Of a DNA stretch of 64,000 nucleotides, positions 1-64,000 are shown in pieces (the stretch's first letter is position 1; every line of letters begins with the position of its first letter). Under the pieces are notes generated by a model that was not told the origin of the DNA, ran no database searches, and worked only from the letters and a program-made list of their open reading frames with translations. The position numbers were made by a program, and so were the translations under genes. Source of the stretch: Photobacterium swingsii (GTDB taxonomy: Bacteria > Pseudomonadota > Gammaproteobacteria > Enterobacterales > Vibrionaceae); the NCBI RefSeq assembly GCF_024346715.1, contig NZ_AP024852.1, positions 1,736,001 through 1,800,000 of the forward strand. Direction: 5' to 3'.

Positions 1-1
1 T

Positions 2-118
2 ATATCGGATGACTTCACTTTAATCGGTATTCCAGGTGAATTGGTAACTGTAAAAAAACATAAGATAGATATACGTTTTATTCACTATCACAGGGAACAT
101 TATCAAAAAAATGCATAA
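2..118 (+). CDS. 3' end of a cassette-borne hypothetical protein (5' truncated by window edge)
   Basis: An open frame from base 2 encodes 38 residues and ends in the TAA that forms the first bases of the next attC site. That overlap of stop codon and attC is the usual layout of a compact integron cassette. The start lies outside the window. The tail is rich in His, Arg and Lys (HYHREHYQKNA). I do not recognise a family and the fragment is too short to assign a function. Confidence 0.55.
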   Translation: MSDDFTLIGIPGELVTVKKHKIDIRFIHYHREHYQKNA

Positions 119-219
119 CAAAGGCATTAATGTGACGCCTGACACTCGGCGGTTTTGGTTTGAAGTGTATTTGTTTTAGTAAGTTCAGCGTTGGCGCACC
201 TTATGCCAAGGCGTTACCC
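116..219 (+). repeat. attC site, type A (short)
   Basis: Starts TAACAAAGGCATTAA and ends CCTTATGCCAAGGCGTTA. The ends can pair as the R'/R'' and L'/L'' arms of an attC hairpin. The same roughly 102-bp sequence recurs near 819, 3672, 10034, 13112 and 59546. Confidence 0.9.
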
Positions 220-818
220 GACTTGGTTGAGTTCTTTTTGCTTACTTTACTCCGCAGTCGCTGTGAGTTGGTCAATTCCAGAAGTATTCGTATGCAGTTA
301 GAATCGTTAGTCGTTCATAGCGGCTTCTTATTTTTAAACATCTTAACGACTTGCGTGAATGTTCGCTGGTAACCGCGCCAACTTCTGTATTGGTTTTAAC
401 CATGGTTCGGCCGTGGCGGTTGGTGCTCTGCGTACTTACTCGTTCTTAAATTTCTCAGCTATTGCCGCACCATTGTCGAGGATAGCCGCTTTCAATATTG
501 CGGTCGGTGCGTTGGTAGGGAAGTGGTTACATTTTGGTGGTTGCCGAAAGAAATAGAATTGTGGGCGATGTTCGCGGCTTTGGTTTGGCTGCGTTGTTAT
601 TAATTTCATCGCAAATGTAAGGTGTGGGTTCACTAGGTAAACCATAGTGCTAACATCATCGTAGCCGCTATTTTGTGGGTAAACGCGCAGTAATTTTCGT
701 GGTTATAGTTTTGAGTTTATCTGCCTTGAGTTGGGTGTTTGTCGCGCTGAATCAGCGCAGTTTTCAATTGCATTTCATCATGGCAGGCAAGCTGCTTTAG
801 CCAAGTCGAACGGCCGGG
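217..818. repeat. ORF-less cassette, copy 1 of a 600-bp repeated cassette
   Basis: This stretch between two attC sites has no convincing gene: open frames are 60-70 codons, lack ribosome binding sites and are not conserved in the second copy. It is roughly 90% alike by eye to 3069-3671, with substitutions and small indels spread throughout. Shared blocks include CCATGGTTCGGCCGTGGCGG and a TTTTGGTGGTTGCCGAAAG block. The longest minus-strand frame shared with copy 2 has an in-frame stop here, so it is probably non-coding or decayed. It could carry a promoter, an RNA or a dead gene; the sequence alone does not decide. Confidence 0.7.
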
Positions 819-922
819 TAACAAAGGCATTAAGGTGACGCTTAACACTCGGCGGTTTTGGTTTGAAGTGTATTTGTTTTAGTAAGTTCAGCGTTGGCGC
901 ACCTTATGCCAAGGCGTTATAT
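819..922 (+). repeat. attC site, type A
   Basis: TAACAAAGGCATTAAGG at the left and CCTTATGCCAAGGCGTTA at the right. It closes the ORF-less cassette and opens the cassette of the gene at 946. Confidence 0.9.
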
Positions 923-945
923 GAAAAAGAGGTTTCCGAGATATA

Positions 946-1962
946 ATGAGAAAATTTAACCGAGATAGTGCATTTTCTATTGCGGTAAAAGACCCTGATA
1001 ACCTTGATAAGCAAGAGGCAATTCTTGAATCTTTGGTGATTGGGGATTCTTTGTACCTCATAAAAGCCAATAGCATTTATAGAATGCTTACTGCGGATTC
1101 AATCGATCCGGAACGTACTGAATTAGGTACTAAACATTCGTATGAAAAAGTAGCTGATTTTGGTTGCAGTTCTGAGTATGTAGCCAGAGTCCTGATGCAA
1201 GCGGTAAAGCTTGTGCCGTTTATTAACAGCTCAGACGCAGAAAAAGATGAGATTCTATCCCATATATGGGGATTGAACAGCCAGCTTCTAAATTGCAGAA
1301 ATGTTGTTTCAGAACTTGAACACCTCTATCAAGAGCTGATTCCTAAATGTAATCAAATCATTTCTGGTAACCAAAATAATGACTTTCTCCCAGCATTACC
1401 CAAGGTTCCTGAATTAGACTCTAAAGTTCGAGTTTACCTTACAAATGCTAAGCTAGTGTTGATAGATACTTTCAAGTTCTTGTCTCTATTTTATGCGATA
1501 CCAATTAATGATAGAAACGAATCACACTTTAATAAGCATGTAGAGTTTTTGAATGAAAGTTTGGGTGCAGACAACGAAATAGTAAAATTGCTTGCTCAAG
1601 ATTTTGATTGGATTCGCTTGCTTTCAGAATGCCGCAATGCGATAGAGCACTCAGGGGAAGGACAACGGATAGAGGTCGAGAATTTTAGTATTAAACCCGG
1701 TAATCGGTTTTCACTTCCAGTGTGGACATATGATCTAACAAAAAAACTCAAAGTAAAAAAAGGTCCACATGACTTATTAAATGACTTAGATGTTCTTTGC
1801 TCTAACATGATGCACCTGATCGAGGATCTAATAGTTTTGGTAGTAATGGATAAGCTTAAAAGTCATCCTATTCTTGCTCTCTATAAGATAGATGAACAGG
1901 CTCTCAAGAGTGAGTGCCCAGTTCGGTATGATGTAACGTTAAAAAACAATATGGTGAGCTAG
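946..1962 (+). CDS. cassette protein with HEPN-like RNAIEH motif, 338 aa
   Basis: Single-gene cassette. The start ATG is preceded by an AAAGAGG-type ribosome binding site about 13 bases upstream. The protein is acidic and predicted mostly helical, with no signal peptide and no clear membrane segment. Around residues 228-236 it carries ECRNAIEH, matching the Rx4-6H signature of HEPN domains, which in many toxins and abortive-infection proteins form an RNase active site. The rest (helical N-terminal part, a long loop near 150, a hydrophobic helix near 310) matches nothing I recognise. The neighbouring cassette also encodes an RxxxxxH protein. A HEPN nuclease or defence role is inference; the motif alone is short and could be coincidental. 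Confidence 0.75.
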   Translation: MRKFNRDSAFSIAVKDPDNLDKQEAILESLVIGDSLYLIKANSIYRMLTADSIDPERTELGTKHSYEKVADFGCSSEYVARVLMQAVKLVPFINSSDAEKDEILSHIWGLNSQLLNCRNVVSELEHLYQELIPKCNQIISGNQNNDFLPALPKVPELDSKVRVYLTNAKLVLIDTFKFLSLFYAIPINDRNESHFNKHVEFLNESLGADNEIVKLLAQDFDWIRLLSECRNAIEHSGEGQRIEVENFSIKPGNRFSLPVWTYDLTKKLKVKKGPHDLLNDLDVLCSNMMHLIEDLIVLVVMDKLKSHPILALYKIDEQALKSECPVRYDVTLKNNMVS

Positions 1963-1975
1963 CTAAGTTTTCATA

Positions 1976-2077
1976 TAACAAAAACATCAAGTTGACGCGT
2001 TACACTCGGTGGTTTTGGTTGGGAGTTCAGTGCACTTGGTGGGTTCACCGTGGCGCAACTTATGTTAGGCGTTAGGC
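1976..2077 (+). repeat. attC site, type A variant
   Basis: TAACAAAAACATCAAGTTGACGC at the left and TTATGTTAGGCGTTAGGC at the right. The closest relative in the window is the site at 13112. Confidence 0.88.
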
Positions 2078-2091
2078 TTTAAGGAGGTAAT

Positions 2092-2949
2092 ATGAATTTC
2101 AACTCAGAAAAAGAAGCTAAATCATATGCACTTTCAGCAACAACTAAGCATGCCTCTGAAAGTGATCTTTTACGTCGTATTTCAGAATGCAAGCGTTATC
2201 AAGAGTTGTTCTCTGATGATTTAGAGCAGAAAAATTATTGGCTCAAGATTGAAAAAGAGTGCACGGAATATTTAAATAGTGAAAAGTTTAAGTTAGGCCA
2301 GTACCACTCAGGAATTGACGAGTTATTGTTAGAGCTTATTGAAATTAGGGCTCTTATGTATTCTTTTGAAAATGTAGAAGTACAATCAAATCCATTTCAA
2401 GCATATAAACTACATTCTCAGTGGTTGAGTGGGAATACATACAAGATATTTGCTATTTATGGGAAATTGTTAAATAGTCACAAAAGTGACAAGTCACTAA
2501 AGAATGTTTGGTGTAATGTTAATAATTACCTTCAGATCGAAAATTTCACAACAAAAGAAGAAGTTTCTCAAATCACAGAATTTATAATGGGTCTGAAAAA
2601 CAATACTTCAAATGTTATGAAGTATAGAAATAAAGCCATAGCACATAATGAACAACAGCCGAATGTTCAATGGTCAGATGTAGATCGAGATTTGAAAGGT
2701 TTGTGTCGAGCTTGGTCACTTATTACAATGTGGACGTCCATAGGCATTATGTCGCCATTCGATGATAATCAAGTAGCTTTTTCAGGTTTTGAGCCTGTAT
2801 TAACTAAACAAGAATTGGCAAGTTTAAAAGTTGCTAGAACAGAGTTTTTGAAGCAAGTACGACAGTGGTGTACATGGAACTTCGTAACAGGAAACTTGGA
2901 AAGTGAGCGTGCGCCATTTGCAGAAATATCATTGAGAATCAAAGCCTAA
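2092..2949 (+). CDS. HEPN / AbiU2-like protein, 285 aa
   Basis: Single-gene cassette with a strong ribosome binding site (AAGGAGGT) just before the ATG. Soluble and helical. Residues 176-188 read MKYRNKAIAHNE, matching the Rx(4-6)H active-site motif (R179, H185) and the style of AbiU2-like HEPN proteins, in which a conserved RNKxxAH lies in the third helix. The C-terminal 90 residues are Trp- and Phe-rich. AbiU2-type proteins act in phage-induced abortive infection or as toxin RNases; that role here is inference. Its stop codon is part of the following attC. It sits directly after another HEPN-motif cassette, but each has its own attC, so they are separate cassettes. Confidence 0.8.
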   Translation: MNFNSEKEAKSYALSATTKHASESDLLRRISECKRYQELFSDDLEQKNYWLKIEKECTEYLNSEKFKLGQYHSGIDELLLELIEIRALMYSFENVEVQSNPFQAYKLHSQWLSGNTYKIFAIYGKLLNSHKSDKSLKNVWCNVNNYLQIENFTTKEEVSQITEFIMGLKNNTSNVMKYRNKAIAHNEQQPNVQWSDVDRDLKGLCRAWSLITMWTSIGIMSPFDDNQVAFSGFEPVLTKQELASLKVARTEFLKQVRQWCTWNFVTGNLESERAPFAEISLRIKA

Positions 2950-3071
2950 CAAACAATTTAAGAGTGATTCCTAACGCTTGGTGATTTTGGTGTAAAATTG
3001 GGCTTTAGTGTTTACGGTGGTTTTATCAAGTTACGTGGTTGCGTTACTCACACCTTAATTGGGCGTTACCC
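2947..3071 (+). repeat. attC site, type C (VCR-like, about 125 bp)
   Basis: Begins TAACAAACAATTTAAGAGTG and ends CTCACACCTTAATTGGGCGTTA. Length and style match Vibrio cholerae repeats. The internal TTAAGAGTGATTC block is shared with sites at 8721 and 60034. Confidence 0.88.
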
Positions 3072-3671
3072 GACTAGGTTGAGTTCTTTTTGTGTGCTTA
3101 ACTCCGCTGTTGCTATGAGTTGGTCAATTCCAGATAAATTCGTATGCAGTTAGAATCGTTCTTTGTTCATAGCGGCTTCTTATTTTTAAACGTCTCAATG
3201 ACTTGCGAGAATATTCGCTGATAACCGCGCTAACTTCTCTATTTGGTTTAACCATGGTTCGGCCGTGGCGGTTGATGCTCCGCGTACTCACCAGTTCTTA
3301 AATTTCTCAGCCATTACCGCACCATCATCGAGGAATACCGCTTTCAATATTGTGGTCGGTGCGCTGGCAGGGAAGTGGTTACATTTTGGTGGTTGCCGAA
3401 AGAAATAGAATTGTGGGCGATGTTCGCGGCTTTAGTTTAAGCTGCCTTTTAATCAACATTGGCACGCGTTTCTGGTTCATCTTTTCTAGGTAAACCATAG
3501 TGCTAACTTCATCGTAGCCGCTATTTTGTGGGTAAACGCGCAGTGATTTTTGTGGTTATAGTTTTGAATTTGTCTGCCTTGAGTTGGGTGTTTGTCGCGC
3601 TTAATCAGCGTCTTTTTTAATTGCATTTCATCATGGCAGGCAAGCTGCTTCACCCAAGTCGAACGGCCGGG
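3069..3671. repeat. ORF-less cassette, copy 2 of the 600-bp repeated cassette
   Basis: Second copy of the element at 217-818, again bounded by attC sites. It starts with the same CCCGACTNGGTTGAGTTCTTTTTG-like sequence and ends AACGGCCGGGTAAC. One minus-strand frame of 71 codons is open here but interrupted in copy 1, and no ribosome binding site supports it. The copies are separated by two coding cassettes and have diverged, so the duplication is not recent. Function unknown. Confidence 0.7.
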
Positions 3672-3775
3672 TAACAATGGCATTAATGTGACGCCTGACA
3701 CTCGGCGGTTTTGGTTTGAAGTGTATTTGGTTTAGTAATTTCAGCGTTGGCGCACCTTATGCCAAGGCGTTATAT
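3672..3775 (+). repeat. attC site, type A
   Basis: TAACAATGGCATTAATGTG at the left and CCTTATGCCAAGGCGTTA at the right, nearly identical to the site at 116 that precedes the other copy of the ORF-less cassette. Confidence 0.9.
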
Positions 3776-3789
3776 TTTTGAGGTTGGTA

Positions 3790-4482
3790 ATGGTTAAATT
3801 AACAGAAGTTGATAAAAATGGTAATGAACATCGTGTTACAGGTCTTAAGTTATTTGGTAGTGATTACCCTCAAATAATTACCTGTGACAAAATTAAACCT
3901 GGGGATGTATTGTTTTGTTATCAAGATCCTAAAAGTGAGTCATTTTTTAATAAGAAGAAAACAAAATTAATTCAAAGTAAAACGAAAGGGATCTATGTTC
4001 ACTGTGGTATATATCTTGGTAATGATTTAGTTGCAGATGCAGCAGGTAAGTTTGTAAGAACAATAAAACTTAATGAATTTATTGATTCATATTCATATAT
4101 TGTAGTTTCTCGTTGTGAATACGTAAAAGAAGATAAAATAACGAAAATGATTGCCTACGCATATAATTGCGTTGAAAATAAAATTGAGTATGATTTAGGT
4201 GGCGCAATAAATTTACCTAAAAAACGAATGGAACATAGACGCTTTATTTGGGGAAATAAACCTAAACCAAACATCGAAAAGAAAAATGATAAAATGTTTT
4301 GTTCTGAGTTTGTTTTGAATTGTTTCAAAGCTAGTGGCTATATTTCAAAAGATGACAAGACATATGTTGCTCACATGTGGTCACCAACAGATTTGGCTCA
4401 TGATGATTTACTATCTTTTCAAGGATATATTGCTATTAATGGTATTGAAAGCATTCATAGGGACGATATATTTTTGCTGTAA
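3790..4482 (+). CDS. YiiX/YebB-like permuted papain-fold cysteine peptidase, 230 aa
   Basis: Carries the signature of circularly permuted NlpC/P60-like enzymes (YiiX family): KPGDVLF at 36-42, HCGIYLG with the probable catalytic His71, and FCSEFV with the probable catalytic Cys171. In this family the His precedes the Cys, as seen here. Such enzymes hydrolyse amide or ester bonds in peptides, murein or lipids; the substrate here is unknown. There is no signal peptide, so it is probably cytoplasmic. I place the start at the ATG at 3790, with TGAGG seven bases upstream, rather than the upstream TTG. Single-gene cassette followed by attC. It could be a phage- or competitor-directed effector, but nothing in the sequence proves this. 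Confidence 0.82.
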   Translation: MVKLTEVDKNGNEHRVTGLKLFGSDYPQIITCDKIKPGDVLFCYQDPKSESFFNKKKTKLIQSKTKGIYVHCGIYLGNDLVADAAGKFVRTIKLNEFIDSYSYIVVSRCEYVKEDKITKMIAYAYNCVENKIEYDLGGAINLPKKRMEHRRFIWGNKPKPNIEKKNDKMFCSEFVLNCFKASGYISKDDKTYVAHMWSPTDLAHDDLLSFQGYIAINGIESIHRDDIFLL

Positions 4483-4486
4483 AATA

Positions 4487-4597
4487 TAACAAATGCATCA
4501 ACACGATTTGCTACATTCGGCATTCTAGGTTTCTTTGAGTTTACCGTGTTAAGTGGTAAATTTGAGCTTAATCTGCATGGTAGCAAACGTGTTATGC
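4487..4597 (+). repeat. attC site, divergent type D
   Basis: Starts TAACAAATGCATCAACACG and ends GCAAACGTGTTATGC. The arms ACACGATTTGCTAC and GTAGCAAACGTGTT are nearly complementary, so the fold is typical even though the sequence differs from the other types. The IS1111-type element begins seven bases after its core site. Confidence 0.85.
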
Positions 4598-4616
4598 AGG
4601 CTACATGGACTCCCCC

Positions 4617-4866
4617 GATTGTCAACAACAGCGTCAGGTAATATAAGGTTTGGGACTGCCGCTCTACATTCGGTCTGTTTATTGGCATATTTGCCATGAC
4701 CCTGATGAAACTACGCGGTTGCGGTTCCTTATTCGTTAGAAGGCATTTTTATTGCCCGCCTGCATATCAGGTTTTCCCGCAAATGGTCTGAACCATATAT
4801 CATCATTGGCTATTGCTATGACCCGGTGAAGTTTATTACTCCCTTTTAAATGGGCTTCTACAGCTG
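4617..4866 (-). ncRNA. candidate bridge RNA / seekRNA of the IS1111-type element
   Basis: IS1111-group elements encode their guide RNA in the non-coding end downstream of the transposase. This 250-bp stretch is that end, with no ORF on the minus strand. It contains several potential stem arms. At 4731-4738 it contains ATTCGTTA, which is repeated exactly in the flank just outside the element at 5960-5967, where an attC core site GTTATGT is found. This looks like a target- or donor-recognition guide. Boundaries and structure are not determined. Confidence 0.5.
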
Positions 4867-5886
4867 TTAGTTTTTAATCGGTTCGTAGTCGGTATCGTGA
4901 CGAAGTAGCGACCAGATAATTCGCGCATTCTTGGCTGCCAGTGCCACGGTCGCCCGTTTGAAGCCTCGTCGCTCAACGAGGCCTTTACACCAGAGGCTGA
5001 GCCTGTCGGTTTTATCACCGAGGTTGGCAATGACTGCCCGCGCACCATGTATCAGCAATGTTCGAAGGTACTTATCGCCTCTCTTAGTGATACGGCCTAG
5101 CCGAGGTTTACCGCCAGTCGAGTATTGGGAAGGAACGAGGCCCAGCCACGCAGCAAAGTCACGGCCTTTATCGAACTGCTCACCCTTACCGATACTGGCA
5201 ATAACTGCCGTAGCCGTGATTGGGCCAATACCCGCTACTTTCATTATTTTCTTGGCATTATGGCTACGTGATACCAGCATATTGAAGCAGTTTTCTTGAT
5301 CTTCAATGCGTTGGTTGAGTGTTAAAAGATGGTCGTAACAATCGGCGATAATCGCCCTCGATAAATCAGGTAGTTGGTTATCGGCATCTTCCAATGCTTC
5401 GGGTATTGCGCGTTGGAGAGCATGCCGACCGACAGGGGCGATGACACCAAATTCGGCGAGCATAGCTCGAACTTGATTGAGTAATCCAGTACGTTCATGC
5501 ACCCAGTTTTCACGCGCACGGTGAAGTAACAGAATGGCTTGTTGGTCTGCAGATTTGATTTTAATGCAGCGCGTTGAAGGACGGGCGACAGCAACACAAA
5601 TAGCAACGGCATCATTGAGGTCGTTTTTGGCGCCCGTTCTGAAAGGTGCCACATATTTGGCCGCCATAATTTTTGGCGTATGACCGAGTTTAGTCAGTTC
5701 ACGAGCCCAATAATGCGAAGCCCCACAGGCCTCCATACCGATGATAGCCGGTGGGATATTGGCAAACGTCGTTAAAACGTTAGACCGCGTTATTGTTTTG
5801 TGGATCAGTACCTTGCCTGTAGGATCTTCGCCGTGGATACTAAAGCTATGCTTGGCTAAATCAATGCCATAGATAGAGAGTGACAT
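4867..5886 (-). CDS. IS110 family (IS1111 group) transposase, 339 aa
   Basis: Two-domain IS110 recombinase. The N-terminal RuvC-like DEDD domain shows YGIDLAKHSF (first Asp), GMEACGASHYWA (Glu) and KNDLNDA (Asp pair). The C-terminal Transposase_20 domain shows AGIGPITATAVIASIG and then PSQYSTGGK, carrying the probable nucleophilic serine. Length is normal for the family. I choose the ATG at 5886 because GGAGG lies just upstream; an in-frame ATG at 5898 overlaps that site. No frameshift or stop is seen. The enzyme works with a guide RNA from the element to recombine at specific DNA targets, here apparently integron attC sites. Confidence 0.95.
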   Translation of the reverse strand: MSLSIYGIDLAKHSFSIHGEDPTGKVLIHKTITRSNVLTTFANIPPAIIGMEACGASHYWARELTKLGHTPKIMAAKYVAPFRTGAKNDLNDAVAICVAVARPSTRCIKIKSADQQAILLLHRARENWVHERTGLLNQVRAMLAEFGVIAPVGRHALQRAIPEALEDADNQLPDLSRAIIADCYDHLLTLNQRIEDQENCFNMLVSRSHNAKKIMKVAGIGPITATAVIASIGKGEQFDKGRDFAAWLGLVPSQYSTGGKPRLGRITKRGDKYLRTLLIHGARAVIANLGDKTDRLSLWCKGLVERRGFKRATVALAAKNARIIWSLLRHDTDYEPIKN

Positions 5887-5956
5887 GGTGGCCTCCAATA
5901 AATTTGGTCGTCAGACATTACCAAGTGTGGCAGAGCCTGATGAGAGGGGAGTCCAT

Positions 5957-5970
5957 GCCATTCGTTATGT
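5957..5970 (+). repeat. attC-end-like flank of the IS1111-type element
   Basis: GCCATTCGTTATGT directly outside the IS right end resembles the terminal core of an attC (GTTATGY). Without the IS, the cassette left of it would end here, so a small cassette or cassette remnant was probably split by insertion. Confidence 0.4.
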
Positions 5971-6052
5971 CACTTGGAACTCATGTACTAGTAATTACAA
6001 CTTACAACGATTAAAATTAACAGTTTAACTTAATGAGTTTAAAGGCTTTCTT

Positions 6053-6799
6053 GTGATATCCCCAAAGCTACTAAAAAAATTTTTTTACCAGTCGATAGCG
6101 CTATTAATCATTCTTCTAGTTGGTTTGTACTTTGCTTGCAGTGTTATTCCCACAATTAAAGCTAATTTTGGGTTTAATGAAGAGGTTAGCATTCGTGATG
6201 ATGTAAGTTTACCCAAAGTTCTTATGGCTAAAGCTTGTGATAAAAACGAAGAAAATTGTTTAGATAATGTCATTTTGTTTGCAGGCATATTTGATCAAGG
6301 CACAGAAAACAGTGCTTCTCGTCTCCTAGAAAAACTAAACCAAGCTGACAAATTTAGTCATAATGTGTGTTTCTGGTCTCCTGGCGGAAGTATTGATTCA
6401 GCTGTGAGAATAGGTAACTGGATTAAAAGCAATAATTTGAATACCTGCCTAGCTGAAAAATATATAATTGAAGGAAGAGGTACATTATCGGGTACTCACT
6501 GTAACTCTGCTTGTCCTTTTGTATTTTTAATGGGGGATACACGTACACGGTTAGGTGATGATCTAAAGTTAGTTGTACATCACTCGGGGGGAAAGATTGA
6601 TTTATGTTTTGCATGTTGGAAATTTAACTCACTAAATTCGACAGCTTATGACGACTATAGTGAAATGTTATTGTCTTCAGAGCATATAGATAAAGAACAA
6701 CATATAGAACTCCTAAAGTATAGCTTAAAAACACACTTTTCAGATGGAAAGGCACTGACAAAAGATGATTGGCGTTCATATTCTATATTTACAAATTAA
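6053..6799 (+). CDS. membrane-anchored ClpP/SppA-fold protein, 248 aa
   Basis: The N-terminus has one hydrophobic helix (about residues 13-31), predicting a signal anchor with the rest in the periplasm. The body resembles ClpP-fold periplasmic proteins: CFWSPGGSID near residue 105 is the oxyanion-type SPGG loop, GTHCNSACPFVFLMG around 145-160 carries the candidate nucleophilic Ser, and VVHHSGG near 180 the candidate His. A conserved CNSAC disulfide pair is visible. Substrate unknown. The start GTG (cTTGTGATATC) has no strong ribosome binding site. The nearest downstream attC is at 6881, so it is cassette cargo in the cassette interrupted upstream by the IS. Protease activity is inferred from motif order only. 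Confidence 0.75.
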   Translation: MISPKLLKKFFYQSIALLIILLVGLYFACSVIPTIKANFGFNEEVSIRDDVSLPKVLMAKACDKNEENCLDNVILFAGIFDQGTENSASRLLEKLNQADKFSHNVCFWSPGGSIDSAVRIGNWIKSNNLNTCLAEKYIIEGRGTLSGTHCNSACPFVFLMGDTRTRLGDDLKLVVHHSGGKIDLCFACWKFNSLNSTAYDDYSEMLLSSEHIDKEQHIELLKYSLKTHFSDGKALTKDDWRSYSIFTN

Positions 6800-6880
6800 T
6801 ATTTTCCTGCAACCAGTGAAATTCGTTATTTGATAAGCGTGCAGAAATATAGCTTGTTATCTGATTTTAAATCAGTGACA

Positions 6881-7003
6881 TAACAAAGCCATTAATACGA
6901 CCACCAACACTCGGCATTCTAGGTCTGAATTTGCTTTGGTGTTTTAGGTGGTTGTATCAACATTATCGTAATGCGTTGTGGCGTATTATGGCAGGCGTTA
7001 GCC
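6881..7003 (+). repeat. attC site, type B (about 123 bp)
   Basis: TAACAAAGCCATTAATACGACC at the left, CTCGGCATTCTAGGTCTGAA in the middle and ATTATGGCAGGCGTTAGCC at the right. Relatives lie at 10933, 14199, 56514 and 62082. Confidence 0.9.
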
Positions 7004-7020
7004 CTTTTCGAGGAAACGAT

Positions 7021-7542
7021 ATGGAAATCGTACAAGAAATAGATGTTTCAGAATTGCATCATAAGGCAATCGAAGCATTAAGAAATCAAGCTTTTCCAGA
7101 CAGCCAAGTAAGTCGTTCTTACTTTAAGCAGTTACCTCATATGCGTGCCCTTCATTTTCAAGGTGAACAGTTGGTTGGCTATCTTGGACTGGATTATCGC
7201 GTTGTTAGCGTCGGTGGGGAAATACATAAGGTTCTGGGCGTAATCGACTTCTGTGTTGATGAACGTTATCGAGGGCAAGGTATTGGCTCTTTCATGTTGT
7301 CAGAAGTATCGTCATTTGCCGAAACTAAAGACGTTGATTTCATAATCCTCATATCTGAGTTACATGATTTCTACTCATCAAATGGCTTTAACAAAGTTCA
7401 GTGTATGCAGTCTTGGTTAAGGCTTCACGAGCACACCAACTTTGGAGTTGCTGTAGAGCATCTTGATGAACTGTATGTGAAACCACTCAGAGATAAGCAG
7501 TGGGGTGTTGGACATTTTGATTGGCTAGGTTATATGTACTAG
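7021..7542 (+). CDS. GNAT family N-acetyltransferase, 173 aa
   Basis: The GNAT acetyl-CoA pyrophosphate loop is seen as VDERYRGQGIGSFML near residues 78-92, with the preceding beta4 strand HKVLGVIDFCV. The later FYSSNGFNKV matches the usual C-terminal Y/F-x-x-x-GF element. The frame is open further upstream into the attC, but the ATG at 7021 has GAGGA at 7009 as ribosome binding site, so I start there. The acceptor substrate is unknown. Cassette GNATs commonly modify small molecules, toxins or antibiotics; nothing here singles out one substrate. Confidence 0.88.
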   Translation: MEIVQEIDVSELHHKAIEALRNQAFPDSQVSRSYFKQLPHMRALHFQGEQLVGYLGLDYRVVSVGGEIHKVLGVIDFCVDERYRGQGIGSFMLSEVSSFAETKDVDFIILISELHDFYSSNGFNKVQCMQSWLRLHEHTNFGVAVEHLDELYVKPLRDKQWGVGHFDWLGYMY

Positions 7543-7553
7543 TCAACCACAGG

Positions 7554-7648
7554 GCAACAAAGCATTTAAGAGCGATTCGCAACGCTTGGCAGTTTCACTT
7601 CGCTCAAGTATAGCCAAGCGTCGCTCACACCTTAATGCGGCGTTAACC
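7554..7648 (+). repeat. attC site, type C short (about 95 bp)
   Basis: GCAACAAAGCATTTAAGAGCG at the left and CTCACACCTTAATGCGGCGTTAACC at the right. The central loop is shorter than in the other type C sites. Confidence 0.82.
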
Positions 7649-7674
7649 GTCTCGAATAATTACAGGTTAAAATT

Positions 7675-8703
7675 ATGAATATCTGTTACCTAACAGGTGA
7701 AAAAATTAATGAGTCAAATAAATCACTCGAACATATCATACCGAATGCGTTGGGAGGGGTTCTTACGCATAGGTATGTATTAACACATGATTCAAATCAG
7801 AAATTAAATATTGATATTGACGAAGAGTTTAATTCAATATTTGAAAGTGCTCATCAAAGGCTTGCATTAAAAAAAGATAGAGGAAAGCTAGGAGGAATTA
7901 AAGCTTTTCACCGTGATTTTGGAAAAGATATTATTGTTAGGAACGGTAAGTGTTACCCAATAGAACCTTTTTTTGATTCAAAGACTAATGCCGTATATGC
8001 CAAGGATAATAAAACGGGGGTGAACTTTTCTAAATACATTGCAAAAAAAGAGAATTTAGATGCAGGCCTTATCAAGGTTGTAACTGATATGACTGGTCAG
8101 TTTGAAGTTAAGTTTGGTTTTGACAATTCTCTTTTTAAGAAAGGATTAGCAAAGATTGCGGCTGGTTTTGCGACATATTGCGGGGTGTCTCGTGATAATC
8201 TGTGTGGAATTATTGATTTAAAAAATAATAAATTTAAAGATGACATTTTAATTGCACCTTATTTGCCTACAACTAATGAAGAGAGTTATTTTGAAGAAAA
8301 TGTACATAATAGTAACTACTACGCAATACACTCATTAGTTCTTTCTGGTAACTCGAAAGATAAATTGCTTTATTGTTACGTTGAACTATTTAGTACGTAT
8401 CAATTCTTTATAATTCTAAATGAAAATTATGAGGGTGATGATATTTATGAAAAGTATTTTCACTCATTAAGTGAAAACGCTTTATTTGACTACTCTGCTT
8501 ACAAAAACAGCATTCCTAATGCGGATGGACTTTCAAAACTATTACCAGATGAATATAGGAAATATCCTAAATATTACATTCAATCAATGAGTAATAATTT
8601 GGTGTCTGATCTTGATTTAGTAAGGGCATATGCACATTTTAAAATGAATACTCTATATTCTTATATTAATTACATTAACATTAAAGCCAAGTTGAATTAT
8701 TAG
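7675..8703 (+). CDS. HNH endonuclease (HNH_5-like), 342 aa
   Basis: The N-terminus reads CYLTGE then SLEHIIPNALGG (His20), the pattern of HNH_5 nucleases: a CxxC-type or single-Cys knuckle followed by EHxIPxxLGG. The remaining 300 residues are AT-rich in codon use, rich in Lys, Asn and Tyr, and show no other domain I know. A second cysteine pair is not obvious, so metal binding may be degenerate. As a stand-alone cassette, it may act as a nuclease effector against invading DNA; that is inference. The ATG at 7675 is the first in frame after the attC; the ribosome binding site is weak (ACAGG). Confidence 0.82.
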   Translation: MNICYLTGEKINESNKSLEHIIPNALGGVLTHRYVLTHDSNQKLNIDIDEEFNSIFESAHQRLALKKDRGKLGGIKAFHRDFGKDIIVRNGKCYPIEPFFDSKTNAVYAKDNKTGVNFSKYIAKKENLDAGLIKVVTDMTGQFEVKFGFDNSLFKKGLAKIAAGFATYCGVSRDNLCGIIDLKNNKFKDDILIAPYLPTTNEESYFEENVHNSNYYAIHSLVLSGNSKDKLLYCYVELFSTYQFFIILNENYEGDDIYEKYFHSLSENALFDYSAYKNSIPNADGLSKLLPDEYRKYPKYYIQSMSNNLVSDLDLVRAYAHFKMNTLYSYINYINIKAKLNY

Positions 8704-8720
8704 TTCGTGGCAGAAACGGT

Positions 8721-8843
8721 TAACAAACTGTTTAAGAGTGATTCGCAACGCTTGGCATTTTTGCTATGCGTTGCGTTTTGTGTTTAAGGTGGTATGCAGA
8801 GGCTTCGGTATTGCGTTGCTCACACCTTAACAGGGCGTTAAAT
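8721..8843 (+). repeat. attC site, type C (VCR-like)
   Basis: TAACAAACTGTTTAAGAGTG at the left and GCTCACACCTTAACAGGGCGTTA at the right. It overlaps a short reading frame resembling DUF3265 peptides (see 8738). Confidence 0.92.
8738..8830 (+). CDS. DUF3265-like 30-residue peptide encoded inside an attC
   Basis: A GTG-initiated frame inside the attC reads VIRNAWHF...VFKVVCRGFGIALLTP and stops within the right arm. This is the typical sequence of DUF3265 peptides annotated across Vibrio superintegrons, which are attC translations. No good ribosome binding site is visible. The frame is broken in the other type C sites here (7554, 60034, 63382), so expression is doubtful. Confidence 0.3.
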   Translation: MIRNAWHFCYALRFVFKVVCRGFGIALLTP

Positions 8844-8858
8844 TACAAAGAGGTCTCT

Positions 8859-10025
8859 GTGGTAAATAATCCAAAAGTATTTATTTCTTACTCTCATGAT
8901 AATGAAGAACATAAGGATTGGGTATATAAACTAGCAACAGACTTAATGGCTAAAGGTATAGATACTATTCTGGATCAATGGGATTTAGAGTTAGGAGCCA
9001 ATTTACCTAAGTTCATGGAAAATGGTTTGCATGATTCAGATAGAGTGCTAGTTGTTTGTACTGATAATTATAACTCAAAATCTAATAACAGTCTTGGTGG
9101 TGTTGGTTTTGAAAATACAATTCTGACAACAGAGTTAATGTATAATCAACAAACGACAAAGTTTATCCCAATTATTAGGTCCGTATCTTCGCAACAGAAG
9201 ACACCTAGATGTTTAGCATCTAGGCTTTATATTGATTTTTCTAATGATGAATATATTGATGATTCATTCAATCAACTTGTTCATGAGATCTATGGTCTAA
9301 AGTTAAGGCCAAAACCAAAGTTGGGGAAAAATCCATTTCAGAGACCAGCTAGCAATTTACCTTCGATGAATGAAAAAAGTACTCCTTTCTTTCACTCTAG
9401 ATTTTCATCAGCATTCCCTGGCTTACGCAGTATTGAATGGTTTGAAGGAGAAAATGCAATTGAAAGATTAAAAATTTTATTAAAACAACCACTAAAATTT
9501 GAGGACGGAACTCCAATTTGGTGGTGGGGGCATGGTGATAATCACATTTCAGATTTCAAAGCTGTAGAAGATAATATTGCTTTGATGAATAGGGATGAAT
9601 TAAAAATAAACAAAATTGCAGCAGTTAATTGTGGTTCCTATTATCAATCGTTTGTGTATGTTGAAACATATGCAATGGAACCTACTGGTTTGTATGAAGT
9701 AAGTGAGGATACAAGAGATCCAGATGACATAGATTACCGCTCAGAGGAGTATGCAATATTTGGTGAGCACTTAATAAATAGAAGTGAATATGATGACGGT
9801 GCAGCAGTAATCGATGGTAAACCTGTAGATACTGCTGGTCAGGCAGAACTACGAGTTCGGTATATTACGCCTTATAATTTTATAATCGCACCGCATGGGT
9901 CTCCTATAAATAACCCTGCTTATGATCAACGACGCAGGAGTATTCTAAAAGAAATTATATCAGGAAGATCAAGTGTTGATGTGTTAGCTGATGAGTTATT
10001 AAAACTTCCAAGAACACGAGAGTAA
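8859..10025 (+). CDS. SEFIR (TIR-like) domain protein, candidate anti-phage effector, 388 aa
   Basis: Residues 4-150 form a SEFIR/TIR-type domain: KVFISYSHDNEEHKDW (box 1), ILDQWDLELGANLPKFME (box 2), DRVLVVCTDNY and GGVGFENTILTTELM. Bacterial SEFIR proteins are known abortive-infection effectors that deplete NAD+ after phage infection. The C-terminal 230 residues, with WWWGHGDNH and NCGSYYQSF, match no domain I recognise and would be the sensor or regulatory part. The open frame extends into the preceding attC, but AGAGG at 8848 favours the GTG at 8859; upstream residues are attC translation. Single-gene cassette closed by an attC. The defence role is established for the domain and inferred for this protein. 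Confidence 0.85.
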   Translation: MVNNPKVFISYSHDNEEHKDWVYKLATDLMAKGIDTILDQWDLELGANLPKFMENGLHDSDRVLVVCTDNYNSKSNNSLGGVGFENTILTTELMYNQQTTKFIPIIRSVSSQQKTPRCLASRLYIDFSNDEYIDDSFNQLVHEIYGLKLRPKPKLGKNPFQRPASNLPSMNEKSTPFFHSRFSSAFPGLRSIEWFEGENAIERLKILLKQPLKFEDGTPIWWWGHGDNHISDFKAVEDNIALMNRDELKINKIAAVNCGSYYQSFVYVETYAMEPTGLYEVSEDTRDPDDIDYRSEEYAIFGEHLINRSEYDDGAAVIDGKPVDTAGQAELRVRYITPYNFIIAPHGSPINNPAYDQRRRSILKEIISGRSSVDVLADELLKLPRTRE

Positions 10026-10033
10026 TTGTAATT

Positions 10034-10137
10034 TAACAATGCAATCAAGGTGATGCCTTACATTCGGCATTTTTGGTTTGAAGTGTATTTGGTTTAGTAA
10101 GTTCAGCGTTGGCGCACCTTATGCCAAGGCGTTATGT
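10034..10137 (+). repeat. attC site, type A
   Basis: TAACAATGCAATCAAGGTGATGCC at the left and CCTTATGCCAAGGCGTTATGT at the right. Confidence 0.9.
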
Positions 10138-10151
10138 TTCTCGGAGTATGA

Positions 10152-10429
10152 ATGTCTAGGCATAAAAAGTTCTTGAGTTTGCTCGACCTGAGTTTTTGAC
10201 TGATCTTCAAGTAAGCCGCTTACAAGATCAGGGTTTATTGGCAGTATGGATGTAAGTAGAGACTGATGAAGGGCATAAATCAGTAGAACTCTCAGGCTTT
10301 GACGAATTGGCAGAAGTAGTTAGTTATTTGTTGTTAGCAGATCATGTCCTTACCTCTGAAGCGGTAGGTATTGGCAAAGAGTTTGGAACGATAAGAATTA
10401 GGTGTAGGGTGGATGACTGTTACTCCTAA
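10152..10429 (+). pseudogene. decayed small cassette gene (frameshift plus in-frame stop)
   Basis: After a CGGAG ribosome binding site an ATG opens MSRHKK, then the coding signal moves to another frame at the AAAAAG run (FARPEFLTDLQVSRLQDQ...). It meets an in-frame TAA after LLAVWM and resumes VETDEGHKSVELSGFDEL... to a stop at 10427-10429. Joined, it would make a protein of roughly 92 residues. The two lesions suggest a dead cassette gene; sequencing error could explain one but hardly both. Family not recognised. Confidence 0.55.
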
Positions 10430-10450
10430 TTTTGGTGTGACACGGCAACC

Positions 10451-10548
10451 GTATAACAATGCAGTCAAATTGATCTACTGTACTTGGCGGTTTTGTATAA
10501 ATTGAGTGTTGTGTTAGCTGTGGTTAATTCTTATACATACGTAGTTAC
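10451..10548 (+). repeat. degenerate attC-like sequence
   Basis: TATAACAATGCAGTCAAATTGA followed by CTTGGCGGTTTTG resembles a type A left half. The right half is unlike other sites and ends CATACGTAGTTAC. The site is probably decayed. The last 14 bp recur at 17214-17227. Confidence 0.45.
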
Positions 10549-10587
10549 GTTCGCTTGTCTCAGTTTTTATATGTTCTTGAGAGTTTT

Positions 10588-10935
10588 ATGGAAATAGCAA
10601 AATTATTACATACTGGTTTTTCAACAGCGGATGCAGAGTATCCAGAAATACACCAAGTCGAAGGTGATGTTGTACTTAGATTTAAAGACTGGCAAGAAAC
10701 AATTGTAGAAGTCTTTTTCGCTGATCCCGTAGCAATGAAATGGCAAATGGCTGAGTCTCTTCTTGAGGGTGAGCGTTATGATTCCTGTTACGTGATAGAG
10801 AACTCTGAATGGTTAAAGCTGCATATAGCTCAGGATGAAATATCCGAGGCAGAATGTTACAAGCACTATAAGTTTAATTTTAATGAGCTTGGACAGTTTG
10901 AAATTTTAGCTCTTAGTTACACAGTGAAAACATAA
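10588..10935 (+). CDS. cassette hypothetical protein, 115 aa
   Basis: Small acidic soluble protein, rich in Glu and aromatic residues (FADPVAMKWQMAESLL, EISEAECYKHYKF). No signal peptide or membrane helix. I choose the ATG at 10588, with CTTGAGAG upstream, rather than the in-frame TTG at 10555. The TAA stop is followed almost at once by the next attC. Family not recognised. Size, acidity and fold-like beta/alpha pattern would suit an immunity or antitoxin-like protein, but no partner gene is present in the cassette. Confidence 0.65.
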   Translation: MEIAKLLHTGFSTADAEYPEIHQVEGDVVLRFKDWQETIVEVFFADPVAMKWQMAESLLEGERYDSCYVIENSEWLKLHIAQDEISEAECYKHYKFNFNELGQFEILALSYTVKT

Positions 10936-11050
10936 CAAAGCCATCAAAACGACAATCAACGCTCGGCATTCTGGGTCTGAATATGCTTTAGTGTTTACTG
11001 TGGTCTTTTAAAAGTTGTCGTAATACGTTGCTTGCGTTTTATGGCGGGCG
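10933..11050 (+). repeat. attC site, type B, interrupted by an IS10-like element
   Basis: TAACAAAGCCATCAAAACGAC at the left; the right end TATGGCGGGCG is cut by the IS. The last bases of the site reappear after the IS at 12361-12375 (TGGCAGGCGTTAAGC). Confidence 0.85.
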
Positions 11051-12360
11051 CTGGCGGATCCCCACATAATTTACGCACGATAATTGTTCCTTGCCATTAG
11101 AATTAGGGTGGATTGCGCCCAGCGTATTGCTGGTTCATTGATGTGATATTCCAGCCGTCGGAAGACCTCTTTTCCTAGCCTAACAAATGATAAAACGCGT
11201 CGGTCTTTTACTGAATTTGCCTGAAAGTGGCGGTGCCAACCGTTATGTTCTGCAATTATTCCAAACCACCAATAGACCATAAAAGCGAGCAGACCAATGA
11301 GCAGTAAAATTTCGAAGCGCTTAGGGTCATGAGTGCGGCTTTGGCGTAAGCCAAAACCATATTGTGGACTTTTTAAGTCTCGGAATGTTTCTTCAATTTG
11401 CATGCGTTTGGTATAGAGCCTGACGATACATCGAGATGAAAATATATTGGTTGGGATATTAGTCGCCAGCAGCCAAGGCTCTAGTGCTGACTTTTTATGG
11501 ACTGCCTGGGCGGAGAAGTGTTCTCGACCTTTTGGCCTGTCTTTACGCTTTTTAGGTGTTTGTTTTTTATAGAGATGAAGATGACATTGCAATGGGTTTC
11601 GCTTGGCTAGCTGTGTGAATCCGACATATTTAGGTTTGCTATTCGCTTGATTAAACAACTGCTTGATGTGTTGCCATTGGTTTTTTATTAAGACGTTTAC
11701 ATCTCCTCTTACGCGTCCAAGATAACACCAACCCATGTCATTAACTTGTCTAAACCATGTATTACGAAAGCCAGCATCAGTCACGATGATAGGGGTGACA
11801 TGCGAGGGTAAAACAGCTTTAAAGTTATCGAGAAACTGTTGATGACTACGTGGAGAGTTGTAGTTTTTGAAAGTAAAAGTTTGCTCGAAAAGCGTAACAG
11901 AACGACCATCTACAGCAATAGATGCTCTTAGTACCATGAGTCGTTCGTATTCGCGGATATCAGCCCAATCGACTAAGACAATGGGCTGTGTATTAACCGA
12001 ACAAAATTGATGACAGTGCCACCGATAAATATCGAGTCTGTCGTGGTGCAGGTGATTATTACCTAATAAACGGTCAACTCGCTTAATACAGTGTTTCGTT
12101 TTGGCCTTTGAAGGAAGAGAGCGCCCAAGCAAAGTAAGCGTAAGTGCATCATTGCTAAGCAATGATTGCACCGAGTCCATGAGTGATTTTAGTCTCTTTT
12201 TGTGAATGTTAGGGCATTGATTTTCCAGCGACTCGTGTAGAATTTGAATATCACGCATCTTGCTTTCAATCTTTTGTGTTTGTGGTGAATTCATTAGATC
12301 AGAAGGTAAGGTGCGTGTCTACTTATTGAACTACAAAGGTATTTTGTGGGGATTCGTAAG
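11051..12360 (-). mobile_element. IS4-family, IS10-like insertion sequence, 1310 bp
   Basis: The ends CTGGCGGATCCCCACATAA (11051 onward) and, read inward from the right, CTTACGAATCCCCACAA match the known IS10 ends CTGAGAGATCCCC and CTGATGAATCCCC in length and pattern. Nine-base flanks TGGCGGGCG (11042-11050) and TGGCAGGCG (12361-12369) fit the 9-bp target duplication of IS10, with one mismatch. The single transposase is intact. The insertion lies in the right arm of an attC, four bases from the recombination core. Confidence 0.9.
11071..12294 (-). CDS. IS4 family IS10-like transposase, 407 aa
   Basis: Resembles the Tn10/IS10R transposase along its whole length, for example KRLKSLMDSVQSLL, CIKRVDRLLGNNHLH, IVLVDWADIRE and QIEETFRDLKSPQYGFGLR. 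The DDE residues can be placed at D109 (LVDWAD), D173 (VTDAGF) and E301 within the Y-R-E-K-like block YTKRMQIEETFRDLK. It catalyses cut-and-paste hairpin transposition. Length is close to the 402 residues of IS10. No stop or frameshift, so it may be active. It is transcribed against the cassette array. Confidence 0.96.
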   Translation of the reverse strand: MNSPQTQKIESKMRDIQILHESLENQCPNIHKKRLKSLMDSVQSLLSNDALTLTLLGRSLPSKAKTKHCIKRVDRLLGNNHLHHDRLDIYRWHCHQFCSVNTQPIVLVDWADIREYERLMVLRASIAVDGRSVTLFEQTFTFKNYNSPRSHQQFLDNFKAVLPSHVTPIIVTDAGFRNTWFRQVNDMGWCYLGRVRGDVNVLIKNQWQHIKQLFNQANSKPKYVGFTQLAKRNPLQCHLHLYKKQTPKKRKDRPKGREHFSAQAVHKKSALEPWLLATNIPTNIFSSRCIVRLYTKRMQIEETFRDLKSPQYGFGLRQSRTHDPKRFEILLLIGLLAFMVYWWFGIIAEHNGWHRHFQANSVKDRRVLSFVRLGKEVFRRLEYHINEPAIRWAQSTLILMARNNYRA

Positions 12361-12375
12361 TGGCAGGCGTTAAGC
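12361..12375 (+). repeat. right end of the interrupted attC
   Basis: TGGCAGGCGTTAAGC contains the 9-bp IS10 target duplication and the core site GTTAAGC. It is the remaining end of the type B attC that starts at 10933. Confidence 0.75.
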
Positions 12376-12411
12376 AATATATAGTTTCCCTTAAGTGTGT
12401 GAGGAATTGTA

Positions 12412-13131
12412 ATGGAAAAAAACATTACTGATGATAATGACTTCGGTAAATTTAGTTTTGGATTTTCTTGTTTTAAATTAGTGTTCTGTATAATTTTGTC
12501 TATTTATTCTGGCGGAGTAATCTCAAATCTTTTTGGAGTGAGTTTGCTGGATGGTAGTGTGGTGATATCTGTTTTAAAGCAAGTGTTCTTTTATTCATTA
12601 GGCTTCTTTATTTGGTATAATGTTGCATTTCCAATTTTTAGAAGAGTAGAGATTTATACTTTTAAATGGAATAAATATAAGTTTGAAGTTGTCACTGGAG
12701 TTCAATCTAAAAAAGAGCATTTCGGTGGAATGATTTGCTTGTTTGTATTAATAATATTGGCAATTGTTTATTCGTATTATCCTCACCCAGCAATTTTATC
12801 ACTTTCTCTACTGTTTGGTGCCGTATTAGCGTTTGTATGGCTTTTACATCGGGCAAGAGAACGTCAACTAGCTAATACATTATTTAAGAAAACTGTTTTC
12901 TATGTGTCTGAGTTTTTTACCTTAGGGGCTATTATAACCTCTTACATAATATGCCAGGTTATGGTTAGTTTAAAATTTACCGAGGCCCTTAAGCTTGATT
13001 TAGCGGGGGAGCGTGCCTTGAATTACTTTCAGCTTGCTGAAGCAGTCTTGTTGGGATTCATATTAGCACTGTTGTGTGAATGGTTAGCAAACAAATTCCC
13101 TGTGATTTGCTTAACAAAAACATCAAGTTGA
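12412..13131 (+). CDS. polytopic membrane protein, 239 aa, cassette-borne
   Basis: About six hydrophobic segments are visible, near residues 20-40, 55-75, 105-122, 125-145, 160-180 and 205-225, so this is an integral inner-membrane protein. GAGGA lies a few bases before the ATG. The last codons (LTKTSS, TGA) are read from inside the following attC, meaning the C-terminus is supplied by the attC. No transporter or enzyme family is recognised and no charged catalytic motif stands out in the helices. AT-rich codon use is typical of cassette cargo. Confidence 0.75.
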   Translation: MEKNITDDNDFGKFSFGFSCFKLVFCIILSIYSGGVISNLFGVSLLDGSVVISVLKQVFFYSLGFFIWYNVAFPIFRRVEIYTFKWNKYKFEVVTGVQSKKEHFGGMICLFVLIILAIVYSYYPHPAILSLSLLFGAVLAFVWLLHRARERQLANTLFKKTVFYVSEFFTLGAIITSYIICQVMVSLKFTEALKLDLAGERALNYFQLAEAVLLGFILALLCEWLANKFPVICLTKTSS

Positions 13132-13214
13132 CGCACTTTACTCGGCAGTCTTGGTATGGAGTTCGGTGTGCTTTGTGTGTTTATCGTGGCGCACCTTATG
13201 CCAAGGCGTTATGG
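13112..13214 (+). repeat. attC site, type A variant
   Basis: TAACAAAAACATCAAGTTGACGC at the left and CCTTATGCCAAGGCGTTATGG at the right. It overlaps the 3' end of the gene at 12412. Confidence 0.9.
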
Positions 13215-13334
13215 CTAAATATCTTTACACTTTTATCTAATAATTAGAGCTGACTCTAGACTCTTAATATTGATGTTTTTATCTATGATTTTATGTCTTT
13301 ACGATCATTAGATTTAAACTGTATGGAGATAGTA

Positions 13335-13763
13335 ATGAGTACTAGGCATAGTGAGATAAAGTTAACGATAGCGAAATTAATCGAAGTTGCATACTCAAAA
13401 AATAAAGGTTTAACAACATCTATTATGTTGGATGCTGGCTTTATCAAACTAACCGTTGATGATAAGGGGAATGCGCTTTTATCAGGGAAGGCTGGTGTAG
13501 TCACTTTTAGTGGGCAGGATGTAATTAATGAATTGGGGATGCAAGTTAAAAGAGTTTCCGTCAGTTTTAAAAATGAAGGTGACGGTCAAGCCTCATATAC
13601 AGCTACATTAAATTTAGGCCTGATATCAACCTCTGTAAAAGGTAGCTTTAACGTAGAAGATTTGATTACGCAGTGTTCAGGACTTCTTTGTATAGCAGCA
13701 AGAAGATTGAAAAATCGTCCTGCATATATTGAAAGAAAACTTGCTGAAGCAATGGGTAACTAA
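13335..13763 (+). CDS. cassette hypothetical protein, 142 aa, first gene of a two-gene cassette
   Basis: Soluble protein with alternating beta-like stretches (IKLTVDDKGNALLSG, SYTATLNLGLISTSVKG) and a helical, basic C-terminus (AARRLKNRPAYIERKLAEAM). I place the start at the ATG at 13335, with GGAG seven bases upstream; an in-frame ATG at 13293 lacks such a site. It is followed after one base by the next gene, so the two are probably co-translated. Family not recognised. Confidence 0.65.
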   Translation: MSTRHSEIKLTIAKLIEVAYSKNKGLTTSIMLDAGFIKLTVDDKGNALLSGKAGVVTFSGQDVINELGMQVKRVSVSFKNEGDGQASYTATLNLGLISTSVKGSFNVEDLITQCSGLLCIAARRLKNRPAYIERKLAEAMGN

Positions 13764-13764
13764 T

Positions 13765-14190
13765 ATGGTTCGTATAAGCTTACTTTTAATCATGGCCTTA
13801 TCATTTAGTGTCAATTCAGCATCACTGACATCAGCATATAATGACTACATAAAAGGCCTAACATTTCAAAATATAGAAAATAATTATAGTCAATATTTTA
13901 GTGATATTCTGATTGGAGATATAGATATTAGTGATGATTATTTAAAAAAACAACTTATGTTCAAAGAGAGTATGAAGTCTATAGATGAGCTTAATGAAAC
14001 TTTATATTCAAACTACGGTTGTTTAACCGTTAACGGCTTTGATTTTGATAATCAGCCAATGTCATTCAATATTGAATACACTAAAGAATCACCAAGAGCT
14101 TTAATAAAGGCTGTTGATATATTATTACTGGAAAGTAAGTTGGAATTTTCTAATAAAGCTGTTTGTCCAAAAGAGTACATAGTAGAGTAA
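13765..14190 (+). CDS. secreted hypothetical protein with signal peptide, 141 aa
   Basis: Starts one base after the previous stop. Residues 1-20 (VRISLLLIMALSFSVNSAS) form a clear Sec signal peptide ending in an A-S-like cleavage site. The mature part is acidic, Asn/Tyr/Ser-rich, with two Cys residues (YGCLTV and KAVCPKE) that could make a disulfide in the periplasm. The longer frame starting at 13729 overlaps the upstream gene and would hide the signal peptide, so I reject it. Family unknown. Its pairing with a cytoplasmic protein in one cassette suggests a functional pair. Confidence 0.7.
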   Translation: MVRISLLLIMALSFSVNSASLTSAYNDYIKGLTFQNIENNYSQYFSDILIGDIDISDDYLKKQLMFKESMKSIDELNETLYSNYGCLTVNGFDFDNQPMSFNIEYTKESPRALIKAVDILLLESKLEFSNKAVCPKEYIVE

Positions 14191-14198
14191 TTTAGCCA

Positions 14199-14307
14199 TA
14201 ACAAGGCCATTAAAACGACCACCAACGCTCGGCATTCTAGGTCTGAATTGGCTGTAGTGTTTTCGGTGGTCTATCAACACCATCATAATACGTTGCTGGC
14301 GTTATAT
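14199..14307 (+). repeat. attC site, type B
   Basis: TAACAAGGCCATTAAAACGACC at the left, CTCGGCATTCTAGGTCTGAA in the middle, CGTTGCTGGCGTTAT at the right. Confidence 0.88.
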
Positions 14308-14335
14308 TATCTGATATATGGAAGGTTAGTAGAGA

Positions 14336-14611
14336 ATGAAAGATAAGGAATTTGTTACTTGGGAATCGATTCGAGTAAAAGGTAAATTAAGGTTCTTTTT
14401 TGTTAATGGGCTTTTATTGTATGGATTACCTATGTGCATTATAACGGCTTATTCAAATAAGTTATTTGAAAACGGCTTTACGCTTAAAGCAGTATTAGGA
14501 CACGTTACAATTTGGTCAATGGCTGGCTTAATGTTCGGAGTCGTTATGTGGTATATCACTGAGCGCAGATATAAGAAGGAAGTTACTTTTCGTGAAAACT
14601 CGAAACAGTAA
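14336..14611 (+). CDS. small two-helix membrane protein, 91 aa
   Basis: Two hydrophobic helices (about 20-38 and 50-72) are joined by a short polar loop, with basic cytoplasmic-like ends (RVKGKLR, ERRYKKE). GGAAGG precedes the start by several bases. Cassette cargo following the attC at 14199; its own downstream attC was destroyed by an IS relic. Family not recognised. Confidence 0.65.
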   Translation: MKDKEFVTWESIRVKGKLRFFFVNGLLLYGLPMCIITAYSNKLFENGFTLKAVLGHVTIWSMAGLMFGVVMWYITERRYKKEVTFRENSKQ

Positions 14612-14697
14612 TAAGTGAATTGGTTGTCAGTGCCGCAAGTAGTGATTCAATTATTTTTCTAATGAGTGCAACATATAAGGTAGGTCAGAGTTTAATT

Positions 14698-14808
14698 TTA
14701 AGCTGTTTTTGCATCCCATAAGGCGCCATCTCTTAGCATTGAATTGAGGATGATAACCATCTTTCTGACGCAGGCGATGATAGCGACTTTTTTGGTTCTC
14801 TTCAGCAT
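14698..14808 (-). pseudogene. relic of an IS110-family transposase (C-terminal end)
   Basis: The minus strand reads MLKRTKKVAIIACVRKMVI then LNSMLRDGALWD and stops. This matches the extreme C-terminus of IS110-group transposases (usually ...ACMRKLLVILNAMLRDNxPW). The rest of the transposase is absent. It differs from the intact IS1111-type transposase at 4867, so it is a second, older element. Directly beyond it lies ATGGCGGGCGCTGCGC, which resembles a type B attC end, so this element too landed in or beside an attC. Confidence 0.65.
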
Positions 14809-14851
14809 GGCGGGCGCTGCGCAATTTAAAGTGAGTATGGAGTTACCATAA

Positions 14852-15406
14852 ATGATTGAGTTAGAAACGGATCGTTTAATTCTCAGGCAATGGAAAAAGT
14901 CGGATTATTTAGCGTTTGCTGAAATGACTGCAGATCCTTTGGTTATGAGGTTCTTCCCGAATGTGCTATCGAAAAATGAAAGTGATCAGTTGGCTTCAAA
15001 GATTGAATCATTGATTAACGATAATGGGTGGGGATTTTGGGCTGTTGAACTGAAGGAAACGTCAACATTTATCGGCTTCGTTGGTTTGCACTACCAAGAC
15101 CAGGGTATTCCCAACTCACCCTTTATCGAGATAGGGTGGAGGTTATCATCAAATTTCTGGGGGCTTGGTTATGCTCGTGAAGCAGCGCAAGCAGCACTGA
15201 GGTTCGCATTTGAAGAACTTAATGAAACGGCTGTTTATGCTTTTACAACTACAGCCAATCAACCTTCAAGAAATGTAATGACCAAAATTGGCATGGTTGA
15301 TATAAATCAAGATTTTAATCATCCAAAATTGCCCGATGATCATGAATTAGTTCGGCATTGTTTATATCGAATAACGTCAGAAATGTGGAGAAATTCAACT
15401 GCATAA
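14852..15406 (+). CDS. GNAT acetyltransferase, RimJ/RimL-like, 184 aa
   Basis: Begins ETDRLILRQWKKSDY, the classic Acetyltransf_3 start, followed by IGWRLSSNFWGLGYAREAAQA (acetyl-CoA loop, about 95-115) and ANQPSRNVMTKIGM (about 135-150). Length is typical of RimL-type enzymes acetylating protein N-termini or small amines; the substrate is unknown. The start ATG has TATGGAG upstream. The stop TAA opens a truncated attC. This is the last recognisable cassette of the first array. Confidence 0.9.
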   Translation: MIELETDRLILRQWKKSDYLAFAEMTADPLVMRFFPNVLSKNESDQLASKIESLINDNGWGFWAVELKETSTFIGFVGLHYQDQGIPNSPFIEIGWRLSSNFWGLGYAREAAQAALRFAFEELNETAVYAFTTTANQPSRNVMTKIGMVDINQDFNHPKLPDDHELVRHCLYRITSEMWRNSTA

Positions 15407-15429
15407 CAAGGCTGTCAATACGGCAAACG
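15404..15429 (+). repeat. truncated attC (left end only)
   Basis: TAACAAGGCTGTCAATACGGC resembles the left part of a type B attC and runs directly into an IS10-like relic. It marks the right edge of the first array. Confidence 0.65.
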
Positions 15430-15540
15430 TTGGCGAACCCTCACATAATTTACGCACGGTAATTGTTCGTTGCCATCAGAATTAGGGGGCACTGCGCACA
15501 ACGAATTGTTGATCCGTTGATGTGATATCAGCCGTGGTAC
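15430..15540 (-). mobile_element. relic of the IS10-like element (one end, about 110 bp)
   Basis: TTGGCGAACCCTCACATAATTTACGC aligns, with scattered substitutions, to the left end of the intact element at 11051 (CTGGCGGATCCCCACATAA...). The match continues through the transposase 3' end to a TGATGTGATAT block before being lost. No coding capacity. It shows an earlier insertion of the same IS family at the array boundary, now decayed. Confidence 0.75.
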
Positions 15541-15742
15541 GCGATGAGACTGCTTTACCATTTATCACAAGTGTATAGAAAGCACCAAGTTAACGTTTTA
15601 CGCCATGACTTTTGTATTCAGCGCAGAGCTTGTTACTCTTGATACTGTGGCAGAAGACTAGAGAGGGTGAATTATCAAGCGGCTTAAAAGTATCGATCTT
15701 ACTCAGTCGAAACGTTGGTTACAGCCAGAGCAGCGGCAAGCG

Positions 15743-16366
15743 TTGGCAGAGATCATCACTGCCAGCTTCTCTAATGTAGACTCTGACGCTTATTTGTTTA
15801 AATACTTTGATAGTGCTGAACCCTATCAGAGGAAATTGAGGCTCTATCTCGATCAAGAACGGGTTGTCGGTTACTGTTTACTGACTTTTACCCATATTTC
15901 AAATAAGGTTGTTATTAAGGCATCTGCTGCGTTTTTGCCTGATTATAGAAAGGGTAGTAATACTTTCATCTTTTCTCTTCAAGAAAGCTTTAAAAGTTGG
16001 CTGACTAAGCCTTGGCGACAACATTACTATGCAGACACTATGCTTAGCCCAGCTATGTACCGTGCAATTGCTAAGAATACCGGGATAATTTGGCCACATT
16101 TTTCACATCAGGCACCGGCCGCGTTATTTGACCATTTTAACCCAGACGGTGATCCTAGCGCAGAGAATGCGATACGGTGTTTGGTTTCGGTCGATAGGGT
16201 GAGTAATTATAACCAAGCGGAATTGGACATGTTACTGACCAGTGATAAACCAGAAATTCAGTATTATTGTAAGCTGAACCCGCACTTTAATAGCGGTGTG
16301 GCACTCTTCGTTATTATTCCTGTAAATCTGAAACAATTCTTACTGACACTAATCAAAAGAAAGTAA
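15743..16366 (+). CDS. hypothetical protein, weakly GNAT-like, about 207 aa (start uncertain)
   Basis: Encodes RKLRLYLDQERVVGYCLLTF and IKASAAFLPDYRKGSNTFIF, vaguely like the beta4-loop-alpha3 part of GNAT enzymes but without the Q/RxxGxG/A loop. The conserved-looking frame continues upstream to an in-frame stop at 15668 (residues LKSIDLTQSKRW...), with no ATG/GTG/TTG before 15743. A strong GAGAGGG site at 15661 points to initiation near 15671-15674 at an ATT or ATC codon, or to a mutated start. The coordinates use the TTG at 15743 as a conservative start. Confidence 0.55.
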   Translation: MAEIITASFSNVDSDAYLFKYFDSAEPYQRKLRLYLDQERVVGYCLLTFTHISNKVVIKASAAFLPDYRKGSNTFIFSLQESFKSWLTKPWRQHYYADTMLSPAMYRAIAKNTGIIWPHFSHQAPAALFDHFNPDGDPSAENAIRCLVSVDRVSNYNQAELDMLLTSDKPEIQYYCKLNPHFNSGVALFVIIPVNLKQFLLTLIKRK

Positions 16367-16535
16367 AAACAACGTGTTGGTTAGCTTTCTTGGTTAGTGT
16401 CTGTATTGATGCTCTAACACACTCGAAGGTTCGACCCTTAAGATTTACGTAATATGCAAAAGTAGACCTATTGCAAGGCCGTTATGCGGTGATACAAGCA
16501 AGGGGATATATAGCGCCTCAGATAAAGTGTATTTG

Positions 16536-16580
16536 ACGAGTGATAAAGGCCTAAAAAAGTTGTGGGTCTTTATCACTCGT
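16536..16580 (-). terminator. hairpin downstream of the outer-membrane protein gene
   Basis: Perfect 13-bp inverted repeat ACGAGTGATAAAG / CTTTATCACTCGT starting four bases past the stop codon of the minus-strand gene. The loop is about 19 bases. No strong U-tract, so termination strength is uncertain. Confidence 0.55.
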
Positions 16581-16584
16581 AGCA

Positions 16585-17085
16585 TTAGTTGAATCGGTAA
16601 TTTATACCAGCACTTAAACTATCTTCTTGAAGATTATCTTGATTGGCTTTCATTCCAAATGAGTGATTATAGTTACTAACAATCTGGAAATGGTCATTAA
16701 TGTTGTAACCTAATGACGCGCCTAGCATCAGCCCTAGATCTGACTTTTTCATCTGATCATCTTTATAGCGGGCATAGGTTACTCCACCTTCAGGAGAGAC
16801 AAAGAAGCTACTTTGTTGAATATTAAATGGCTTTTCGATCGCCAGCGTGTAATTGTCGTAATCTGCACCATCTCCTTTTAATGATGAAGCTGCCCCTTTA
16901 ATATTTCCCCATGCTAGCTCACTGGCAGCTTGGAATTTGAATCCATTCATGTTGGCGTGCTGGCTTCCTACTTTGACATTACCGTGTTCGTAATTAGCAC
17001 CAAAGTATGTATTTACATCTTGTGCTTGAGATAGAGTAGGTAGCACGATACCCATAGTCACGACAAGTAGCTTATTTATTTTCAT
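16585..17085 (-). CDS. small outer-membrane beta-barrel protein, 166 aa
   Basis: Signal peptide (MKINKLLVVTMGIVLPTLSQA, cleaved after AQA). The mature chain is made of short alternating beta strands with Gly/Asn turns and ends in SLSAGINYRFN, close to the aromatic C-terminal signature recognised by the BAM machinery. About 145 mature residues suit an 8-stranded barrel similar to OmpW/OmpA-type or Opa-like porin-family proteins. AGGAG-like sequence (TAGAGGAGAA when read on its strand) precedes the ATG. Ligand and role unknown; monocistronic. Confidence 0.78.
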   Translation of the reverse strand: MKINKLLVVTMGIVLPTLSQAQDVNTYFGANYEHGNVKVGSQHANMNGFKFQAASELAWGNIKGAASSLKGDGADYDNYTLAIEKPFNIQQSSFFVSPEGGVTYARYKDDQMKKSDLGLMLGASLGYNINDHFQIVSNYNHSFGMKANQDNLQEDSLSAGINYRFN

Positions 17086-17244
17086 TGTAATTCTCCTCTA
17101 TGGCTGACAATCTTATAATATTTAAAACATCGTTCATTTGAAGTGCTATATTGGGTAAATAAGATTGTGTTTATGGTGGAAGCACATTAAAGCTAGTTGA
17201 GCTACCTTGATACACATACGTAGTTACAAGAAAGGAAAGTAAAA

Positions 17245-17718
17245 GTGAATGATGAAGCAATAATGTCTGATACTGATTACGTAGGTTTTTGGGCTCGTGT
17301 TGGTGCGTCCTTAATTGATTGCTTAATTATGGTGCTGATAATAATTCCATTAATGTACGTTGTTTATGGTGATGGCTATTTATATTCGGAAGATGTACTA
17401 CTTGGAGGGGTAGATGCTGTACTTAATTACATCTTTCCTTTATGTGCAACAATCGCCTTTTGGACATATAAATCAGCAACACCAGGAAAAATGGTAATAA
17501 AGGCGACGATTGTTGACGCTAAAACAGGTAAGCCTTTAACAGTAAAACAGTCTTTGCTTCGCTACTTTGGTTATATTGTTTCGACTATACCATTAGGGCT
17601 TGGATTATTTTGGGTCGGTTGGGATAAAAAGAAACAAGGTTGGCATGATAAATTAGCCGGTTCAGTGGTTATCCGACCTCGAAGTAAAGAAGCTGATAAA
17701 GACAGCTTGAATGGTTAA
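17245..17718 (+). CDS. RDD family membrane protein, 157 aa
   Basis: RDD family signature FWARVGASLIDCL near the first helix, then hydrophobic segments around 25-45, 60-78 and 108-125, with the family-typical SATPGKMVIKATIVDAKTG between helices 2 and 3 and KKQGWHDKLAGS at the end. RDD proteins are integral membrane proteins, some reported as Na+/H+ antiporters; the function here is unknown. GTG start with GGAAAG upstream; an ATG at 17263 is an alternative. The upstream sequence contains the 14-bp CATACGTAGTTAC motif also found at 10535. Confidence 0.85.
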   Translation: MNDEAIMSDTDYVGFWARVGASLIDCLIMVLIIIPLMYVVYGDGYLYSEDVLLGGVDAVLNYIFPLCATIAFWTYKSATPGKMVIKATIVDAKTGKPLTVKQSLLRYFGYIVSTIPLGLGLFWVGWDKKKQGWHDKLAGSVVIRPRSKEADKDSLNG

Positions 17719-17959
17719 TCGTGTAAAGCTGGTTTGCGATCCTCTGTATTATTATGCTACGTCAAATCAGCAAGTTAAGCGTAAGGAAAACCTGAATTTA
17801 ACCTTTAAATATCAGACATAATCAAGCTAGGAGCAGAAATTAGGTGTAAAATCAGGCTCTAGAATACACAGGTGTATCAATAGGCGTTTGTGCGTAACAG
17901 TATTAGCAAGCAAAGAGCCTAGTACATTACTGTGATTAACGTGCTAAAAGAAGAAAAAC

Positions 17960-18511
17960 ATGATCAAATGCCCTCTTATTACTCCGCGAAATATACGTCC
18001 ACTTAATGTTGATACCCATCCTGCAAAATTTGCGAATAACACCCATGTCTATTTTTATGATTGCCACCAAGCTCAGCCTGCTTGGCTACAACAGCTGTTC
18101 ACTGTGTGGGGGATTGTACGTGATGTGGCTTTTGATGATGACATGAATGAAATCGTCTACCAGCTTTATTTACCAAAAGAGCGACGCTCCATCTATGTGC
18201 ATGAAAAAGAGCTGGTGGCTGACTGCGGTGACAATCCAACTGTATGTCCATGGGGTGAAATAGAATCGACAGTACAAGATGGGATCATGGTGAAAGTGGC
18301 TAACAAGTTAGCCCCTGATGTTTTATTAGATGATGTTGTCAAAGCATTAGAGTTAGACGCTATTCGTTATATGAGGCATAAGCGTCGGATACATGTGCTA
18401 CTCAGAACACCTAAATCTGTTGTTCGCGTCAGTTATGATCGTCAGCCAGAATACCGAGTCTTTGCAAAACGCGCGAGTTTCTCAGAAGCTCAGCAAGCGT
18501 TAATGATGTAA
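17960..18511 (+). CDS. conserved hypothetical protein, 183 aa
   Basis: Soluble protein beginning with an ITPRNIRPL stretch, then mixed beta/alpha. The C-terminus is basic (YMRHKRRIHVLLRTPKSVVRVSYDR). Two cysteines (DCHQ and DCGDNPTVCP) might bind metal, but the spacing matches no known knuckle. No signal peptide or helix. Gene length and codon use look chromosomal rather than cassette-like. I do not recognise the family; it stands alone between RDD and DM13 genes. Confidence 0.6.
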   Translation: MIKCPLITPRNIRPLNVDTHPAKFANNTHVYFYDCHQAQPAWLQQLFTVWGIVRDVAFDDDMNEIVYQLYLPKERRSIYVHEKELVADCGDNPTVCPWGEIESTVQDGIMVKVANKLAPDVLLDDVVKALELDAIRYMRHKRRIHVLLRTPKSVVRVSYDRQPEYRVFAKRASFSEAQQALMM

Positions 18512-18697
18512 TCGGATTCTAGTAGGGGATACGAGTCAAAACGTAAACTTTACTTTCAAATTCAAATAATAAGAACTACGCTGACATTGAATGTCTATCT
18601 CTTGTACTACATACTGTGCAAGTATAATAATGCATTGTTAGCGTTAAGAGTGTGCTTAAAATGGATCGAGCACAGGTTTGCGTTTTATGGAGGCTGA

Positions 18698-19174
18698 ATG
18701 AAAAGAAAAACCTTGTTAATGCTCCTTGTGAGCCACTTATCTGTGGGTGCCATTGGCTTTGCAGTTGGGATATATGCATTGCCCATTCTTATTGCTCCGC
18801 CGCCACCAACAGCACACGAAGTTTCTACAGTGTCCTCACAAGCTCAATACTCGGCAGAGTTTAAAAAGGATCTAAAAGGCAGCGATGCATTTCACTGGGG
18901 GCAAGGTCAGGTTTCTGTTGGGCCTGAATTTATTACTCTCATGGGGAAACTGGCACCAGGCCCTGACTATAAGCTCTATCTCTCGCCCGAGTTCGTTGAA
19001 ACAGAAGCTGATTTTAATCGCATTAAAGCGAGCATGATTCAAGTTGATGAAGTGAAAACCTTTGAAAACTTTGTGGTACAAGTACCAGAAGACGTTGAGA
19101 TTTCTCGCTATAACACAGTAATCATTTGGTGCGAAACCTTTGGTGAGTTTATTACTGCCGCTCAATATAAATAA
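18698..19174 (+). CDS. DM13 domain protein, membrane-anchored, 158 aa
   Basis: An N-terminal hydrophobic segment (about 5-32, ending in a PPPP run) anchors the protein. Residues 48-157 match DM13: KGSDAFHWGQGQVSVG, APGPDYKLYLSP, and VPEDVEISRYNTVIIWCETFGEFITAAQY. DM13 domains are proposed redox or electron-transfer modules with a conserved Cys in the WC motif, which is present. GGAGG at 18687 is a good ribosome binding site. Monocistronic. Confidence 0.85.
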   Translation: MKRKTLLMLLVSHLSVGAIGFAVGIYALPILIAPPPPTAHEVSTVSSQAQYSAEFKKDLKGSDAFHWGQGQVSVGPEFITLMGKLAPGPDYKLYLSPEFVETEADFNRIKASMIQVDEVKTFENFVVQVPEDVEISRYNTVIIWCETFGEFITAAQYK

Positions 19175-19316
19175 TCAAAATAATCATCCTATTGATTAAC
19201 CAGTCAGGAGAAGGGCTGGATAATTGATGGGGTGGGTATACATATTACATTCATTAAATATAAACCAAGCACTATTAAGTGATTGGTTTGTTTCTTTATA
19301 AAAAAGGTATGACAAC

Positions 19317-20246
19317 GTGAAAGCCCATTCTTTAACCATTGAATACTCTCTGGGTAATCTAGAATCTCTACAGTATGGTATAGAGGCATTAATTAATGAT
19401 CTCGATTTAGATGGTATTGAAGAGTCAAGTAAGTGCTATCGAGATTATCGTTTTGTTGGTAAAGATGAAAAAGGTACTTCACTGGGGAAAGGCAAGGTTT
19501 GTAAAACGTTTTTTTATAAAGCATTGGCAGAGAATGATGCTTTGAGACCATTGCTGGTTGCTTATATTAAAAAGCTAACCGCGTATAATTTCTTTTTGGG
19601 CTCATGTTCAGCCTTAGTGGCACCGGGTGAGGCCCAGATAGTTAAAGATCCCGTATATGCATTAGTTGATTTAGGTGCAGAATACATTGATCTTTATTGC
19701 GATGCGTTTAGTACATCAGACCGTGATTATGATCTTGGCTTTGATAAGCCTAAACGCCAGTTTGTTCGTCTTTATCCAGAAAGCGAAGAAATTGCAATTT
19801 TGTATGCCGCGATAATGGTAGGGCGTTTAATGTCGTATTCTACCGATCCTGTGCTGCCCAAACCACCATCAGCATTTGTAGCGCGTTTTTTAGAGCCAGC
19901 TTATTGTAATTACTTTATTCAATTATGTGCTGCAGAGTTTATTCGCAATGCATTGACACATTCAGAAGATGAACATCACCTAGGATTAGCGAGCCTTGAG
20001 GTGAATAAAATGAACAGTGACCTTGATGAACTCGAAGAGCAGTTTACTTTCCAGCCTTATTTGATGTTATTACTTGAATTAACAAATCGATCGGCGAAAG
20101 ATATTCTACAAGCGCTTAAAGAAGAGGTGACGGGCATTTTTGATGGCAGCCGTAATCCTGTTAAACCAGTCCTTTATGATTTCCCAACGCCAGCGTGGGT
20201 GATTAACCAATACGAGAATGCCTCACGATTTTTTGCCGATGAATAA
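19317..20246 (+). CDS. conserved hypothetical protein, 309 aa
   Basis: Largely helical soluble protein with no signal peptide. Starts at GTG with AAAAAAGGT about ten bases upstream. Contains a Cys-rich stretch (FFLGSCSALVAP) and helices with acidic faces (NKMNSDLDELEEQF). The FIRNALTHSEDEHHLG segment has an Arg-Asn-x4-His pattern reminiscent of HEPN, but the context is weak. Family not recognised; no operon partner. Confidence 0.6.
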   Translation: MKAHSLTIEYSLGNLESLQYGIEALINDLDLDGIEESSKCYRDYRFVGKDEKGTSLGKGKVCKTFFYKALAENDALRPLLVAYIKKLTAYNFFLGSCSALVAPGEAQIVKDPVYALVDLGAEYIDLYCDAFSTSDRDYDLGFDKPKRQFVRLYPESEEIAILYAAIMVGRLMSYSTDPVLPKPPSAFVARFLEPAYCNYFIQLCAAEFIRNALTHSEDEHHLGLASLEVNKMNSDLDELEEQFTFQPYLMLLLELTNRSAKDILQALKEEVTGIFDGSRNPVKPVLYDFPTPAWVINQYENASRFFADE

Positions 20247-20359
20247 AGGTATTTTATTTTGTTATAACGGCAAATTATTCGACATCAAGAGTGTTTTAGC
20301 GTTATAGATAGCTTATACGTTTGGCGGTTAGCCGTTCCATCATTTTATTAGGATGAAAA

Positions 20360-20677
20360 ATGAAATTTGTAACAACAGAAAGCATTATGGGCGAAGAGAT
20401 TGAAGCAACGCTTGGTGTTGTAACGGGCAATGTTGTGCAATCTAAGCATGTTGGCCGCGATATTATGGCAAACTTGAAAGGTATTGTCGGTGGTGAGCTG
20501 AAGGGATACACCGAGATGCTAGCGGAAGCTCGCGGTATTGCAATTGAACGTTTGCTAATCGAAGCTCAAAACCTTAATGCAGATGCCGTGGTTGGCGTAA
20601 GGTTTACGACCAGTGCGATAACCCAAGGCGCCTCAGAAATTATGGCGTATGGTACAGCGGTGAGGTTAAAAAGATAA
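20360..20677 (+). CDS. ybjQ: YbjQ / UPF0145 family protein, 105 aa
   Basis: Full-length YbjQ family member: MKFVTTESIMGEEIEATLG at the start, GNVVQSKHVGRDIMANLKGIVGGELK in the middle and LNADAVVGVRFTTSAI near the end, all characteristic. The fold is a pentameric putative heavy-metal-binding domain; the biological role is not settled. AGGA precedes the ATG. Single gene with its own terminator downstream. Confidence 0.92.
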   Translation: MKFVTTESIMGEEIEATLGVVTGNVVQSKHVGRDIMANLKGIVGGELKGYTEMLAEARGIAIERLLIEAQNLNADAVVGVRFTTSAITQGASEIMAYGTAVRLKR

Positions 20678-20754
20678 AGATGAAGAAACGTTTGTTTGCA
20701 CTATAAGATTTGTGAACATCAAAAACGTTAGGTTTCGAGTTTTAAGCCTAGAGG

Positions 20755-20792
20755 GTGCAGGTGACATTTATACCGAATATAATCACCTGCAT
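20755..20792 (+). terminator. rho-independent terminator after ybjQ
   Basis: Inverted repeat GTGCAGGTGA / TCACCTGCAT followed by CTTCTTTTATTC. Confidence 0.6.
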
Positions 20793-21318
20793 CTTCTTTT
20801 ATTCTTTATTTGATTATTGTTATATTTTATATGTAGGTTAATTTAATTTATTTATTATATTTCCAATGAGTGTGTTTTTATAAATGCGCCCTCATTTGAT
20901 AATATAAGGCACGTTATATTATTTCTTCCATTTGTTTGCTTATATTCCAAAAGTGATGTTTAAATTGGGAGCAATATTTCATTTATGCATGCAAATTATT
21001 GCTAAGCGATTCTATCAGCGCATTATATGCCTTGTCATATTGCAGGTGGGTATTTGATGTTCGCCAAAGGTTTCTCTGTTGTTAATGGCGAATAACATCC
21101 CCGCTTTCATTTATTGGCTAAGATTCTTGTTCATATCTTAAATTTTAAGGTACAGGCTGTTTTGTCTTTATCTACAGCTTGATGTATTTAGGGTTCAAAT
21201 CTGAACAAGAGGCATTGTTTATTCCCTTCGATAATTACTTATGATGAGGTGAATAAACCGATATTCTAAAAATAGAAATGTTTGAGCATTTCAAGAGACA
21301 ATATGCTAGGAAATAATC
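20793..21318. other. long AT-rich intergenic region upstream of the cytolysin gene
   Basis: About 525 bp with no ORF on either strand. Very AT-rich tracts (for example 20815-20880) are the kind of sequence silenced by H-NS. The cytolysin ribosome binding site (TAGGAA) lies at its end. No specific operator could be identified by eye. Confidence 0.4.
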
Positions 21319-23151
21319 ATGATAAGAAGAAATATTATAACGCTTGCGATACTAGGGCTAGTGGCAACCACAACAGTTAGTGCAACAGAAATGACTGAGC
21401 CTACAGGTTCGGCCATTAATATGTTAAGTAACCTACAAGATGTTAGTGATGTTAACTATATTAATGCAGGGTATTTAGTCGAGGAAGGTGCAGTTCCGCC
21501 ATCTTTATCAGAGATCAAAACACAGGTTTTAGATTTTGGAAAACGTTACTTTATCGACTTTAGTAATATCGCAAGTGAAGAGGCGAAAAATAAAGCTAAA
21601 GATAAGCTACGTCAAAGTGTTGGGGTTTTCTTATCTGGTGATATGATCCTCATCACTCCGTATAAAGGCGAGTTGATGTTCTCGTTGCTTGATGGCGCAG
21701 ATGATCCCAATATCACTTTGTTAGAAGCTCAGCCAAAACGCGCTTCACGTTCAAAGCGTAGTGCACCATTACTCTCGAATTCTGATAATACCATTCCAAA
21801 TGTGGCTTTTTACCTAAATGCTCACCGCCAAATAACAGATGATGAGTGTAATCTGACATGGAATACATTTGATGGACCAGAAAAAAGTTACCGTAGTTGT
21901 CGTAACGCTAATATATCGCTTATTTATAAAGTAAACCTCCAGCGTTCATTGCGTTTCGGTACGCAAGGTTCTGCAACGCCAGACGCAAAAATCGTACGCA
22001 TAGGTATTGATGACTCGACGCAAGGTACAGGTATCCAGTTAAACGATAAGCTTGAACCTCGCTATTTGGTTTCACACGGTATTCCGTGGCCTGAAGGTGG
22101 AAATGAGGCCGAGTTTGTTACAACAGCGATAGCTCGAAATTATGACTTTAATTTTGATGCGTCGAATGATAAAGCGAATATCTTGCGTACAGTACCGGCG
22201 TCAAACCTTAATGCCAATTACAGCCACAAAGAAGTATCGACATTTAATTTCGGTATTAGTGGTGGAGTTGAAGTCAATAAAGATGGCCCTAAAGCTAAGT
22301 TAGATGCGAATGCAAGCTGGAGTGAGTCTAAATGGCTGTCGTTTGACACTCGTGATTATCGCGTTGAACGAAGTTCAAAAGGGCCAAAGCATGTTGCGTT
22401 TAAATGGGCTCGACAACAATACCCTACAGCTGAATCTATTCGAAATGTAAAAACACATGGCATTTCGGCTCGTTTAGGTATCCCTGCTAATTTAAGCCTT
22501 ATTAATCCCATTGGTTATAAAAGCTTTACGCCTAAAATGGAGGTGATCTATAAAGCAGCTCCAACAGCAACGGGTACAACAACACTATCGGTTGATTCAG
22601 CGGTCGATATTACTGGTTTTAGATACCGTTCAAGTGTGACAGGTTTCTTTGGTGTTCGTACTTATTACTCAAAAGACAGTGATAATCAAGTTAGACACAT
22701 AAATAAGAAAGTAAGCTTTGTCGTGGATTGGGATCATCCTGTGTTTACTGGTGGTCGACCTGTTAACTTGCAGCTGGCTAGCTTTAATAACAAGTGTATT
22801 GCTGGTGATTATCAAAATAACTTAAGCGCTAAAACATGTAATGAAGATAACTTCCAACAAGCTTTTATTTACAACAAGGTAGGGCAGTTTGTCAGCGCCC
22901 AAAATACCAAGTTATGTTTAGATGGTGAAAACTTAAATCAACTTCAAACATGTGGTGCGAATCTTTCACAACGTTGGAAATGGAAGGAAGGCACTAACCA
23001 ACTGCTGAATGTCTTTACCCAAGAATACTTAGGTCACAATAAGACGACAGGTGATTTAATCATGGTTGCTGGGGCAAACGACACGACCAGTACGGATTGG
23101 TATTCTGCTTATGTAAATGTGTTTAAACAGTCATCGGTACACAGAAACTAA
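21319..23151 (+). CDS. pore-forming cytolysin, HlyA/VCC-phobalysin family, 610 aa
   Basis: Secreted leukocidin-superfamily toxin. Signal peptide at 1-22 (...TTTVSAT); pro-region to about 147 ending in the furin-like site RASRSKR; leukocidin/hemolysin core at about 150-475, including the rim/stem regions and the strand FGISGGVEVNKDGPKAKLDA; then a ricin-type beta-trefoil from about 485 (FNNKCIAGDYQNN, NTKLCLDGENLNQLQTC, QRWKW). Vibrio cholerae HlyA has an extra C-terminal beta-prism; this protein ends after the trefoil, like the roughly 600-residue phobalysins of Photobacterium damselae. It would be exported, activated by proteolysis and form heptameric membrane pores. It faces the C25 protease gene across a shared terminator. 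Intact. Confidence 0.93.
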   Translation: MIRRNIITLAILGLVATTTVSATEMTEPTGSAINMLSNLQDVSDVNYINAGYLVEEGAVPPSLSEIKTQVLDFGKRYFIDFSNIASEEAKNKAKDKLRQSVGVFLSGDMILITPYKGELMFSLLDGADDPNITLLEAQPKRASRSKRSAPLLSNSDNTIPNVAFYLNAHRQITDDECNLTWNTFDGPEKSYRSCRNANISLIYKVNLQRSLRFGTQGSATPDAKIVRIGIDDSTQGTGIQLNDKLEPRYLVSHGIPWPEGGNEAEFVTTAIARNYDFNFDASNDKANILRTVPASNLNANYSHKEVSTFNFGISGGVEVNKDGPKAKLDANASWSESKWLSFDTRDYRVERSSKGPKHVAFKWARQQYPTAESIRNVKTHGISARLGIPANLSLINPIGYKSFTPKMEVIYKAAPTATGTTTLSVDSAVDITGFRYRSSVTGFFGVRTYYSKDSDNQVRHINKKVSFVVDWDHPVFTGGRPVNLQLASFNNKCIAGDYQNNLSAKTCNEDNFQQAFIYNKVGQFVSAQNTKLCLDGENLNQLQTCGANLSQRWKWKEGTNQLLNVFTQEYLGHNKTTGDLIMVAGANDTTSTDWYSAYVNVFKQSSVHRN

Positions 23152-23189
23152 TGTTGATTAATCAAGGTTAATTATTATCACTGTAAAAA

Positions 23190-23214
23190 GGGGGAGCCTA
23201 AATTAGGCTCCCCC
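23190..23214. terminator. bidirectional terminator between cytolysin and C25 protease
   Basis: A near-perfect hairpin GGGGGAGCCTAA / TTAGGCTCCCCC with AAAAA before and TGTTTTT after serves both convergent genes. Confidence 0.88.
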
Positions 23215-23219
23215 TGTTT

Positions 23220-26087
23220 TTATTGAACAATCATCGTCTGTGTTGAAGAGGATGACTTACCTTTATCATCTGTCACTGTTAGTTGGAACGTCAACTTAGC
23301 GTTCACATTAGGTGTTAGCGCATAAGCATAACGGCTGGTTGGGTAGGCTATTTTTACTTTTGGTCCTGAAACTTGGCTCCATTGGTATTGACTGATCGAA
23401 CCATCTGGATCAGTTGATTGGGTTCCATCAAGCGCAGCCCATTGCGAGAAAGAAGCGATTTGCTTTTCAGGAATAATCGCAATAGGTGCTTTATTATTAT
23501 CCGGATTTTCAGACTTTACGACGATAGTTTGAATGGCCGAATCGGTATTGCCATTCTCATCCGTAATGGTGAGCTTAAACTTCAACGTAGTGCTGTAATC
23601 TGGTGTAATTGCGTAGGCATAGTTTTTATCTGCGTAATCAATTCGGACGTTGGGCCCTTCGATCTGTGTCCATTGAAAATGTACTTTGGTGCCTTCAGCG
23701 AAAACAGATTGAGTACCATCCAATACTACCCATTGGCGGGCTGGTGACGCTTGGCTCGCAGGCACTTTCGCTGTAATGCTGGTATTACCTCCAACAGATA
23801 TCTCACCTTCATATGCTGGTGCATTATGCTCTGTCACTGTGATCGTCATTGACTCAGTCGGGGTGATATCAAAGTGTGCGACACCGTTATCATCTGTTGT
23901 AACTACATGCGACTGACCTGACTTGGCAACAAGCGCAACACGCGCATCTTTCAATCGAGCACCATTATTGCTTTGAACAACCACATCAAAGGCAGATTGA
24001 GTGCCACTCGCGATGTTTTCTGGGTAGGTCACCGTTAACGCTTGCGGGCGTTGAGTACGCAACTCTAATTCAGGATCGCCAAACCAACTAAAGAAGCGGG
24101 CAGTGGAAAGTGCTGTGCCTTGGGTGCCATAATGGCTAAATAGACGGTGTTTAGCACGGTTTACTGCCATTGCTGGACGCCAAGAAACAGGGTAGATATT
24201 ACTTGACCAGTTACCGTCGTAATCATCCCAGAAGCTATCCATGATTGCGGCATGCATCAGATCGTTATAACCGGAGTAACTCACTCGTACAGCACCCGTA
24301 AAGCCGACTGCACCACCATTTGGATTACGCATCCAAGATTCTGCAAATGAATCTTTTCCGTCAAACCAACCCGTTGCACAGTTTAAACTGAAAACAACTG
24401 GTGACATGTTACCGTTCGCGAGTGCGTTGACTTCGGTTGCCGTATAGCGGGGATCAGCCCAACCAGAACCGTCACCGTAACCATGATCTCGGTGCATAAC
24501 TAAGCTAACACCTTGGTTAATGGCGTCTGAGATTTGTACATGGTTGCCATTGCCTTGGTTTTTCCAAGCTTGTGGCACTGGGCTTGGTGGTGTGACTCGT
24601 GCGCTGCCGTAATCCCAACCACCATATTTTAGTTCTTTGGATAAATCGGCATCCCACTGTAGTGCTGTGTGGATTAGAAACCCTTTATTGAATAAATCAC
24701 CTGGGCCATCAAAGAAGTCATAGTCAGGGCCTAAGAAGTCAGCGACACGATGGAGATCTTCCATAAACATGCGGTCAGCTTTTCTATTACCATCGTTATC
24801 TTGGTATTGACCAGCAAGTAAAACATTGTTGTAACGTTCGGAATCAACCGGTGTTTTTTCGTAATTAAGCGTACGAGTAACCATGCTGGTGATTTGTGCT
24901 TCGGTATCACCCGGCAGGCGACCTAGCACTAAGTCTGGGTATTTATCCGTGCCGTCGACTAAGGTGTATTCGAAATCGGTGTGCCATTTGTGATTCTTGC
25001 CGTGATAGCCGTGACCTGTGATCTCCCATGCAGGAATGTCTTCATGATCGCCAACTAGGAGCACGTAAGAGGTCATTGTCCCATTACTGTAAGCATCTGA
25101 AATATACTTCTTGATGTCTTCTTGTGTGTTACCGGTTTCAGTCACAGTAGCAACGTGGACCTTATAGCCTTTTTGGCGCTTCCAAGCCGCTAATGGTGCA
25201 ATGGCATCTTTGAATCGATCTGCTGTGATGATCAAGTAATCTGCATTTTGTGCGGGTGTCAGTGCTGCATTGTTTTGAGCACTAGGTTGAGCTTGTAAAG
25301 CGGGAGACGCTGATTGCTCAGCTTTTGAACGAATATCAATAACAGAATCTGTTGGTGCATCAAAGCCTAATTGATCCGTGCGTTTTGAATGCCCCCCTTT
25401 GTTTTTAGGCAAGCTGTAATTAACGTGAAAACGTACTTTTTTAGCGAAACGAACGGTCTTTTCAATTGGACTAAAATCCATCGGACGGTATGAAATAACC
25501 GCGTAACTTTTACCGCGAACACGGACGGTTTCAACAACAGTGACAGGAGGGATTTGGGCCTCTGTCATTAAACTATAAGCCGCTTCATCTTTCACAAATG
25601 GCATGTTTTGGTCTGGGCGAGAGCCATCCATTTCAACCACATCAGGGAAGGGAAGTTGGACAGGATCGACTAAGGTGTCTTTGAACGTATCAGACCATTC
25701 CACCTCATCAATAACGATATTCAGTTGAGCACCATCAGGAATACGGATTAACTGTTGGTAGCCCGTTAAATTTGGCTTTCCTGGTTCAACTGGGCCACCG
25801 CCATCAGGCAATATAATACGGTCATAAATATTACCATCGGCCATTTTTACTTTGGCCATAGTGAGAGAGGTTAATTTTGCTTCAAATATAGCTTTACTGG
25901 CATCTAGATTTAATAATGAGAAATAAGGGCTCGACTTTTCTTCGTCAGCAGCAGATGCAACATCAGTGGCTAAATCAAAATTGATAACACGCTCATTAAA
26001 AATAGAGGCGTCAACATGTTCGACAGCAAATGTGGATTGTGAGAAGAGTGCAAGAGTTAAAAGTAACCTCGTTTTATTGAGTTTCAT
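23220..26087 (-). CDS. gingipain-type C25 family cysteine protease with two PKD-like domains, 955 aa
   Basis: Signal peptide (ends QSTFA, residue 21), a long propeptide to about 285, then a C25 domain: ADYLIITADRFKDAI and SYVLLVGDHEDIPAWE (caspase-like strands), RDHGYGDG with catalytic His near 534 and FSLNCATGWF with catalytic Cys near 570. A beta-sandwich follows the catalytic region. Two C-terminal PKD-like repeats of about 85 residues follow (both with FQWTQ/YQWSQ, NYAYAITP/RYAYALTP and TITDENGN/TVTDDKGK). Such proteins are secreted proteases or adhesion-linked enzymes. No T9SS C-terminal domain is seen, so export would be by type II secretion after Sec. GGAGA upstream of the ATG. The neighbouring cytolysin needs proteolytic activation; a link is possible but not shown. 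Confidence 0.92.
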   Translation of the reverse strand: MKLNKTRLLLTLALFSQSTFAVEHVDASIFNERVINFDLATDVASAADEEKSSPYFSLLNLDASKAIFEAKLTSLTMAKVKMADGNIYDRIILPDGGGPVEPGKPNLTGYQQLIRIPDGAQLNIVIDEVEWSDTFKDTLVDPVQLPFPDVVEMDGSRPDQNMPFVKDEAAYSLMTEAQIPPVTVVETVRVRGKSYAVISYRPMDFSPIEKTVRFAKKVRFHVNYSLPKNKGGHSKRTDQLGFDAPTDSVIDIRSKAEQSASPALQAQPSAQNNAALTPAQNADYLIITADRFKDAIAPLAAWKRQKGYKVHVATVTETGNTQEDIKKYISDAYSNGTMTSYVLLVGDHEDIPAWEITGHGYHGKNHKWHTDFEYTLVDGTDKYPDLVLGRLPGDTEAQITSMVTRTLNYEKTPVDSERYNNVLLAGQYQDNDGNRKADRMFMEDLHRVADFLGPDYDFFDGPGDLFNKGFLIHTALQWDADLSKELKYGGWDYGSARVTPPSPVPQAWKNQGNGNHVQISDAINQGVSLVMHRDHGYGDGSGWADPRYTATEVNALANGNMSPVVFSLNCATGWFDGKDSFAESWMRNPNGGAVGFTGAVRVSYSGYNDLMHAAIMDSFWDDYDGNWSSNIYPVSWRPAMAVNRAKHRLFSHYGTQGTALSTARFFSWFGDPELELRTQRPQALTVTYPENIASGTQSAFDVVVQSNNGARLKDARVALVAKSGQSHVVTTDDNGVAHFDITPTESMTITVTEHNAPAYEGEISVGGNTSITAKVPASQASPARQWVVLDGTQSVFAEGTKVHFQWTQIEGPNVRIDYADKNYAYAITPDYSTTLKFKLTITDENGNTDSAIQTIVVKSENPDNNKAPIAIIPEKQIASFSQWAALDGTQSTDPDGSISQYQWSQVSGPKVKIAYPTSRYAYALTPNVNAKLTFQLTVTDDKGKSSSSTQTMIVQ

Positions 26088-26876
26088 TATTGTCTCCGGT
26101 ATGTGTTGTGTTGTTTGGAATTAGAAATAATATTTATAAGTTAACAGTGCTAATAACTAAGCCTGTTATTTTGGTATTGAGTATTCTCTTATTATTGGTT
26201 TTTTTTAGTTGTGGCTAAATCCCCCCCGTTACTCACAGGGTGTTGTTTTAACCTTTTGTTTTACTGTGCTTTTATCGGGTTTTGTCTTTTTCTTGTATTG
26301 TTTTTAAAAGTGTTTTTTGTGTGTTAATGCTGAGTTGATAAGGAATGTATATCATAAATAAAAAAGTGCATCGCAAAAAAGTGCATGTAGACTTCGGTTT
26401 TGTAATACAAATGTGATGTTGCTCTAATAAAATATTCGTTTTTTAATTCCCGTTTGTCCTAAAGCTGACTCTTATTGGGTGCGGGGATATTTATAAAATT
26501 ATATTAAATGGTTTTTTTCTTAAAGTATGAACGTTGTTTTGATTGTTAAGGTAATAGGGATTAGGTCGCTTTATTGTTTCTAATGTACAAAGTGAAATTT
26601 TCAATACGAATGTAGGTTGAAATAAATTCCCCCTTCAAATAGCGATTTGGCGTCAAGTATCAAAGTACCTCAGTATTATAACTGTTTACGGATTTCACCT
26701 TGACTGCGTGATCATTCTTTCATGTTTCATTTTCACCTGTTGGATAGGGTAATGCTTTGGTTCTTATCTTTAACGTATAGATGAAGAGATCAGAGCTATT
26801 GTTGTTTTTCTCTTTCTTTTCTTCGCTCAGTTCCATAAGATCATACCTTCTATACTCATCAAATAGTTACGGATTT
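26088..26876. other. long intergenic region between the divergent protease and DMT genes
   Basis: About 790 bp, AT-rich, with a C7 run near 26222 and T-rich tracts. It must carry both promoters. An in-frame extension of the DMT gene begins at 26781 but I consider the first 32 codons untranslated. No other gene seen. Confidence 0.4.
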
Positions 26877-27785
26877 ATGCCTGCTCAGTTTATGAATTTT
26901 ATTCCCGTTGGTGTCAGATATATGCTGGTATCTGCATTGGCTTTTGCACTTATGTCTAGCTGCGTAAAGTTGGTTAGCACGTATGGCATACCTGTTTTTG
27001 AAATTGTGGCAGCGAGGGCGATTGTCTCTCTGCTCATCAGTTACGTGGATGTGAAGCGAAAGGGCATATCAATCTGGGGGAACAACAAGCAACTATTGGT
27101 TGCACGTGGTGTAGCGGGTTCACTTGCGCTGGTTTGCGTATATTACGCTGTGGCGACATTGCCTTTAGCTGAAGCGACAATTCTTCAATATATGCATCCT
27201 GTATTTACGGCCATTTTAGCACTGGTGTTTCTGCGTGAAAGAGTGCAAGCCTCGACAGCTATTTGTATTGCATGTTGTATTGTAGGATTAGGGTTAATTG
27301 TTAGCCCTAGCTTGTCTGTTGAAAGTGCTGCTGCATTACCTATGTTTAGCGTGGTTGTTGCATTGTTGGGCGCGCTGGGTAGCGCAGTAGCCTATGTAAT
27401 TGTAAAGCGATTGAGTAAAACAGAAGATAGTTCAGTGATCATTTTCTATTTCCCGCTGATTGCTTTGCCATTTTCTCTCTTTTTGTTAGGAGATGATTTT
27501 GTGATGCCGAATACAGAAGCGTTATTCTTGTTGTTATTTGTGGGTATTTTTACTCAGATAGGACAAATCGGGCTGACTAAATCCATGCAAACTGTGGCGG
27601 CTGGTAAAGCAACGGCATACTCTTATGTGCAGGTGGTCTTTTCGATCATGCTGGGTGTCTTCTTGTTTAATGAGATACCATCGGGGTGGACATTGGCTGG
27701 TGGGGCATTAATTATTATTGGTGCTTTAATCAATGTTTTTGGCAGCATAAAGGGAAGTGCATACAAGCCAAAGCAAGCTAGCTAA
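26877..27785 (+). CDS. DMT superfamily transporter, EamA family, 302 aa
   Basis: Ten predicted membrane helices arranged as two EamA repeats. Repeat 1 spans about 15-145, with VKLVSTYGIPVFEIVAARA and LPLAEATILQYMHPVFTAIL; repeat 2 spans about 155-290, with TKSMQTVAAGKATAYSYVQVVFSI and FNEIPSGWTLAGGALIIIG. This pattern matches YdcZ/RhaT-like exporters of small metabolites; the substrate is unknown. I start at the ATG at 26877, with ACGGA upstream and usual family length, rather than the 26781 ATG that adds a Ser/Leu-rich extension. Confidence 0.88.
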   Translation: MPAQFMNFIPVGVRYMLVSALAFALMSSCVKLVSTYGIPVFEIVAARAIVSLLISYVDVKRKGISIWGNNKQLLVARGVAGSLALVCVYYAVATLPLAEATILQYMHPVFTAILALVFLRERVQASTAICIACCIVGLGLIVSPSLSVESAAALPMFSVVVALLGALGSAVAYVIVKRLSKTEDSSVIIFYFPLIALPFSLFLLGDDFVMPNTEALFLLLFVGIFTQIGQIGLTKSMQTVAAGKATAYSYVQVVFSIMLGVFLFNEIPSGWTLAGGALIIIGALINVFGSIKGSAYKPKQAS

Positions 27786-27830
27786 GACTGTTTTGCTGCA
27801 CGCATTTCTATGGAAGCGTGAAGTGCTGAT

Positions 27831-27853
27831 AAAGAGGCCGAACAGGCCTCTTT
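27831..27853 (+). terminator. rho-independent terminator after the DMT gene
   Basis: AAAGAGGCC / GGCCTCTTT with a five-base loop, followed by TGTATAT. Confidence 0.8.
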
Positions 27854-27885
27854 GTATATAGAATGAAGAATCAGACTTTGATAAG

Positions 27886-28089
27886 TTAGAAGTTAAGTAA
27901 TGCTTCTAATAATGTCTCTTTTGATCCAAACCATAGCATTAATGATTCTTCATTATTCTGCACTTTAATATATGCAGATATTATATTACGACCCACGTAC
28001 TCATCGAGAAACGATAAGGTGTTAGCCACAGTATAAAATGATGTGCCGTCTTCACAGCTAATCATAATATTGCACTCTAAAAATTCCAT
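27886..28089 (-). CDS. small hypothetical protein, 67 aa
   Basis: Acidic small protein (ECNIMISCEDGTSFYTVANTL...) with a GTAGGT ribosome binding site about five bases before the ATG. It lies in its own space between the DMT terminator and a long promoter region. No domain recognised. The start signal and lack of overlap with other genes make it plausible. Confidence 0.5.
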   Translation of the reverse strand: MEFLECNIMISCEDGTSFYTVANTLSFLDEYVGRNIISAYIKVQNNEESLMLWFGSKETLLEALLNF

Positions 28090-28631
28090 ATATACCTACA
28101 AAACTTATTGTGTATTATCTTTTTTTGGGGGAAAGTGAAAACACAAATATGTAAGTATTTGCTTGTATTACCATAAGTTAATTCATCTTCCATTGATGTT
28201 TGAACTGCTATTAAATATGCAACTTGTTTTTAATTTTGTTATCTCTAACACATCCTCCTTACTTGTCTTTAAAATATGAAATGGCATTCATTTTAATCCA
28301 GTGTAAATTCGAAATTGTTTTACTTAAATTAATCTAAACCTCTCCTAGAGAGTAATTTATTATAATGTGTAAACTTGATGAATGTTTTATCATCTGAATA
28401 TATATTAAGGGTTATAATGTGTCTGTCTCATAAAGAACACTTCTTGTGTGTTGATGGCCACAAATAATAAATTCTTTTGATTCTATAACCATTTGATATC
28501 CAAACTGTAAGAGCACTGAATTCCATTAGCTATAAGCGGTATGGTGACATTAATATGCTATTGACAGTGTGTTCCTATTAGTGGTGAGAATGATGAAGTA
28601 GTAATGGTGAAACAATAAAAGGAGGTAATCG
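28090..28631. other. AT-rich intergenic region before the Crp/Fnr-type regulator
   Basis: About 540 bp without a gene. It holds the promoter regions of the genes at 27886 (minus) and 28632 (plus). AGGAGGT at 28620-28626 belongs to the regulator. Confidence 0.4.
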
Positions 28632-29360
28632 TTGATTGTGCATGGAGATAGCATCAAATGGCCTTGTGATTTACCAGCGTTATTTAAAGAAAAATTACTA
28701 GAAACAGCGATTTATAAACAAGGTGCCACGAGTCTCCAGTTTACAGATAGGTATGCTTATATCCCAGGCTTGTTTTATATACTTCAAGGTAGCGTTGGGA
28801 TGTGTTTCTCAACACTTGATATGAAAAGTGTTGTTGGGGGAGTGGTAGGGCAAGGTGATTGGCTTGGTGCTTACTCTATTGAAAGAGAGCAGAAGTACTT
28901 CGGTATTACAGAAGAAATAGAAACGCTAAGCATGCTTTTGTTTCCAAGAGATAAAATATTGCAACTCGCGCAAGAAGATCCGTTGGTTTACAAATTTTTA
29001 TTCTTTGCGGGACAACAAACTCAATCGATATGGATGCAGGCGTTGCTATCGTCTATCCATACTCGAGAACAAAAACTGGTTTATACATTGTTGGAGCTGC
29101 GTGCGAGGTATTCGTCTGTCACTGGTGCAGTTGATTGTCTTAATGTTACGCAGTATCAACTGAGTACAATTACAGGAATATCACGACCACGCCTAAACGA
29201 AACCCTCAAACAAATTGAAGCCAAAGGCTTTATAAGCCTTCAACGCAATAAAATCTTTATTGTTAATTGCAGAGGGCTTTGCCAAATTATCGCATCGATG
29301 AATTTGATGATGAGAGACCCTCGGCAAAAGACACGGCTTAGCTTAGGTGCTTTAATTTAG
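28632..29360 (+). CDS. Crp/Fnr family transcriptional regulator, 242 aa
   Basis: N-terminal cyclic-nucleotide-binding-like barrel (about 30-125; YIPGLFYILQGSVGMCFSTL, VVGQGDWLGAYSI), a dimer helix, and a C-terminal winged HTH (about 165-220; LNVTQYQLSTITGISRPRLNETLKQIEAKGFISLQRNKI). The Fnr iron-sulfur cysteines are absent, and so are the canonical cAMP-binding Arg-Ser residues, so the ligand is unknown. TTG start supported by a strong AGGAGGT six bases upstream. It may control the convergent YfcC gene or distant targets; the sequence does not tell. Confidence 0.85.
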   Translation: MIVHGDSIKWPCDLPALFKEKLLETAIYKQGATSLQFTDRYAYIPGLFYILQGSVGMCFSTLDMKSVVGGVVGQGDWLGAYSIEREQKYFGITEEIETLSMLLFPRDKILQLAQEDPLVYKFLFFAGQQTQSIWMQALLSSIHTREQKLVYTLLELRARYSSVTGAVDCLNVTQYQLSTITGISRPRLNETLKQIEAKGFISLQRNKIFIVNCRGLCQIIASMNLMMRDPRQKTRLSLGALI

Positions 29361-29388
29361 TTTAATACTGAAAGCACTTTTATGTACG

Positions 29389-29411
29389 AAAGGCTCCATT
29401 ACAGAGCCTTT
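29389..29411. terminator. terminator between the Crp/Fnr regulator and yfcC-like gene
   Basis: AAAGGCTC / GAGCCTTT with a seven-base loop followed by TT; can serve both convergent genes. Confidence 0.8.
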
Positions 29412-29444
29412 TTAATCATGAATCTCATTTATTTTGAGCTGGTG

Positions 29445-30971
29445 CTATAGCATCATCACCTGCGCAACCAATAACAGTGAACCAAAACCAAGTAAGAAAA
29501 TCACTATGGGTAATACGAACTTAATCCACTTGTTAAAGGGAATATCAAGCATCTGTAAAGTCACTAACACCAAGCCTGTAGGGGCAAGAAATAGCATTGC
29601 GTATTGTCCCCAGTTGTAAGCTGATACCACAATGTCACGTGGGATCATTACCGTATCAGCCAGTGGAGCCATAATTGGCATAGCCAAGACAGCTAAGCCT
29701 GACGAAGACGGTACAACCAGACCCAGTAGGAAGAAAATAAACATCTGCGATACTGCAAACACGCTGCCATGCATGCCTGTGACTAACTCAGACGCCCATG
29801 CCAAGATAGTGTCAGACACCATGCCTTGTTCAAGGATGATATTAACCCCGCGGGCCATGCCAATTATCAGCGACACCGCCACCAATTCAGAGGCACCTTG
29901 CGTAAATGCTTCGACCGCTTCTTTTTCTTTCAGGCCAGAAATGAAGATAATAATAATGGCAATCGTTAAGAACGAGGCTGCCATTTGACCAAACCACCAA
30001 CCTTGCGTCGATACGCCCCAAATCATCATCGGAAATGCAATGGCAAATAAGCCTAAAATAACTTTACGACGTAGTGTGAATGGTACTTTCTCATTCAGAT
30101 CTTTGCCTTTCAAGAAACGTTCGCTAAAAGCTTGACGGTCTTCATAGGTGTAAGAGAATGAAGGATCCGCTTTGATCTTCTTGCAGTACCAGTATAAGTA
30201 GCCGATCACTGTGATAATACCGACAACCAAGCCAAAGGTACGCACGCCAATTCCTTCGGTAAAGGAGATGCCAGCGGCATTAGAAGCAATGACCACACTG
30301 AATGGGTTAATGGTCGAGAAAGCCGTACCAATGGAAGCAGCCAAGAAAATCGCACCGACACAGACGATAGAGTCAAAACCTAGCGTTAAGAAAATGGGTA
30401 CAAGGATAGGGTAGAAAGCGACGGCTTCTTCTTCGAGTCCGCACGAGGTGCCACCCAGCGCCATCACGATACAAACAATGGCCACAAACAGGAATTCTCG
30501 CCCCTTTGTTTTCTCCGACAGCCTAACTAATCCTGCATTAAAAGCCCCCGTTTTGTTTATTACGCCAATCATGCCGCCTAAGATCAAGATGAAGACAATA
30601 ATGTCAGCACCTTCAACCGTACCTTCCACCATCGCAATGGCAATATCGCTAAAACCTTTAGGGGATTGCACCAGTTGCTCATAGGTATCAGGAATCGCAA
30701 TCGGTTTGCGAATGGTACCGTTAATAAATTGGTCGATGCCAATATTGATATTGAGTTTTTCTAGCTCAGCTTGCGTTGCTGGCACTGTGGTCACTTCGCC
30801 CATGGGGCTAGAGACATGAAGTGCGTTTTGACTGGTGTCGTATGAGAGTTTGGAATAAGAGCCCGCAGGAACAAGCCAAGTTAAACCGATCGCAAATAGA
30901 GTAATAATAAATAAAATGGTGAAGGCGGTTGGGAACTGAAATGTTTTGCCTTTTTCTTTGGTAAGCAGCAT
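29445..30971 (-). CDS. yfcC: YfcC family permease (DcuC/ion transporter superfamily), 508 aa
   Basis: About 12 hydrophobic segments. Family hallmarks: TWLVPAGSYSKL in the first periplasmic loop, ADIIVFILILGGMIGVINKTGAF, MALGGTSCGLEEEAVAFYPILVPIF and GLVVPSSSGLAVLAMPIMAPLAD. YfcC/ArcD-like members of this superfamily (PF03606) take up or exchange amino acids or carboxylates; the substrate is not certain. AGAGGA precedes the ATG. It converges with the Crp/Fnr regulator. Confidence 0.9.
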   Translation of the reverse strand: MLLTKEKGKTFQFPTAFTILFIITLFAIGLTWLVPAGSYSKLSYDTSQNALHVSSPMGEVTTVPATQAELEKLNINIGIDQFINGTIRKPIAIPDTYEQLVQSPKGFSDIAIAMVEGTVEGADIIVFILILGGMIGVINKTGAFNAGLVRLSEKTKGREFLFVAIVCIVMALGGTSCGLEEEAVAFYPILVPIFLTLGFDSIVCVGAIFLAASIGTAFSTINPFSVVIASNAAGISFTEGIGVRTFGLVVGIITVIGYLYWYCKKIKADPSFSYTYEDRQAFSERFLKGKDLNEKVPFTLRRKVILGLFAIAFPMMIWGVSTQGWWFGQMAASFLTIAIIIIFISGLKEKEAVEAFTQGASELVAVSLIIGMARGVNIILEQGMVSDTILAWASELVTGMHGSVFAVSQMFIFFLLGLVVPSSSGLAVLAMPIMAPLADTVMIPRDIVVSAYNWGQYAMLFLAPTGLVLVTLQMLDIPFNKWIKFVLPIVIFLLGFGSLLLVAQVMML

Positions 30972-31235
30972 AAGAATGTCCTCTAAGCCGTATTATTAGA
31001 CAGGAAAGTTAGTCAATCCATGCATATACGGTAATGTGTTACCAAATGTAATAACGTCGATTTGATCACGAAGTTAAGACTGTCTTTTTTGAATAAAACT
31101 GATCTTAGAAGTGCGTGAATAACCAAAGTTAATATCTTGTAAATTCATAGTGTTAAAACGAGATTTGTTTTCCAATTATCAAATGGTATGATGTTCTGTA
31201 TGTGGGGTTGGGAAGATAAATAAAGTAGGTTGCGA

Positions 31236-33305
31236 GTGGATTTTGAAAGTTTTGTCAACAAGCTTGAACAATTTGGTTTTCGTAACGATGGTATCAATAA
31301 GGACTTTGAATATCGTTATGAAAAAAATAATAAGATAGGCGATAACTTCTATCAATCAACAGAGCCTTTGTTGGCTTGTGTAAGTAAATTGGATGACATT
31401 GCTTTCTCTACGGATGGTGATATTTACAAGCTGAAGTTTTATTTTGACAGGGTGAAGGAAACACCTCGTACTGGAACGTTTATTTTCAGCTTAAATCTTC
31501 AAGATAGAGGTGAATATCTTTCATTTTCACAAGCAAAAGATTTAAAACTTACCTTTCCATTTCAAGCGGTACTCAGCGATGGAAATCACCCGATTGTTAC
31601 ACTTAATAATAGTGAGCGCTGCCGGGTTAACTTTTTAGAGCCTAAAAAAGCGTCAGGCTTAGCAATTATCCCTAATCAAGGCATTTCACAATACTGGCAA
31701 GCATGTTTGCTTGAACTTGGTATTTCTTTTAGTGATACAAGCCCTCAATTTTGGCAACGTTGCGATCAAACCTCTCAACCAGCAGATCAAGCTTTTTTAT
31801 TTGGTATTGCACGACAGGTTTCGCAAATCCTTCGATACTATAATGCGCAGGCATATTCTAATCAGGATAACCAACTTCTTTATCAAGCAGGCAATGCCAC
31901 TATAGGTGGTATAAAGTTTGGGGTTGCTGGTTTGAGCTTTGAATTTAATTTATCGCAAGCGAATAGTAAGCAAATAAGCTTTTACCAAGATATTAAAAGC
32001 GTTTTGAGTGTACTTAAGCTGCCTTTTACGCAAGAAGGTAATTGGTTAAAAATCATCATCGATAGTCGCACTTTCACCAAAGCGACGACATTGGTTAGTC
32101 AGTGGTATCAAACGATTACACCTGTTTCGCCGAGCCAACACGCGGGAGACGAAATGAAAGCATTCAATCAAAACGGTATAGCTATGACGCATTCACCTCT
32201 TAACCAAATTCTATTCGGGCCGCCAGGCACAGGTAAAACCTTTCATACAACAGAAGCTGCAGTCAAAGCGGCTGACCCTGCGTTTTATGGCCAACTTAAT
32301 ATTAATCCCGCAGTGGGAGCGGACACAGAACAGCGCCAAGCCTTAACAAAAAAATATAAAGCCTTGTCGGAAGCTGGACGTATTCGCTTTGTAACCTTTC
32401 ATCAGAGCTATGGCTACGAAGAGTTTGTCGAAGGCTTGAAAGCTGAAACCACAGAAGATAATCAGATTAGCTATAAAGTGAGTGACGGTATTTTTAAATC
32501 CATTGCTAATGCGGCTTCGGTGTCGGAGTTATCTCCTAGTGTCGATCGCGGTGACAGTACCCCTTTACCTGCACAAAGCCATGTTGAACAGCATAATCAT
32601 GTATTGGTTATTGATGAGATCAACCGCGGTAATATATCTAAAATCTTTGGTGAACTCATTACGCTAATTGAAGAATCGAAACGTGCAGGCAATAACGAAG
32701 AGATCGCGTTAACCTTACCGTATTCAGGTAAAACGTTTTCCGTTCCTAATAATCTTTACATCATAGGTACGATGAATACGGCTGATCGCTCGCTTGCTAT
32801 GATGGATACCGCACTGCGTCGCCGTTTCGATTTCAAAGAGATGATGCCAAAACCTGAACTGTTCAATAACAGAACAGTGAAGGGCATCGATCTCACGCGC
32901 TTATTAGAAACACTCAATAAACGTATCGAAGTTTTATATGATCGTGAGCATATGCTGGGTCATGCCTTTCTTTTTCCTGTGTTCAACGAGGCGGATGAAG
33001 ACAACGCCTTTATTAAGCTGAAAGATGCATTCAAGAACAAAATTATTCCATTACTGGAAGAATACTTCTACGAAGATTGGAATAAGATCCGGCTTGTACT
33101 TGGCGACAATCAAAAAGAACAGAGTGCTGGGCGCGATTACACCTTCATCCAAGCTCATAGCGATTCTTTCGATGCACTGTTTGGCCATAATCACGGTTTA
33201 GAAACGTATGAAGACAGTAAAGTCACTTACAAGTTGAAGGACTTTGACGATGCGGTTTGGAGTCAGCCTGAAGCCTATGTAGCGATATACTCTAAGAGTG
33301 AGTAA
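31236..33305 (+). CDS. mcrB: McrB-like AAA+ NTPase of a methylation-dependent restriction system, 689 aa
   Basis: C-terminal AAA+ GTPase of McrB: Walker A GPPGTGKT at about 328-335, Walker B VLVIDEINRG at about 456-465, and the McrB sensor NTADRSLAMMDTALRRRFDF at about 514-533. The N-terminal 300 residues, with a duplicated-looking FDFESF/KFGVAGLSFEFN stretch, would bind methylated DNA but match no reader domain I know. I choose the GTG at 31236, since TAGG is six bases upstream, while the TTG at 31230 abuts that site. It forms an operon with mcrC three bases downstream. McrBC cleaves DNA carrying modified cytosine and restricts modified phages and plasmids. Confidence 0.92.
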   Translation: MDFESFVNKLEQFGFRNDGINKDFEYRYEKNNKIGDNFYQSTEPLLACVSKLDDIAFSTDGDIYKLKFYFDRVKETPRTGTFIFSLNLQDRGEYLSFSQAKDLKLTFPFQAVLSDGNHPIVTLNNSERCRVNFLEPKKASGLAIIPNQGISQYWQACLLELGISFSDTSPQFWQRCDQTSQPADQAFLFGIARQVSQILRYYNAQAYSNQDNQLLYQAGNATIGGIKFGVAGLSFEFNLSQANSKQISFYQDIKSVLSVLKLPFTQEGNWLKIIIDSRTFTKATTLVSQWYQTITPVSPSQHAGDEMKAFNQNGIAMTHSPLNQILFGPPGTGKTFHTTEAAVKAADPAFYGQLNINPAVGADTEQRQALTKKYKALSEAGRIRFVTFHQSYGYEEFVEGLKAETTEDNQISYKVSDGIFKSIANAASVSELSPSVDRGDSTPLPAQSHVEQHNHVLVIDEINRGNISKIFGELITLIEESKRAGNNEEIALTLPYSGKTFSVPNNLYIIGTMNTADRSLAMMDTALRRRFDFKEMMPKPELFNNRTVKGIDLTRLLETLNKRIEVLYDREHMLGHAFLFPVFNEADEDNAFIKLKDAFKNKIIPLLEEYFYEDWNKIRLVLGDNQKEQSAGRDYTFIQAHSDSFDALFGHNHGLETYEDSKVTYKLKDFDDAVWSQPEAYVAIYSKSE

Positions 33306-33308
33306 GCC

Positions 33309-34706
33309 ATGGTGAAGCCACAGAAAGCGCTTACGGTATTTGAATTTGATTTTGTCGCTAAGGCGATAAAAGCGGGATCCGATACCAGCCATCCTAATGT
33401 TCATAAAGTGACGGCGAAAAGTTACGATTACTTGAAGCAGATTTGTTTAGGCGATAAAAGTGATCGTAAGTTATTTAAGCTGCGCAGTATTGATGGGATG
33501 GAAGTCTTGCAAGTGCAAAACTATGCCGGTGTCATATTCACGCCAGACAAGACGCAAATTGAAGTACTGCCTAAAATTGGACGGTATTTGGATGCTGGCG
33601 AACAGGGTATTCAGCAGGCGCGCCAATCTTTAATCACTATGCTTAGAGCATTGAAGGGCTTTGAGCATGTACAAACTGCGAGTGCGAATATTGCAGCGGA
33701 AAAGATGCCTTTGCTTGAAGTGTTCATTACGCAATTTCTGCAATCGGTGAATTACCTTGTTAAGCGGGGACTACGCAGTGATTATGCGCGCCGAGAAGAC
33801 AATTTAACCTTCCTGAAAGGTAAGCTGAATATAGGCAAGCAACTGCGTCATAATTTAGTGGATAAGCATAAGCTGTATTGTGAGTACGATGAGTTTTTAC
33901 TGGATCGCCCTGCAAATCGGCTATTGCATGCGGCATTAAATAAAGTGAAAACGCTCACGCGAAGCGCCTCTAATCAGAAGCTACTGCAAGAACTTGTGCT
34001 TGTTTTTCATGACATCCCCAAAAGTCAGGATCACCAAACGGACTTTAATAAGTTAAAGCTGGATAGGAGTATGGGCCACTACCAGGTGCCTATACAGTGG
34101 TGTCAGCTGATATTGAATGGTTACTCGCCGCAAAGTATGAAAGGGGCAACTCATGCGGCATCTTTGTTATTCCCGATGGAGAAAGTGTTTGAAGACTACG
34201 TGGCGAAAACACTAAAGGATCAGCTTGCCAATAACGGGTCGGGCTTACAGTTAGAAACACAGGCGACAGGTAAGCATTTAGCGGTTTATCAAGGGAAAGG
34301 TAAGTTCAGTCTCCGCCCAGATTTGATGATTAAACAGGGTGGACGCAATAGAGTCGTACTTGATACGAAATGGAAGCTGCTCGATAGTGATGTCTATAAC
34401 GCTAATATTTCTCAGTCTGATATTTACCAGATGTTTGCTTATGCGAAAAAATACTTAAGCCAAGGCGGTGATCTTCAACAAGACAGAGAACTTCAACAAG
34501 GTAAAGATGTCGTGTTGATCTATCCCATGCAGCCTCATTTTCAACAAGCATTGCCAGATCGTTTTGATTTGGATGATGGTCATCGACTCTGGGTTGTGCC
34601 GTTCGACATCGTGTCGAAGAAAAGCCAATGCCATTGGGCGGATGCACTACGGCACAGTGATGAAGGTGAGATATTTAATCTGTTAGTTGCCAGTGCTCAA
34701 TTATAA
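33309..34706 (+). CDS. mcrC: McrC nuclease subunit of McrBC, 465 aa
   Basis: Starts three bases after mcrB. The N-terminus resembles McrC DUF domains (LFKLRSIDGMEVLQVQNYAGVIFTP). The C-terminal PD-(D/E)xK nuclease core is visible: LRPDLM with D338, then VVLDTKWKLL with D352 and K354. Central helices (YARREDNLTFLKGKLN, FLLDRPANRLLHAAL) are typical. It needs McrB to translocate and cut. No methyltransferase is nearby, as expected for a type IV system. A terminator follows. Confidence 0.93.
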   Translation: MVKPQKALTVFEFDFVAKAIKAGSDTSHPNVHKVTAKSYDYLKQICLGDKSDRKLFKLRSIDGMEVLQVQNYAGVIFTPDKTQIEVLPKIGRYLDAGEQGIQQARQSLITMLRALKGFEHVQTASANIAAEKMPLLEVFITQFLQSVNYLVKRGLRSDYARREDNLTFLKGKLNIGKQLRHNLVDKHKLYCEYDEFLLDRPANRLLHAALNKVKTLTRSASNQKLLQELVLVFHDIPKSQDHQTDFNKLKLDRSMGHYQVPIQWCQLILNGYSPQSMKGATHAASLLFPMEKVFEDYVAKTLKDQLANNGSGLQLETQATGKHLAVYQGKGKFSLRPDLMIKQGGRNRVVLDTKWKLLDSDVYNANISQSDIYQMFAYAKKYLSQGGDLQQDRELQQGKDVVLIYPMQPHFQQALPDRFDLDDGHRLWVVPFDIVSKKSQCHWADALRHSDEGEIFNLLVASAQL

Positions 34707-34717
34707 ACTCTGAACAT

Positions 34718-34748
34718 ACAAAGCGAGGGGGATGGCGTCTCGCTTTGT
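34718..34748 (+). terminator. terminator after mcrC
   Basis: ACAAAGCGAG / CTCGCTTTGT with an 11-base loop, followed by CTTCTTT. Confidence 0.8.
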
Positions 34749-34812
34749 CTTCTTTATTCTGATTATCTTGGGGTAGTTTTACCAAAGCTGTTTGCCTAGA
34801 ACAGGTACTATT

Positions 34813-35703
34813 CTACACCTCAACACGTCGCCCTGTTGGTAAGTGCTCTAGTTTATCGCCAAGCACTTCTTTAAGTAGCCCGAATGCTTTCATGCCGGTG
34901 CAATGCCCAGTGTAGAGTTTGTCTATAGGGTAGGCGAGTAGCTGGCGTCCAATGTTTCGAATATCTTCTTTTGAACCACCAATACTATTGAATACAGGCA
35001 AACCCACTAAATGAAAACCACCTATAACGGCTTTAATACGGGTATTAGGAAAGCATGTGACCGCTGTATCAACCATGTTTAGCACCCCATTGTGTGCACA
35101 CCCAGTAAAGACAACCAATCCATCATCCTCTTTAACCACCATCATGAGTTCATGATCAAAATTATCGAGCTGGCAGCCGTGCTCTGATTCGGTGTACAGG
35201 TATTGATTCCCCTTTGGCTGAGGGTACTGTTGATTGATATTCGTGAGCAAAAATATATTCGGCAGTATTTCTGTGTCGTCTTGAATCAACTCAAGCTGGG
35301 TATTCTTTTTTCCGGGTAAGTCTTTGTCGGATAGGCCTTTATCGAATAACATTGTGTCGAGCAAGCCTTTGTCGATGCCAACATTACTGCTAAAGCCGAA
35401 GGTTTTAAAACGATAATCTTGGCTTTTACACGATCTAAAATAAACTGGTGCAGTTGTATTACGATCTATGAAGTGGCTGACACCGTTGCAGTGATCGTGA
35501 TGGCGATGAGAGATAGCCACAGCATCGATATCTTGAATGCGAATGTTCAGTTTGGCGGCATTATCGCAAAAAGTCTGACCGCTGCCCGCATCAAATAAGA
35601 TCTGTTTACCCATAGTCTTAAGGTGGATTGCTAACCCACGCTCAACGCCTAAGTCAGGTCTATCTTCTAAGCGGGAATTGTCGACTAATGCTGTAACTAT
35701 CAT
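34813..35703 (-). CDS. metallo-beta-lactamase-fold hydrolase (COG1237-like), 296 aa
   Basis: MBL-fold metal ligands: AISHRHHDHCNG (HxHxDH, about 65-76), GCAHNGVLN (about 200) and TGHCTGMKAFG near the end; LFDAGSG is the first strand motif. The GCAHxG...TGHCTG pattern belongs to the COG1237 group related to dihydropterin/aminobenzene phosphate synthases, which act on small molecules. The substrate is unknown. An insert with DKGL-type repeats lies at about 105-130. It starts 12 bases downstream of the MFS gene and would be co-transcribed; AAGGA precedes the ATG. Confidence 0.87.
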   Translation of the reverse strand: MIVTALVDNSRLEDRPDLGVERGLAIHLKTMGKQILFDAGSGQTFCDNAAKLNIRIQDIDAVAISHRHHDHCNGVSHFIDRNTTAPVYFRSCKSQDYRFKTFGFSSNVGIDKGLLDTMLFDKGLSDKDLPGKKNTQLELIQDDTEILPNIFLLTNINQQYPQPKGNQYLYTESEHGCQLDNFDHELMMVVKEDDGLVVFTGCAHNGVLNMVDTAVTCFPNTRIKAVIGGFHLVGLPVFNSIGGSKEDIRNIGRQLLAYPIDKLYTGHCTGMKAFGLLKEVLGDKLEHLPTGRRVEV

Positions 35704-35715
35704 AACGTCCTTCTA

Positions 35716-36963
35716 CTATTTAGAGTTAGCTGATTGAGGTTTATCGCTAGAGTGTGTCTCTTTGCCGCTATTCCTCCACCACAGAATGGGCGTTAGCATG
35801 ATTAAAGCGGTAGCAACAGTGATAACTTGAGTAAAATCAGGGGATAAATCTGAACCTAAGGTTATCAGAGTACTACTTATGGTACTACCAAGCCCAACAG
35901 AAAAGTGTTGAACTGCGCCTTGAAGACCAATCATTTTTACTCGGTCATTCACAGTCAGAGAGCTGATGAGTTCAGTGGTAATGATCAAGGTTCTGGCCGA
36001 GCTTGCAATAACAAATACGATGAAGGTTATCGCAGCATAAACAACCTCTAAAGTGCTAAAACCAAGATGAATGGCAACCAACATGGCGATAGACAGTAAG
36101 GTAATCACATGGCTAATGGAACGGTTTTGCAAAGAGACTCTGGCATAAGCCTGAATCGCTAGAAAAGAGCCAATTCCGCTAACGGTATAGCACCAGCTAA
36201 GCAGTGAGTCTGGAATATTGAGTGTGGTAATTAACATCACAGGGTATTGCGTCGAAACAATGAAAGTGCTCACCACAGCGCTAGTGATAATAAGTAGAGC
36301 AAAGCGCAAAGCCTTGTGAGTCGCTGGTGGCTCGGACGTTGAAAGTGCAGGCGCTAGTGAGGCTGTGGATTCTGCTCCTGCTGAATCCTGGTAATGGTGG
36401 TAAAGCGAAAATAAGATTAAAAGGCAGATAAACCCACCACCAAGCAGCTGAAAACCTAGCTGCCAGTTTGTTGCTGATGTTGCGGATAAAAGCAGAGGTA
36501 CGCCGAGCGCCAGTGCCAAAGGGAATGCACTAAGCAGGACGGCGGTGTTTTTCCTCTTACTCTGCTTACTCGTCGCTAAGAGCATAAAGTTCAAGTTTAT
36601 AACAGCCAACGCACCGCCAAATACCCCAGTAATAGCACGAGCTAACAGTATTAAGCCGAAGTCATTTAAGACTGGTGTGAGCAGCGTTGTGAGTGTTATT
36701 CCGACTAATAAGGCAATCAGTCGTATTAACTCCTTATGTGCACTTTTTGCCCCCTTGACTCTTAAGCATATTGCCGCTGCTGCGAGCGCATAGGCTGAAG
36801 TCAGGTAGCCCGCTTGAGCACTGGATGTTCCTGTGTCTAATGCGATTGATGCACTAAACGGAACAATGATCAGCATATCGACAGCAATTAAAAAGTGTAG
36901 TGAAAAACAGCAAAGAATGAGGCTTATATCACTCACTTTCAGTCTGTTAAGTAGTATTTTCAT
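35716..36963 (-). CDS. MFS transporter, 415 aa
   Basis: Twelve predicted helices in two halves with a cytoplasmic loop near 195-220 rich in Ser/Ala/Pro. The DHA1-type start (IAVDMLIIVPFSASIALDTGTS) and helix 2-3 region AGYLTSAYALAAA fit MFS drug or sugar-efflux transporters. First gene of a two-gene operon with the MBL hydrolase. It is divergent from a LysR regulator with about 100 bp between start codons, the usual arrangement for a LysR-controlled efflux/detoxification operon. Substrate unknown. Confidence 0.87.
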   Translation of the reverse strand: MKILLNRLKVSDISLILCCFSLHFLIAVDMLIIVPFSASIALDTGTSSAQAGYLTSAYALAAAAICLRVKGAKSAHKELIRLIALLVGITLTTLLTPVLNDFGLILLARAITGVFGGALAVINLNFMLLATSKQSKRKNTAVLLSAFPLALALGVPLLLSATSATNWQLGFQLLGGGFICLLILFSLYHHYQDSAGAESTASLAPALSTSEPPATHKALRFALLIITSAVVSTFIVSTQYPVMLITTLNIPDSLLSWCYTVSGIGSFLAIQAYARVSLQNRSISHVITLLSIAMLVAIHLGFSTLEVVYAAITFIVFVIASSARTLIITTELISSLTVNDRVKMIGLQGAVQHFSVGLGSTISSTLITLGSDLSPDFTQVITVATALIMLTPILWWRNSGKETHSSDKPQSANSK

Positions 36964-37061
36964 GGTTGCTTCTTATCAAGAGAAAGCAACAATTGTAGGC
37001 GTTAATTTTGTGGGATAAAGTCACCTAAATAGGTTTGATAATCCTAAAAAATGGGATAGTT

Positions 37062-37958
37062 ATGATTGACCAAATCGATCAGCAGTGGCTGAGAAGCTTT
37101 CACTGCGTGTATGAAAATAACAGTTTTAAACAAGCTGCAGAGTACCTTGGTATGCCAACTTCCAATGTTAGCCGCCACGTTGCACTACTTGAAGAGCAAC
37201 TAAATGTACGCTTGCTAAATCGAACAACACGTCGTGTCACACCAACAGAGTTTGGTGAGCAACTCTATGGCTCAACCATTAACTTGATGGGTGCCTTGAA
37301 TGATGCATTTAAGGAAATCAGTTATCACGCTCAAGCGGTATCTGGGCAGCTTAAAGTCCTAATGCCGGATATTCCTATGCTTGCCGATGCGGCTGTCTCA
37401 TTTTGTCTCCAATACCCAGAAATCTCCTTCTTGTGTGAAACAAGCCTGAGCCCAAAAGAAGATTTACTTGATGGCTATGATTTGGTTGTAACCTTCAACC
37501 GAGGGAAGTTAGCGGACAGCGGCTGGATAGCAAAAGAGATTATGCGCTACCCAAGTGTCGTTGTCGCAGCCCCGAGTGTTATTGAGCGCTACGGGCGGCC
37601 GCACAAGCTTGCAGAGTTAAGTCAATTACCCTGCATTACCAGCCTAACAGCATTAAATGGTGTTCCTTGGGTATTTAAAGACAACACAGGCCAACATCTT
37701 CATCAGCATGTTAAGTCATCATTTAAGGTCAACAGTGGCACCATGGCAAGATCTGCGGCTTTGGCTGGGATTGGTTTTTCAATCTTACCGCAGTGGTCAT
37801 GTGCTGCTGAAATCAGTGCGGGTTTACTGAAAAAAGTTGAACTAGAAGCACAACCGGAAGACTTGGTGTTATATGCGTTTCATGCAGGGCGTAAACATTT
37901 GGCGACTAAGATCTCTTTGTTCGTTGAGTGCTTACAACAAGCACTGAATAACGGTTGA
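37062..37958 (+). CDS. LysR family transcriptional regulator, 298 aa
   Basis: N-terminal winged HTH (WLRSFHCVYENNSFKQAAEYLGMPTSNVSRHVALLEEQLNVRL split over residues 9-52), then a periplasmic-binding-like effector domain. Its style (NRTTRRVTPTEFG) resembles the CrgA/AaeR-like LysR subgroup. I start at the ATG at 37062, which gives the usual family length, rather than the TTG at 37035. Divergent from the MFS-MBL operon, which it probably regulates through the shared 98-bp promoter region. Confidence 0.88.
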   Translation: MIDQIDQQWLRSFHCVYENNSFKQAAEYLGMPTSNVSRHVALLEEQLNVRLLNRTTRRVTPTEFGEQLYGSTINLMGALNDAFKEISYHAQAVSGQLKVLMPDIPMLADAAVSFCLQYPEISFLCETSLSPKEDLLDGYDLVVTFNRGKLADSGWIAKEIMRYPSVVVAAPSVIERYGRPHKLAELSQLPCITSLTALNGVPWVFKDNTGQHLHQHVKSSFKVNSGTMARSAALAGIGFSILPQWSCAAEISAGLLKKVELEAQPEDLVLYAFHAGRKHLATKISLFVECLQQALNNG

Positions 37959-38061
37959 TTATTACTGTGCTGTAATAATGTTTGTCATTTCGATGGGATT
38001 ATCACAGTCTGAATTTGCACTTACACTTGCCGCCATCAATTAAGTCTGTGAGCGCGAAGTT

Positions 38062-38592
38062 ATGAAACAAACATTCAACCTATTTCGACATGTCAGCTGG
38101 ATCGCAATCATTTGTTCTATGCTGGCTTCATCTCTGCTGTTTGTGATGGGGGCGGCGAAAACCTATTCGGCTTTTGCTGTTTTCGCCCTTAGCAAAACAC
38201 CACCGGCAAGCTTAGCGCACTTAGACACCGCTGATATTGCCATTTCATATTTGATTAAATCGCTTGATACTTTCCTTGTCGCTTTAGTGTTATTCATTTT
38301 TGCTCATGGTGTTTACACGCTGTTTATCGCTAACAAAGAGGACGAAAACAAACAAATTAAAGTCCTTCGTTGGATAAAAACACCGAACATCGGCCACCTA
38401 AAAAACATATTGGCTGAAGCGATTATTGTGATTTTATTTGTGAAGTTTTTGGAGTTAGTCTTAATCAACTTCGATAGCATTAGTTGGGATATTTTAGTGC
38501 TGCCAACATCGATATTGTTACTTAGCGTAGGTTTGAAATATTTAGGGCTAGGGCAGGTCGAAAATCATAAAAATGCACATAAAGATAACTAG
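38062..38592 (+). CDS. YqhA family (UPF0114) membrane protein, 176 aa
   Basis: Three to four hydrophobic helices (about 12-35, 65-90, 120-140, 145-165). AISYLIKSLDTFLVALVLFIFAHGVYTLF matches the UPF0114/YqhA core. Integral inner-membrane protein of unknown role. Short spacer from the preceding LysR gene, but on its own promoter as far as can be seen. Confidence 0.85.
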   Translation: MKQTFNLFRHVSWIAIICSMLASSLLFVMGAAKTYSAFAVFALSKTPPASLAHLDTADIAISYLIKSLDTFLVALVLFIFAHGVYTLFIANKEDENKQIKVLRWIKTPNIGHLKNILAEAIIVILFVKFLELVLINFDSISWDILVLPTSILLLSVGLKYLGLGQVENHKNAHKDN

Positions 38593-38610
38593 AATAAGGA
38601 AGAATCAGCT

Positions 38611-38634
38611 CAATATGATGGGGCCGTCATATTG
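38611..38634 (+). terminator. hairpin after the YqhA gene
   Basis: CAATATGA / TCATATTG with an eight-base G/C-rich loop. No U-tract follows, so the assignment is tentative. Confidence 0.45.
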
Positions 38635-38721
38635 AGCGTGATGTAAGATTCTCTGTTTACTTAATGCTAGCATTCGCCTTAAAAGAAGATTGCTGTGCTG
38701 CCTTATTGGGCTTTACAGCCG

Positions 38722-38904
38722 TTAAAATGTATCGGCGAGTAAGTCGATTAATTCACCCTCTGTTGTTGGCATTTTAGCAAGCTCAATAACAGACGAGGCA
38801 CCGCCTTTGAGCATGTAAGCCTTGGTTGTGCAGTGATCGTGGTGGAACCATTTACCGTTAACACAAACATCCGTGTAGCATCGCGAGTCTTGTTTTAATG
38901 TCAT
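38722..38904 (-). CDS. small hypothetical protein, 60 aa
   Basis: A Cys/His-containing N-terminus (RCYTDVCVNGKWFHHDHCTTKAY broken over residues 8-30) may bind metal; the C-terminus is an acidic helix (TTEGELIDLLADTF). AGAGGTT lies at good distance before the ATG. The gene does not overlap others. Family not recognised. Confidence 0.6.
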   Translation of the reverse strand: MTLKQDSRCYTDVCVNGKWFHHDHCTTKAYMLKGGASSVIELAKMPTTEGELIDLLADTF

Positions 38905-39089
38905 ATTTTTAACCTCTGTTGATTGTTAACGCATTATTAACATGCCTCAAGGTTACTCATTATTAAAATGATGTAGATCAATACAGATAATGTTTACCAC
39001 TATTGTGTTATGGGATTTGGTGGTTAGTGTGATCTAAATGTTGCTCTATGACTGGGTTGTAATCACTGCTTCTTATCGAATATTGAGTT

Positions 39090-39206
39090 AACAGCGGAAC
39101 TTTAGTGAACGGACTAATAGGACAATAAGGTTACTTTTTTTCATACCACATAGCAGCTAAGTCTTCGAAAGAGCACTTGAATACTCATTCAGGTGCTCTT
39201 TTTTTG
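39090..39206 (+). ncRNA. candidate small RNA ending at an orphan terminator
   Basis: A strong intrinsic terminator at 39171-39205 on the + strand has no ORF upstream on that strand since the hairpin after 38592. The leftward gene at 38722 transcribes away. This implies a short transcript starting somewhere in 38950-39120. The 5' boundary given is a guess. Alternatively it is a leader or attenuator of the WYL regulator operon. Confidence 0.4.
39171..39205 (+). terminator. strong rho-independent terminator upstream of the WYL gene
   Basis: GAGCACTTGAA / TTCAGGTGCTC (one G-U pair), six-base loop, followed by seven T residues. Confidence 0.88.
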
Positions 39207-39359
39207 TTTGAGCTACAGAACTCAATTTACAGAATGGTGTTTTGTTTAATTTTTAAATATGTATAATATGCGTCACATTATGTCGCATCAATAATGATAA
39301 TAATCATAACAACAACGACATAGCGTTATTTTGCATTGTGATAAGAGTGATTGAACAGT

Positions 39360-40313
39360 ATGGCGAAAAGAGCAAGCACTCAAGAATCGGTAGCCTTGGC
39401 GTTTGAATTACTGAAGCGCATTCCACGCTCACGGAAGGTAACGGCCAGTGAACTGCGCGATCAATTAGAGAGTGTCGGGATCGTTAGAGACATTCGATCG
39501 ATACAACGTAACTTAGAAACATTGTGCGAGCATTTTAATATCACTCGCGATGAACGTAGTAAGCCTTATGGCTATTCATGGAATAAGTGTGGGGAAGGGT
39601 TAGCACTGCCGAACTTGAGTTCTCATGAAGCTTTGCTATTGAGCATGGCAGAAGACTACTTAGCGAACTTGTTACCAGCAAATGTCATGTCATCGTTAGA
39701 CGGCTTTTTTGCTGAAGCAAGACATAAGCTCAATCCTAGTTGCGATAACAGCAAAGACAGAAACTGGTTGAAAAAGGTAAGGGTTGTTAGTGAAACCCAG
39801 CCATTATTGCCTCCAAAGCTGGATGATGGTGTTTTTAAAGCTGTGAGTGAAGGCTTGTACAACGATAGGTTATTGAACCTGGAATACCATAATGCGCGTC
39901 AGCAAACACGCACTGCGCTTGTGATGCCGCTGGGACTGGCGCAGCAAGGTTGCCGAATGTATTTAGTTTGTCGATTTGATGGTTACGACAATGAACGCGC
40001 TTTGGCTTTGCATCGAATCAGTAAGGCTGTGGTTTCTTCATTTGGTTTTGAACGCCCTAAAGACTTTCAATTGAGCCAGTATGATGCTGATGGACGGTTT
40101 GGCTTTGGGGAAGGAGATAAATGTAAAGTGACATTTAATATCACTAAACAAGCGGGGTTTCATTTATTAGAAACGCCATTGTCACACGATCAAATAATAG
40201 AAGAAAACGAGCAGGATTATTTTATTACCGCAACAGTCATTGATTCACTCAGGTTGAAAATGTGGGTGAGAGGCTTTGGTGATGATATTTGGAATGTAAG
40301 TTACGAGAAATAA
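39360..40313 (+). CDS. WYL-domain transcriptional regulator, 317 aa
   Basis: N-terminal winged HTH (about 5-70; KVTASELRDQLESVGIVRDIRSIQRNLETLCEHF), WYL domain (about 155-225; LNLEYHNARQQTRTALVMPLGLAQQGCRMYLVCRFDG) and a C-terminal WCX-like extension (DKCKVTFNITKQAGFHLLE, LRLKMWVRGFGDDIW). WYL regulators often sense nucleic-acid or nucleotide ligands and repress phage-defence operons. It precedes the five-gene operon at 40477-44856 in the same direction, with a 163-bp gap likely holding the controlled promoter. I start at the ATG at 39360; a TTG lies nine bases earlier. Confidence 0.9.
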   Translation: MAKRASTQESVALAFELLKRIPRSRKVTASELRDQLESVGIVRDIRSIQRNLETLCEHFNITRDERSKPYGYSWNKCGEGLALPNLSSHEALLLSMAEDYLANLLPANVMSSLDGFFAEARHKLNPSCDNSKDRNWLKKVRVVSETQPLLPPKLDDGVFKAVSEGLYNDRLLNLEYHNARQQTRTALVMPLGLAQQGCRMYLVCRFDGYDNERALALHRISKAVVSSFGFERPKDFQLSQYDADGRFGFGEGDKCKVTFNITKQAGFHLLETPLSHDQIIEENEQDYFITATVIDSLRLKMWVRGFGDDIWNVSYEK

Positions 40314-40476
40314 AAAGCACTTTATTTTAGTTTCAACAACATGAATAGAATGCCATTTACTGGCGAACTTTATTCGTGGCAGCGATTCCTAATATCTGAA
40401 ATAACTAAATTTTATTACTCTTTATATTAAGAGTGATTTTTCAGAAATATCAATAATTAGAGAGTAAGGACATAGT

Positions 40477-41547
40477 ATGGCATTACCATTCATTTTGGCT
40501 GGAGCTGCAGTTGCGGCCGCAGGTTTTGGTGCAAAGAAAGGGTATGACGGTTATCAAGATAAATCATTAGCGAATGATATTTTGGAATCAGCGAAAAGCG
40601 ATTACGAAAATGATAAAAAGTTATTCGACAAAGCAAATGAACGCACAACGAAAAGCCTTACTCAGTTGGGTGAACTGCAACTGAAAGTAGGCGAAGACTT
40701 TAAAGCGTTTCGTACTATTGCAGATAAGTTACTTGAAAAACTGAACCAATCGGGCTCGAAAGATATCAACATTGATTTCCCTCAGCACAAGCTAGATAAA
40801 ATTGATGGTTTGGCATTATCGACAACGGCTTACTTGGGTAAAGTTGCAGGGGCTGGTATTGGTGGTGCAGCCGCGGCTTACGCTGTTTACGGCGGTGTCA
40901 TGGCATTGGCTGCTGCGTCTACTGGTACGCCAATTGCTGCACTTTCTGGTGCCGCGGCCTATAACGCAACGATGGCTGCGATTGGTGGTGGTTCACTGGC
41001 TGCTGGCGGCTTTGGTATGGCAGGTGGTGCTATGGTATTGGGTGGCGTTGTTGCTGCACCAATTATGGCAATTGCGGGTTGGGCATTTGCTGCACATGCA
41101 GAAGAAGCACTAAGTGATGCTCGCAAAACGCGTGATGAAGTTGATGATGCTATCTCAAAAATGACCAAAGGCCGTAGCCAATTAAATAAGACACGTGGTT
41201 ATGTTGTTCAAATTAAAACCGAAACACAGCGTATCTATGAAGAATTCCAAAAATACTTTGATAGCTTAAAAGCGATGGATCATCTGATAAAAACGGGTGC
41301 GAACATTGACGCCTTTGGTGATGATCTTATTCAAATCATTCAGAATGGCTATCAAGTGGCTGCCATTTTAACCGATATTATTACTACGCCATTATTTAAG
41401 CCGAAGTGTGATAGCGCGGGTAAAGTGATTATTAAAGATAATGTTGTTCAAATCGAAACAGACAAAGATGGTATGCAGGTTATTAACGATGCTGCTATTG
41501 ATGAAACATTAGCGAAAGCGAAATTTGAATCAAAACAATTTGATTAA
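40477..41547 (+). CDS. alpha-helical membrane protein with long Gly/Ala hydrophobic domain, pore-former-like, 356 aa
   Basis: First gene of the WYL-linked operon. Layout: a short N-terminal hydrophobic segment (3-18), a long helix (about 30-95), a Gly/Ala-rich hydrophobic region at about 118-208 with glycine-zipper patterns (GAGIGGAAAAYAVYGG, GGGSLAAGGFGMAGGA), then another long amphipathic coiled-coil-like helix (about 210-285) and a small beta-like tail. Long helices bracketing a hydrophobic hairpin are the architecture of alpha-pore-forming proteins such as ClyA/Hbl/YaxAB. This is structural analogy only; I see no sequence match. No signal peptide, so it may act on the inner membrane from inside. 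A hairpin separates it from the next gene. Confidence 0.72.
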   Translation: MALPFILAGAAVAAAGFGAKKGYDGYQDKSLANDILESAKSDYENDKKLFDKANERTTKSLTQLGELQLKVGEDFKAFRTIADKLLEKLNQSGSKDINIDFPQHKLDKIDGLALSTTAYLGKVAGAGIGGAAAAYAVYGGVMALAAASTGTPIAALSGAAAYNATMAAIGGGSLAAGGFGMAGGAMVLGGVVAAPIMAIAGWAFAAHAEEALSDARKTRDEVDDAISKMTKGRSQLNKTRGYVVQIKTETQRIYEEFQKYFDSLKAMDHLIKTGANIDAFGDDLIQIIQNGYQVAAILTDIITTPLFKPKCDSAGKVIIKDNVVQIETDKDGMQVINDAAIDETLAKAKFESKQFD

Positions 41548-41556
41548 CAACCAATG

Positions 41557-41581
41557 AAAGGTGGCGGATAAGGCCACCTTT
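41557..41581 (+). terminator. intra-operon hairpin (attenuator-like)
   Basis: Perfect nine-base arms AAAGGTGGC / GCCACCTTT, seven-base loop, ten bases after the stop codon and 24 before the next ATG. The tail ATTGTCTC lacks a full U-tract, suggesting partial termination or RNA processing that would make gene 1 more abundant than genes 2-5. Confidence 0.55.
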
Positions 41582-41605
41582 ATTGTCTCTTGGAGTATGC
41601 GATTC

Positions 41606-43324
41606 ATGTCTGTAACATCTGCCTCTGCACGTACTGATTTTCACTTAATGGAAGAACTGAATAAAACGGTAGTTCAAAGTTTAGTGAGTTCGTTTGGTCT
41701 GGATTTTTTATTGTTTGAAGATAAAAAAGGTGGCGAAGTTGCCACTATCCATAACGTGCGTAAGCATCAGAATGGTGAAACAGATATTCATCTTTCTGAA
41801 CAAGTAAAACAGGAATATCAAAATAAAGGTGATTATAAACCTGCTAAGTTAGATGCTGACGGTAAGCCGGTATTCAACAGTAAAGGTAAAGCAGTAAAGG
41901 TTGATCGTTACCATTCTGATGCCGACTACAAAAGCCGTGGCGCAGTGGATAAACAACTGCATCAAGAAGGGCAGTTGTACGATGCATATCGCGACCAAAA
42001 CATGGCATACAACGAGAATCGCCAGCTTGATCACATCATTTCGTCGCATGAGGTGCACAACGATGCAGGTCGCGTACTGGCTGGGCTTGATGGCGTTGAA
42101 CTTGCCAACCAAAGTTCGAATTTTCAATCAACCCATTCGTACATTAACAACCTTAAGTCTGCTCACTCGATGGATGCGTTCTTAGGTGATGTGTTACCAC
42201 GTACCATAGAAACGAAAAAAGCCAACATAGCGCAAAATCGCGAGAAACTGGCAGCCATGCCGACGACGACACCTCAACAACGCCATGAAAAGCGTAAAAT
42301 TGAAGCTAAGATCACGAAAGATCGAGAACATATCGAGGTGCTAGAAAGTCTTGATCACGACAAAATGCGCGAAGCCGATCAACAAGCACGTCAGCAGTAC
42401 GATGGTCAGATCAATGCCACGTATTACAGTAGCAGCAAGTTTTTCAAAAGTACTGCAGTCGAGTCTGCAAAATCAGGCTTTAAAATGGGGATGCGCCAAG
42501 CACTCGGCATGATCATGGCTGAAGTTTGGTTTGAGCTAAAAGAACACATTCCATCACTGTACAAAGATGCACAGGGCAACTTTACCTTGGAGCGTTTTCT
42601 TGACCGCTTAAAGAAAATGGCGGTCGATATTTGGACGCGAATTAAAGCACGTTTTAAAGATATTTTGACCGAGTTCAAAGACGGCGCTATTGGTGGTGTA
42701 CTCTCTAGCTTGACTACCACTGTCATGAATATATTTTTCACGACTCAAAAGTTGATTGGTAAGTTGATCCGAGAAATGTGGACCAGCTTAGTGTCAGCGG
42801 CAAAAATGGTGTTCTTTAACCCAAGTAAGCTATCTGCTGGCGATTTAGCGCGTGAAGTGACCCGTATTTTATCAACGGGTGTCGCAGTCGCTATGGGGGT
42901 TATTTTGAACCAACACCTAGCAACTGTCATGACATTCCCTTTTGGCTCTGAGCTTGCATCATTCATTAGCGCTATTGCCACTGGACTGATGACATTAGGG
43001 GTGACTTACTTTTTGGATCACAGTGAGATGATGCAAAAGGTCTGGAACTTCCTTAATCAATTTAAAAGCGAAGCGCGCCGTACATTAGAATACTTCCAAA
43101 AAGTGAATGCCGAGCTAGATCGCTATTTGGTTGAGTTAGCGGCCCTTGAGTTTAATTTAGACCCACAAGAAATGGCGCAATTTACCGATAGTTTAGTCGC
43201 CGTTAATTGTGAGTATGAGAAAGGCTTGATCCTTACGCAGGAAATCAAAATGCGTGATATTGAATTACCGTTTGAAGCGGGTAACTTAGATAGCACGCGC
43301 AGTTGGTTGAAAAGCTTATGCTAA
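41606..43324 (+). CDS. HNH-like domain protein with membrane C-terminus, 572 aa
   Basis: Second gene of the WYL-linked operon. The N-terminal half contains QLDHIISSHEVHNDAGRVLAG (about 140-160) followed by ELANQSSNFQSTHSYINNLKSAHSM, the spacing of an HNH nuclease with H143 and downstream Asn/His residues. A charged coiled-coil segment follows (about 205-265; KRKIEAKITKDREHIEVLES). The C-terminal half has amphipathic and hydrophobic helices (about 350-390, 415-470, with GVAVAMGVILNQHL and ASFISAIATGLMTLGV), so it is membrane-associated. I start at the ATG at 41606 because TGGAG is ten bases upstream; longer in-frame starts lie inside the hairpin. A membrane-linked nuclease would suit a defence effector; that is inference. 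Confidence 0.72.
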   Translation: MSVTSASARTDFHLMEELNKTVVQSLVSSFGLDFLLFEDKKGGEVATIHNVRKHQNGETDIHLSEQVKQEYQNKGDYKPAKLDADGKPVFNSKGKAVKVDRYHSDADYKSRGAVDKQLHQEGQLYDAYRDQNMAYNENRQLDHIISSHEVHNDAGRVLAGLDGVELANQSSNFQSTHSYINNLKSAHSMDAFLGDVLPRTIETKKANIAQNREKLAAMPTTTPQQRHEKRKIEAKITKDREHIEVLESLDHDKMREADQQARQQYDGQINATYYSSSKFFKSTAVESAKSGFKMGMRQALGMIMAEVWFELKEHIPSLYKDAQGNFTLERFLDRLKKMAVDIWTRIKARFKDILTEFKDGAIGGVLSSLTTTVMNIFFTTQKLIGKLIREMWTSLVSAAKMVFFNPSKLSAGDLAREVTRILSTGVAVAMGVILNQHLATVMTFPFGSELASFISAIATGLMTLGVTYFLDHSEMMQKVWNFLNQFKSEARRTLEYFQKVNAELDRYLVELAALEFNLDPQEMAQFTDSLVAVNCEYEKGLILTQEIKMRDIELPFEAGNLDSTRSWLKSLC

Positions 43325-43665
43325 CCGAAAAGCTAAAACCATTTCCGTGTAACGGGTGTGGGAAGTGCTGTGCGAACGTTCACCTGTCAGAAATAACGCT
43401 GCCACTAAGTCGAGGTGATGGCATATGCCGTCACCTTGATACCGCGACGAGGCGTTGTAAAATTTATGATAACAGGCCAGAGATTTGCCAAGTAGAACGG
43501 CAATATCGAGAAAACTATGCAGAGCAGTTTTCTTGGGATGAGTTTATCGCGATTAATCTAGAAATCTGCGAAAACCTACCTGATAGAATCGCAGCAAATA
43601 GCCTAGATCTAGCCAGTGGGATAAGCGATCAACTACTTAAAGATGAAGAGATAAATGCTAGATAA
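43318..43665 (+). CDS. YkgJ-like Cys-cluster (putative zinc/iron-chelating) protein, 115 aa
   Basis: Third gene of the operon. FPCNGCGKCCANVHLSEITL followed by CRHLDTATRRCKIYDNRPEICQV matches the YkgJ/UPF0153 family (CxxCxxCC...C...C...RPxxC), thought to bind zinc or an iron-sulfur cluster. The ATG at 43318 overlaps the stop of the upstream gene (ATGCTAA), so translation is coupled. Small single-domain member. Its role in the operon is unknown; metal or redox sensing is possible. Confidence 0.85.
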   Translation: MLTEKLKPFPCNGCGKCCANVHLSEITLPLSRGDGICRHLDTATRRCKIYDNRPEICQVERQYRENYAEQFSWDEFIAINLEICENLPDRIAANSLDLASGISDQLLKDEEINAR

Positions 43666-43984
43666 AATTGAATCGGCGTTGGATAAGTTTAATGCTTCAG
43701 CGGCTGAGGCGAAAACTGTCGTTGAAAGTTCGAAAAATCTGACACTAGAGGCGAAAGAGTTAGCGCCAATGCTCGACTTGGTTGATGAACGTATTCAAAA
43801 AGCCGCCGTAAATCTAAAAAAAGAAGTGCTAGCAACGATCGACCAAGCACATGCTAAACACAAGCAGGAAATGGAAGCACGATTTACAATAGAGCGAAGC
43901 CATCAAAAAAAGATGTTATTGCTTAACGTGGGTATCGCGACCATGGCTGTTATTACATTCATCTTTCAGCGTATTCTTAGCTAG
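43655..43984 (+). CDS. coiled-coil protein with C-terminal membrane anchor, 109 aa
   Basis: Fourth gene, overlapping the third by 11 bases. Residues 1-80 are a charged helix with heptad-like spacing (DKFNASAAEAKTVVESSKNL, ERIQKAAVNLKKEVLATID). Residues 86-105 are a single hydrophobic helix (MLLLNVGIATMAVITFIF), giving a tail-anchored topology. No family recognised. It could be an adaptor holding the other products at the inner membrane. Confidence 0.75.
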   Translation: MLDKIESALDKFNASAAEAKTVVESSKNLTLEAKELAPMLDLVDERIQKAAVNLKKEVLATIDQAHAKHKQEMEARFTIERSHQKKMLLLNVGIATMAVITFIFQRILS

Positions 43985-44013
43985 TTTAACTAAACAAAGG
44001 AACCTCAATAACC

Positions 44014-44856
44014 GTGCTCAGTAAACTCAAAGCCATTAAAGCGGCATTACCCCGTGTTAATCCCACTCAACCAACATCAGATCCGAGCTCAGCCGTTGAG
44101 TTACACGTTATTCGAGAGGGTAAGCACAAGTCGGCCTCCAGTGCAGCAACAGTATTAGTGATTAACGGTTTCATGTCTGGCAAAGGTTGTGATGTTTCTG
44201 ACTGGCTAGAAGTTGTTGATGCCTTATACCCAGATCATAAAGTGATCCATGTAAAATGGAAGGCAGGTAACTTGAGCGATTTGCTGTTGGATGAAGGCCT
44301 AGTTCAGTTAATGCCAAGCGTGACCACGCAAGACTCATTAATCAAAAAATTAGGTGTGGCTGGCTTTTCAGCGATCAATAAAGTATCGGGTCATTGGCGT
44401 AAAGCGTTCGCTGAAACTGAAGTTGTAGGGGCTGCACTGGCCAATTTGATTGAACAAGATCCTGAATTAGATGCTTGTGTTTTGATGGGGCACTCACTGG
44501 GTGCGCGTATTATTCGCCATACGATGGAAAGGCTAACAACCAACAAAGTCAGCCAGTGTTATTTGCTTGCTGGCGCGGTGTCATCACACTCCAAATTGTG
44601 GAAAACGATTTTCGATACCCATGCTGATACCGTCTTTATTAACTGCATGAGTAAAACGGACTCGGTACTGAAATATGCCTACAAAGCGGGGACGTTATTC
44701 CGTGAGTCACCGATTGGTTTACATGCGTTAGAGCATAAAAGCCACACGGCAATTACTAACCTTGATGTGACTGACGTTGCCAGTAAGCATACCAAGTTTA
44801 AGCACAAAGCCTTGGGTGAGTTGTTGAAGAAAGCATTTTCTGACGTGAAATCCTGA
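44014..44856 (+). CDS. DUF726/TMCO4-like alpha/beta hydrolase, 280 aa
   Basis: Last gene of the operon, GTG start with AAAGGAAC upstream. Alpha/beta-hydrolase features: ATVLVINGFMSGKGCDVSDW (first strand and oxyanion region), VLMGHSLGARII with the nucleophile Ser in GHSLGA (about residue 160), then YLLAGAVSSHSKLW and IGLHALEHKSHTAITNLDVT. The pattern follows DUF726 proteins of eukaryotic TMCO4 type, probably lipid or ester hydrolases. No secretion signal. With membrane proteins encoded upstream, a lipase or thioesterase acting on the inner membrane is a reasonable guess. Confidence 0.82.
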   Translation: MLSKLKAIKAALPRVNPTQPTSDPSSAVELHVIREGKHKSASSAATVLVINGFMSGKGCDVSDWLEVVDALYPDHKVIHVKWKAGNLSDLLLDEGLVQLMPSVTTQDSLIKKLGVAGFSAINKVSGHWRKAFAETEVVGAALANLIEQDPELDACVLMGHSLGARIIRHTMERLTTNKVSQCYLLAGAVSSHSKLWKTIFDTHADTVFINCMSKTDSVLKYAYKAGTLFRESPIGLHALEHKSHTAITNLDVTDVASKHTKFKHKALGELLKKAFSDVKS

Positions 44857-44902
44857 GTAGAAGGATCGCGAGATCCTAAAATAAAGAGACAAGGACGTTT
44901 AA

Positions 44903-45253
44903 ATGAATATTAGCCAATTTTCAGCGCTGACTGGATTGTCGCCTCATACCTTAAGGTATTACGAAAAGATTGGTTTGTTAGCATCTGTTTCTAGAAACCA
45001 AAGTGGTCATCGTAATTATTCAAAGAGAGACCAAGAGTGGGTCGCTTTCATTACTCGTCTTAAAGAAACGGGTATGCCGTTGAATCAGATCATGGAGTAC
45101 GCAAAATTGCGTGAACAAGGGATTGAAACCGCGGATCAAAGGAAAGACCTGCTTGAACAGCATTCAGACAACCTTCAAAAAAGAATAGCAAGTGAAGTTG
45201 ACCACTTAGAAGCGTTGAAGAAGAAAATTGACTATTACAATCAGCTAATTTAA
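44903..45253 (+). CDS. MerR family transcriptional regulator, 116 aa
   Basis: N-terminal MerR winged HTH (ISQFSALTGLSPHTLRYYEKIGLL, split at residues 2-27; NQSGHRNYSKRDQEWVAFI) and an antiparallel dimer helix at about 75-115. No cysteine effector site, so it belongs to the non-metal MerR group near YyaN/AdhR. It directly precedes the CMD-like gene, and its probable operator lies between them. Confidence 0.9.
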   Translation: MNISQFSALTGLSPHTLRYYEKIGLLASVSRNQSGHRNYSKRDQEWVAFITRLKETGMPLNQIMEYAKLREQGIETADQRKDLLEQHSDNLQKRIASEVDHLEALKKKIDYYNQLI

Positions 45254-45255
45254 CC

Positions 45256-45286
45256 ATTGACTTAGAGTTAACTCTAACAAGTATCG
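45256..45286 (+). promoter_or_regulatory. MerR-type promoter with 19-bp spacer and operator palindrome
   Basis: TTGACT (-35, 45256-45261) and TATCGT (-10, 45281-45286) are 19 bp apart, the overlong spacing that MerR activators correct. The palindrome TTAGAGTTAACTCTAA (45261-45276) fills the spacer and is the likely binding site. It drives the CMD-like gene. Confidence 0.75.
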
Positions 45287-45318
45287 TCGCTTTAATGTTT
45301 ATTAACTGGAGTGTAAAA

Positions 45319-45696
45319 ATGGACAATCAACGATATGTTAATGGGTTAAACAAGCTAAATGAGATTGATGGCGAAGCAGGGCAAAATGTCATAAAGAGTT
45401 TGAATGATATTTGCCCCGATCTTGCTAAATACATCATTGAGTATCCCTTTGGTGATATTTATCAACGTGATGGCCTTGATTTAAGAACAAGAGAGTTAGT
45501 CACGGTTGCGGCATTAACGGCTCTAGGTAACTGTCAGCCGCAATTAAATGTGCATATTAATGGTGCGTTGAATGTTGGCTGTACACCCAAGGCGATCACC
45601 GAAGTGATCCTACAAATGTCTGTTTATGCGGGCTTTCCCGCATCATTAAATGGGATGTTCGTTGCTAAAGAAGTCTTTAAATTACGTGAAGAATAA
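45319..45696 (+). CDS. carboxymuconolactone decarboxylase-like (AhpD-fold) protein, 125 aa
   Basis: CMD family: [59 protein letters not shown] (residues 55-115) with the conserved Arg-Glu-hydrophobic start and the H-x-x-x-A-L helix. The peroxidatic CxxC of AhpD is absent, though Cys near 75 and 92 occur. The ATG at 45319 has TGGAG upstream. Controlled by MerR upstream. A truncated second copy of its 3' end lies at 47766. Confidence 0.88.
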   Translation: MDNQRYVNGLNKLNEIDGEAGQNVIKSLNDICPDLAKYIIEYPFGDIYQRDGLDLRTRELVTVAALTALGNCQPQLNVHINGALNVGCTPKAITEVILQMSVYAGFPASLNGMFVAKEVFKLREE

Positions 45697-45747
45697 GTTG
45701 TACAAAGCAATTTTCACATGCGTTAATTCTATTAGTAAGCGATTAAT

Positions 45748-45785
45748 AAACGATAAAGCAGCTATTTCTAGCTGCTTTATCGTTT
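45748..45785. terminator. long hairpin terminator after the CMD-like gene
   Basis: Perfect 17-bp arms AAACGATAAAGCAGCTA / TAGCTGCTTTATCGTTT around a four-base loop. Confidence 0.8.
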
Positions 45786-46178
45786 ATAGGTGTAAGCAGA
45801 CCGATTAACCTTGCCATCGATAGTCCTCATTTTATGTGTCTGAATATTGATGATGGCACTGCTATGGTTAGAGCTATGCATATAGGCCTCTTAAATATCA
45901 ATATGATAATCAGCTAACCTAATAAAGACTCCCATTTAATGAAGGTTTTTCATTTTGGTTTAAATGTACGTCTGTTTATTATTTGGTCGATCAAGTCAAT
46001 ATGGAAGGTAAAAGCAATATTTAACTCACATTTTAAATGGTTTCCTATTATAATCACCCATATTCAACTAGTTGATATGGCTTTGGTTTTACTTTGTTGG
46101 GGTTGGGTTTTCGCAGGTATTCACATACTGAATACTATCTATGCATTTTATTGTTTTTTATTTAAAAGAGGGTTAATC

Positions 46179-46793
46179 GTGCCATATGTGTTTTTGATAC
46201 TAGCTGTTATCTTACTTGGAGGTTGTGCTTCTAAGACTGAATCTAAATGGATATACCAAACGAGAAAAGCCACACAAGAAGAGGTTAGCAAAGCAAAAAT
46301 AGAATGTGACTGGGATTTAAAGCTTGATCTTGCTTATCGACAGATATTATTGTCCCCATCAGCTAAGATTACACCTGAAATTAATTCTATTTATAAATCA
46401 ATGAGGCGTTGTATGGCGATACAAGGTTTTATCTCTGAATCAATAATTGAGAAAAACACAAATACAATGTTAGCTGAAGTCACAAAAAGAAATAATGAAT
46501 CATGTCCTATTATCATTGATGAATATACTAAGCTCGACCGTATATATAGTACTGACAAGCAGTACATTGCATTGTATACACTTACGGGGTTGAACTTTGA
46601 TTATATTGACAAATATGAGTTTTTTACAAAAATAAAAAAGGCACTTATTGAAAATGTTTGCTCAAACTATATCAATATAGCATTTATGAATAATGGTGTT
46701 GATTTTAATTATATTTATAAAGATGATAATCAAAATGAAGTTATTTCTATAATAATCGAAAAGTCTGATTGTGTAGACGAAAGTGTTTTATAA
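46179..46793 (+). CDS. lipoprotein of unknown function, 204 aa
   Basis: Lipoprotein signal at the N-terminus (PYVFLILAVILLGGCASK) with lipobox LGGC, so it is probably acylated at Cys16. GTG start at 46179 with AAGAGGG six bases upstream. The frame is open for another 80 codons upstream but these lack a ribosome binding site and would bury the signal, so I reject them. The mature part is Lys/Asn/Ile-rich, with Cys residues at intervals (IECDWDL, MRRCMAIQG, ESCPIII, ENVCSNY). Family not recognised. Next to an accessory signal peptidase in a segment flanked by repeats. Confidence 0.7.
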   Translation: MPYVFLILAVILLGGCASKTESKWIYQTRKATQEEVSKAKIECDWDLKLDLAYRQILLSPSAKITPEINSIYKSMRRCMAIQGFISESIIEKNTNTMLAEVTKRNNESCPIIIDEYTKLDRIYSTDKQYIALYTLTGLNFDYIDKYEFFTKIKKALIENVCSNYINIAFMNNGVDFNYIYKDDNQNEVISIIIEKSDCVDESVL

Positions 46794-46844
46794 AATTAAA
46801 GATGTAATGTTAAATTTATTGTGGTTTTTGCTTAAGGAGTGAGT

Positions 46845-47741
46845 GTGGGTACGTTTTGGAAACCAAATATCTTGGTCGTAATCGTCTTAGGGTTAATAGT
46901 TCAGCCATTTGTTTTTCTTTATGTTAATAAACCAAGGTACTTTGTTTTATACTTTCTATTACTGATAGGTGTAATGATATTTTCGCCTGATTTTATCGGT
47001 GCTTTCATTCTAATATGTCCTATTCATGGCTATATCATTGCTCGAAGATATAAAGGTCAAGGTGTCAGACCTTGGTTTGCTCGATGGTGGGCCACTATAC
47101 TTTGTTTTTTAGTTATGCTTTCTCTACTGATTACAATTCGAGTGTTTTTCTTCGATTTATTTAGAGTACCTGCTAACTCTATGAGTCCTTTTTTGAATCC
47201 AGGCGACAAAGTGGTGGTGGATAAGCGAGGGTTTGGTAATTATAGATATTTTGGAATGCAGTTTTCGAAAATACCTGCATCAGTTAATTTAGAAAGAGGG
47301 GATGTGATTGTTTTTCAATATCCAAAGAACACTAGTATTGATTTTGTGAAAAGAATTGTAGCTTTACCGGGGGATAAAATTACATATATAAACAAAAAAA
47401 TTCAGATTGAAAAATATTGCAGTAAAACTAGTTGTAGCGGGGATGGTAATAGCGATTATTTAAATATTGTGAGAAATGATAAAGGTAAATTACTTGATAA
47501 AGGCCTTTGGCTATATGAAGAATATGCTGGTAATAATAAATACGACATTTTGATAGATAAAACAAAAAAAGATAGAACGAGTAAGTACTTTACTCAAGAA
47601 AATTCTAAAGTTGGTGAGTGGATCGTTCCTTTAGGGCACTATTTTGTCTTAGGTGATTATAGAGATAAAAGCTTTGATAGTCGTTATTGGGGCTTTGTTC
47701 CGCAAGGAAATATAATTGGAACTGTAGCAATAGCTTGGTAA
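46845..47741 (+). CDS. accessory signal peptidase I (LepB-like, S26), 298 aa
   Basis: Four hydrophobic segments in the first 110 residues, then the S26 catalytic domain: RVPANSMSPFLNPGD with Ser112, VDKRGFGNYR, FVKRIVALPGDKI with Lys169, and FVLGDYRDKSFDSRYWGFVP (box E). Serine/lysine dyad complete. The main lepB normally sits beside lepA; this copy is isolated and has an extended, DUF-like N-terminal membrane part, so it may process special substrates, perhaps linked to the neighbouring lipoprotein. I favour the GTG at 46845, since AAGGAG ends at 46839 and the earlier GTG overlaps it. Confidence 0.88.
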   Translation: MGTFWKPNILVVIVLGLIVQPFVFLYVNKPRYFVLYFLLLIGVMIFSPDFIGAFILICPIHGYIIARRYKGQGVRPWFARWWATILCFLVMLSLLITIRVFFFDLFRVPANSMSPFLNPGDKVVVDKRGFGNYRYFGMQFSKIPASVNLERGDVIVFQYPKNTSIDFVKRIVALPGDKITYINKKIQIEKYCSKTSCSGDGNSDYLNIVRNDKGKLLDKGLWLYEEYAGNNKYDILIDKTKKDRTSKYFTQENSKVGEWIVPLGHYFVLGDYRDKSFDSRYWGFVPQGNIIGTVAIAW

Positions 47742-47765
47742 TTTGTAAAAGATAACTGCTACAGT

Positions 47766-47925
47766 AATTAAATGTGCATATTAATGGTGCGTTGAATGTT
47801 GGCTGTACGCCCAAGGCGATCACCGAAGTGATCCTACAAATGTCTGTTTATGCGGGCTTTCCCGCATCATTAAATGGGATGTTCGTTGCTAAAGAAGTCT
47901 TCGAATCACGCAATGAATTGACATA
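47766..47925 (+). pseudogene. truncated second copy of the CMD-like gene 3' end
   Basis: 47766-47901 repeats 45542-45677 with one visible mismatch in 136 bp. It then diverges into its own C-terminus (SRNELT, stop) instead of KLREE. There is no 5' half, start or ribosome binding site. Together with the intact gene it flanks a 2.1-kb segment carrying the lipoprotein and signal peptidase genes. Confidence 0.85.
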
Positions 47926-47990
47926 GTAGAGTCACTAAGTGTTAGCTGGTAGATTTCGCCTTACCTGAAAGTGAACAATGTTAATTAAAG

Positions 47991-48019
47991 TGATGGGAGA
48001 GCGTTGAGCGTTCCCATCA
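47991..48019. terminator. hairpin between the CMD remnant and yidZ
   Basis: TGATGGGA / TCCCATCA with a 13-base loop, followed by TTTACTT. It may terminate transcription from either side. Confidence 0.55.
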
Positions 48020-48073
48020 TTTACTTGTTATCACGTGTTTGGCTGATGAAAATGGGGCACAGATACTTAATTC

Positions 48074-49027
48074 TTATTGGCAATATAGCTGCTTAATTGT
48101 CTCTTTCAGCCACTGAATCTTAGGGTTATGGCCATTTCTTTTATGCCAGATCATAGTGAACGGAATACTGAGCTTGGCGTGTGCTTCTGCTTCTAAAGGA
48201 ATAGGTAAGCAGATGAGATCTGGATGTAATTGCTGGGTATATTGCTGGCAATATTGAGGTGCAGTGGTGATCATGTCGTGCCCTGATTGTGCCGCCATAA
48301 ACAGTGATTGTTCAAAACTTGCCATGGTTAGTGCGACATTACGGGTCAAACCGTTTTCAGCGAGCACTTCGTCTAGCGCCCAAGATTCGCTCTTTTCCCA
48401 CACAATATTGATGTGCGGGTACTGCAAGAATGCCTCTAGATCCCAATCTTGTTGTAATGCTGGATGGTCTTTGTGTAAGAAGATCACAGGTGAATCATGA
48501 AACAAGACTTCAAAGTCGATGAAATACGGTAGTAAATCGAGGGATTCTTTCGAGCGTGGGTGCGATTCTCGCCCTGTAAAACCAATATCCGTTTCGCCCT
48601 GAATGATTGATTCGAGTGAGTCGTAATCCCAGTTTTTAACTTTGATTTTTGCGGCTGGATAAGTGCGGTAAATTTCTTGTGATAGCGCATTAAACATAAG
48701 CAGCAAGAGTGGCGATTCTATGGTGAGATTGAATTGCACCCCTTCAGGCTTATTATCGTTTCGCATAGCTAAAAGTTGGCTGCCAATTTGCAGCCAGTCT
48801 GAAAGATCTTGTGACATACTCTGTGCGAGAGTCGTCGGCCGTAGCCCTTGTGGCGTTTTGACAAATAAAGGGTCGTCGAACCAATCGCGAAGCTTCGTCA
48901 GTGATTTACTCACCGTTGATGGTGTTACATTCAACTTCTTTGCTGTCTTAGAGACACTTTGCTCCTGTAATAGCAGCTGCAAAGTGGACAGTAAGTTAAG
49001 ATCAAGCCGTGCTAACGATTTCTTCAT
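48074..49027 (-). CDS. yidZ: LysR family regulator YidZ, 317 aa
   Basis: Closely follows the Escherichia coli YidZ pattern: [84 protein letters not shown] and [18 protein letters not shown] at 8-50, effector domain from 90. YidZ is a LysR regulator reported to affect anaerobic nitric oxide protection. Its start overlaps the end of mdtL by 26 bases, and the mdtL-yidZ adjacency is also found in E. coli. Confidence 0.93.
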
Positions 49028-50216
49028 TGGTCGAATAATTTAAGGATGGCGATGGCACCAATAGTATTAGAGCGACGCAGATAATGCCACCAAACGCTAA
49101 TACTATCGCCAGCATATTCAGTGCGTTAACACCGATTATCCCCATAAACCAAATAAATAGGGCAGAACTACACACTTGTGCGATACCCAACAAAGAGCTT
49201 GCCATACCCGCACGTAATGCGAATGGGCTGAGCGCTTGGCTCATCGCCACCCCAAAACCTAGCGAGAAGCCACCACAGATAAGTGCAAAGCCAAGTAAAT
49301 TAAATGAAGCACTGAGTTCAGCTATGGATGTAATCAGTAAAACTAACCCAGCTATCAGCAACAGTGTTTGAGAAACAAGCATTAAGGTACGTTGCTTAAA
49401 GACAGACAGTGCAAATGGTGCTGAAAACGAGGTGATCATACTCACCAAAGCTGTTAACGCCATGACGGATGAATAGTCACCGCGGCTGTAGCCCATGCTG
49501 CCCATGACCAGCATAGGTGAGGTATTCACATAGGTAAGAATAGTCGTGACACCAATAGAGGTAATGATCAAACGGCTGACGAAAAAGCGCTCCAAGAAGG
49601 GTTCTTGTTTAGTAGCAGTCTTTACGGTTTGATCTTGTTTGCCTGCGTTGATGCGGGATGTTTTGTGCTGATTGGTTTCTCGTAATACAAACACTGCGAT
49701 TAAACATACCAAGACGCCCATTGATGCCATGGTAGTAAATAAGGTCGGCCACGGAAATTTCAACATGATTAAGTGCCCAAGTACAGGCGCTAATACAGGC
49801 ACAATACAAGTGATCCCATTGATCATTGATAGCACTTTGGCACGGCGTTGATCGTCTAAGGTATCGCGCAATATTGCAAAAGCGACAACGTAACAGGAGC
49901 CAGCGCCTATACCTTGAGCAAAGCGTGCGATTAAGAAGGTTGAACTGCTTTCAGCCAGGCCGCCTAGTTGAGAGGCGAGCGCAAAGGTGATCGCCCCAAA
50001 AATAGCAATGGGTTTACGCCCCATTGAATCTGAAAGTTTGCCTGCAAACAGCATGGTGGTTGCCATACCAGCAAGATAAATAGAAAAAGCGATATGAAGC
50101 TGAGACTCACTTGCCCCAAGATCTTGCGCAATATGCGGTAAACCGACTAAGTACAAATCAATCGCGGTGGGGTAAAGCAGAACAAGCGCAAAACTACAAA
50201 GAAGATAACGAACCAT
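49002..50216 (-). CDS. mdtL: multidrug efflux MFS transporter MdtL, 404 aa
   Basis: Twelve-helix DHA1 transporter very like E. coli Mdt[60 protein letters not shown] (motif A), [22 protein letters not shown] and [23 protein letters not shown]. Exports drugs such as chloramphenicol-type compounds in relatives. First gene of the mdtL-yidZ pair, transcribed leftwards. Confidence 0.94.
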
Positions 50217-50418
50217 GAAAACCTCACTAAAATGTTGCGAGGATATTAGCCGTCAAACCAAATGGAAGCGAGTTACTAATCTGACAACAGGTATTTCCAT
50301 TTAGGACAACCCTTAACATTGTGATGGGTTTTCTTATATCGACAGGGCAAGACGAGGCCCTAGGCGCTTATGGTAAAGTGTTAATCAAATATCAAAGGTA
50401 TTAGCGCTACGAGGGGTT

Positions 50419-50826
50419 ATGGATATTCAAAGAATCACATGGGATCAAGCTTTGTCAGTTAGGCACACTGTACTTTGGCCGACGAAGCCGCCTCTATTTT
50501 GTAAGGTGGAGGGTGATGAAACGGCAATACACTATGGCGCATTTATTGATAACAACTTGGTCTGCGTTGCTTCCATTTATATTGATGATGGCTCTGCGAG
50601 GCTAAGGAAGTTTGCGACCTTACCTGACTTTCAAGGTAAAGGTATTGGAACAAAAGTTATAGAGCGTGCAGTTGAAGAACTCAAAGCATACGGTGTTTGT
50701 TACTTTTGGTGCGATGCGCGTATTAGTGCTTTAGGTTTTTATCAAAGGTTTGATTTCAAAGCACAAGGGGAAGTGTTTAAAAAATCGGATGTATCGTATT
50801 ATCAAATGGCGGTTAAATGGGAATAA
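50419..50826 (+). CDS. GNAT family N-acetyltransferase, 135 aa
   Basis: Compact GNAT: ARLRKFATLPDFQGKGIGTKVIERAV (beta4 and acetyl-CoA loop, about 65-90), YFWCDARISALGFYQRFDFKAQG (beta5 to C-terminal GF-like motif). The start is preceded by GAGGGG. Short length matches ElaA/YjdJ-like small GNATs. Substrate unknown. Not flanked by attC. Confidence 0.9.
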   Translation: MDIQRITWDQALSVRHTVLWPTKPPLFCKVEGDETAIHYGAFIDNNLVCVASIYIDDGSARLRKFATLPDFQGKGIGTKVIERAVEELKAYGVCYFWCDARISALGFYQRFDFKAQGEVFKKSDVSYYQMAVKWE

Positions 50827-50894
50827 GCCGTTTTATAGTTCACTTTCAAACTATAAACCTTTAGTCAGTATGAACTTGAGTTGGCAGTAAGGGG

Positions 50895-50921
50895 CATGAG
50901 CTCTGAGGGCGAGAGCTCATG
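50895..50921 (-). terminator. terminator of the small gene at 50932
   Basis: CATGAGCTCT / AGAGCTCATG with a seven-base loop lies 10 bases past the stop codon on the minus strand; only a short pyrimidine tail (CCCCTT) follows. Confidence 0.6.
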
Positions 50922-50931
50922 AAAACGGGAG

Positions 50932-51114
50932 CTAGTGCTGAATGACGATACTTTCTTTATCTGTCGTAAATAAGCTCGCTCTATTTTGGTCGATCAACTG
51001 AGCAGCATAAGAGGGTGTCACTGCTTGTACTTCACCTTTTGCTTTAAGCGTGAGTGACTCCCAAGCATGATCCCGATACTTGCCTGTTTGTGTGTATTGA
51101 ATGAGTATTTTCAC
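50932..51114 (-). CDS. small hypothetical protein, 60 aa
   Basis: Starts MKILIQYTQTGKYRDHAWESLTLKAKG-like (basic beta-rich half), then TPSYAAQLIDQNRASLF and a short tail. It has its own terminator and no overlapping gene. Family not recognised. Confidence 0.55.
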   Translation of the reverse strand: MKILIQYTQTGKYRDHAWESLTLKAKGEVQAVTPSYAAQLIDQNRASLFTTDKESIVIQH

Positions 51115-51324
51115 TGACTTGGTCTCGCTATTATTGCTCTTTACGTGCTACTAACATTAATCGCTTTACTAGGGTTACACACCCGTTAAATATGGAACAT
51201 AAGATTAACCAAATGTGTGAGTGGCGTTAACGAACCTTATTGTTGTTTCTATGTCACTCATGTACTTTGGTTTTCTGATAAGGCAATTTAATTAAACAAT
51301 TCTTCCGTTTGAGTAACAAGGACT

Positions 51325-51783
51325 GTGCATGTGATCAGCCATGACGAATTAAGGTTGCAAGAATTAAACGCGACCAATTTCTATGCTGTTTGCCAATTAT
51401 CGGTTAAGCAGGAGCAGAAGGGTTACGTAGACACTAATGCCATATCAATGGCTGAAGCTAACTTCTCTGATTACGTATGGATGAGAGGTATCTATCTCAA
51501 CGAGGTACCTGTCGGGTTTGTGATGCTTAATGCTCACCCTGAAGAAAACACCTTCTATTTGTGGCGCTTTATGATAGATAAGAATTATCAGGGATTAGGG
51601 TTAGGCCGTTCTGCTATTCAGCTTATTGTTAACGAGCTAAAAGCAACTTTTAACGCTACAGAGCTCACTACCAGTGTGGTTCCGGCTAAAGATGGGCCTC
51701 AGCAGTTTTACGAATGCTTGGGTTTTAAAATTACGGGAAATTATATTGAAGGGCGTGAGTTGGAGTTAAAGCTTTCGATATAG
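51325..51783 (+). CDS. GNAT acetyltransferase, spermidine/spermine-type (BltD-like), 152 aa
   Basis: The pattern LSVKQEQKGYVDTNAISMAEA, then GIYLNEVPVGFVML, YLWRFMIDKNYQGLGLGRSA (acetyl-CoA loop, about 85-100), TSVVPAKDGPQQFYECLGF and the ending TGNYIEGRELEL matches diamine/spermidine N-acetyltransferases. Polyamine acetylation is therefore the likely activity. GTG start with AAGGA upstream; a second GTG lies six bases later. Isolated gene. Confidence 0.85.
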   Translation: MHVISHDELRLQELNATNFYAVCQLSVKQEQKGYVDTNAISMAEANFSDYVWMRGIYLNEVPVGFVMLNAHPEENTFYLWRFMIDKNYQGLGLGRSAIQLIVNELKATFNATELTTSVVPAKDGPQQFYECLGFKITGNYIEGRELELKLSI

Positions 51784-51926
51784 AAACCTAGTTGTCGTGT
51801 TCTGAGAAAGTGTAGTGCTTAAAAGTTAGCAATAAATGATCAAATTATCTTGTCTATACTTTACTGCGGCATGATACTTTGAAGCTAATAATGTATTCCT
51901 ATTGCAATTAAGATCTTTTTCCTTCT

Positions 51927-52331
51927 ATGAAGTCATTAAATTTAAGTATCAGTGTTATTTATCTTGTGTTTGTTACCTGCACTGTATTATTTTCTCATGC
52001 CCCAGTTGAATTTTTAGCGAGTTATATTGTTCTTAGTCTTTTGACTTTTGCTGTATACGCGAAAGACAAAAGGGCGGCAGTGAAAGGTGAGTGGCGAACG
52101 AAAGAAAGTACGCTTCACTTACTATCCTTAATGGGCGGTTGGCCTGGTGCATTGATTGCACAAAGAAAATTGCGACATAAGACCAAAAAACAACCGTTTA
52201 AGTTGATACTATGGGTAACAGTTGTTTTAAATTGTGTCGCTTTCGTTTGGACTCAAACCCCAAAAGGAAGTGTTATTAGCCATGCTGCGTTGGTAGAGCT
52301 ACATCAGTTGTTAGCGACGGCAATAAGTTAG
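51927..52331 (+). CDS. DUF1294 family membrane protein, 134 aa
   Basis: Hydrophobic helices at about 5-25, 28-45 and 92-110. The conserved DUF1294 block YAKDKRAAVKGEWRTKESTLHLLSLMGGWPGALIAQRKLRHKTKKQPF (read in parts) lies at about 45-92. Some relatives carry a cold-shock domain at the N-terminus; this one does not. Role unknown. Ribosome binding site weak. Confidence 0.88.
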   Translation: MKSLNLSISVIYLVFVTCTVLFSHAPVEFLASYIVLSLLTFAVYAKDKRAAVKGEWRTKESTLHLLSLMGGWPGALIAQRKLRHKTKKQPFKLILWVTVVLNCVAFVWTQTPKGSVISHAALVELHQLLATAIS

Positions 52332-52439
52332 CCAGTATTAACCAATAGACTGAGTTTGAGCGGGTTCCCCGAGTAAACGTTAGTGTATTAGAGGCTAACA
52401 AGCATGAAAGTATGTTGTTATTTGAATGAGTAAGCATTG

Positions 52440-52796
52440 ATGGATGTATTATTAATTAGCGTTATTGTGCTTTTGATGTTTTTTGTCTTTCCTTATGTGA
52501 GTTCTCGATTCAACGATGCCGTTAATGACAGTCATCGCATCCTTGAGGTAAAAGGTGATCATGTTTGTATCCGTCAGTTTTCAGCACAAAGGTTACTCAG
52601 GTTACGAGGTAAATCTATCCCAGCGTCGGACATAGTGCGTATTCAATATGCGAACCCATTACCGCAAGGCATTTGCATCACCTTATTAAATAAGAGTGGT
52701 AGTGCTTTAGAGTTTTGGGTGTCTGAATTTCAGTTAGGCGCAGTTAAGTCAACGTTGAGTAGAGCTTGCCCTTTAGCGAAAATTGAACAGTTATAA
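52440..52796 (+). CDS. small single-helix membrane protein, 118 aa
   Basis: N-terminal helix (about 2-20; VLLISVIVLLMFFVFPYVSS), then a PH-like or beta-rich cytoplasmic part (VKGDHVCIRQFSAQRLLRL, SIPASDIVRIQYANPL). It ends before a strong terminator. Family not recognised. ATG at 52440, just after a TTG. Confidence 0.65.
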   Translation: MDVLLISVIVLLMFFVFPYVSSRFNDAVNDSHRILEVKGDHVCIRQFSAQRLLRLRGKSIPASDIVRIQYANPLPQGICITLLNKSGSALEFWVSEFQLGAVKSTLSRACPLAKIEQL

Positions 52797-52817
52797 CAAT
52801 CAACGATAAAAACTATA

Positions 52818-52850
52818 GCCACTAGCAGGTATTGCTGGTGGCTTTTTTTT
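52818..52850 (+). terminator. strong rho-independent terminator
   Basis: GCCACTAGCA / TGCTGGTGGC followed by eight T residues. Confidence 0.92.
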
Positions 52851-53120
52851 ATCTTAAAAATCTACAATTTTAATCAAGGCTATTTAAGCAATACCATTTA
52901 ATCAAGATTGTTCATTTAATCCGAATAGTCTTTTCTTCAAATGCTCAATTATCAGAATAATATGAATAGTTATAATCGATGCTGAGGTACGCAATAGAGC
53001 GAAGCTTGATGGCTATGGAATAGGAAATCTTGCCTGTCTTGTATTTCAGTTATGTCATTTTAGTTTTTATCGTTCTGTTACGTTAATGGTTGGAATACTT
53101 AACAAACAGAGAAAATTACT

Positions 53121-53660
53121 ATGAGAAAACCTCTTATATTTGCAGTCTCGGTTTTATTGTCATCTCCTTCATTTGCCGCTGATTTCAGCCTGACGAGTGA
53201 TTCCGTTGTAAATGGGCAGCCGATATCAAATACATTTTTCGCAAATCAATTTGGTTGTGATGGAGCTAATGAGGTTCCAGACTTGAGTTGGAACAATGTT
53301 CCCCAAGGCACCAAGAGCTTTGCTCTAACTTATTTTGATATGGATGCACCAACGGGGAGTGGTTTTTGGCACTGGTCTGTTTTTGATATCCCCGGCAATG
53401 TGACGCACATAAACGGTGGGATTAATGGCGGTAAGCTTCCTGTTGGCACTGTTGAAGGCAAAACGGATGTTGGTGCAAAAGGCTTTATTGGCTCTTGCCC
53501 ACAAATCGGGGAAGTGCATCGTTATCAATGGAAGCTCACTGCATTAGATGTCGCTAAATTACCTGTTGATTCAAATGCAACCCCGCAAATTGTCGCTTTA
53601 ACAGTGCTTGCTCATAAGATCGATGACGTAACACTGACAGTGTTAGCTGGACGAAAATAA
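53121..53660 (+). CDS. YbhB/YbcL family (PEBP-like) secreted protein, 179 aa
   Basis: Signal peptide (...SSPSFA, residue 19). Residues 22-175 are a PEBP fold: PDLSWNNVPQGTKSFALTYFDMDAPTGSGFWHWSVFDIP, with the DxDAP and HW ligand-pocket motifs, and later EVHRYQWKLTALD. Bacterial YbhB/YbcL proteins bind small anions or lipids; the role is uncertain. It forms an operon with the DoxX gene 12 bases downstream. Confidence 0.9.
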   Translation: MRKPLIFAVSVLLSSPSFAADFSLTSDSVVNGQPISNTFFANQFGCDGANEVPDLSWNNVPQGTKSFALTYFDMDAPTGSGFWHWSVFDIPGNVTHINGGINGGKLPVGTVEGKTDVGAKGFIGSCPQIGEVHRYQWKLTALDVAKLPVDSNATPQIVALTVLAHKIDDVTLTVLAGRK

Positions 53661-53672
53661 AAGGATATTATA

Positions 53673-54440
53673 ATGAAAAGTAAAAATGAAATGTGGTTGT
53701 TTTTACAAGCAACCTCATTACTTTCGTTTGTCGCAATACTTTATAAGATGGGAACAATAGACGATACATGGCTACATGCGTCATTATTTATATTTGGTGC
53801 TATTACGCCCATTTTAGTGTTTGCCTTAAGAAATAAAAATAGAGTGTCGTTTTTGATCACCATAGTACCGACATTAATAATTATTCGAATTGCTGACCAA
53901 AATGATATTAGTTTAATCGGTTGGTTAACGGCCGTATCACTCATTCCACTTTTAATTCAATTTATTGGGATTGCGAAAGAAGTTTACAAAGAAAACCAAC
54001 ATGAATTTGCACTTATGTGTATTCGCCTATTTGTTGGTTTTAACTTTATCACTCATGGCACCGAAAAGTTGTTTGCTGGTGCCGCTGTGCACAATGGCAT
54101 GCGAGGTTATTTCGGGCAAGTCGCTGGGTTTGACCAAGTGGGCCCATGGTTTACGGACCTGATGATCTATGTGGGTGGTGTAACTGAAATAGGTGTCGCG
54201 CTATTGATTGGCTGGGGATTATTTACTCGCCTTGGTGTGGTGTGGGCTATTGCTTATTTGATCGCTGCTGAGTTGTTTTCTGGGCACTTCCTTATTGGTT
54301 ATACCTGGGCGATGCCAGGTGGTGGTTGGGAATTCCCATTCTTCTGGGCAATGATCCTATACCCATTCTTCTTCCTCAAAAATCAAGGCCCAATGTCGTT
54401 CGATGGTATGTTAATGAAAAAGCGACATGCTAGTGTTTGA
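53673..54440 (+). CDS. DoxX family membrane protein, 255 aa
   Basis: The N-terminal 105 residues hold four hydrophobic helices not typical of DoxX; the C-terminal 140 residues are DoxX-like: CIRLFVGFNFITHGTEKLFAG, YVGGVTEIGVALLIGWGLFTRLG and GGGWEFPFFWAMILYPFFFL. DoxX proteins are linked to redox or thiosulfate metabolism and oxidative stress. Ribosome binding site AAAGGA. Its last 85 bp are duplicated at 55375. Confidence 0.87.
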   Translation: MKSKNEMWLFLQATSLLSFVAILYKMGTIDDTWLHASLFIFGAITPILVFALRNKNRVSFLITIVPTLIIIRIADQNDISLIGWLTAVSLIPLLIQFIGIAKEVYKENQHEFALMCIRLFVGFNFITHGTEKLFAGAAVHNGMRGYFGQVAGFDQVGPWFTDLMIYVGGVTEIGVALLIGWGLFTRLGVVWAIAYLIAAELFSGHFLIGYTWAMPGGGWEFPFFWAMILYPFFFLKNQGPMSFDGMLMKKRHASV

Positions 54441-54865
54441 AATAGATTTGCTCATACACATCTCTATTTGAAACGCGAACAATGTTATTAAATGGATGAC
54501 TAGGTAAGGCGAATAAGTATCAAGCTCACATCGCCTTAGATAATACTTAGTGTGAATATGAAGGCAGGCATAGAGTGGGATTACGTTATGCCTGTCGTCA
54601 TGTATGCAATTGATGAGTTAGCTGTTTCACTAGTTATTAATTTTACTCGTATATAAAGTGTCAGAGTAAGGCAGAGTCGGTTGTTGGTCATATAGATAGT
54701 GCATCAAGGGTGTTCATTAAGGATGTTAAATGTGTATACATTGGATGCCCTTAAGCGTTTATTCATAGAGTGGGAATTATTCACTAGAAATGCAAGCAGA
54801 CATTTGACACCATGCTGCTAAATAGTGTGACTGCATAATGCAGAATCCAACACAAGGAGCCGAGA
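54441..54865. other. intergenic region with no gene seen
   Basis: About 425 bp between the DoxX and YgjV-like genes. No ORF with a ribosome binding site and no strong hairpin noticed except near the end, where AAGGAG introduces the next gene. Confidence 0.35.
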
Positions 54866-55369
54866 GTGACCCCTTTTTTTCTATCTCAAGTTTTAGTCGC
54901 AATCGCGATATGTTTTGACTTAATGTCCTTTCAATTCAAAGAGAGGAAAAAAATCGTAACCTGTTTGTTTTGCGCAGGTACACTGATCTCTAGTCATTTC
55001 ATCTTGCTAGAGCAGTGGACAGCAGCAAGCCTGATGATAATAGCAACCGTACGATATCTAGTGAGCGTTTTTTCTACTTCTTCTAAGCTTAAATACCTTT
55101 TTTGTGGCGCATCATTCATCTCTACTTTTGTAACCTATTCGGGGCTGGTCAGCGTTATTAGTTGTTTAGGCTCTATGTTCCAAACGATTGCAGCTTTTAA
55201 CGAAAATGACCGTCGCTTAAGAGAATTGATGATTGTAGGTACAGCATTTTGGTTGTTGCACAATTATCTAATTGGTTCACCAACTGCAGTAGTAATGGAA
55301 ATGTTGTTTATCTCTAGTAACTTAATTGGCTATTATCGTTATTACTATAAGCCAGCACCTGCGCTGTAA
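54866..55369 (+). CDS. ygjV: YgjV family (Imp-YgjV) inner-membrane protein, 167 aa
   Basis: Six hydrophobic segments. Family features: DLMSFQFKERKKIV, CAGTLISSHFILLEQWTAASLM, ATVRYLVSVFS and FWLLHNYLIGSPTAVVMEMLFISSNLIGYYRYY. Function unknown in E. coli. GTG start with AAGGAG nine bases upstream. It lies in a segment flanked by a duplicated DoxX gene end. Confidence 0.88.
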   Translation: MTPFFLSQVLVAIAICFDLMSFQFKERKKIVTCLFCAGTLISSHFILLEQWTAASLMIIATVRYLVSVFSTSSKLKYLFCGASFISTFVTYSGLVSVISCLGSMFQTIAAFNENDRRLRELMIVGTAFWLLHNYLIGSPTAVVMEMLFISSNLIGYYRYYYKPAPAL

Positions 55370-55374
55370 TATCT

Positions 55375-55456
55375 ATTCTTCTTCCTTAAAAATCAAGTGC
55401 ATGTCATTTGATGGTCTGTTAATGAAAAAGCGGCACGCTAGGGTTTGAAATCGATT
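55375..55456 (+). pseudogene. duplicated 3' end of the DoxX gene
   Basis: ATTCTTCTTCCTTAAAAATC...GGTTTGAAATCGATT aligns to 54365-54449, the end of the DoxX gene plus its stop and nine downstream bases, with about a dozen substitutions and a small deletion. Not translated as far as can be seen. Confidence 0.8.
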
Positions 55457-55589
55457 CATCCAAATGTGATTATTTCTTGTGATACCTTTCTCAAACCTCT
55501 GAATATTCTGGGTTAAAATGAAATGACCTTATACAATTTAATATATCAGAGCTTTTAAGCTGTGACTGTTAATTGCCAAGGAGGCGAGT

Positions 55590-55739
55590 ATGACATTAGC
55601 TCAAAAAATAGCGTTAGGCTTAGGCTCGGGGTTATTGGCAGGCTCGGTGGCAGAGGTTTTAACTGAGTGGCAATTTAGCTGCTTTGCGCTAGGCCTTTTG
55701 TTGCTCAATTGCACGTTTGTCTCTATGAGCCGAAAGTGA
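55590..55739 (+). CDS. small hydrophobic protein, 49 aa
   Basis: A strong ribosome binding site AAGGAGG lies seven bases before the ATG. Peptide: MTLAQKIALGLGSGLLAGS, VAEVLTEWQFSCFALGLLLL, then NCTFVSMSRK. Two short hydrophobic helices, probably an inner-membrane microprotein. Shorter than typical ORF-calling limits but the start signal is excellent. No family recognised. Confidence 0.65.
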   Translation: MTLAQKIALGLGSGLLAGSVAEVLTEWQFSCFALGLLLLNCTFVSMSRK

Positions 55740-55795
55740 TCGCTGCTCGATGATTTTCATCGCGTTTGTAACCTGATTTTATTAACAAGGAAGAT

Positions 55796-56284
55796 ATGAA
55801 GTTAAGCCCCTTTGATCAACAGGACTATCACCAGCTTATTAAATGGATAATGTCAGCTGAAACTAACTATTTATGGGGTGGCCCTGTTTTTTCTTATCCG
55901 CTTGATACGGAACAAATTCGCATTCACTGCAAGCAACACCAAGTCTTTCCTTTTCTGCTTACTCGCTCGGGTATCAAGCTTGGCTATGTCGAGCTTTATC
56001 AAGAATCTCATGATCATTTTCGTATTTGTCGTGTCTTTATTGCGGATGAATACCGAGGGCAGGGCTTAGCTAAAGAAATGCTGACACTGCTTATCGACAA
56101 AGCCGTAAATACTTTAAATGCTAAGCAAGTGAGCCTTGCTGTTTTCGATCATAATCATGCTGCAAAAGCATGTTATTTATCGTTAGGTTTTGAGATCACT
56201 TCGTTGGAAAAAGGCATTCGTTCTTTTAACGGCGAGCCTTGGGATTTAGTGTTGATGACAAAGGCGGTGTGGCCCAAGATGTGA
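55796..56284 (+). CDS. GNAT family N-acetyltransferase, 162 aa
   Basis: GNAT core: HFRICRVFIADEYRGQGLAKEMLTLLIDKAV (about 75-105) and VSLAVFDHNHAAKACYLSLGFEIT. The N-terminus (FDQQDYHQLIKWIMSAETNYLWGGP) is like RimJ-type acetyltransferases acting on small substrates. AAGGAAG upstream. Just outside the second cassette array. Confidence 0.9.
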   Translation: MKLSPFDQQDYHQLIKWIMSAETNYLWGGPVFSYPLDTEQIRIHCKQHQVFPFLLTRSGIKLGYVELYQESHDHFRICRVFIADEYRGQGLAKEMLTLLIDKAVNTLNAKQVSLAVFDHNHAAKACYLSLGFEITSLEKGIRSFNGEPWDLVLMTKAVWPKM

Positions 56285-56513
56285 CGCTGCCTACATAGCG
56301 TGGGGGACACCAGTCACTATGAGTAAATCTTTGAACTTGGTCGATTTTCTTACAGGTCATACTGAGAGTTTATTGATCGATAAGTGCTTGGTTTTATACC
56401 CTTGATTTTGTTTTATTAATGTCAAAACGCAATTATGAGCAATGAAATATTCGAAAAGCGAAAAGGTGGTTTCCGCTTTAGCCTTTATATTCCATTTTTC
56501 ATGACAGAAGACT

Positions 56514-56600
56514 TTACAAGGTCATCAATACTACCGCCAATGCTCTGCATTCTAGGTATGGGTTGTCTTTAGTATTTTCAGTGCTCTATCAACACGCAAT
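56514..56600 (+). repeat. degenerate attC, type B, at the start of the second array
   Basis: ACAAGGTCATCAATACTACC and CTCTGCATTCTAGGTATGG follow the type B consensus, but both core sites are lost. It marks the left edge of the second cassette array. Confidence 0.6.
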
Positions 56601-56614
56601 TTCAGGAGAATAGG

Positions 56615-56905
56615 ATGGATTTTATTTGGCTGTTTCTTATTGGCTGTGGTTTCAGTGTATTTTACTATTTCGTTATTTACTCTAAACCACAGGATAGTGA
56701 TTGGCACAGATTGCCAACACTTTCAGAATATTTGGGAAAACATCCAGAGTGTAAAACCAATGACAGTGAAAATGCCAAATGTTTTAGCTGTGGCTCAGAT
56801 AAGGTTATTTTCCAGCCATTAACTATTCATTCTGACCCACGATATAAACATGTCTGTTTGTCATGTAAAAAAGTGCTTTTCAGAAGCAAGGCGATAGTTT
56901 CTTAG
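56615..56905 (+). CDS. membrane-anchored zinc-ribbon-like protein, 96 aa
   Basis: An N-terminal helix (3-22; FIWLFLIGCGFSVFYYFVIY) followed by a soluble part with CFSCGSDKVIFQPLTIHSDPRYKHVCLSCKK, a CxxC...CxxC zinc ribbon (about 57-85). GGAGAATAGG precedes the ATG. First cassette-like gene of the second array. Function unknown. Confidence 0.72.
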   Translation: MDFIWLFLIGCGFSVFYYFVIYSKPQDSDWHRLPTLSEYLGKHPECKTNDSENAKCFSCGSDKVIFQPLTIHSDPRYKHVCLSCKKVLFRSKAIVS

Positions 56906-56944
56906 TTTTAGGCTGTTAATTTGCTATAAAAACAGGGAAGTACC

Positions 56945-57475
56945 GTGGAAGAAAAGAGAATAAATATCAGAGCAGCAAGGAAAAGTGAACTTGAGCTTAT
57001 TCATTCTTTGGTCATATCAAATAACGAATGGACGAAGTTTAATGGTCCTTACTACCCATACTCTCACCCATCATTAGAGCAGTTTGAAAATTCTTCATTT
57101 CAGCGTCTGCTAACCGGCGCAGATTTACAGTTAATTACCATCGACGATATGCCTGTCGGGGCTGTTAGTTGTTACTGGGAATGTGAAGAAACGCGTTGGC
57201 TTGAGGCTGGTGTCGTTATTTACGATAAACAGTATTGGGGTAAAGGCATTGCTGCGTTAGCTATTCCATTGTGGGTTTCCTACTTGTTTGAGAGTAAGAA
57301 AATTGAAAGGGTTGGCTTAACCACTTGGTCGGGTAACCCTCGAATGATGGCATTGGCGTTGAAACTGGGGTTTCAGCAAGAAGCTAGGCTGAGAAAGGTG
57401 CGATACTACCAAGGTGAGTATTATGATTCAGTCAAATATGGTGTGTTACGCTCGGAGTGGTTAGAACGCAATTAA
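56945..57475 (+). CDS. GNAT acetyltransferase, RimJ/RimL-like, 176 aa
   Basis: GNAT motifs: WLEAGVVIYDKQYWGKGIAALAIPL (about 87-112), ERVGLTTWSGNPRMMALALKLGFQQEARLRK (about 119-150). GTG start with GGGAAG upstream. Follows the zinc-ribbon gene by 40 bp with no attC between. Substrate unknown. Confidence 0.9.
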   Translation: MEEKRINIRAARKSELELIHSLVISNNEWTKFNGPYYPYSHPSLEQFENSSFQRLLTGADLQLITIDDMPVGAVSCYWECEETRWLEAGVVIYDKQYWGKGIAALAIPLWVSYLFESKKIERVGLTTWSGNPRMMALALKLGFQQEARLRKVRYYQGEYYDSVKYGVLRSEWLERN

Positions 57476-57538
57476 TGAAGTGTTTGGCAGGAAAAGTGCC
57501 CAGCCAGTATTTTATGTTTTGTAGGAGCGGCTTGTTAT

Positions 57539-58072
57539 ATGGAAAGTCAGCGAATAAAACTCACCCCACCATCATTAGCATATGCAGATTCGATGTGGAC
57601 TATTATTCAAGAAAGCGAGGCCGAGTTGTCTGAGTTTCTTCCTTGGGTATCTGAATCTCTGACGCTGAATAAACTGAAAGATAATATCGAATTTGCCGCT
57701 GAGCATTACAACAATTTTTCCGATGACTTCTGGTTTAATATTATTGAAAAGAGAACCGGGGCTTTCATTGGTGCTGTAGGTTTTATTGTTCGAGACCCAG
57801 ATGTTCCATATTTTGAAATTGGGTACTGGCTTTGTACTTCCATGGTTGGTAAAGGCTATATAAGCGAAGCGGTGAAGATTATTGAACGCTTTGCATTTGT
57901 TGATAACAAGGCACAAAGGGTTGAAATAAAAATGGCGGGCTCTAACGTTAAGAGTCGAGCTGTTGCTGAGCGTTGTGGCTATCAATTTGAAGCTAAGTTA
58001 GAGAATGGGCGTCGTTTAGTTTCTGGCGAGTTAGATAGCACGGTTATTTACGTAAAAACAGCATTAGAATAG
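57539..58072 (+). CDS. GNAT acetyltransferase, RimJ/RimL (YdaF-like), 177 aa
   Basis: Starts with RIKLTPPSLAYADSMWTIIQ; acetyl-CoA loop region FEIGYWLCTSMVGKGYISEAVKII (about 87-110); KMAGSNVKSRAVAERCGYQFEAKL (about 133-156). Typical of ribosomal-protein-serine-acetyltransferase-like YdaF enzymes. GGAGCGG precedes the ATG. No attC separates it from the previous GNAT or from the next gene 10 bp downstream. Confidence 0.91.
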   Translation: MESQRIKLTPPSLAYADSMWTIIQESEAELSEFLPWVSESLTLNKLKDNIEFAAEHYNNFSDDFWFNIIEKRTGAFIGAVGFIVRDPDVPYFEIGYWLCTSMVGKGYISEAVKIIERFAFVDNKAQRVEIKMAGSNVKSRAVAERCGYQFEAKLENGRRLVSGELDSTVIYVKTALE

Positions 58073-58081
58073 GAGCTAAGC

Positions 58082-58555
58082 ATGATATACAGCATTGAAG
58101 CATGGATTGATGAAACGAATGCGAAGTTTGCCGAACAACGACAAAGCTGCTCGCAATTTGCTGAGCCTTTTGCTGGGTTCTATTCTGAAGCATTTCTTGC
58201 TAACGCATATTTTGTTGTTGTCGAGAGCCTGCCAAAGCCAGATCTCCCAGAGCTACGTGAGGCAGGCTTAGGTGATTTCCTCGATATGGACGTTCAAGGG
58301 ATCACATATAAAAACACGTATTACATAGTGCCGAGTGTTGTGCTTGATTTACGTTTGCACTTCCATGAGTTAGTGCATGTTTCTCAGTGGGATGCTCTTG
58401 GGGCAATTGGCTTTTTACAACGCTATATCACTGAAGTGCAGACTTTTGGTTATGCCGAAGCGCCGTTAGAGAAAATCGCGTATGCATTTGATTATCACTT
58501 TGCGCAAGGTGGACAAAAGGTTGATATCCCAAGCTATATTGAAAATAATCTATAA
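58082..58555 (+). CDS. putative HExxH-type metalloprotein (HELVH), 157 aa
   Basis: Contains HFHELVHVSQWD at about 97-108, an HExxH zinc-protease motif, and a downstream Glu/Tyr helix (YITEVQTFGYAEAPLEKIAY) that could give the third ligand, as in DUF4157-like minimal peptidases. No signal peptide. GGAGC precedes the start. Co-directional with the GNAT 10 bp upstream. Protease activity unproven. Confidence 0.72.
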   Translation: MIYSIEAWIDETNAKFAEQRQSCSQFAEPFAGFYSEAFLANAYFVVVESLPKPDLPELREAGLGDFLDMDVQGITYKNTYYIVPSVVLDLRLHFHELVHVSQWDALGAIGFLQRYITEVQTFGYAEAPLEKIAYAFDYHFAQGGQKVDIPSYIENNL

Positions 58556-58957
58556 ATAAGCATTAAGGTAGTGCCTGCGTTTCGTCTTTTCATTTCTAAT
58601 TGGTTGGGCGCACATAGTTCCCATCACACGATTGTCTCTACTCCCATCAAGCCTCAAGTTCCAGCATGTATCCTACCTAGCCAAAATGAAAGCAGATACG
58701 CACGATTAACGCCTGCTTTTTCTTGCTTGTCATGCATTTTTGTCCAATTAACCATACAAAAATGTTAGGTTTAATAATAAACGCGTTGATATAATACTGC
58801 TTTCACAGGGTGCGCTTGCCTCGAACTACAAGTCGACAAGCTAAATGAGAGTTTTACGCATGGTTTTCGTTTATTTCATGCGTTGATAATGCCAGTAGCA
58901 CTAGATATGCGCAGCAGTGGCGTAGATGTGAATGTTATGTACTATGGGGGGTGTTAA
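58556..58957. other. intergenic region, possibly decayed cassette
   Basis: About 400 bp without a supported ORF. It begins with GCATTAAGGTAGTGCCTGCG, faintly like a type A attC left half, and ends near GAATGTTATGT, faintly like an attC core. Probably a cassette boundary eroded beyond recognition. Confidence 0.3.
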
Positions 58958-59548
58958 GTGAGTGATTTTAAAGATAATATTGAATCGTTAGTGCAGTTAA
59001 AAGCAAAGTTAGATAAAGCGATAGAATTAGGCTCTAAAAACTTATTTACTCAAATGCTTACCCTACTGTTATTTATATCATTAATTCCTGGTGGTTACTT
59101 TATCTCGATTAGTTACCTTTGGACTGTAACTAAGGCTCAATCAGATTTAAATCAAATAGTTGATAATATAGAGATTCGGCGCAATATACTCAAATCAACC
59201 TTATCTGAGGTTGAGCTTTGTATTGATTCAAGAAAGGATAATCATGAGTTAGCTTCTTGGTATTGTGAAAATGCTTTAGAGTCTTATAAATCTCAATCAA
59301 AAAGCTGGCCAAGTGAAAGGCGTAACCAACTGATAAATAGACTAGCTTATGAAGGTATAAAGATTGATATAGAATACTATCTAGAATCAAATGGTTTATC
59401 TTTACATAAAGCCAAGCGGTCTAAATCAAAAGAAGAAGTTATGCTTAGCTACTTAATGAAAAAAAACTCGTTGTACTTTGTTGTTTTTTCAATTGCTCTT
59501 ATTGGAGGGGGTATTCTTTACATGTTTCACGTCAAAAGGCGTACATAA
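58958..59548 (+). CDS. two-helix membrane protein with periplasmic domain, 196 aa
   Basis: Membrane helices at about 29-52 and 173-190 bracket a helical, charged domain with Cys pair (VELCIDSRKDNHELASWYCENA). GTG start preceded by GGGGGGTGTT. Its stop is followed at once by a type A attC, so it is cassette cargo. No family recognised. The topology (helix, exported domain, helix) resembles phage-sensing or envelope proteins but this is only a likeness. Confidence 0.72.
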   Translation: MSDFKDNIESLVQLKAKLDKAIELGSKNLFTQMLTLLLFISLIPGGYFISISYLWTVTKAQSDLNQIVDNIEIRRNILKSTLSEVELCIDSRKDNHELASWYCENALESYKSQSKSWPSERRNQLINRLAYEGIKIDIEYYLESNGLSLHKAKRSKSKEEVMLSYLMKKNSLYFVVFSIALIGGGILYMFHVKRRT

Positions 59549-59649
59549 CAAAGGCATCAAGGTGACGCGTTACACTCGGCGGTTTTGGTTTGAAGTGTAT
59601 TTTGTTTTGTAAGTTCAGCGTTGGCGCACCTTATGCCAAGGCGTTAGGC
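59546..59649 (+). repeat. attC site, type A
   Basis: TAACAAAGGCATCAAGGTGACGC at the left and CCTTATGCCAAGGCGTTAGGC at the right; nearly identical to the type A sites of the first array 45 kb away. Confidence 0.92.
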
Positions 59650-59752
59650 TCACAATTGGGGAAAGTTAAACTTTGTTTCCCTTGAGCTACTAGATATGCC
59701 CAAATTTAACCAATCAAATTATTGTAATTAAATATAAAATTAAGGATGTATT

Positions 59753-60037
59753 ATGAGTTTGGCAGTCCAAGAAATCATGAGAATTTATTCCTCTCATTCT
59801 ACCTATCGTGAGCAAGTACTAAAATCTTTAGGGCAAGCAGGCGGTGAAGATGCCGTTAAAGAAATTATGAGAATCTACTCATCCCACTCTACATATCGTG
59901 AGCAGGTTTTACATGCATTAGGAGAAGCCGGCGGCGAAGAGGCGGTCAAAGAAATCATGAGAATTTACTCATCTCATTCCACTTATCGAGAGCAGGTTTT
60001 AAAAGCTCTGGGGCGTGCAGGTCGAAAATTAGCCTAA
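59753..60037 (+). CDS. three-repeat helical solenoid-like protein, 94 aa
   Basis: Built almost wholly of three 30-residue repeats starting at residues 7, 37 and 67. Consensus: EIMRIYSSHSTYREQVL, then KALGxAGGEEAVK; the third lacks the last residues. The protein copies are almost identical, while the DNA copies differ at many third codon positions. Each repeat likely forms a helix pair as in HEAT/Armadillo-type repeats (similar repeats are found in HEAT-like cassette proteins). AAGGA precedes the ATG. Stop TAA starts the next attC. Function unknown; solenoids usually bind partner proteins. Confidence 0.82.
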   Translation: MSLAVQEIMRIYSSHSTYREQVLKSLGQAGGEDAVKEIMRIYSSHSTYREQVLHALGEAGGEEAVKEIMRIYSSHSTYREQVLKALGRAGRKLA

Positions 60038-60157
60038 CAAACGCTTTAAGAGTGATTCGCAACGCTTGGCAGTTTTGATTTCAATTGGATTTAGTGTTTA
60101 CGGTGTAATGATTGAGTGTTGTGGTACCGTTGCACACACCTTAACAGAGCGTTAATT
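60034..60157 (+). repeat. attC site, type C (VCR-like)
   Basis: CTAACAAACGCTTTAAGAGTG at the left and ACACACCTTAACAGAGCGTTA at the right. Confidence 0.9.
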
Positions 60158-60180
60158 GTCAGAAGTAAAAGGACCTATAG

Positions 60181-60636
60181 ATGGAATTGAAGTATCGTTC
60201 AGCTGATATTGAAGATTTGGAAAGTCTTGTTACTTTGCTTTCAAATGACCCACTTGGTAGTAAAAGGGAAGATGCGTCTGTTCCGTTGAATAGTGCGTAT
60301 ATTGAAGCGTTCGAAGCAATTGTACGAGACCCAAATAACGAATTACTTGTTGTTGAGCAGGAAAACTCTCTAGTCGGGATGCTTCAAATTACCTTTATTC
60401 CTTACCTGACGCATATTGGTAGTTGGCGTTGTCTTATCGAAGGTGTTCGAATCCATAGTGACTACCGTGGACATGGTTTCGGTGAGCAAATGTTCGCACA
60501 TGCTATCGAACTGGCAAAAAACAAAGGCTGTACAATCGTTCAGTTAACAAGTGACAAGCAGCGCCCTGATGCAATCAGGTTTTATGAGAAACTTGGATTC
60601 AAAGCAACACATGAAGGGTTTAAGCTCGCGTTGTAG
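60181..60636 (+). CDS. GNAT family N-acetyltransferase, 151 aa
   Basis: GNAT core: CLIEGVRIHSDYRGHGFGEQMFAHAIELAKNKGC (about 80-115) and LTSDKQRPDAIRFYEKLGFKATHEG (about 120-145). The PLGSKREDASVPL N-terminal stretch is typical of aminoglycoside- and small-molecule-modifying GNATs annotated YhbS/AAC(3)-like. AAAAGGA precedes the ATG. Cassette gene between two type C sites. Confidence 0.91.
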   Translation: MELKYRSADIEDLESLVTLLSNDPLGSKREDASVPLNSAYIEAFEAIVRDPNNELLVVEQENSLVGMLQITFIPYLTHIGSWRCLIEGVRIHSDYRGHGFGEQMFAHAIELAKNKGCTIVQLTSDKQRPDAIRFYEKLGFKATHEGFKLAL

Positions 60637-60644
60637 GCTGTCTG

Positions 60645-60890
60645 CTACAAAGCATTTAAGAGTAATTCCCACCGCTTGGTATTTTTCATTCCATCAATGG
60701 GTTATGTGTTTCCTCTAGATTTGGATGTCACTCGCACAATGACCCAAGATTGTATTTCCTAGATTAATAAGCAGATACTGGACTTTGGCACTTTCGGCTT
60801 GAATTAACTTTAGTGTTTACGGCACTATGGGGGGCTAGGTGATCGTGTTATTCACGACTTAACAGGGCTACATGAAACAAGGAGAGTTCA
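60645..60890 (+). repeat. degenerate, expanded attC-like region
   Basis: CTACAAAGCATTTAAGAGTAATTCCCACCGC at the left resembles a type C start, and CACGACTTAACAGGGCTACA at the right a type C end. The interval is twice the normal length and both cores are mutated. It could be an attC with a foreign insert or two fused sites. Confidence 0.45.
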
Positions 60891-60894
60891 GCAA

Positions 60895-61425
60895 TTGAAT
60901 ATACAGACAGATAGATTAGAAATGGTTCAAATTACGGCTGATGACTGGGGTTTATTTCAGTCTTTAAATCAAGACCCAGCAGTAATTAGCCTATGTTTTG
61001 ATGAACCATCGCCTGAGGCTATTAAAGAAAGCTTTGAGTCGAGGCTTCCAGCTTGGAATAAAAGCTCTGATCATTGGTTGTGTTTGACGATGACTCTAGC
61101 TGAGACGGGTGAAAAAATTGGCGTTACTGGTTTCCGTATGGCCGAAGGCAAAGCTGAAGTTGGTTACTTAATCCTGCCTAAATATCATGGTCAAGGCTTT
61201 GGTACAGAGTCTTTAAAAGCTTTGCTTAAGTGGGCGTCGGAGGAACAAGGTATTCAATCATTCGGCGCAATAGTGACTGAAGGAAATGTTAGTTCTGAGA
61301 AGGTGCTAACTAAAAGTGGCTTTTCTTTGAAAGAAGTCGTGCCGGACGCTTATGAAATAGGCGGTAAGTTGTACGCCGACCACATCTACAGCTACGAAAG
61401 TATTGCTTTAAAACAAACTGTTTAG
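60895..61425 (+). CDS. GNAT acetyltransferase, RimJ/RimL-like, 176 aa
   Basis: Starts NIQTDRLEMVQITADDW; AEVGYLILPKYHGQGFGTESLKALLKW is the acetyl-CoA region (about 88-115); VTEGNVSSEKVLTKSGFSLKEV follows (about 125-148). TTG start with AAGGAGAG upstream. Cassette cargo; substrate unknown. Confidence 0.9.
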   Translation: MNIQTDRLEMVQITADDWGLFQSLNQDPAVISLCFDEPSPEAIKESFESRLPAWNKSSDHWLCLTMTLAETGEKIGVTGFRMAEGKAEVGYLILPKYHGQGFGTESLKALLKWASEEQGIQSFGAIVTEGNVSSEKVLTKSGFSLKEVVPDAYEIGGKLYADHIYSYESIALKQTV

Positions 61426-61515
61426 AATGATTCACAGCGCATGGCATTACACCGTAATTGAACTTGGTTAACTGAACTAAAGTGGTAAGCATGCTAGTCT
61501 CAGCCCATATTATAT
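61409..61515 (+). repeat. degenerate attC, type C
   Basis: AACAAACTGTTTAGAATGATTCACAGCGCATGGCATT follows the type C left half; the right half and core are not recognisable. Part of it codes the C-terminus of the preceding GNAT. Confidence 0.5.
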
Positions 61516-61532
61516 TTTAAGTAGTAATTACG

Positions 61533-62084
61533 ATGTCAGAACATTTTGAAGGCAAATTTGAAGTTGAGTTAAAATACCGATTAACGTCTAAATCTCAGTT
61601 CTTAGAGACGTTAAATTCAATGAAATATGAAGTAATGCTTCAAGATAACCTAGAATCTGATTGCTACTTTGATACGCCAGAGCAACATCTCCTCGTTAAT
61701 AATAAAAGTCTTTGTGTTCGTGAAATGGATCCATCTGGAATTAAGCTTTGGATCGTAAAAGGCCTAGAAGCAGACCGTTGCGAAGCGACTACTATTAGTG
61801 ATGCTAATAAAGCAAAGAGTATGCTAAATACGATGGGGTATAACCTTGTGCTATCAATGAAGAAGATGCGTAGTATTTATTTCGTAGGTAAATTTCATAT
61901 AACAGTTGATCACCTTGATGGAGTAGGTGACTTTGCTGAATTTGCAATTATGACAAATGATGAAAGTTTACTTGAAAGCTATAAGTCAGAATTAATTGAT
62001 TTAGCGAGTCAGTTCGGTTTGACATCTAGCGACTTAGAACACAAGTCATATCGGGTTCTTTATTCAGAAAGTCTTACGGTATAA
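61533..62084 (+). CDS. CYTH-domain protein (class IV adenylate cyclase / triphosphatase-like), 183 aa
   Basis: The CYTH signature FEVELKYRL (ExExK, E10-E12-K14) starts the protein. Downstream charged strands typical of the triphosphate tunnel are visible: DCYFDTPEQHLL, SLCVREMD, KLWIVKG, HITVDHLDGVGDFAEF and LEHKSYRVL. Relatives are CyaB-type adenylate cyclases or thiamine/inorganic triphosphatases. A nucleotide-signalling enzyme would be unusual cassette cargo. Weak ribosome binding site. Closed by a type B attC at its stop. Confidence 0.87.
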   Translation: MSEHFEGKFEVELKYRLTSKSQFLETLNSMKYEVMLQDNLESDCYFDTPEQHLLVNNKSLCVREMDPSGIKLWIVKGLEADRCEATTISDANKAKSMLNTMGYNLVLSMKKMRSIYFVGKFHITVDHLDGVGDFAEFAIMTNDESLLESYKSELIDLASQFGLTSSDLEHKSYRVLYSESLTV

Positions 62085-62204
62085 CAAAGCCATCAATACA
62101 GCGACTAATGTTCGGTATTCTAGGTCTGAACTGCAGCGGAGTTTTCGGGGGCTTCATCAACATTATTGGAATACGTTGTGGCACAGCTTATCTCAGGCGC
62201 TATG
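62082..62204 (+). repeat. attC site, type B, with mutated right core
   Basis: TAACAAAGCCATCAATACAGCGAC at the left and TTATCTCAGGCGCTATGTG at the right: the core reads GCTATGT instead of GTTATGT, so recombination at this site may be impaired. Confidence 0.82.
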
Positions 62205-62289
62205 TGATTTGTAGACAATTCAAGCATCTAAAGCTAAAATGCTGGCCCGCGGCTGCACATGAATTTCAGTCAATTTTAGAGATAATACG

Positions 62290-62721
62290 ATGATTGTAGA
62301 AAATGTGCTTCCTGAAAATTATGCAGAAATGCTTGATGTTTGGGAAAATTCAGTCCGAGCAACTCATGACTTCATAACAGAAGAAGATATTGAGTTTTTT
62401 AAACCAATTATCATTGAGCAGGCTTTTCCTGCTGTCGAGTTAAGATGTGTAAAAAATGAAAGTGGTTCAATTTTAGGTTTCGTAGGTATTCATGATTCCA
62501 AGGTTGAAATGCTGTTTATTTTAAATGAGGCGAGAGGACAAGGGGTTGGTAAAGTTCTACTGCAATACGCAATAGAGCAGTTAGGTGCAACCCAAGTCGA
62601 TGTAAACGAACAAAATCCACAAGCAGTAGGCTTCTACGAGCATATGGGTTTTAACGTCGTTTCTCGTTCACCGCTTGATGATATGGGAAAACCTTTTCCA
62701 ATTCTGCATATGACACGTTAA
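62290..62721 (+). CDS. GNAT acetyltransferase, YjaB-like, 143 aa
   Basis: VWENSVRATHDFITEEDIEFF at the start and LGFVGIHDSKVEMLFILNEARGQGVGKVLLQYAI (about 60-95), then VDVNEQNPQAVGFYEHMGFNVVSRS match the YjaB/YiaC group of GNATs. Close to full length for that group. Likely an N-terminal or lysine acetyltransferase. A hairpin terminator follows. Confidence 0.91.
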   Translation: MIVENVLPENYAEMLDVWENSVRATHDFITEEDIEFFKPIIIEQAFPAVELRCVKNESGSILGFVGIHDSKVEMLFILNEARGQGVGKVLLQYAIEQLGATQVDVNEQNPQAVGFYEHMGFNVVSRSPLDDMGKPFPILHMTR

Positions 62722-62752
62722 AGCTCGGTTTGTCGTAACCAGTTTGCTAGAA

Positions 62753-62785
62753 GAAACGCCCGAAGCTAATAACTTTGGGCGTTTC
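62753..62785 (+). terminator. hairpin after the YjaB-like GNAT
   Basis: GAAACGCCCGAAG / CTTTGGGCGTTTC with a seven-base loop. A terminator inside a cassette array is uncommon; no U-tract follows. Confidence 0.6.
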
Positions 62786-62956
62786 CGTATATGGCGAGGA
62801 AAACCGCAAAATAACAACGATCGCGTCACAAATAGATTTAAGTTGTTTTGCATGTGTCAGAAGCCGTTGGTCAGTCTTCTTAAATACCGGATTACATCGC
62901 ATAGCTGGTATCATAGTTACGTTAGCTGTTCTCGACAAAATTAAGCAAGGATGCAT

Positions 62957-63376
62957 ATGGAATATCAACTAGATATTGAGCCGTCAGATAATAATATCAA
63001 TGAAATACGTGATGGGTTAATCAAGCATAATACGCCATTTTTGGGCGGTATACCTAAGTCACAAGTAGGTTACTATGCTATCGAAGGCGAGAAGAAAGTA
63101 GGCGGTATTATTGCTGATATTTGGGGTAATTGGCTGCTTATTAAATTTCTATGGGTTGATGACTCAGTGAGGGGGAAGCAAGTAGGTAGTGAGTTGATCA
63201 AGTTGTTAGAAGCTCACGCAGTGTCTGAGGGATGCAAATCAGCGCTTGTTGATACTCTTAGCTTCCAAGCGAAGCCCTTCTATGAGAAGCAAGGTTACAA
63301 GTGCCAAATGGTTTTGGATAACTATCCGATGGATTCGAAACTTTCGTTTTTGACCAAAGCACTTGTTAAAGAGTAA
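62957..63376 (+). CDS. GNAT family N-acetyltransferase, 139 aa
   Basis: GNAT core: LLIKFLWVDDSVRGKQVGSELIKLLEAHAVSEGC (about 62-95) and VDTLSFQAKPFYEKQGYKCQMVL (about 100-122); similar to YwnH/YjdJ small acetyltransferases. The ATG at 62957 has AAGGA at 62946; an in-frame ATG at 62951 abuts that site. Cassette cargo followed by a type C attC. Confidence 0.9.
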   Translation: MEYQLDIEPSDNNINEIRDGLIKHNTPFLGGIPKSQVGYYAIEGEKKVGGIIADIWGNWLLIKFLWVDDSVRGKQVGSELIKLLEAHAVSEGCKSALVDTLSFQAKPFYEKQGYKCQMVLDNYPMDSKLSFLTKALVKE

Positions 63377-63381
63377 ACAGC

Positions 63382-63503
63382 GAACAACGTGTTCAAGTGT
63401 GCTCGTAACGCACGGCATTTTTACTATACGTTGCATTAAGCGAGTAAGGTGGTTTACAGGCAAGCCCGTATTGCGTTGCTCACACCTAAATGCGACGTTA
63501 TGC
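63382..63503 (+). repeat. attC site, type C
   Basis: GAACAACGTGTTCAAGTGTG at the left and GCTCACACCTAAATGCGACGTTATGC at the right; the ends are complementary in VCR fashion. Confidence 0.82.
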
Positions 63504-63516
63504 GAAGGAGAGCAAT

Positions 63517-64000
63517 ATGCATCTAGGTGTTCAGCTTTATGCTTTTGAAAAAGAACATATTTTAAATAAACCTGACTATATTTTCAGACATTTAGCTGAA
63601 ATGGGTTATCAAGCTATTGAAATGCCTTTCATGATGGATGTTCACCCATATACCAAGGAATATGGTTTACAGTATTCAGCGTTACATACTGGCCCTGATG
63701 CCCTAAAAGATTTACCAAGACTAATAAGTCACTTGCAGTTAAATGACTGTCAGAATTTATGTATTTCTGGCCCTTTAGCGTGGCATGACCGAAGTTTAGG
63801 TAACTTTCAAAAGACATGCGTATTTCTAAACGAGCAAGCAGCGTTATTGAAGCCTGAAGGTATCAAAATACATTATCACAATCATGATTTTGAATTTAAA
63901 TGTGCGGAAAACAAAGTTAGCCCTTTTGATATTCTATTGGAGCAACTCGATCCATCATTGATTCAATTATGTGTCGATACTGGCTGGCTCCACATGATTG
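63517..64000 (+). CDS. sugar phosphate isomerase/epimerase-like TIM-barrel protein (3' end outside window)
   Basis: Open to the window edge; 161 codons visible. AAGGAG lies seven bases before the ATG. Features: LGVQLYAFEKEHI, EMGYQAIEMPFMM, SALHTGPDALKDL, KIHYHNHDFEF and CVDTGWLHMI fit the AP_endonuc_2 / xylose isomerase-like TIM barrel, with HNHDFEF and DTGW as likely metal-site strands. Probably a sugar or inosose epimerase; the substrate is unknown. Cassette-borne, immediately after a type C attC. Confidence 0.85.
   Translation, partial: MHLGVQLYAFEKEHILNKPDYIFRHLAEMGYQAIEMPFMMDVHPYTKEYGLQYSALHTGPDALKDLPRLISHLQLNDCQNLCISGPLAWHDRSLGNFQKTCVFLNEQAALLKPEGIKIHYHNHDFEFKCAENKVSPFDILLEQLDPSLIQLCVDTGWLHMI

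Follow-up and report, generated by a model that had tools for sequence, protein, structure and literature searches.

The closest described systems are two PADLOC entries, PDC-M09 (PDC-M09A with PDC-M09B) and PDC-M40, both of which we take to be computational candidates. Zorya type II offers a further comparison, being composed of a membrane complex and an HNH nuclease. Two other PDC names, likewise computational candidates, were inactive when tested by others, according to PMC12409345. In PMC9122601, BrxR-type WYL repressors of defence islands lie upstream of their presumed targets, with an inverted repeat with a 5-bp spacer upstream of their own gene. The Ter system, which comprises TerB and membrane components, is proposed in PMC7824862 to act against superinfecting phage.

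The window analysed here, a 64,000-nucleotide stretch of the genome of the probably marine bacterium Photobacterium swingsii, contains a WYL regulator gene followed by five genes, g2 to g6 (Table 1). The g2 product matches PDC-M09A (76.2 bits, E 7.1e-22) and the g3 product matches PDC-M40B (134.9 bits, E 9.2e-40), so a link to defence had already been predicted for both, under separate names. The locus differs from PDC-M09 in that the M09A-type protein is coupled to an M40B-type protein instead of PDC-M09B, with the addition of a YkgJ protein and a WYL regulator that has its own palindrome. In PADLOC, none of the six operon proteins matched PDC-M09B, ZorA or ZorB at E 1, and none matched a PDC-M40A model, a name that we derive from the naming scheme. 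Like Zorya type II, the operon combines a membrane part with an HNH-like domain, but its nuclease-like domain and membrane helices form a single protein. It resembles the BrxR arrangement described in PMC9122601 in the position of the WYL gene and in the spacing and placement of the inverted repeat, whereas the arms here are 7 bp long and of another recurrent sequence; a single-sequence search of the WYL protein against PDB chains at E 0.1 returned no BrxR, only the WYL domains 7u02 and 7tzv (~0.08). At E 1 the window operon yields no match to TerB, TerC or TerD, and in relatives TerB is optional. The sequence-only reading had held that no described system has this set: among the matches listed we recognised no paper describing the combination of WYL, g2, g3 and g4, but PADLOC already carries two of its members as candidates.

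Table 1. Features of the locus (positions in the window)
Feature	Position	Strand	Description
Candidate WYL operator	39269..39287	.	inverted repeat TGCGTCA-CATTA-TGTCGCA, ~70 bp upstream of WYL start
WYL regulator	39360..40313	+	WYL-domain regulator, 317 aa (ORF and Pfam WYL)
g2	40477..41547	+	356 aa; helical membrane protein rich in Gly/Ala, flanked by coiled coils
Hairpin in g2–g3 gap	41557..41581	+	AAAGGTGGC...GCCACCTTT
g3	41606..43324	+	572 aa; HNH-like domain joined to membrane helices
g3 motif residues	42029-42157		nine conserved positions
g4	43318..43665	+	YkgJ/CxxCxxCC small protein, 115 aa
g3/g4 overlap	43318-43324		ATGCTAA
g5	43655..43984	+	tail-anchored coiled coil, 109 aa, accessory with g6
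g4/g5 overlap	43655-43665		11 bases
g5–g6 gap	43985-44013		29 bases
g6	44014..44856	+	280 aa; alpha/beta hydrolase (DUF726, GHSLG), accessory

Rechecking the sequence bore out all of the reading frames and junctions claimed earlier. For g3 the likeliest start is the ATG at 41606, which GGAG precedes by ten bases; the ORF list has the GTG at 41561, which would give 587 residues. Numbering from the ATG reproduces the H143 of the sequence-only reading. The operon had been presented as a five-gene unit downstream of the regulator. Instead, the module consists of WYL, g2, g3 and g4: g2, g3 and g4 occur together in 45 of 49 Proteobacteria loci rather than being scattered, close copies of g2 and g3 are found in the same 15 of 296 family genomes, and the core genes, for which we demonstrate both co-location and order, stay together across classes and phyla. 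All four genes are present, in a different order, on a Clostridioides plasmid, and g2 and g3 recur in an Aeromonas jumbo phage. We rejected the five-gene system because g5 and g6, present in 5 and 4 of the 49 loci (both in 4), are separable from the core; g6 occurs in 18 of the 296 family genomes and adjoins the core in 6, and one genome (G192) carries the pair without the core within an 11-kb stretch. They form an accessory cassette joined to the core in some Vibrionaceae. Its g5 protein has a C-terminal hydrophobic segment (87-105, by hydropathy) that fits a C-terminal anchor, and g6 matches DUF726 (PF05277, 49.8 bits, cut-off 22.6). Both flanking LysR genes together at high identity were found in no genus member beyond the close relatives of the window, so no empty site is shown. 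Separately, we rejected an integron reading of 50419-63376, which holds three small repeat families and lacks a regular array.

In g3, nine motif positions (D, H, D, R, N, N, T, N and K) are invariant in all 38 aligned sequences, comprising the window and 37 of the 49 contig loci with identity down to 44%. All 38 show the pattern D-H ... N ... N..K expected of an HNH / His-Me finger nuclease. Of 19 g3 sequences, 17 of which are divergent, all retain the His and N180, 18 retain the Asp (replaced by Glu in L049), 18 N171 and 16 K183, and divergent copies at three loci (L050, L053 and L055) match PDC-M40B at 174-194 bits. The HNH-like motif noted earlier stands as a conserved motif, but none of the Pfam HNH models scores above its threshold in the g3 proteins. 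GmrSD_C was found in 4 of 38 whole g3 proteins (best 0.0093), no clearer than unrelated families with 3-6 members, and HNH_4 in 3 of 32 (best 0.37). The structure model is confident over residues 71-270, with block pLDDT of 39-76 beyond residue 270, and hydropathy places a hydrophobic segment at 441-485 (587-aa numbering). A Foldseek search for g3 returned nothing at E <0.001; Cas9 rows rank below many coiled-coil rows, and an alpha-pore toxin in the list, at E 9.0, is meaningless. The search for solved relatives of whole g3, the motif segment, g4, g6 and the M09B protein gave none of use.

The g2 protein has hydrophobic segments at 1-19, 128-146 and 174-208 by hydropathy, and a Gly/Ala core is conserved across a 34-sequence alignment. 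Nothing but hydrophobicity and coiled coils speaks for the earlier description of it as pore-former-like, which we abandon: among the 60 of 91 matches listed, its profile finds coiled-coil and unrelated PDB chains (best E 0.0041, a myosin/GCN4 chimera) and no pore fold, and we reject a pore-forming toxin on this basis. Between g2 and g3 lies a recurrent hairpin, defined by a stem of at least 6 Watson-Crick pairs no more than 50 nt from the g2 stop. It is present in 42 of 51 gaps, as 39 distinct stem-loops, as against 6 of 459 windows inside g2 and 52 of 2550 shuffles. The g4 protein matches PF03692 (CxxCxxCC) at 33.8 bits (cut-off 23), and eight Cys residues are invariant in a 26-sequence alignment. 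No g4 match was found in the jumbo phages LAh10 and D3, in a search run without a positive control, nor in any of 10 divergent loci.

The regulator matches Pfam WYL at 35.1 bits (cut-off 21.8), with WCX at 19.8, under its cut-off. A WYL gene lies just upstream on the same strand in 26 of 41 testable loci (30 on either strand; absent from the same-strand upstream position in 15), and its distance tracks that of g3 across 25 loci (r 0.88), a correlation that stems partly from shared descent. Together with a palindrome that recurs upstream of WYL genes, this upholds the earlier assignment of the regulator to the module. The palindrome consensus, TGCGACA-N5-TGTCGCA, has 17 exact matches in 63 loci (1.17 Mb), 12 of them no more than 400 bp ahead of the start of a WYL gene, whereas 200 control palindromes gave a mean of 0.165 matches in the same loci and none near WYL. 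The genome itself holds two matches, each just upstream of a WYL-type regulator, and the ~73 bp around the palindrome are the sole flank matching P. indicum at E 1e-10. A significant palindrome was not seen at 27 of 50 WYL genes. Another candidate, ACTCTT-N6-AAGAGT between WYL and g2 (40417-40434), occurs in one further genome (G273) with a different spacer; it is absent in P. indicum and P. jeanii, and we dropped it in favour of the site upstream of WYL. The WYL protein is probably an autorepressor of the module.

We tentatively propose, at a probability of roughly 0.43, that the locus is a mobile, WYL-repressed, membrane-tethered nuclease module that acts on entering DNA. The WYL protein would act on its own promoter by binding the palindrome there, holding WYL, g2, g3 and g4 at low levels. 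The g2 protein would oligomerise in the inner membrane, made in excess over g3 if the gap hairpin partially terminates transcription or lends stability to the upstream message. Beside it, g3, with the HNH-like domain facing the cytoplasm, would cut DNA on entry, whether from phage, plasmid or conjugation, and the g4 protein might tune or assemble the nuclease through a bound metal or Fe-S cluster. Mobile settings are frequent, and restriction genes are nearby in several loci looked at, examples that carry no background rate.

An alternative that we consider unlikely is abortive infection, in which, once a cell is infected, WYL repression is lifted or g2 is triggered, and either the cellular DNA is cut by g3 or the g2–g3 membrane part depolarises the cell. 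The hydrophobic segments of both proteins and a regulator with its own palindrome would suit it, and g4 could be a safety component. On a Klebsiella plasmid, a SUKH-family gene precedes a divergent g3, and SUKH-family proteins are often immunity proteins. However, in the loci examined g3 has no conserved immunity gene as a neighbour. Jumbo phage LAh10 carries g2 and g3 without an adjoining WYL gene or a g4 match, and the listed g2 matches do not point to a pore fold.

Slightly less probable is exclusion between mobile elements, whereby plasmids, islands and jumbo phages would use the module to block competing plasmids or superinfecting phages and not mainly to protect the host. The module occurs on plasmids (64 of 72,556 records), on tRNA-Sec islands and in Aeromonas jumbo phages. 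A single-sequence query of IMG/VR viral contigs found no relatives. TerB is present at 3 of the 49 loci, as well as close to a number of divergent g3 genes and second-tier g2 genes, a point in favour given the role against superinfection proposed for Ter in PMC7824862. Against exclusion, many loci lie on contigs of no known mobility, where elements are unmapped; because the chemistry is the same, this alternative is hard to separate from a nuclease acting at entry. An envelope or metal/oxidative stress operon, with the g3 motif merely structural, is improbable: the YkgJ and TerB families, the DUF726 hydrolase and the coiled coils would fit envelope stress, and no nuclease match came from Foldseek at E <0.001 or from Pfam over a cut-off, but the invariance of the motif, with its His kept even in the divergent sequences, and a sporadic presence in family genomes, unlike that of housekeeping genes, speak against it.

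The entry-nuclease module may have wider relatives. PDC-M09B is matched at three loci (L130, L136 and L140), at the last two of which second-tier g2 genes adjoin strong matches (624 and 645 bits), and elsewhere (L129) the partner of g2 is a 531-aa protein. It is possible, but doubtful, that g2 is a shared membrane adaptor with exchangeable membrane-anchored partners (g3, the M09B protein and the 531-aa protein), and that the resulting membrane-gate nuclease systems make up a superfamily, which would cut DNA at entry, often under the common WYL operator TGCGACA-N5-TGTCGCA, and which bacteria, plasmids and jumbo phages would all employ.

Our analysis unites what were two unconnected database candidates in a single coherent module of defined parts, equipped with a regulator, a candidate operator and a putative stoichiometry element and present in different phyla as well as in jumbo phages. 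To our knowledge, the targets of most such WYL regulators are an open question, and the palindrome provides a sequence handle for finding them. We infer a defence role for the module, which may block invading DNA by means of a membrane-anchored DNA-cutting enzyme under its own switch protein. If true, cutting DNA at the point of entry with a membrane-fused nuclease would represent a distinct strategy of defence.

Genes of the operon, in window positions
Gene	Product	Position	Strand
WYL	WYL-domain regulator	39360-40313	+
g2	Gly/Ala-rich membrane protein	40477-41547	+
g3	HNH-like domain with membrane helices	41606-43324	+
g4	YkgJ/CxxCxxCC small protein	43318-43665	+
g5	tail-anchored coiled coil	43655-43984	+
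g6	DUF726 alpha/beta hydrolase	44014-44856	+

The operon lies in a 5.65-Mb genome of two contigs (window at G000:C1:1736001-1800000), and its ORF coordinates bear out the tight gene junctions described in the sequence-only reading. A type IV restriction pair, an McrB-like AAA_5 protein and McrC, is encoded at 31230-34706, ~4.7 kb upstream of WYL. Further downstream, 50419-63376 holds a long, cassette-array-like series of short ORFs, mainly on the + strand, in which a search for regular repeats found none; at 59762-60031 a 90-nt unit occurs as three direct repeats in register, and copies two and three show 76% identity to copy one.

Searching genome contigs with a g3 alignment yielded 49 loci, which from their record titles we take to be Gamma-, Beta- and Alphaproteobacteria. 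In 45 of these, g2 lies directly upstream and g4 directly downstream of g3; the exceptions are two loci cut by contig ends (L068 and L073), one degenerate locus (L106) and one without g4 (L097). WYL is immediately upstream on the same strand in 26 of the 41 loci with room for it (30 of 41 on either strand), and TerB is present in 3 of the 49. Close relatives of g2 (>500 bits) and of g3 (at least 60% identity) occupy an identical set of 15 of 296 family genomes, and in two of these (G281 and G282) g3 is either split or truncated by a contig end. Pairwise distances among g2, g3, g4 and WYL correlate strongly across 42 loci for the core genes and 25 for WYL, after prior removal of L058 and of ten loci that were broken or incomplete; shared descent accounts for part of this correlation. 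Public annotation at three loci (L033, L107 and L109) calls g2 a 'chemotaxis protein' and g3 an 'ATPase' or 'cobalamin adenosyltransferase'; our Pfam scans gave no support for these g3 names.

The five families had been proposed as one set; the g2-g3-g4 order stood, but g5 is present in only 5 of the 49 loci and g6 in 4, both together in 4. These two genes are thus accessory. DUF726 occurs in 18 of 296 family genomes and adjoins the core in six (G000, G254, G260, G271, G273 and G459); in G192, a g5-g6 pair lies within an 11-kb stretch from which the core is absent. Further DUF726 genes (L155 and L156) adjoin genes that read as an EcsC-like protein and a dynamin-like GTPase, neighbors that suggest DUF726 has contexts of its own.

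Two non-coding features accompany the core. The pattern TGCGNCR-N5-TGTCGYA was first noted at three loci, those of the window, P. indicum and P. jeanii. Across 63 loci totaling 1.17 Mb it has 17 matches, and 12 of these lie upstream of a WYL start at a distance of no more than 400 bp, a count that includes the three founding loci (to that extent circular) and some loci from related species; 200 control palindromes gave zero matches at such positions in the same loci. With shuffled upstream DNA as the control, a site of at least 11 of 14 matches that no more than 5 of 200 shuffles equal is present at 23 of 50 WYL genes; chance alone predicts about one such gene, and the other 27 miss this threshold. 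The sole additional site in G000, on contig 2 (L161:2746-4336), directly precedes another WYL-type regulator (220 bits to the WYL profile), which is followed by a 177-aa protein with a start that reads as GIY-YIG-like, divergent from an apparently sirtuin-like gene. The second site in G273 likewise lies directly upstream of a WYL-type regulator; G271 and G201 also have second sites, and G240 has none. By eye, the E. coli and Citrobacter copies carry CTGACA-N5-TGTCAG 40-46 bp upstream. The 5-bp spacer is shared with the 10-11-bp repeats described for BrxR repressors (PMC9122601).

A hairpin directly follows the g2 stop codon in 42 of 51 g2-g3 gaps (the window, 46 contig loci and 4 plasmid loci), compared with 6 of 459 control windows taken from within g2 and 52 of 2550 shuffled sequences. 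Folding energy in 31 of 52 gaps equals or surpasses the best 5 of 100 shuffles. The hairpins comprise 39 distinct stem-loops, 12 with a T-rich tail; because structure is kept despite sequence change, a function is suggested, probably in setting g2-to-g3 dosage.

Beyond the conserved unit, partners appear to change. Ten more family genomes carry weaker g2 relatives, and no g3 match was found in the stretches around 12 such relatives (nine from the family, three from a phylum search). Three neighbor PDC-M09B proteins, a PADLOC phage-defense candidate (L136, 624 bits; L140, 645 bits; L130, 61 bits), and a fourth (L137) a homologous gene; L129 has YkgJ, TerB and a 531-aa protein, L138 has TerB and YkgJ, and the remaining six have different neighbors. 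Among divergent g3 loci from family and class, a 178-236-aa protein precedes g3 in 8 of 10; of four scanned, one scored above the TerB cut-off and two below. Other divergent g3 genes adjoin what read as long coiled-coil proteins whose C-terminus is hydrophobic. This exchange of neighbors suggests a modular superfamily.

The module is mobile. We found g3 on 64 of 72,556 plasmid records (E 1e-5). Among 5,426 complete E. coli genomes, 3 carry it (with Citrobacter DNA as query, which distant forms would escape); among 50,697 phage records, 7 do, representing four Aeromonas jumbo phages. Both E. coli copies inspected lie beside an integrase at tRNA-Sec. In phage LAh10, g2 (200 bits) adjoins g3; a search of the entire LAh10 and D3 records, run without a positive control, gave no g4 match. 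A C. difficile plasmid has the order WYL-g3-g4-g2 (WYL 50, g4 85, g2 190 bits). In a comparison of nine Vibrionaceae stretches, L035 and L046 matched the window along extended flanking DNA, in L046 the downstream flank, and P. indicum (L036) shares with it ~73 bp upstream of WYL. On a Klebsiella plasmid, a SUKH (SMI1/KNR4) gene immediately precedes a divergent g3 (L113:5424-5933); a Paraclostridium plasmid carries consecutive Sau3AI-family endonuclease, HTH, glycine-zipper and divergent g3 genes (L116:258-4725).

The g2 and g3 families are each already listed as PADLOC candidates, g2 matching PDC-M09A; our literature search found no description of the g2-g3-YkgJ-WYL combination, its partner exchange, the palindrome or the hairpin. 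In the mechanism we propose, WYL would repress the operon, g2 would form an oligomer and the conserved g3 motif would cut DNA. The module's control elements, its hydrophobic segments, its mobility and the nuclease-like residues it conserves together fit a membrane-tethered nuclease acting against incoming DNA.
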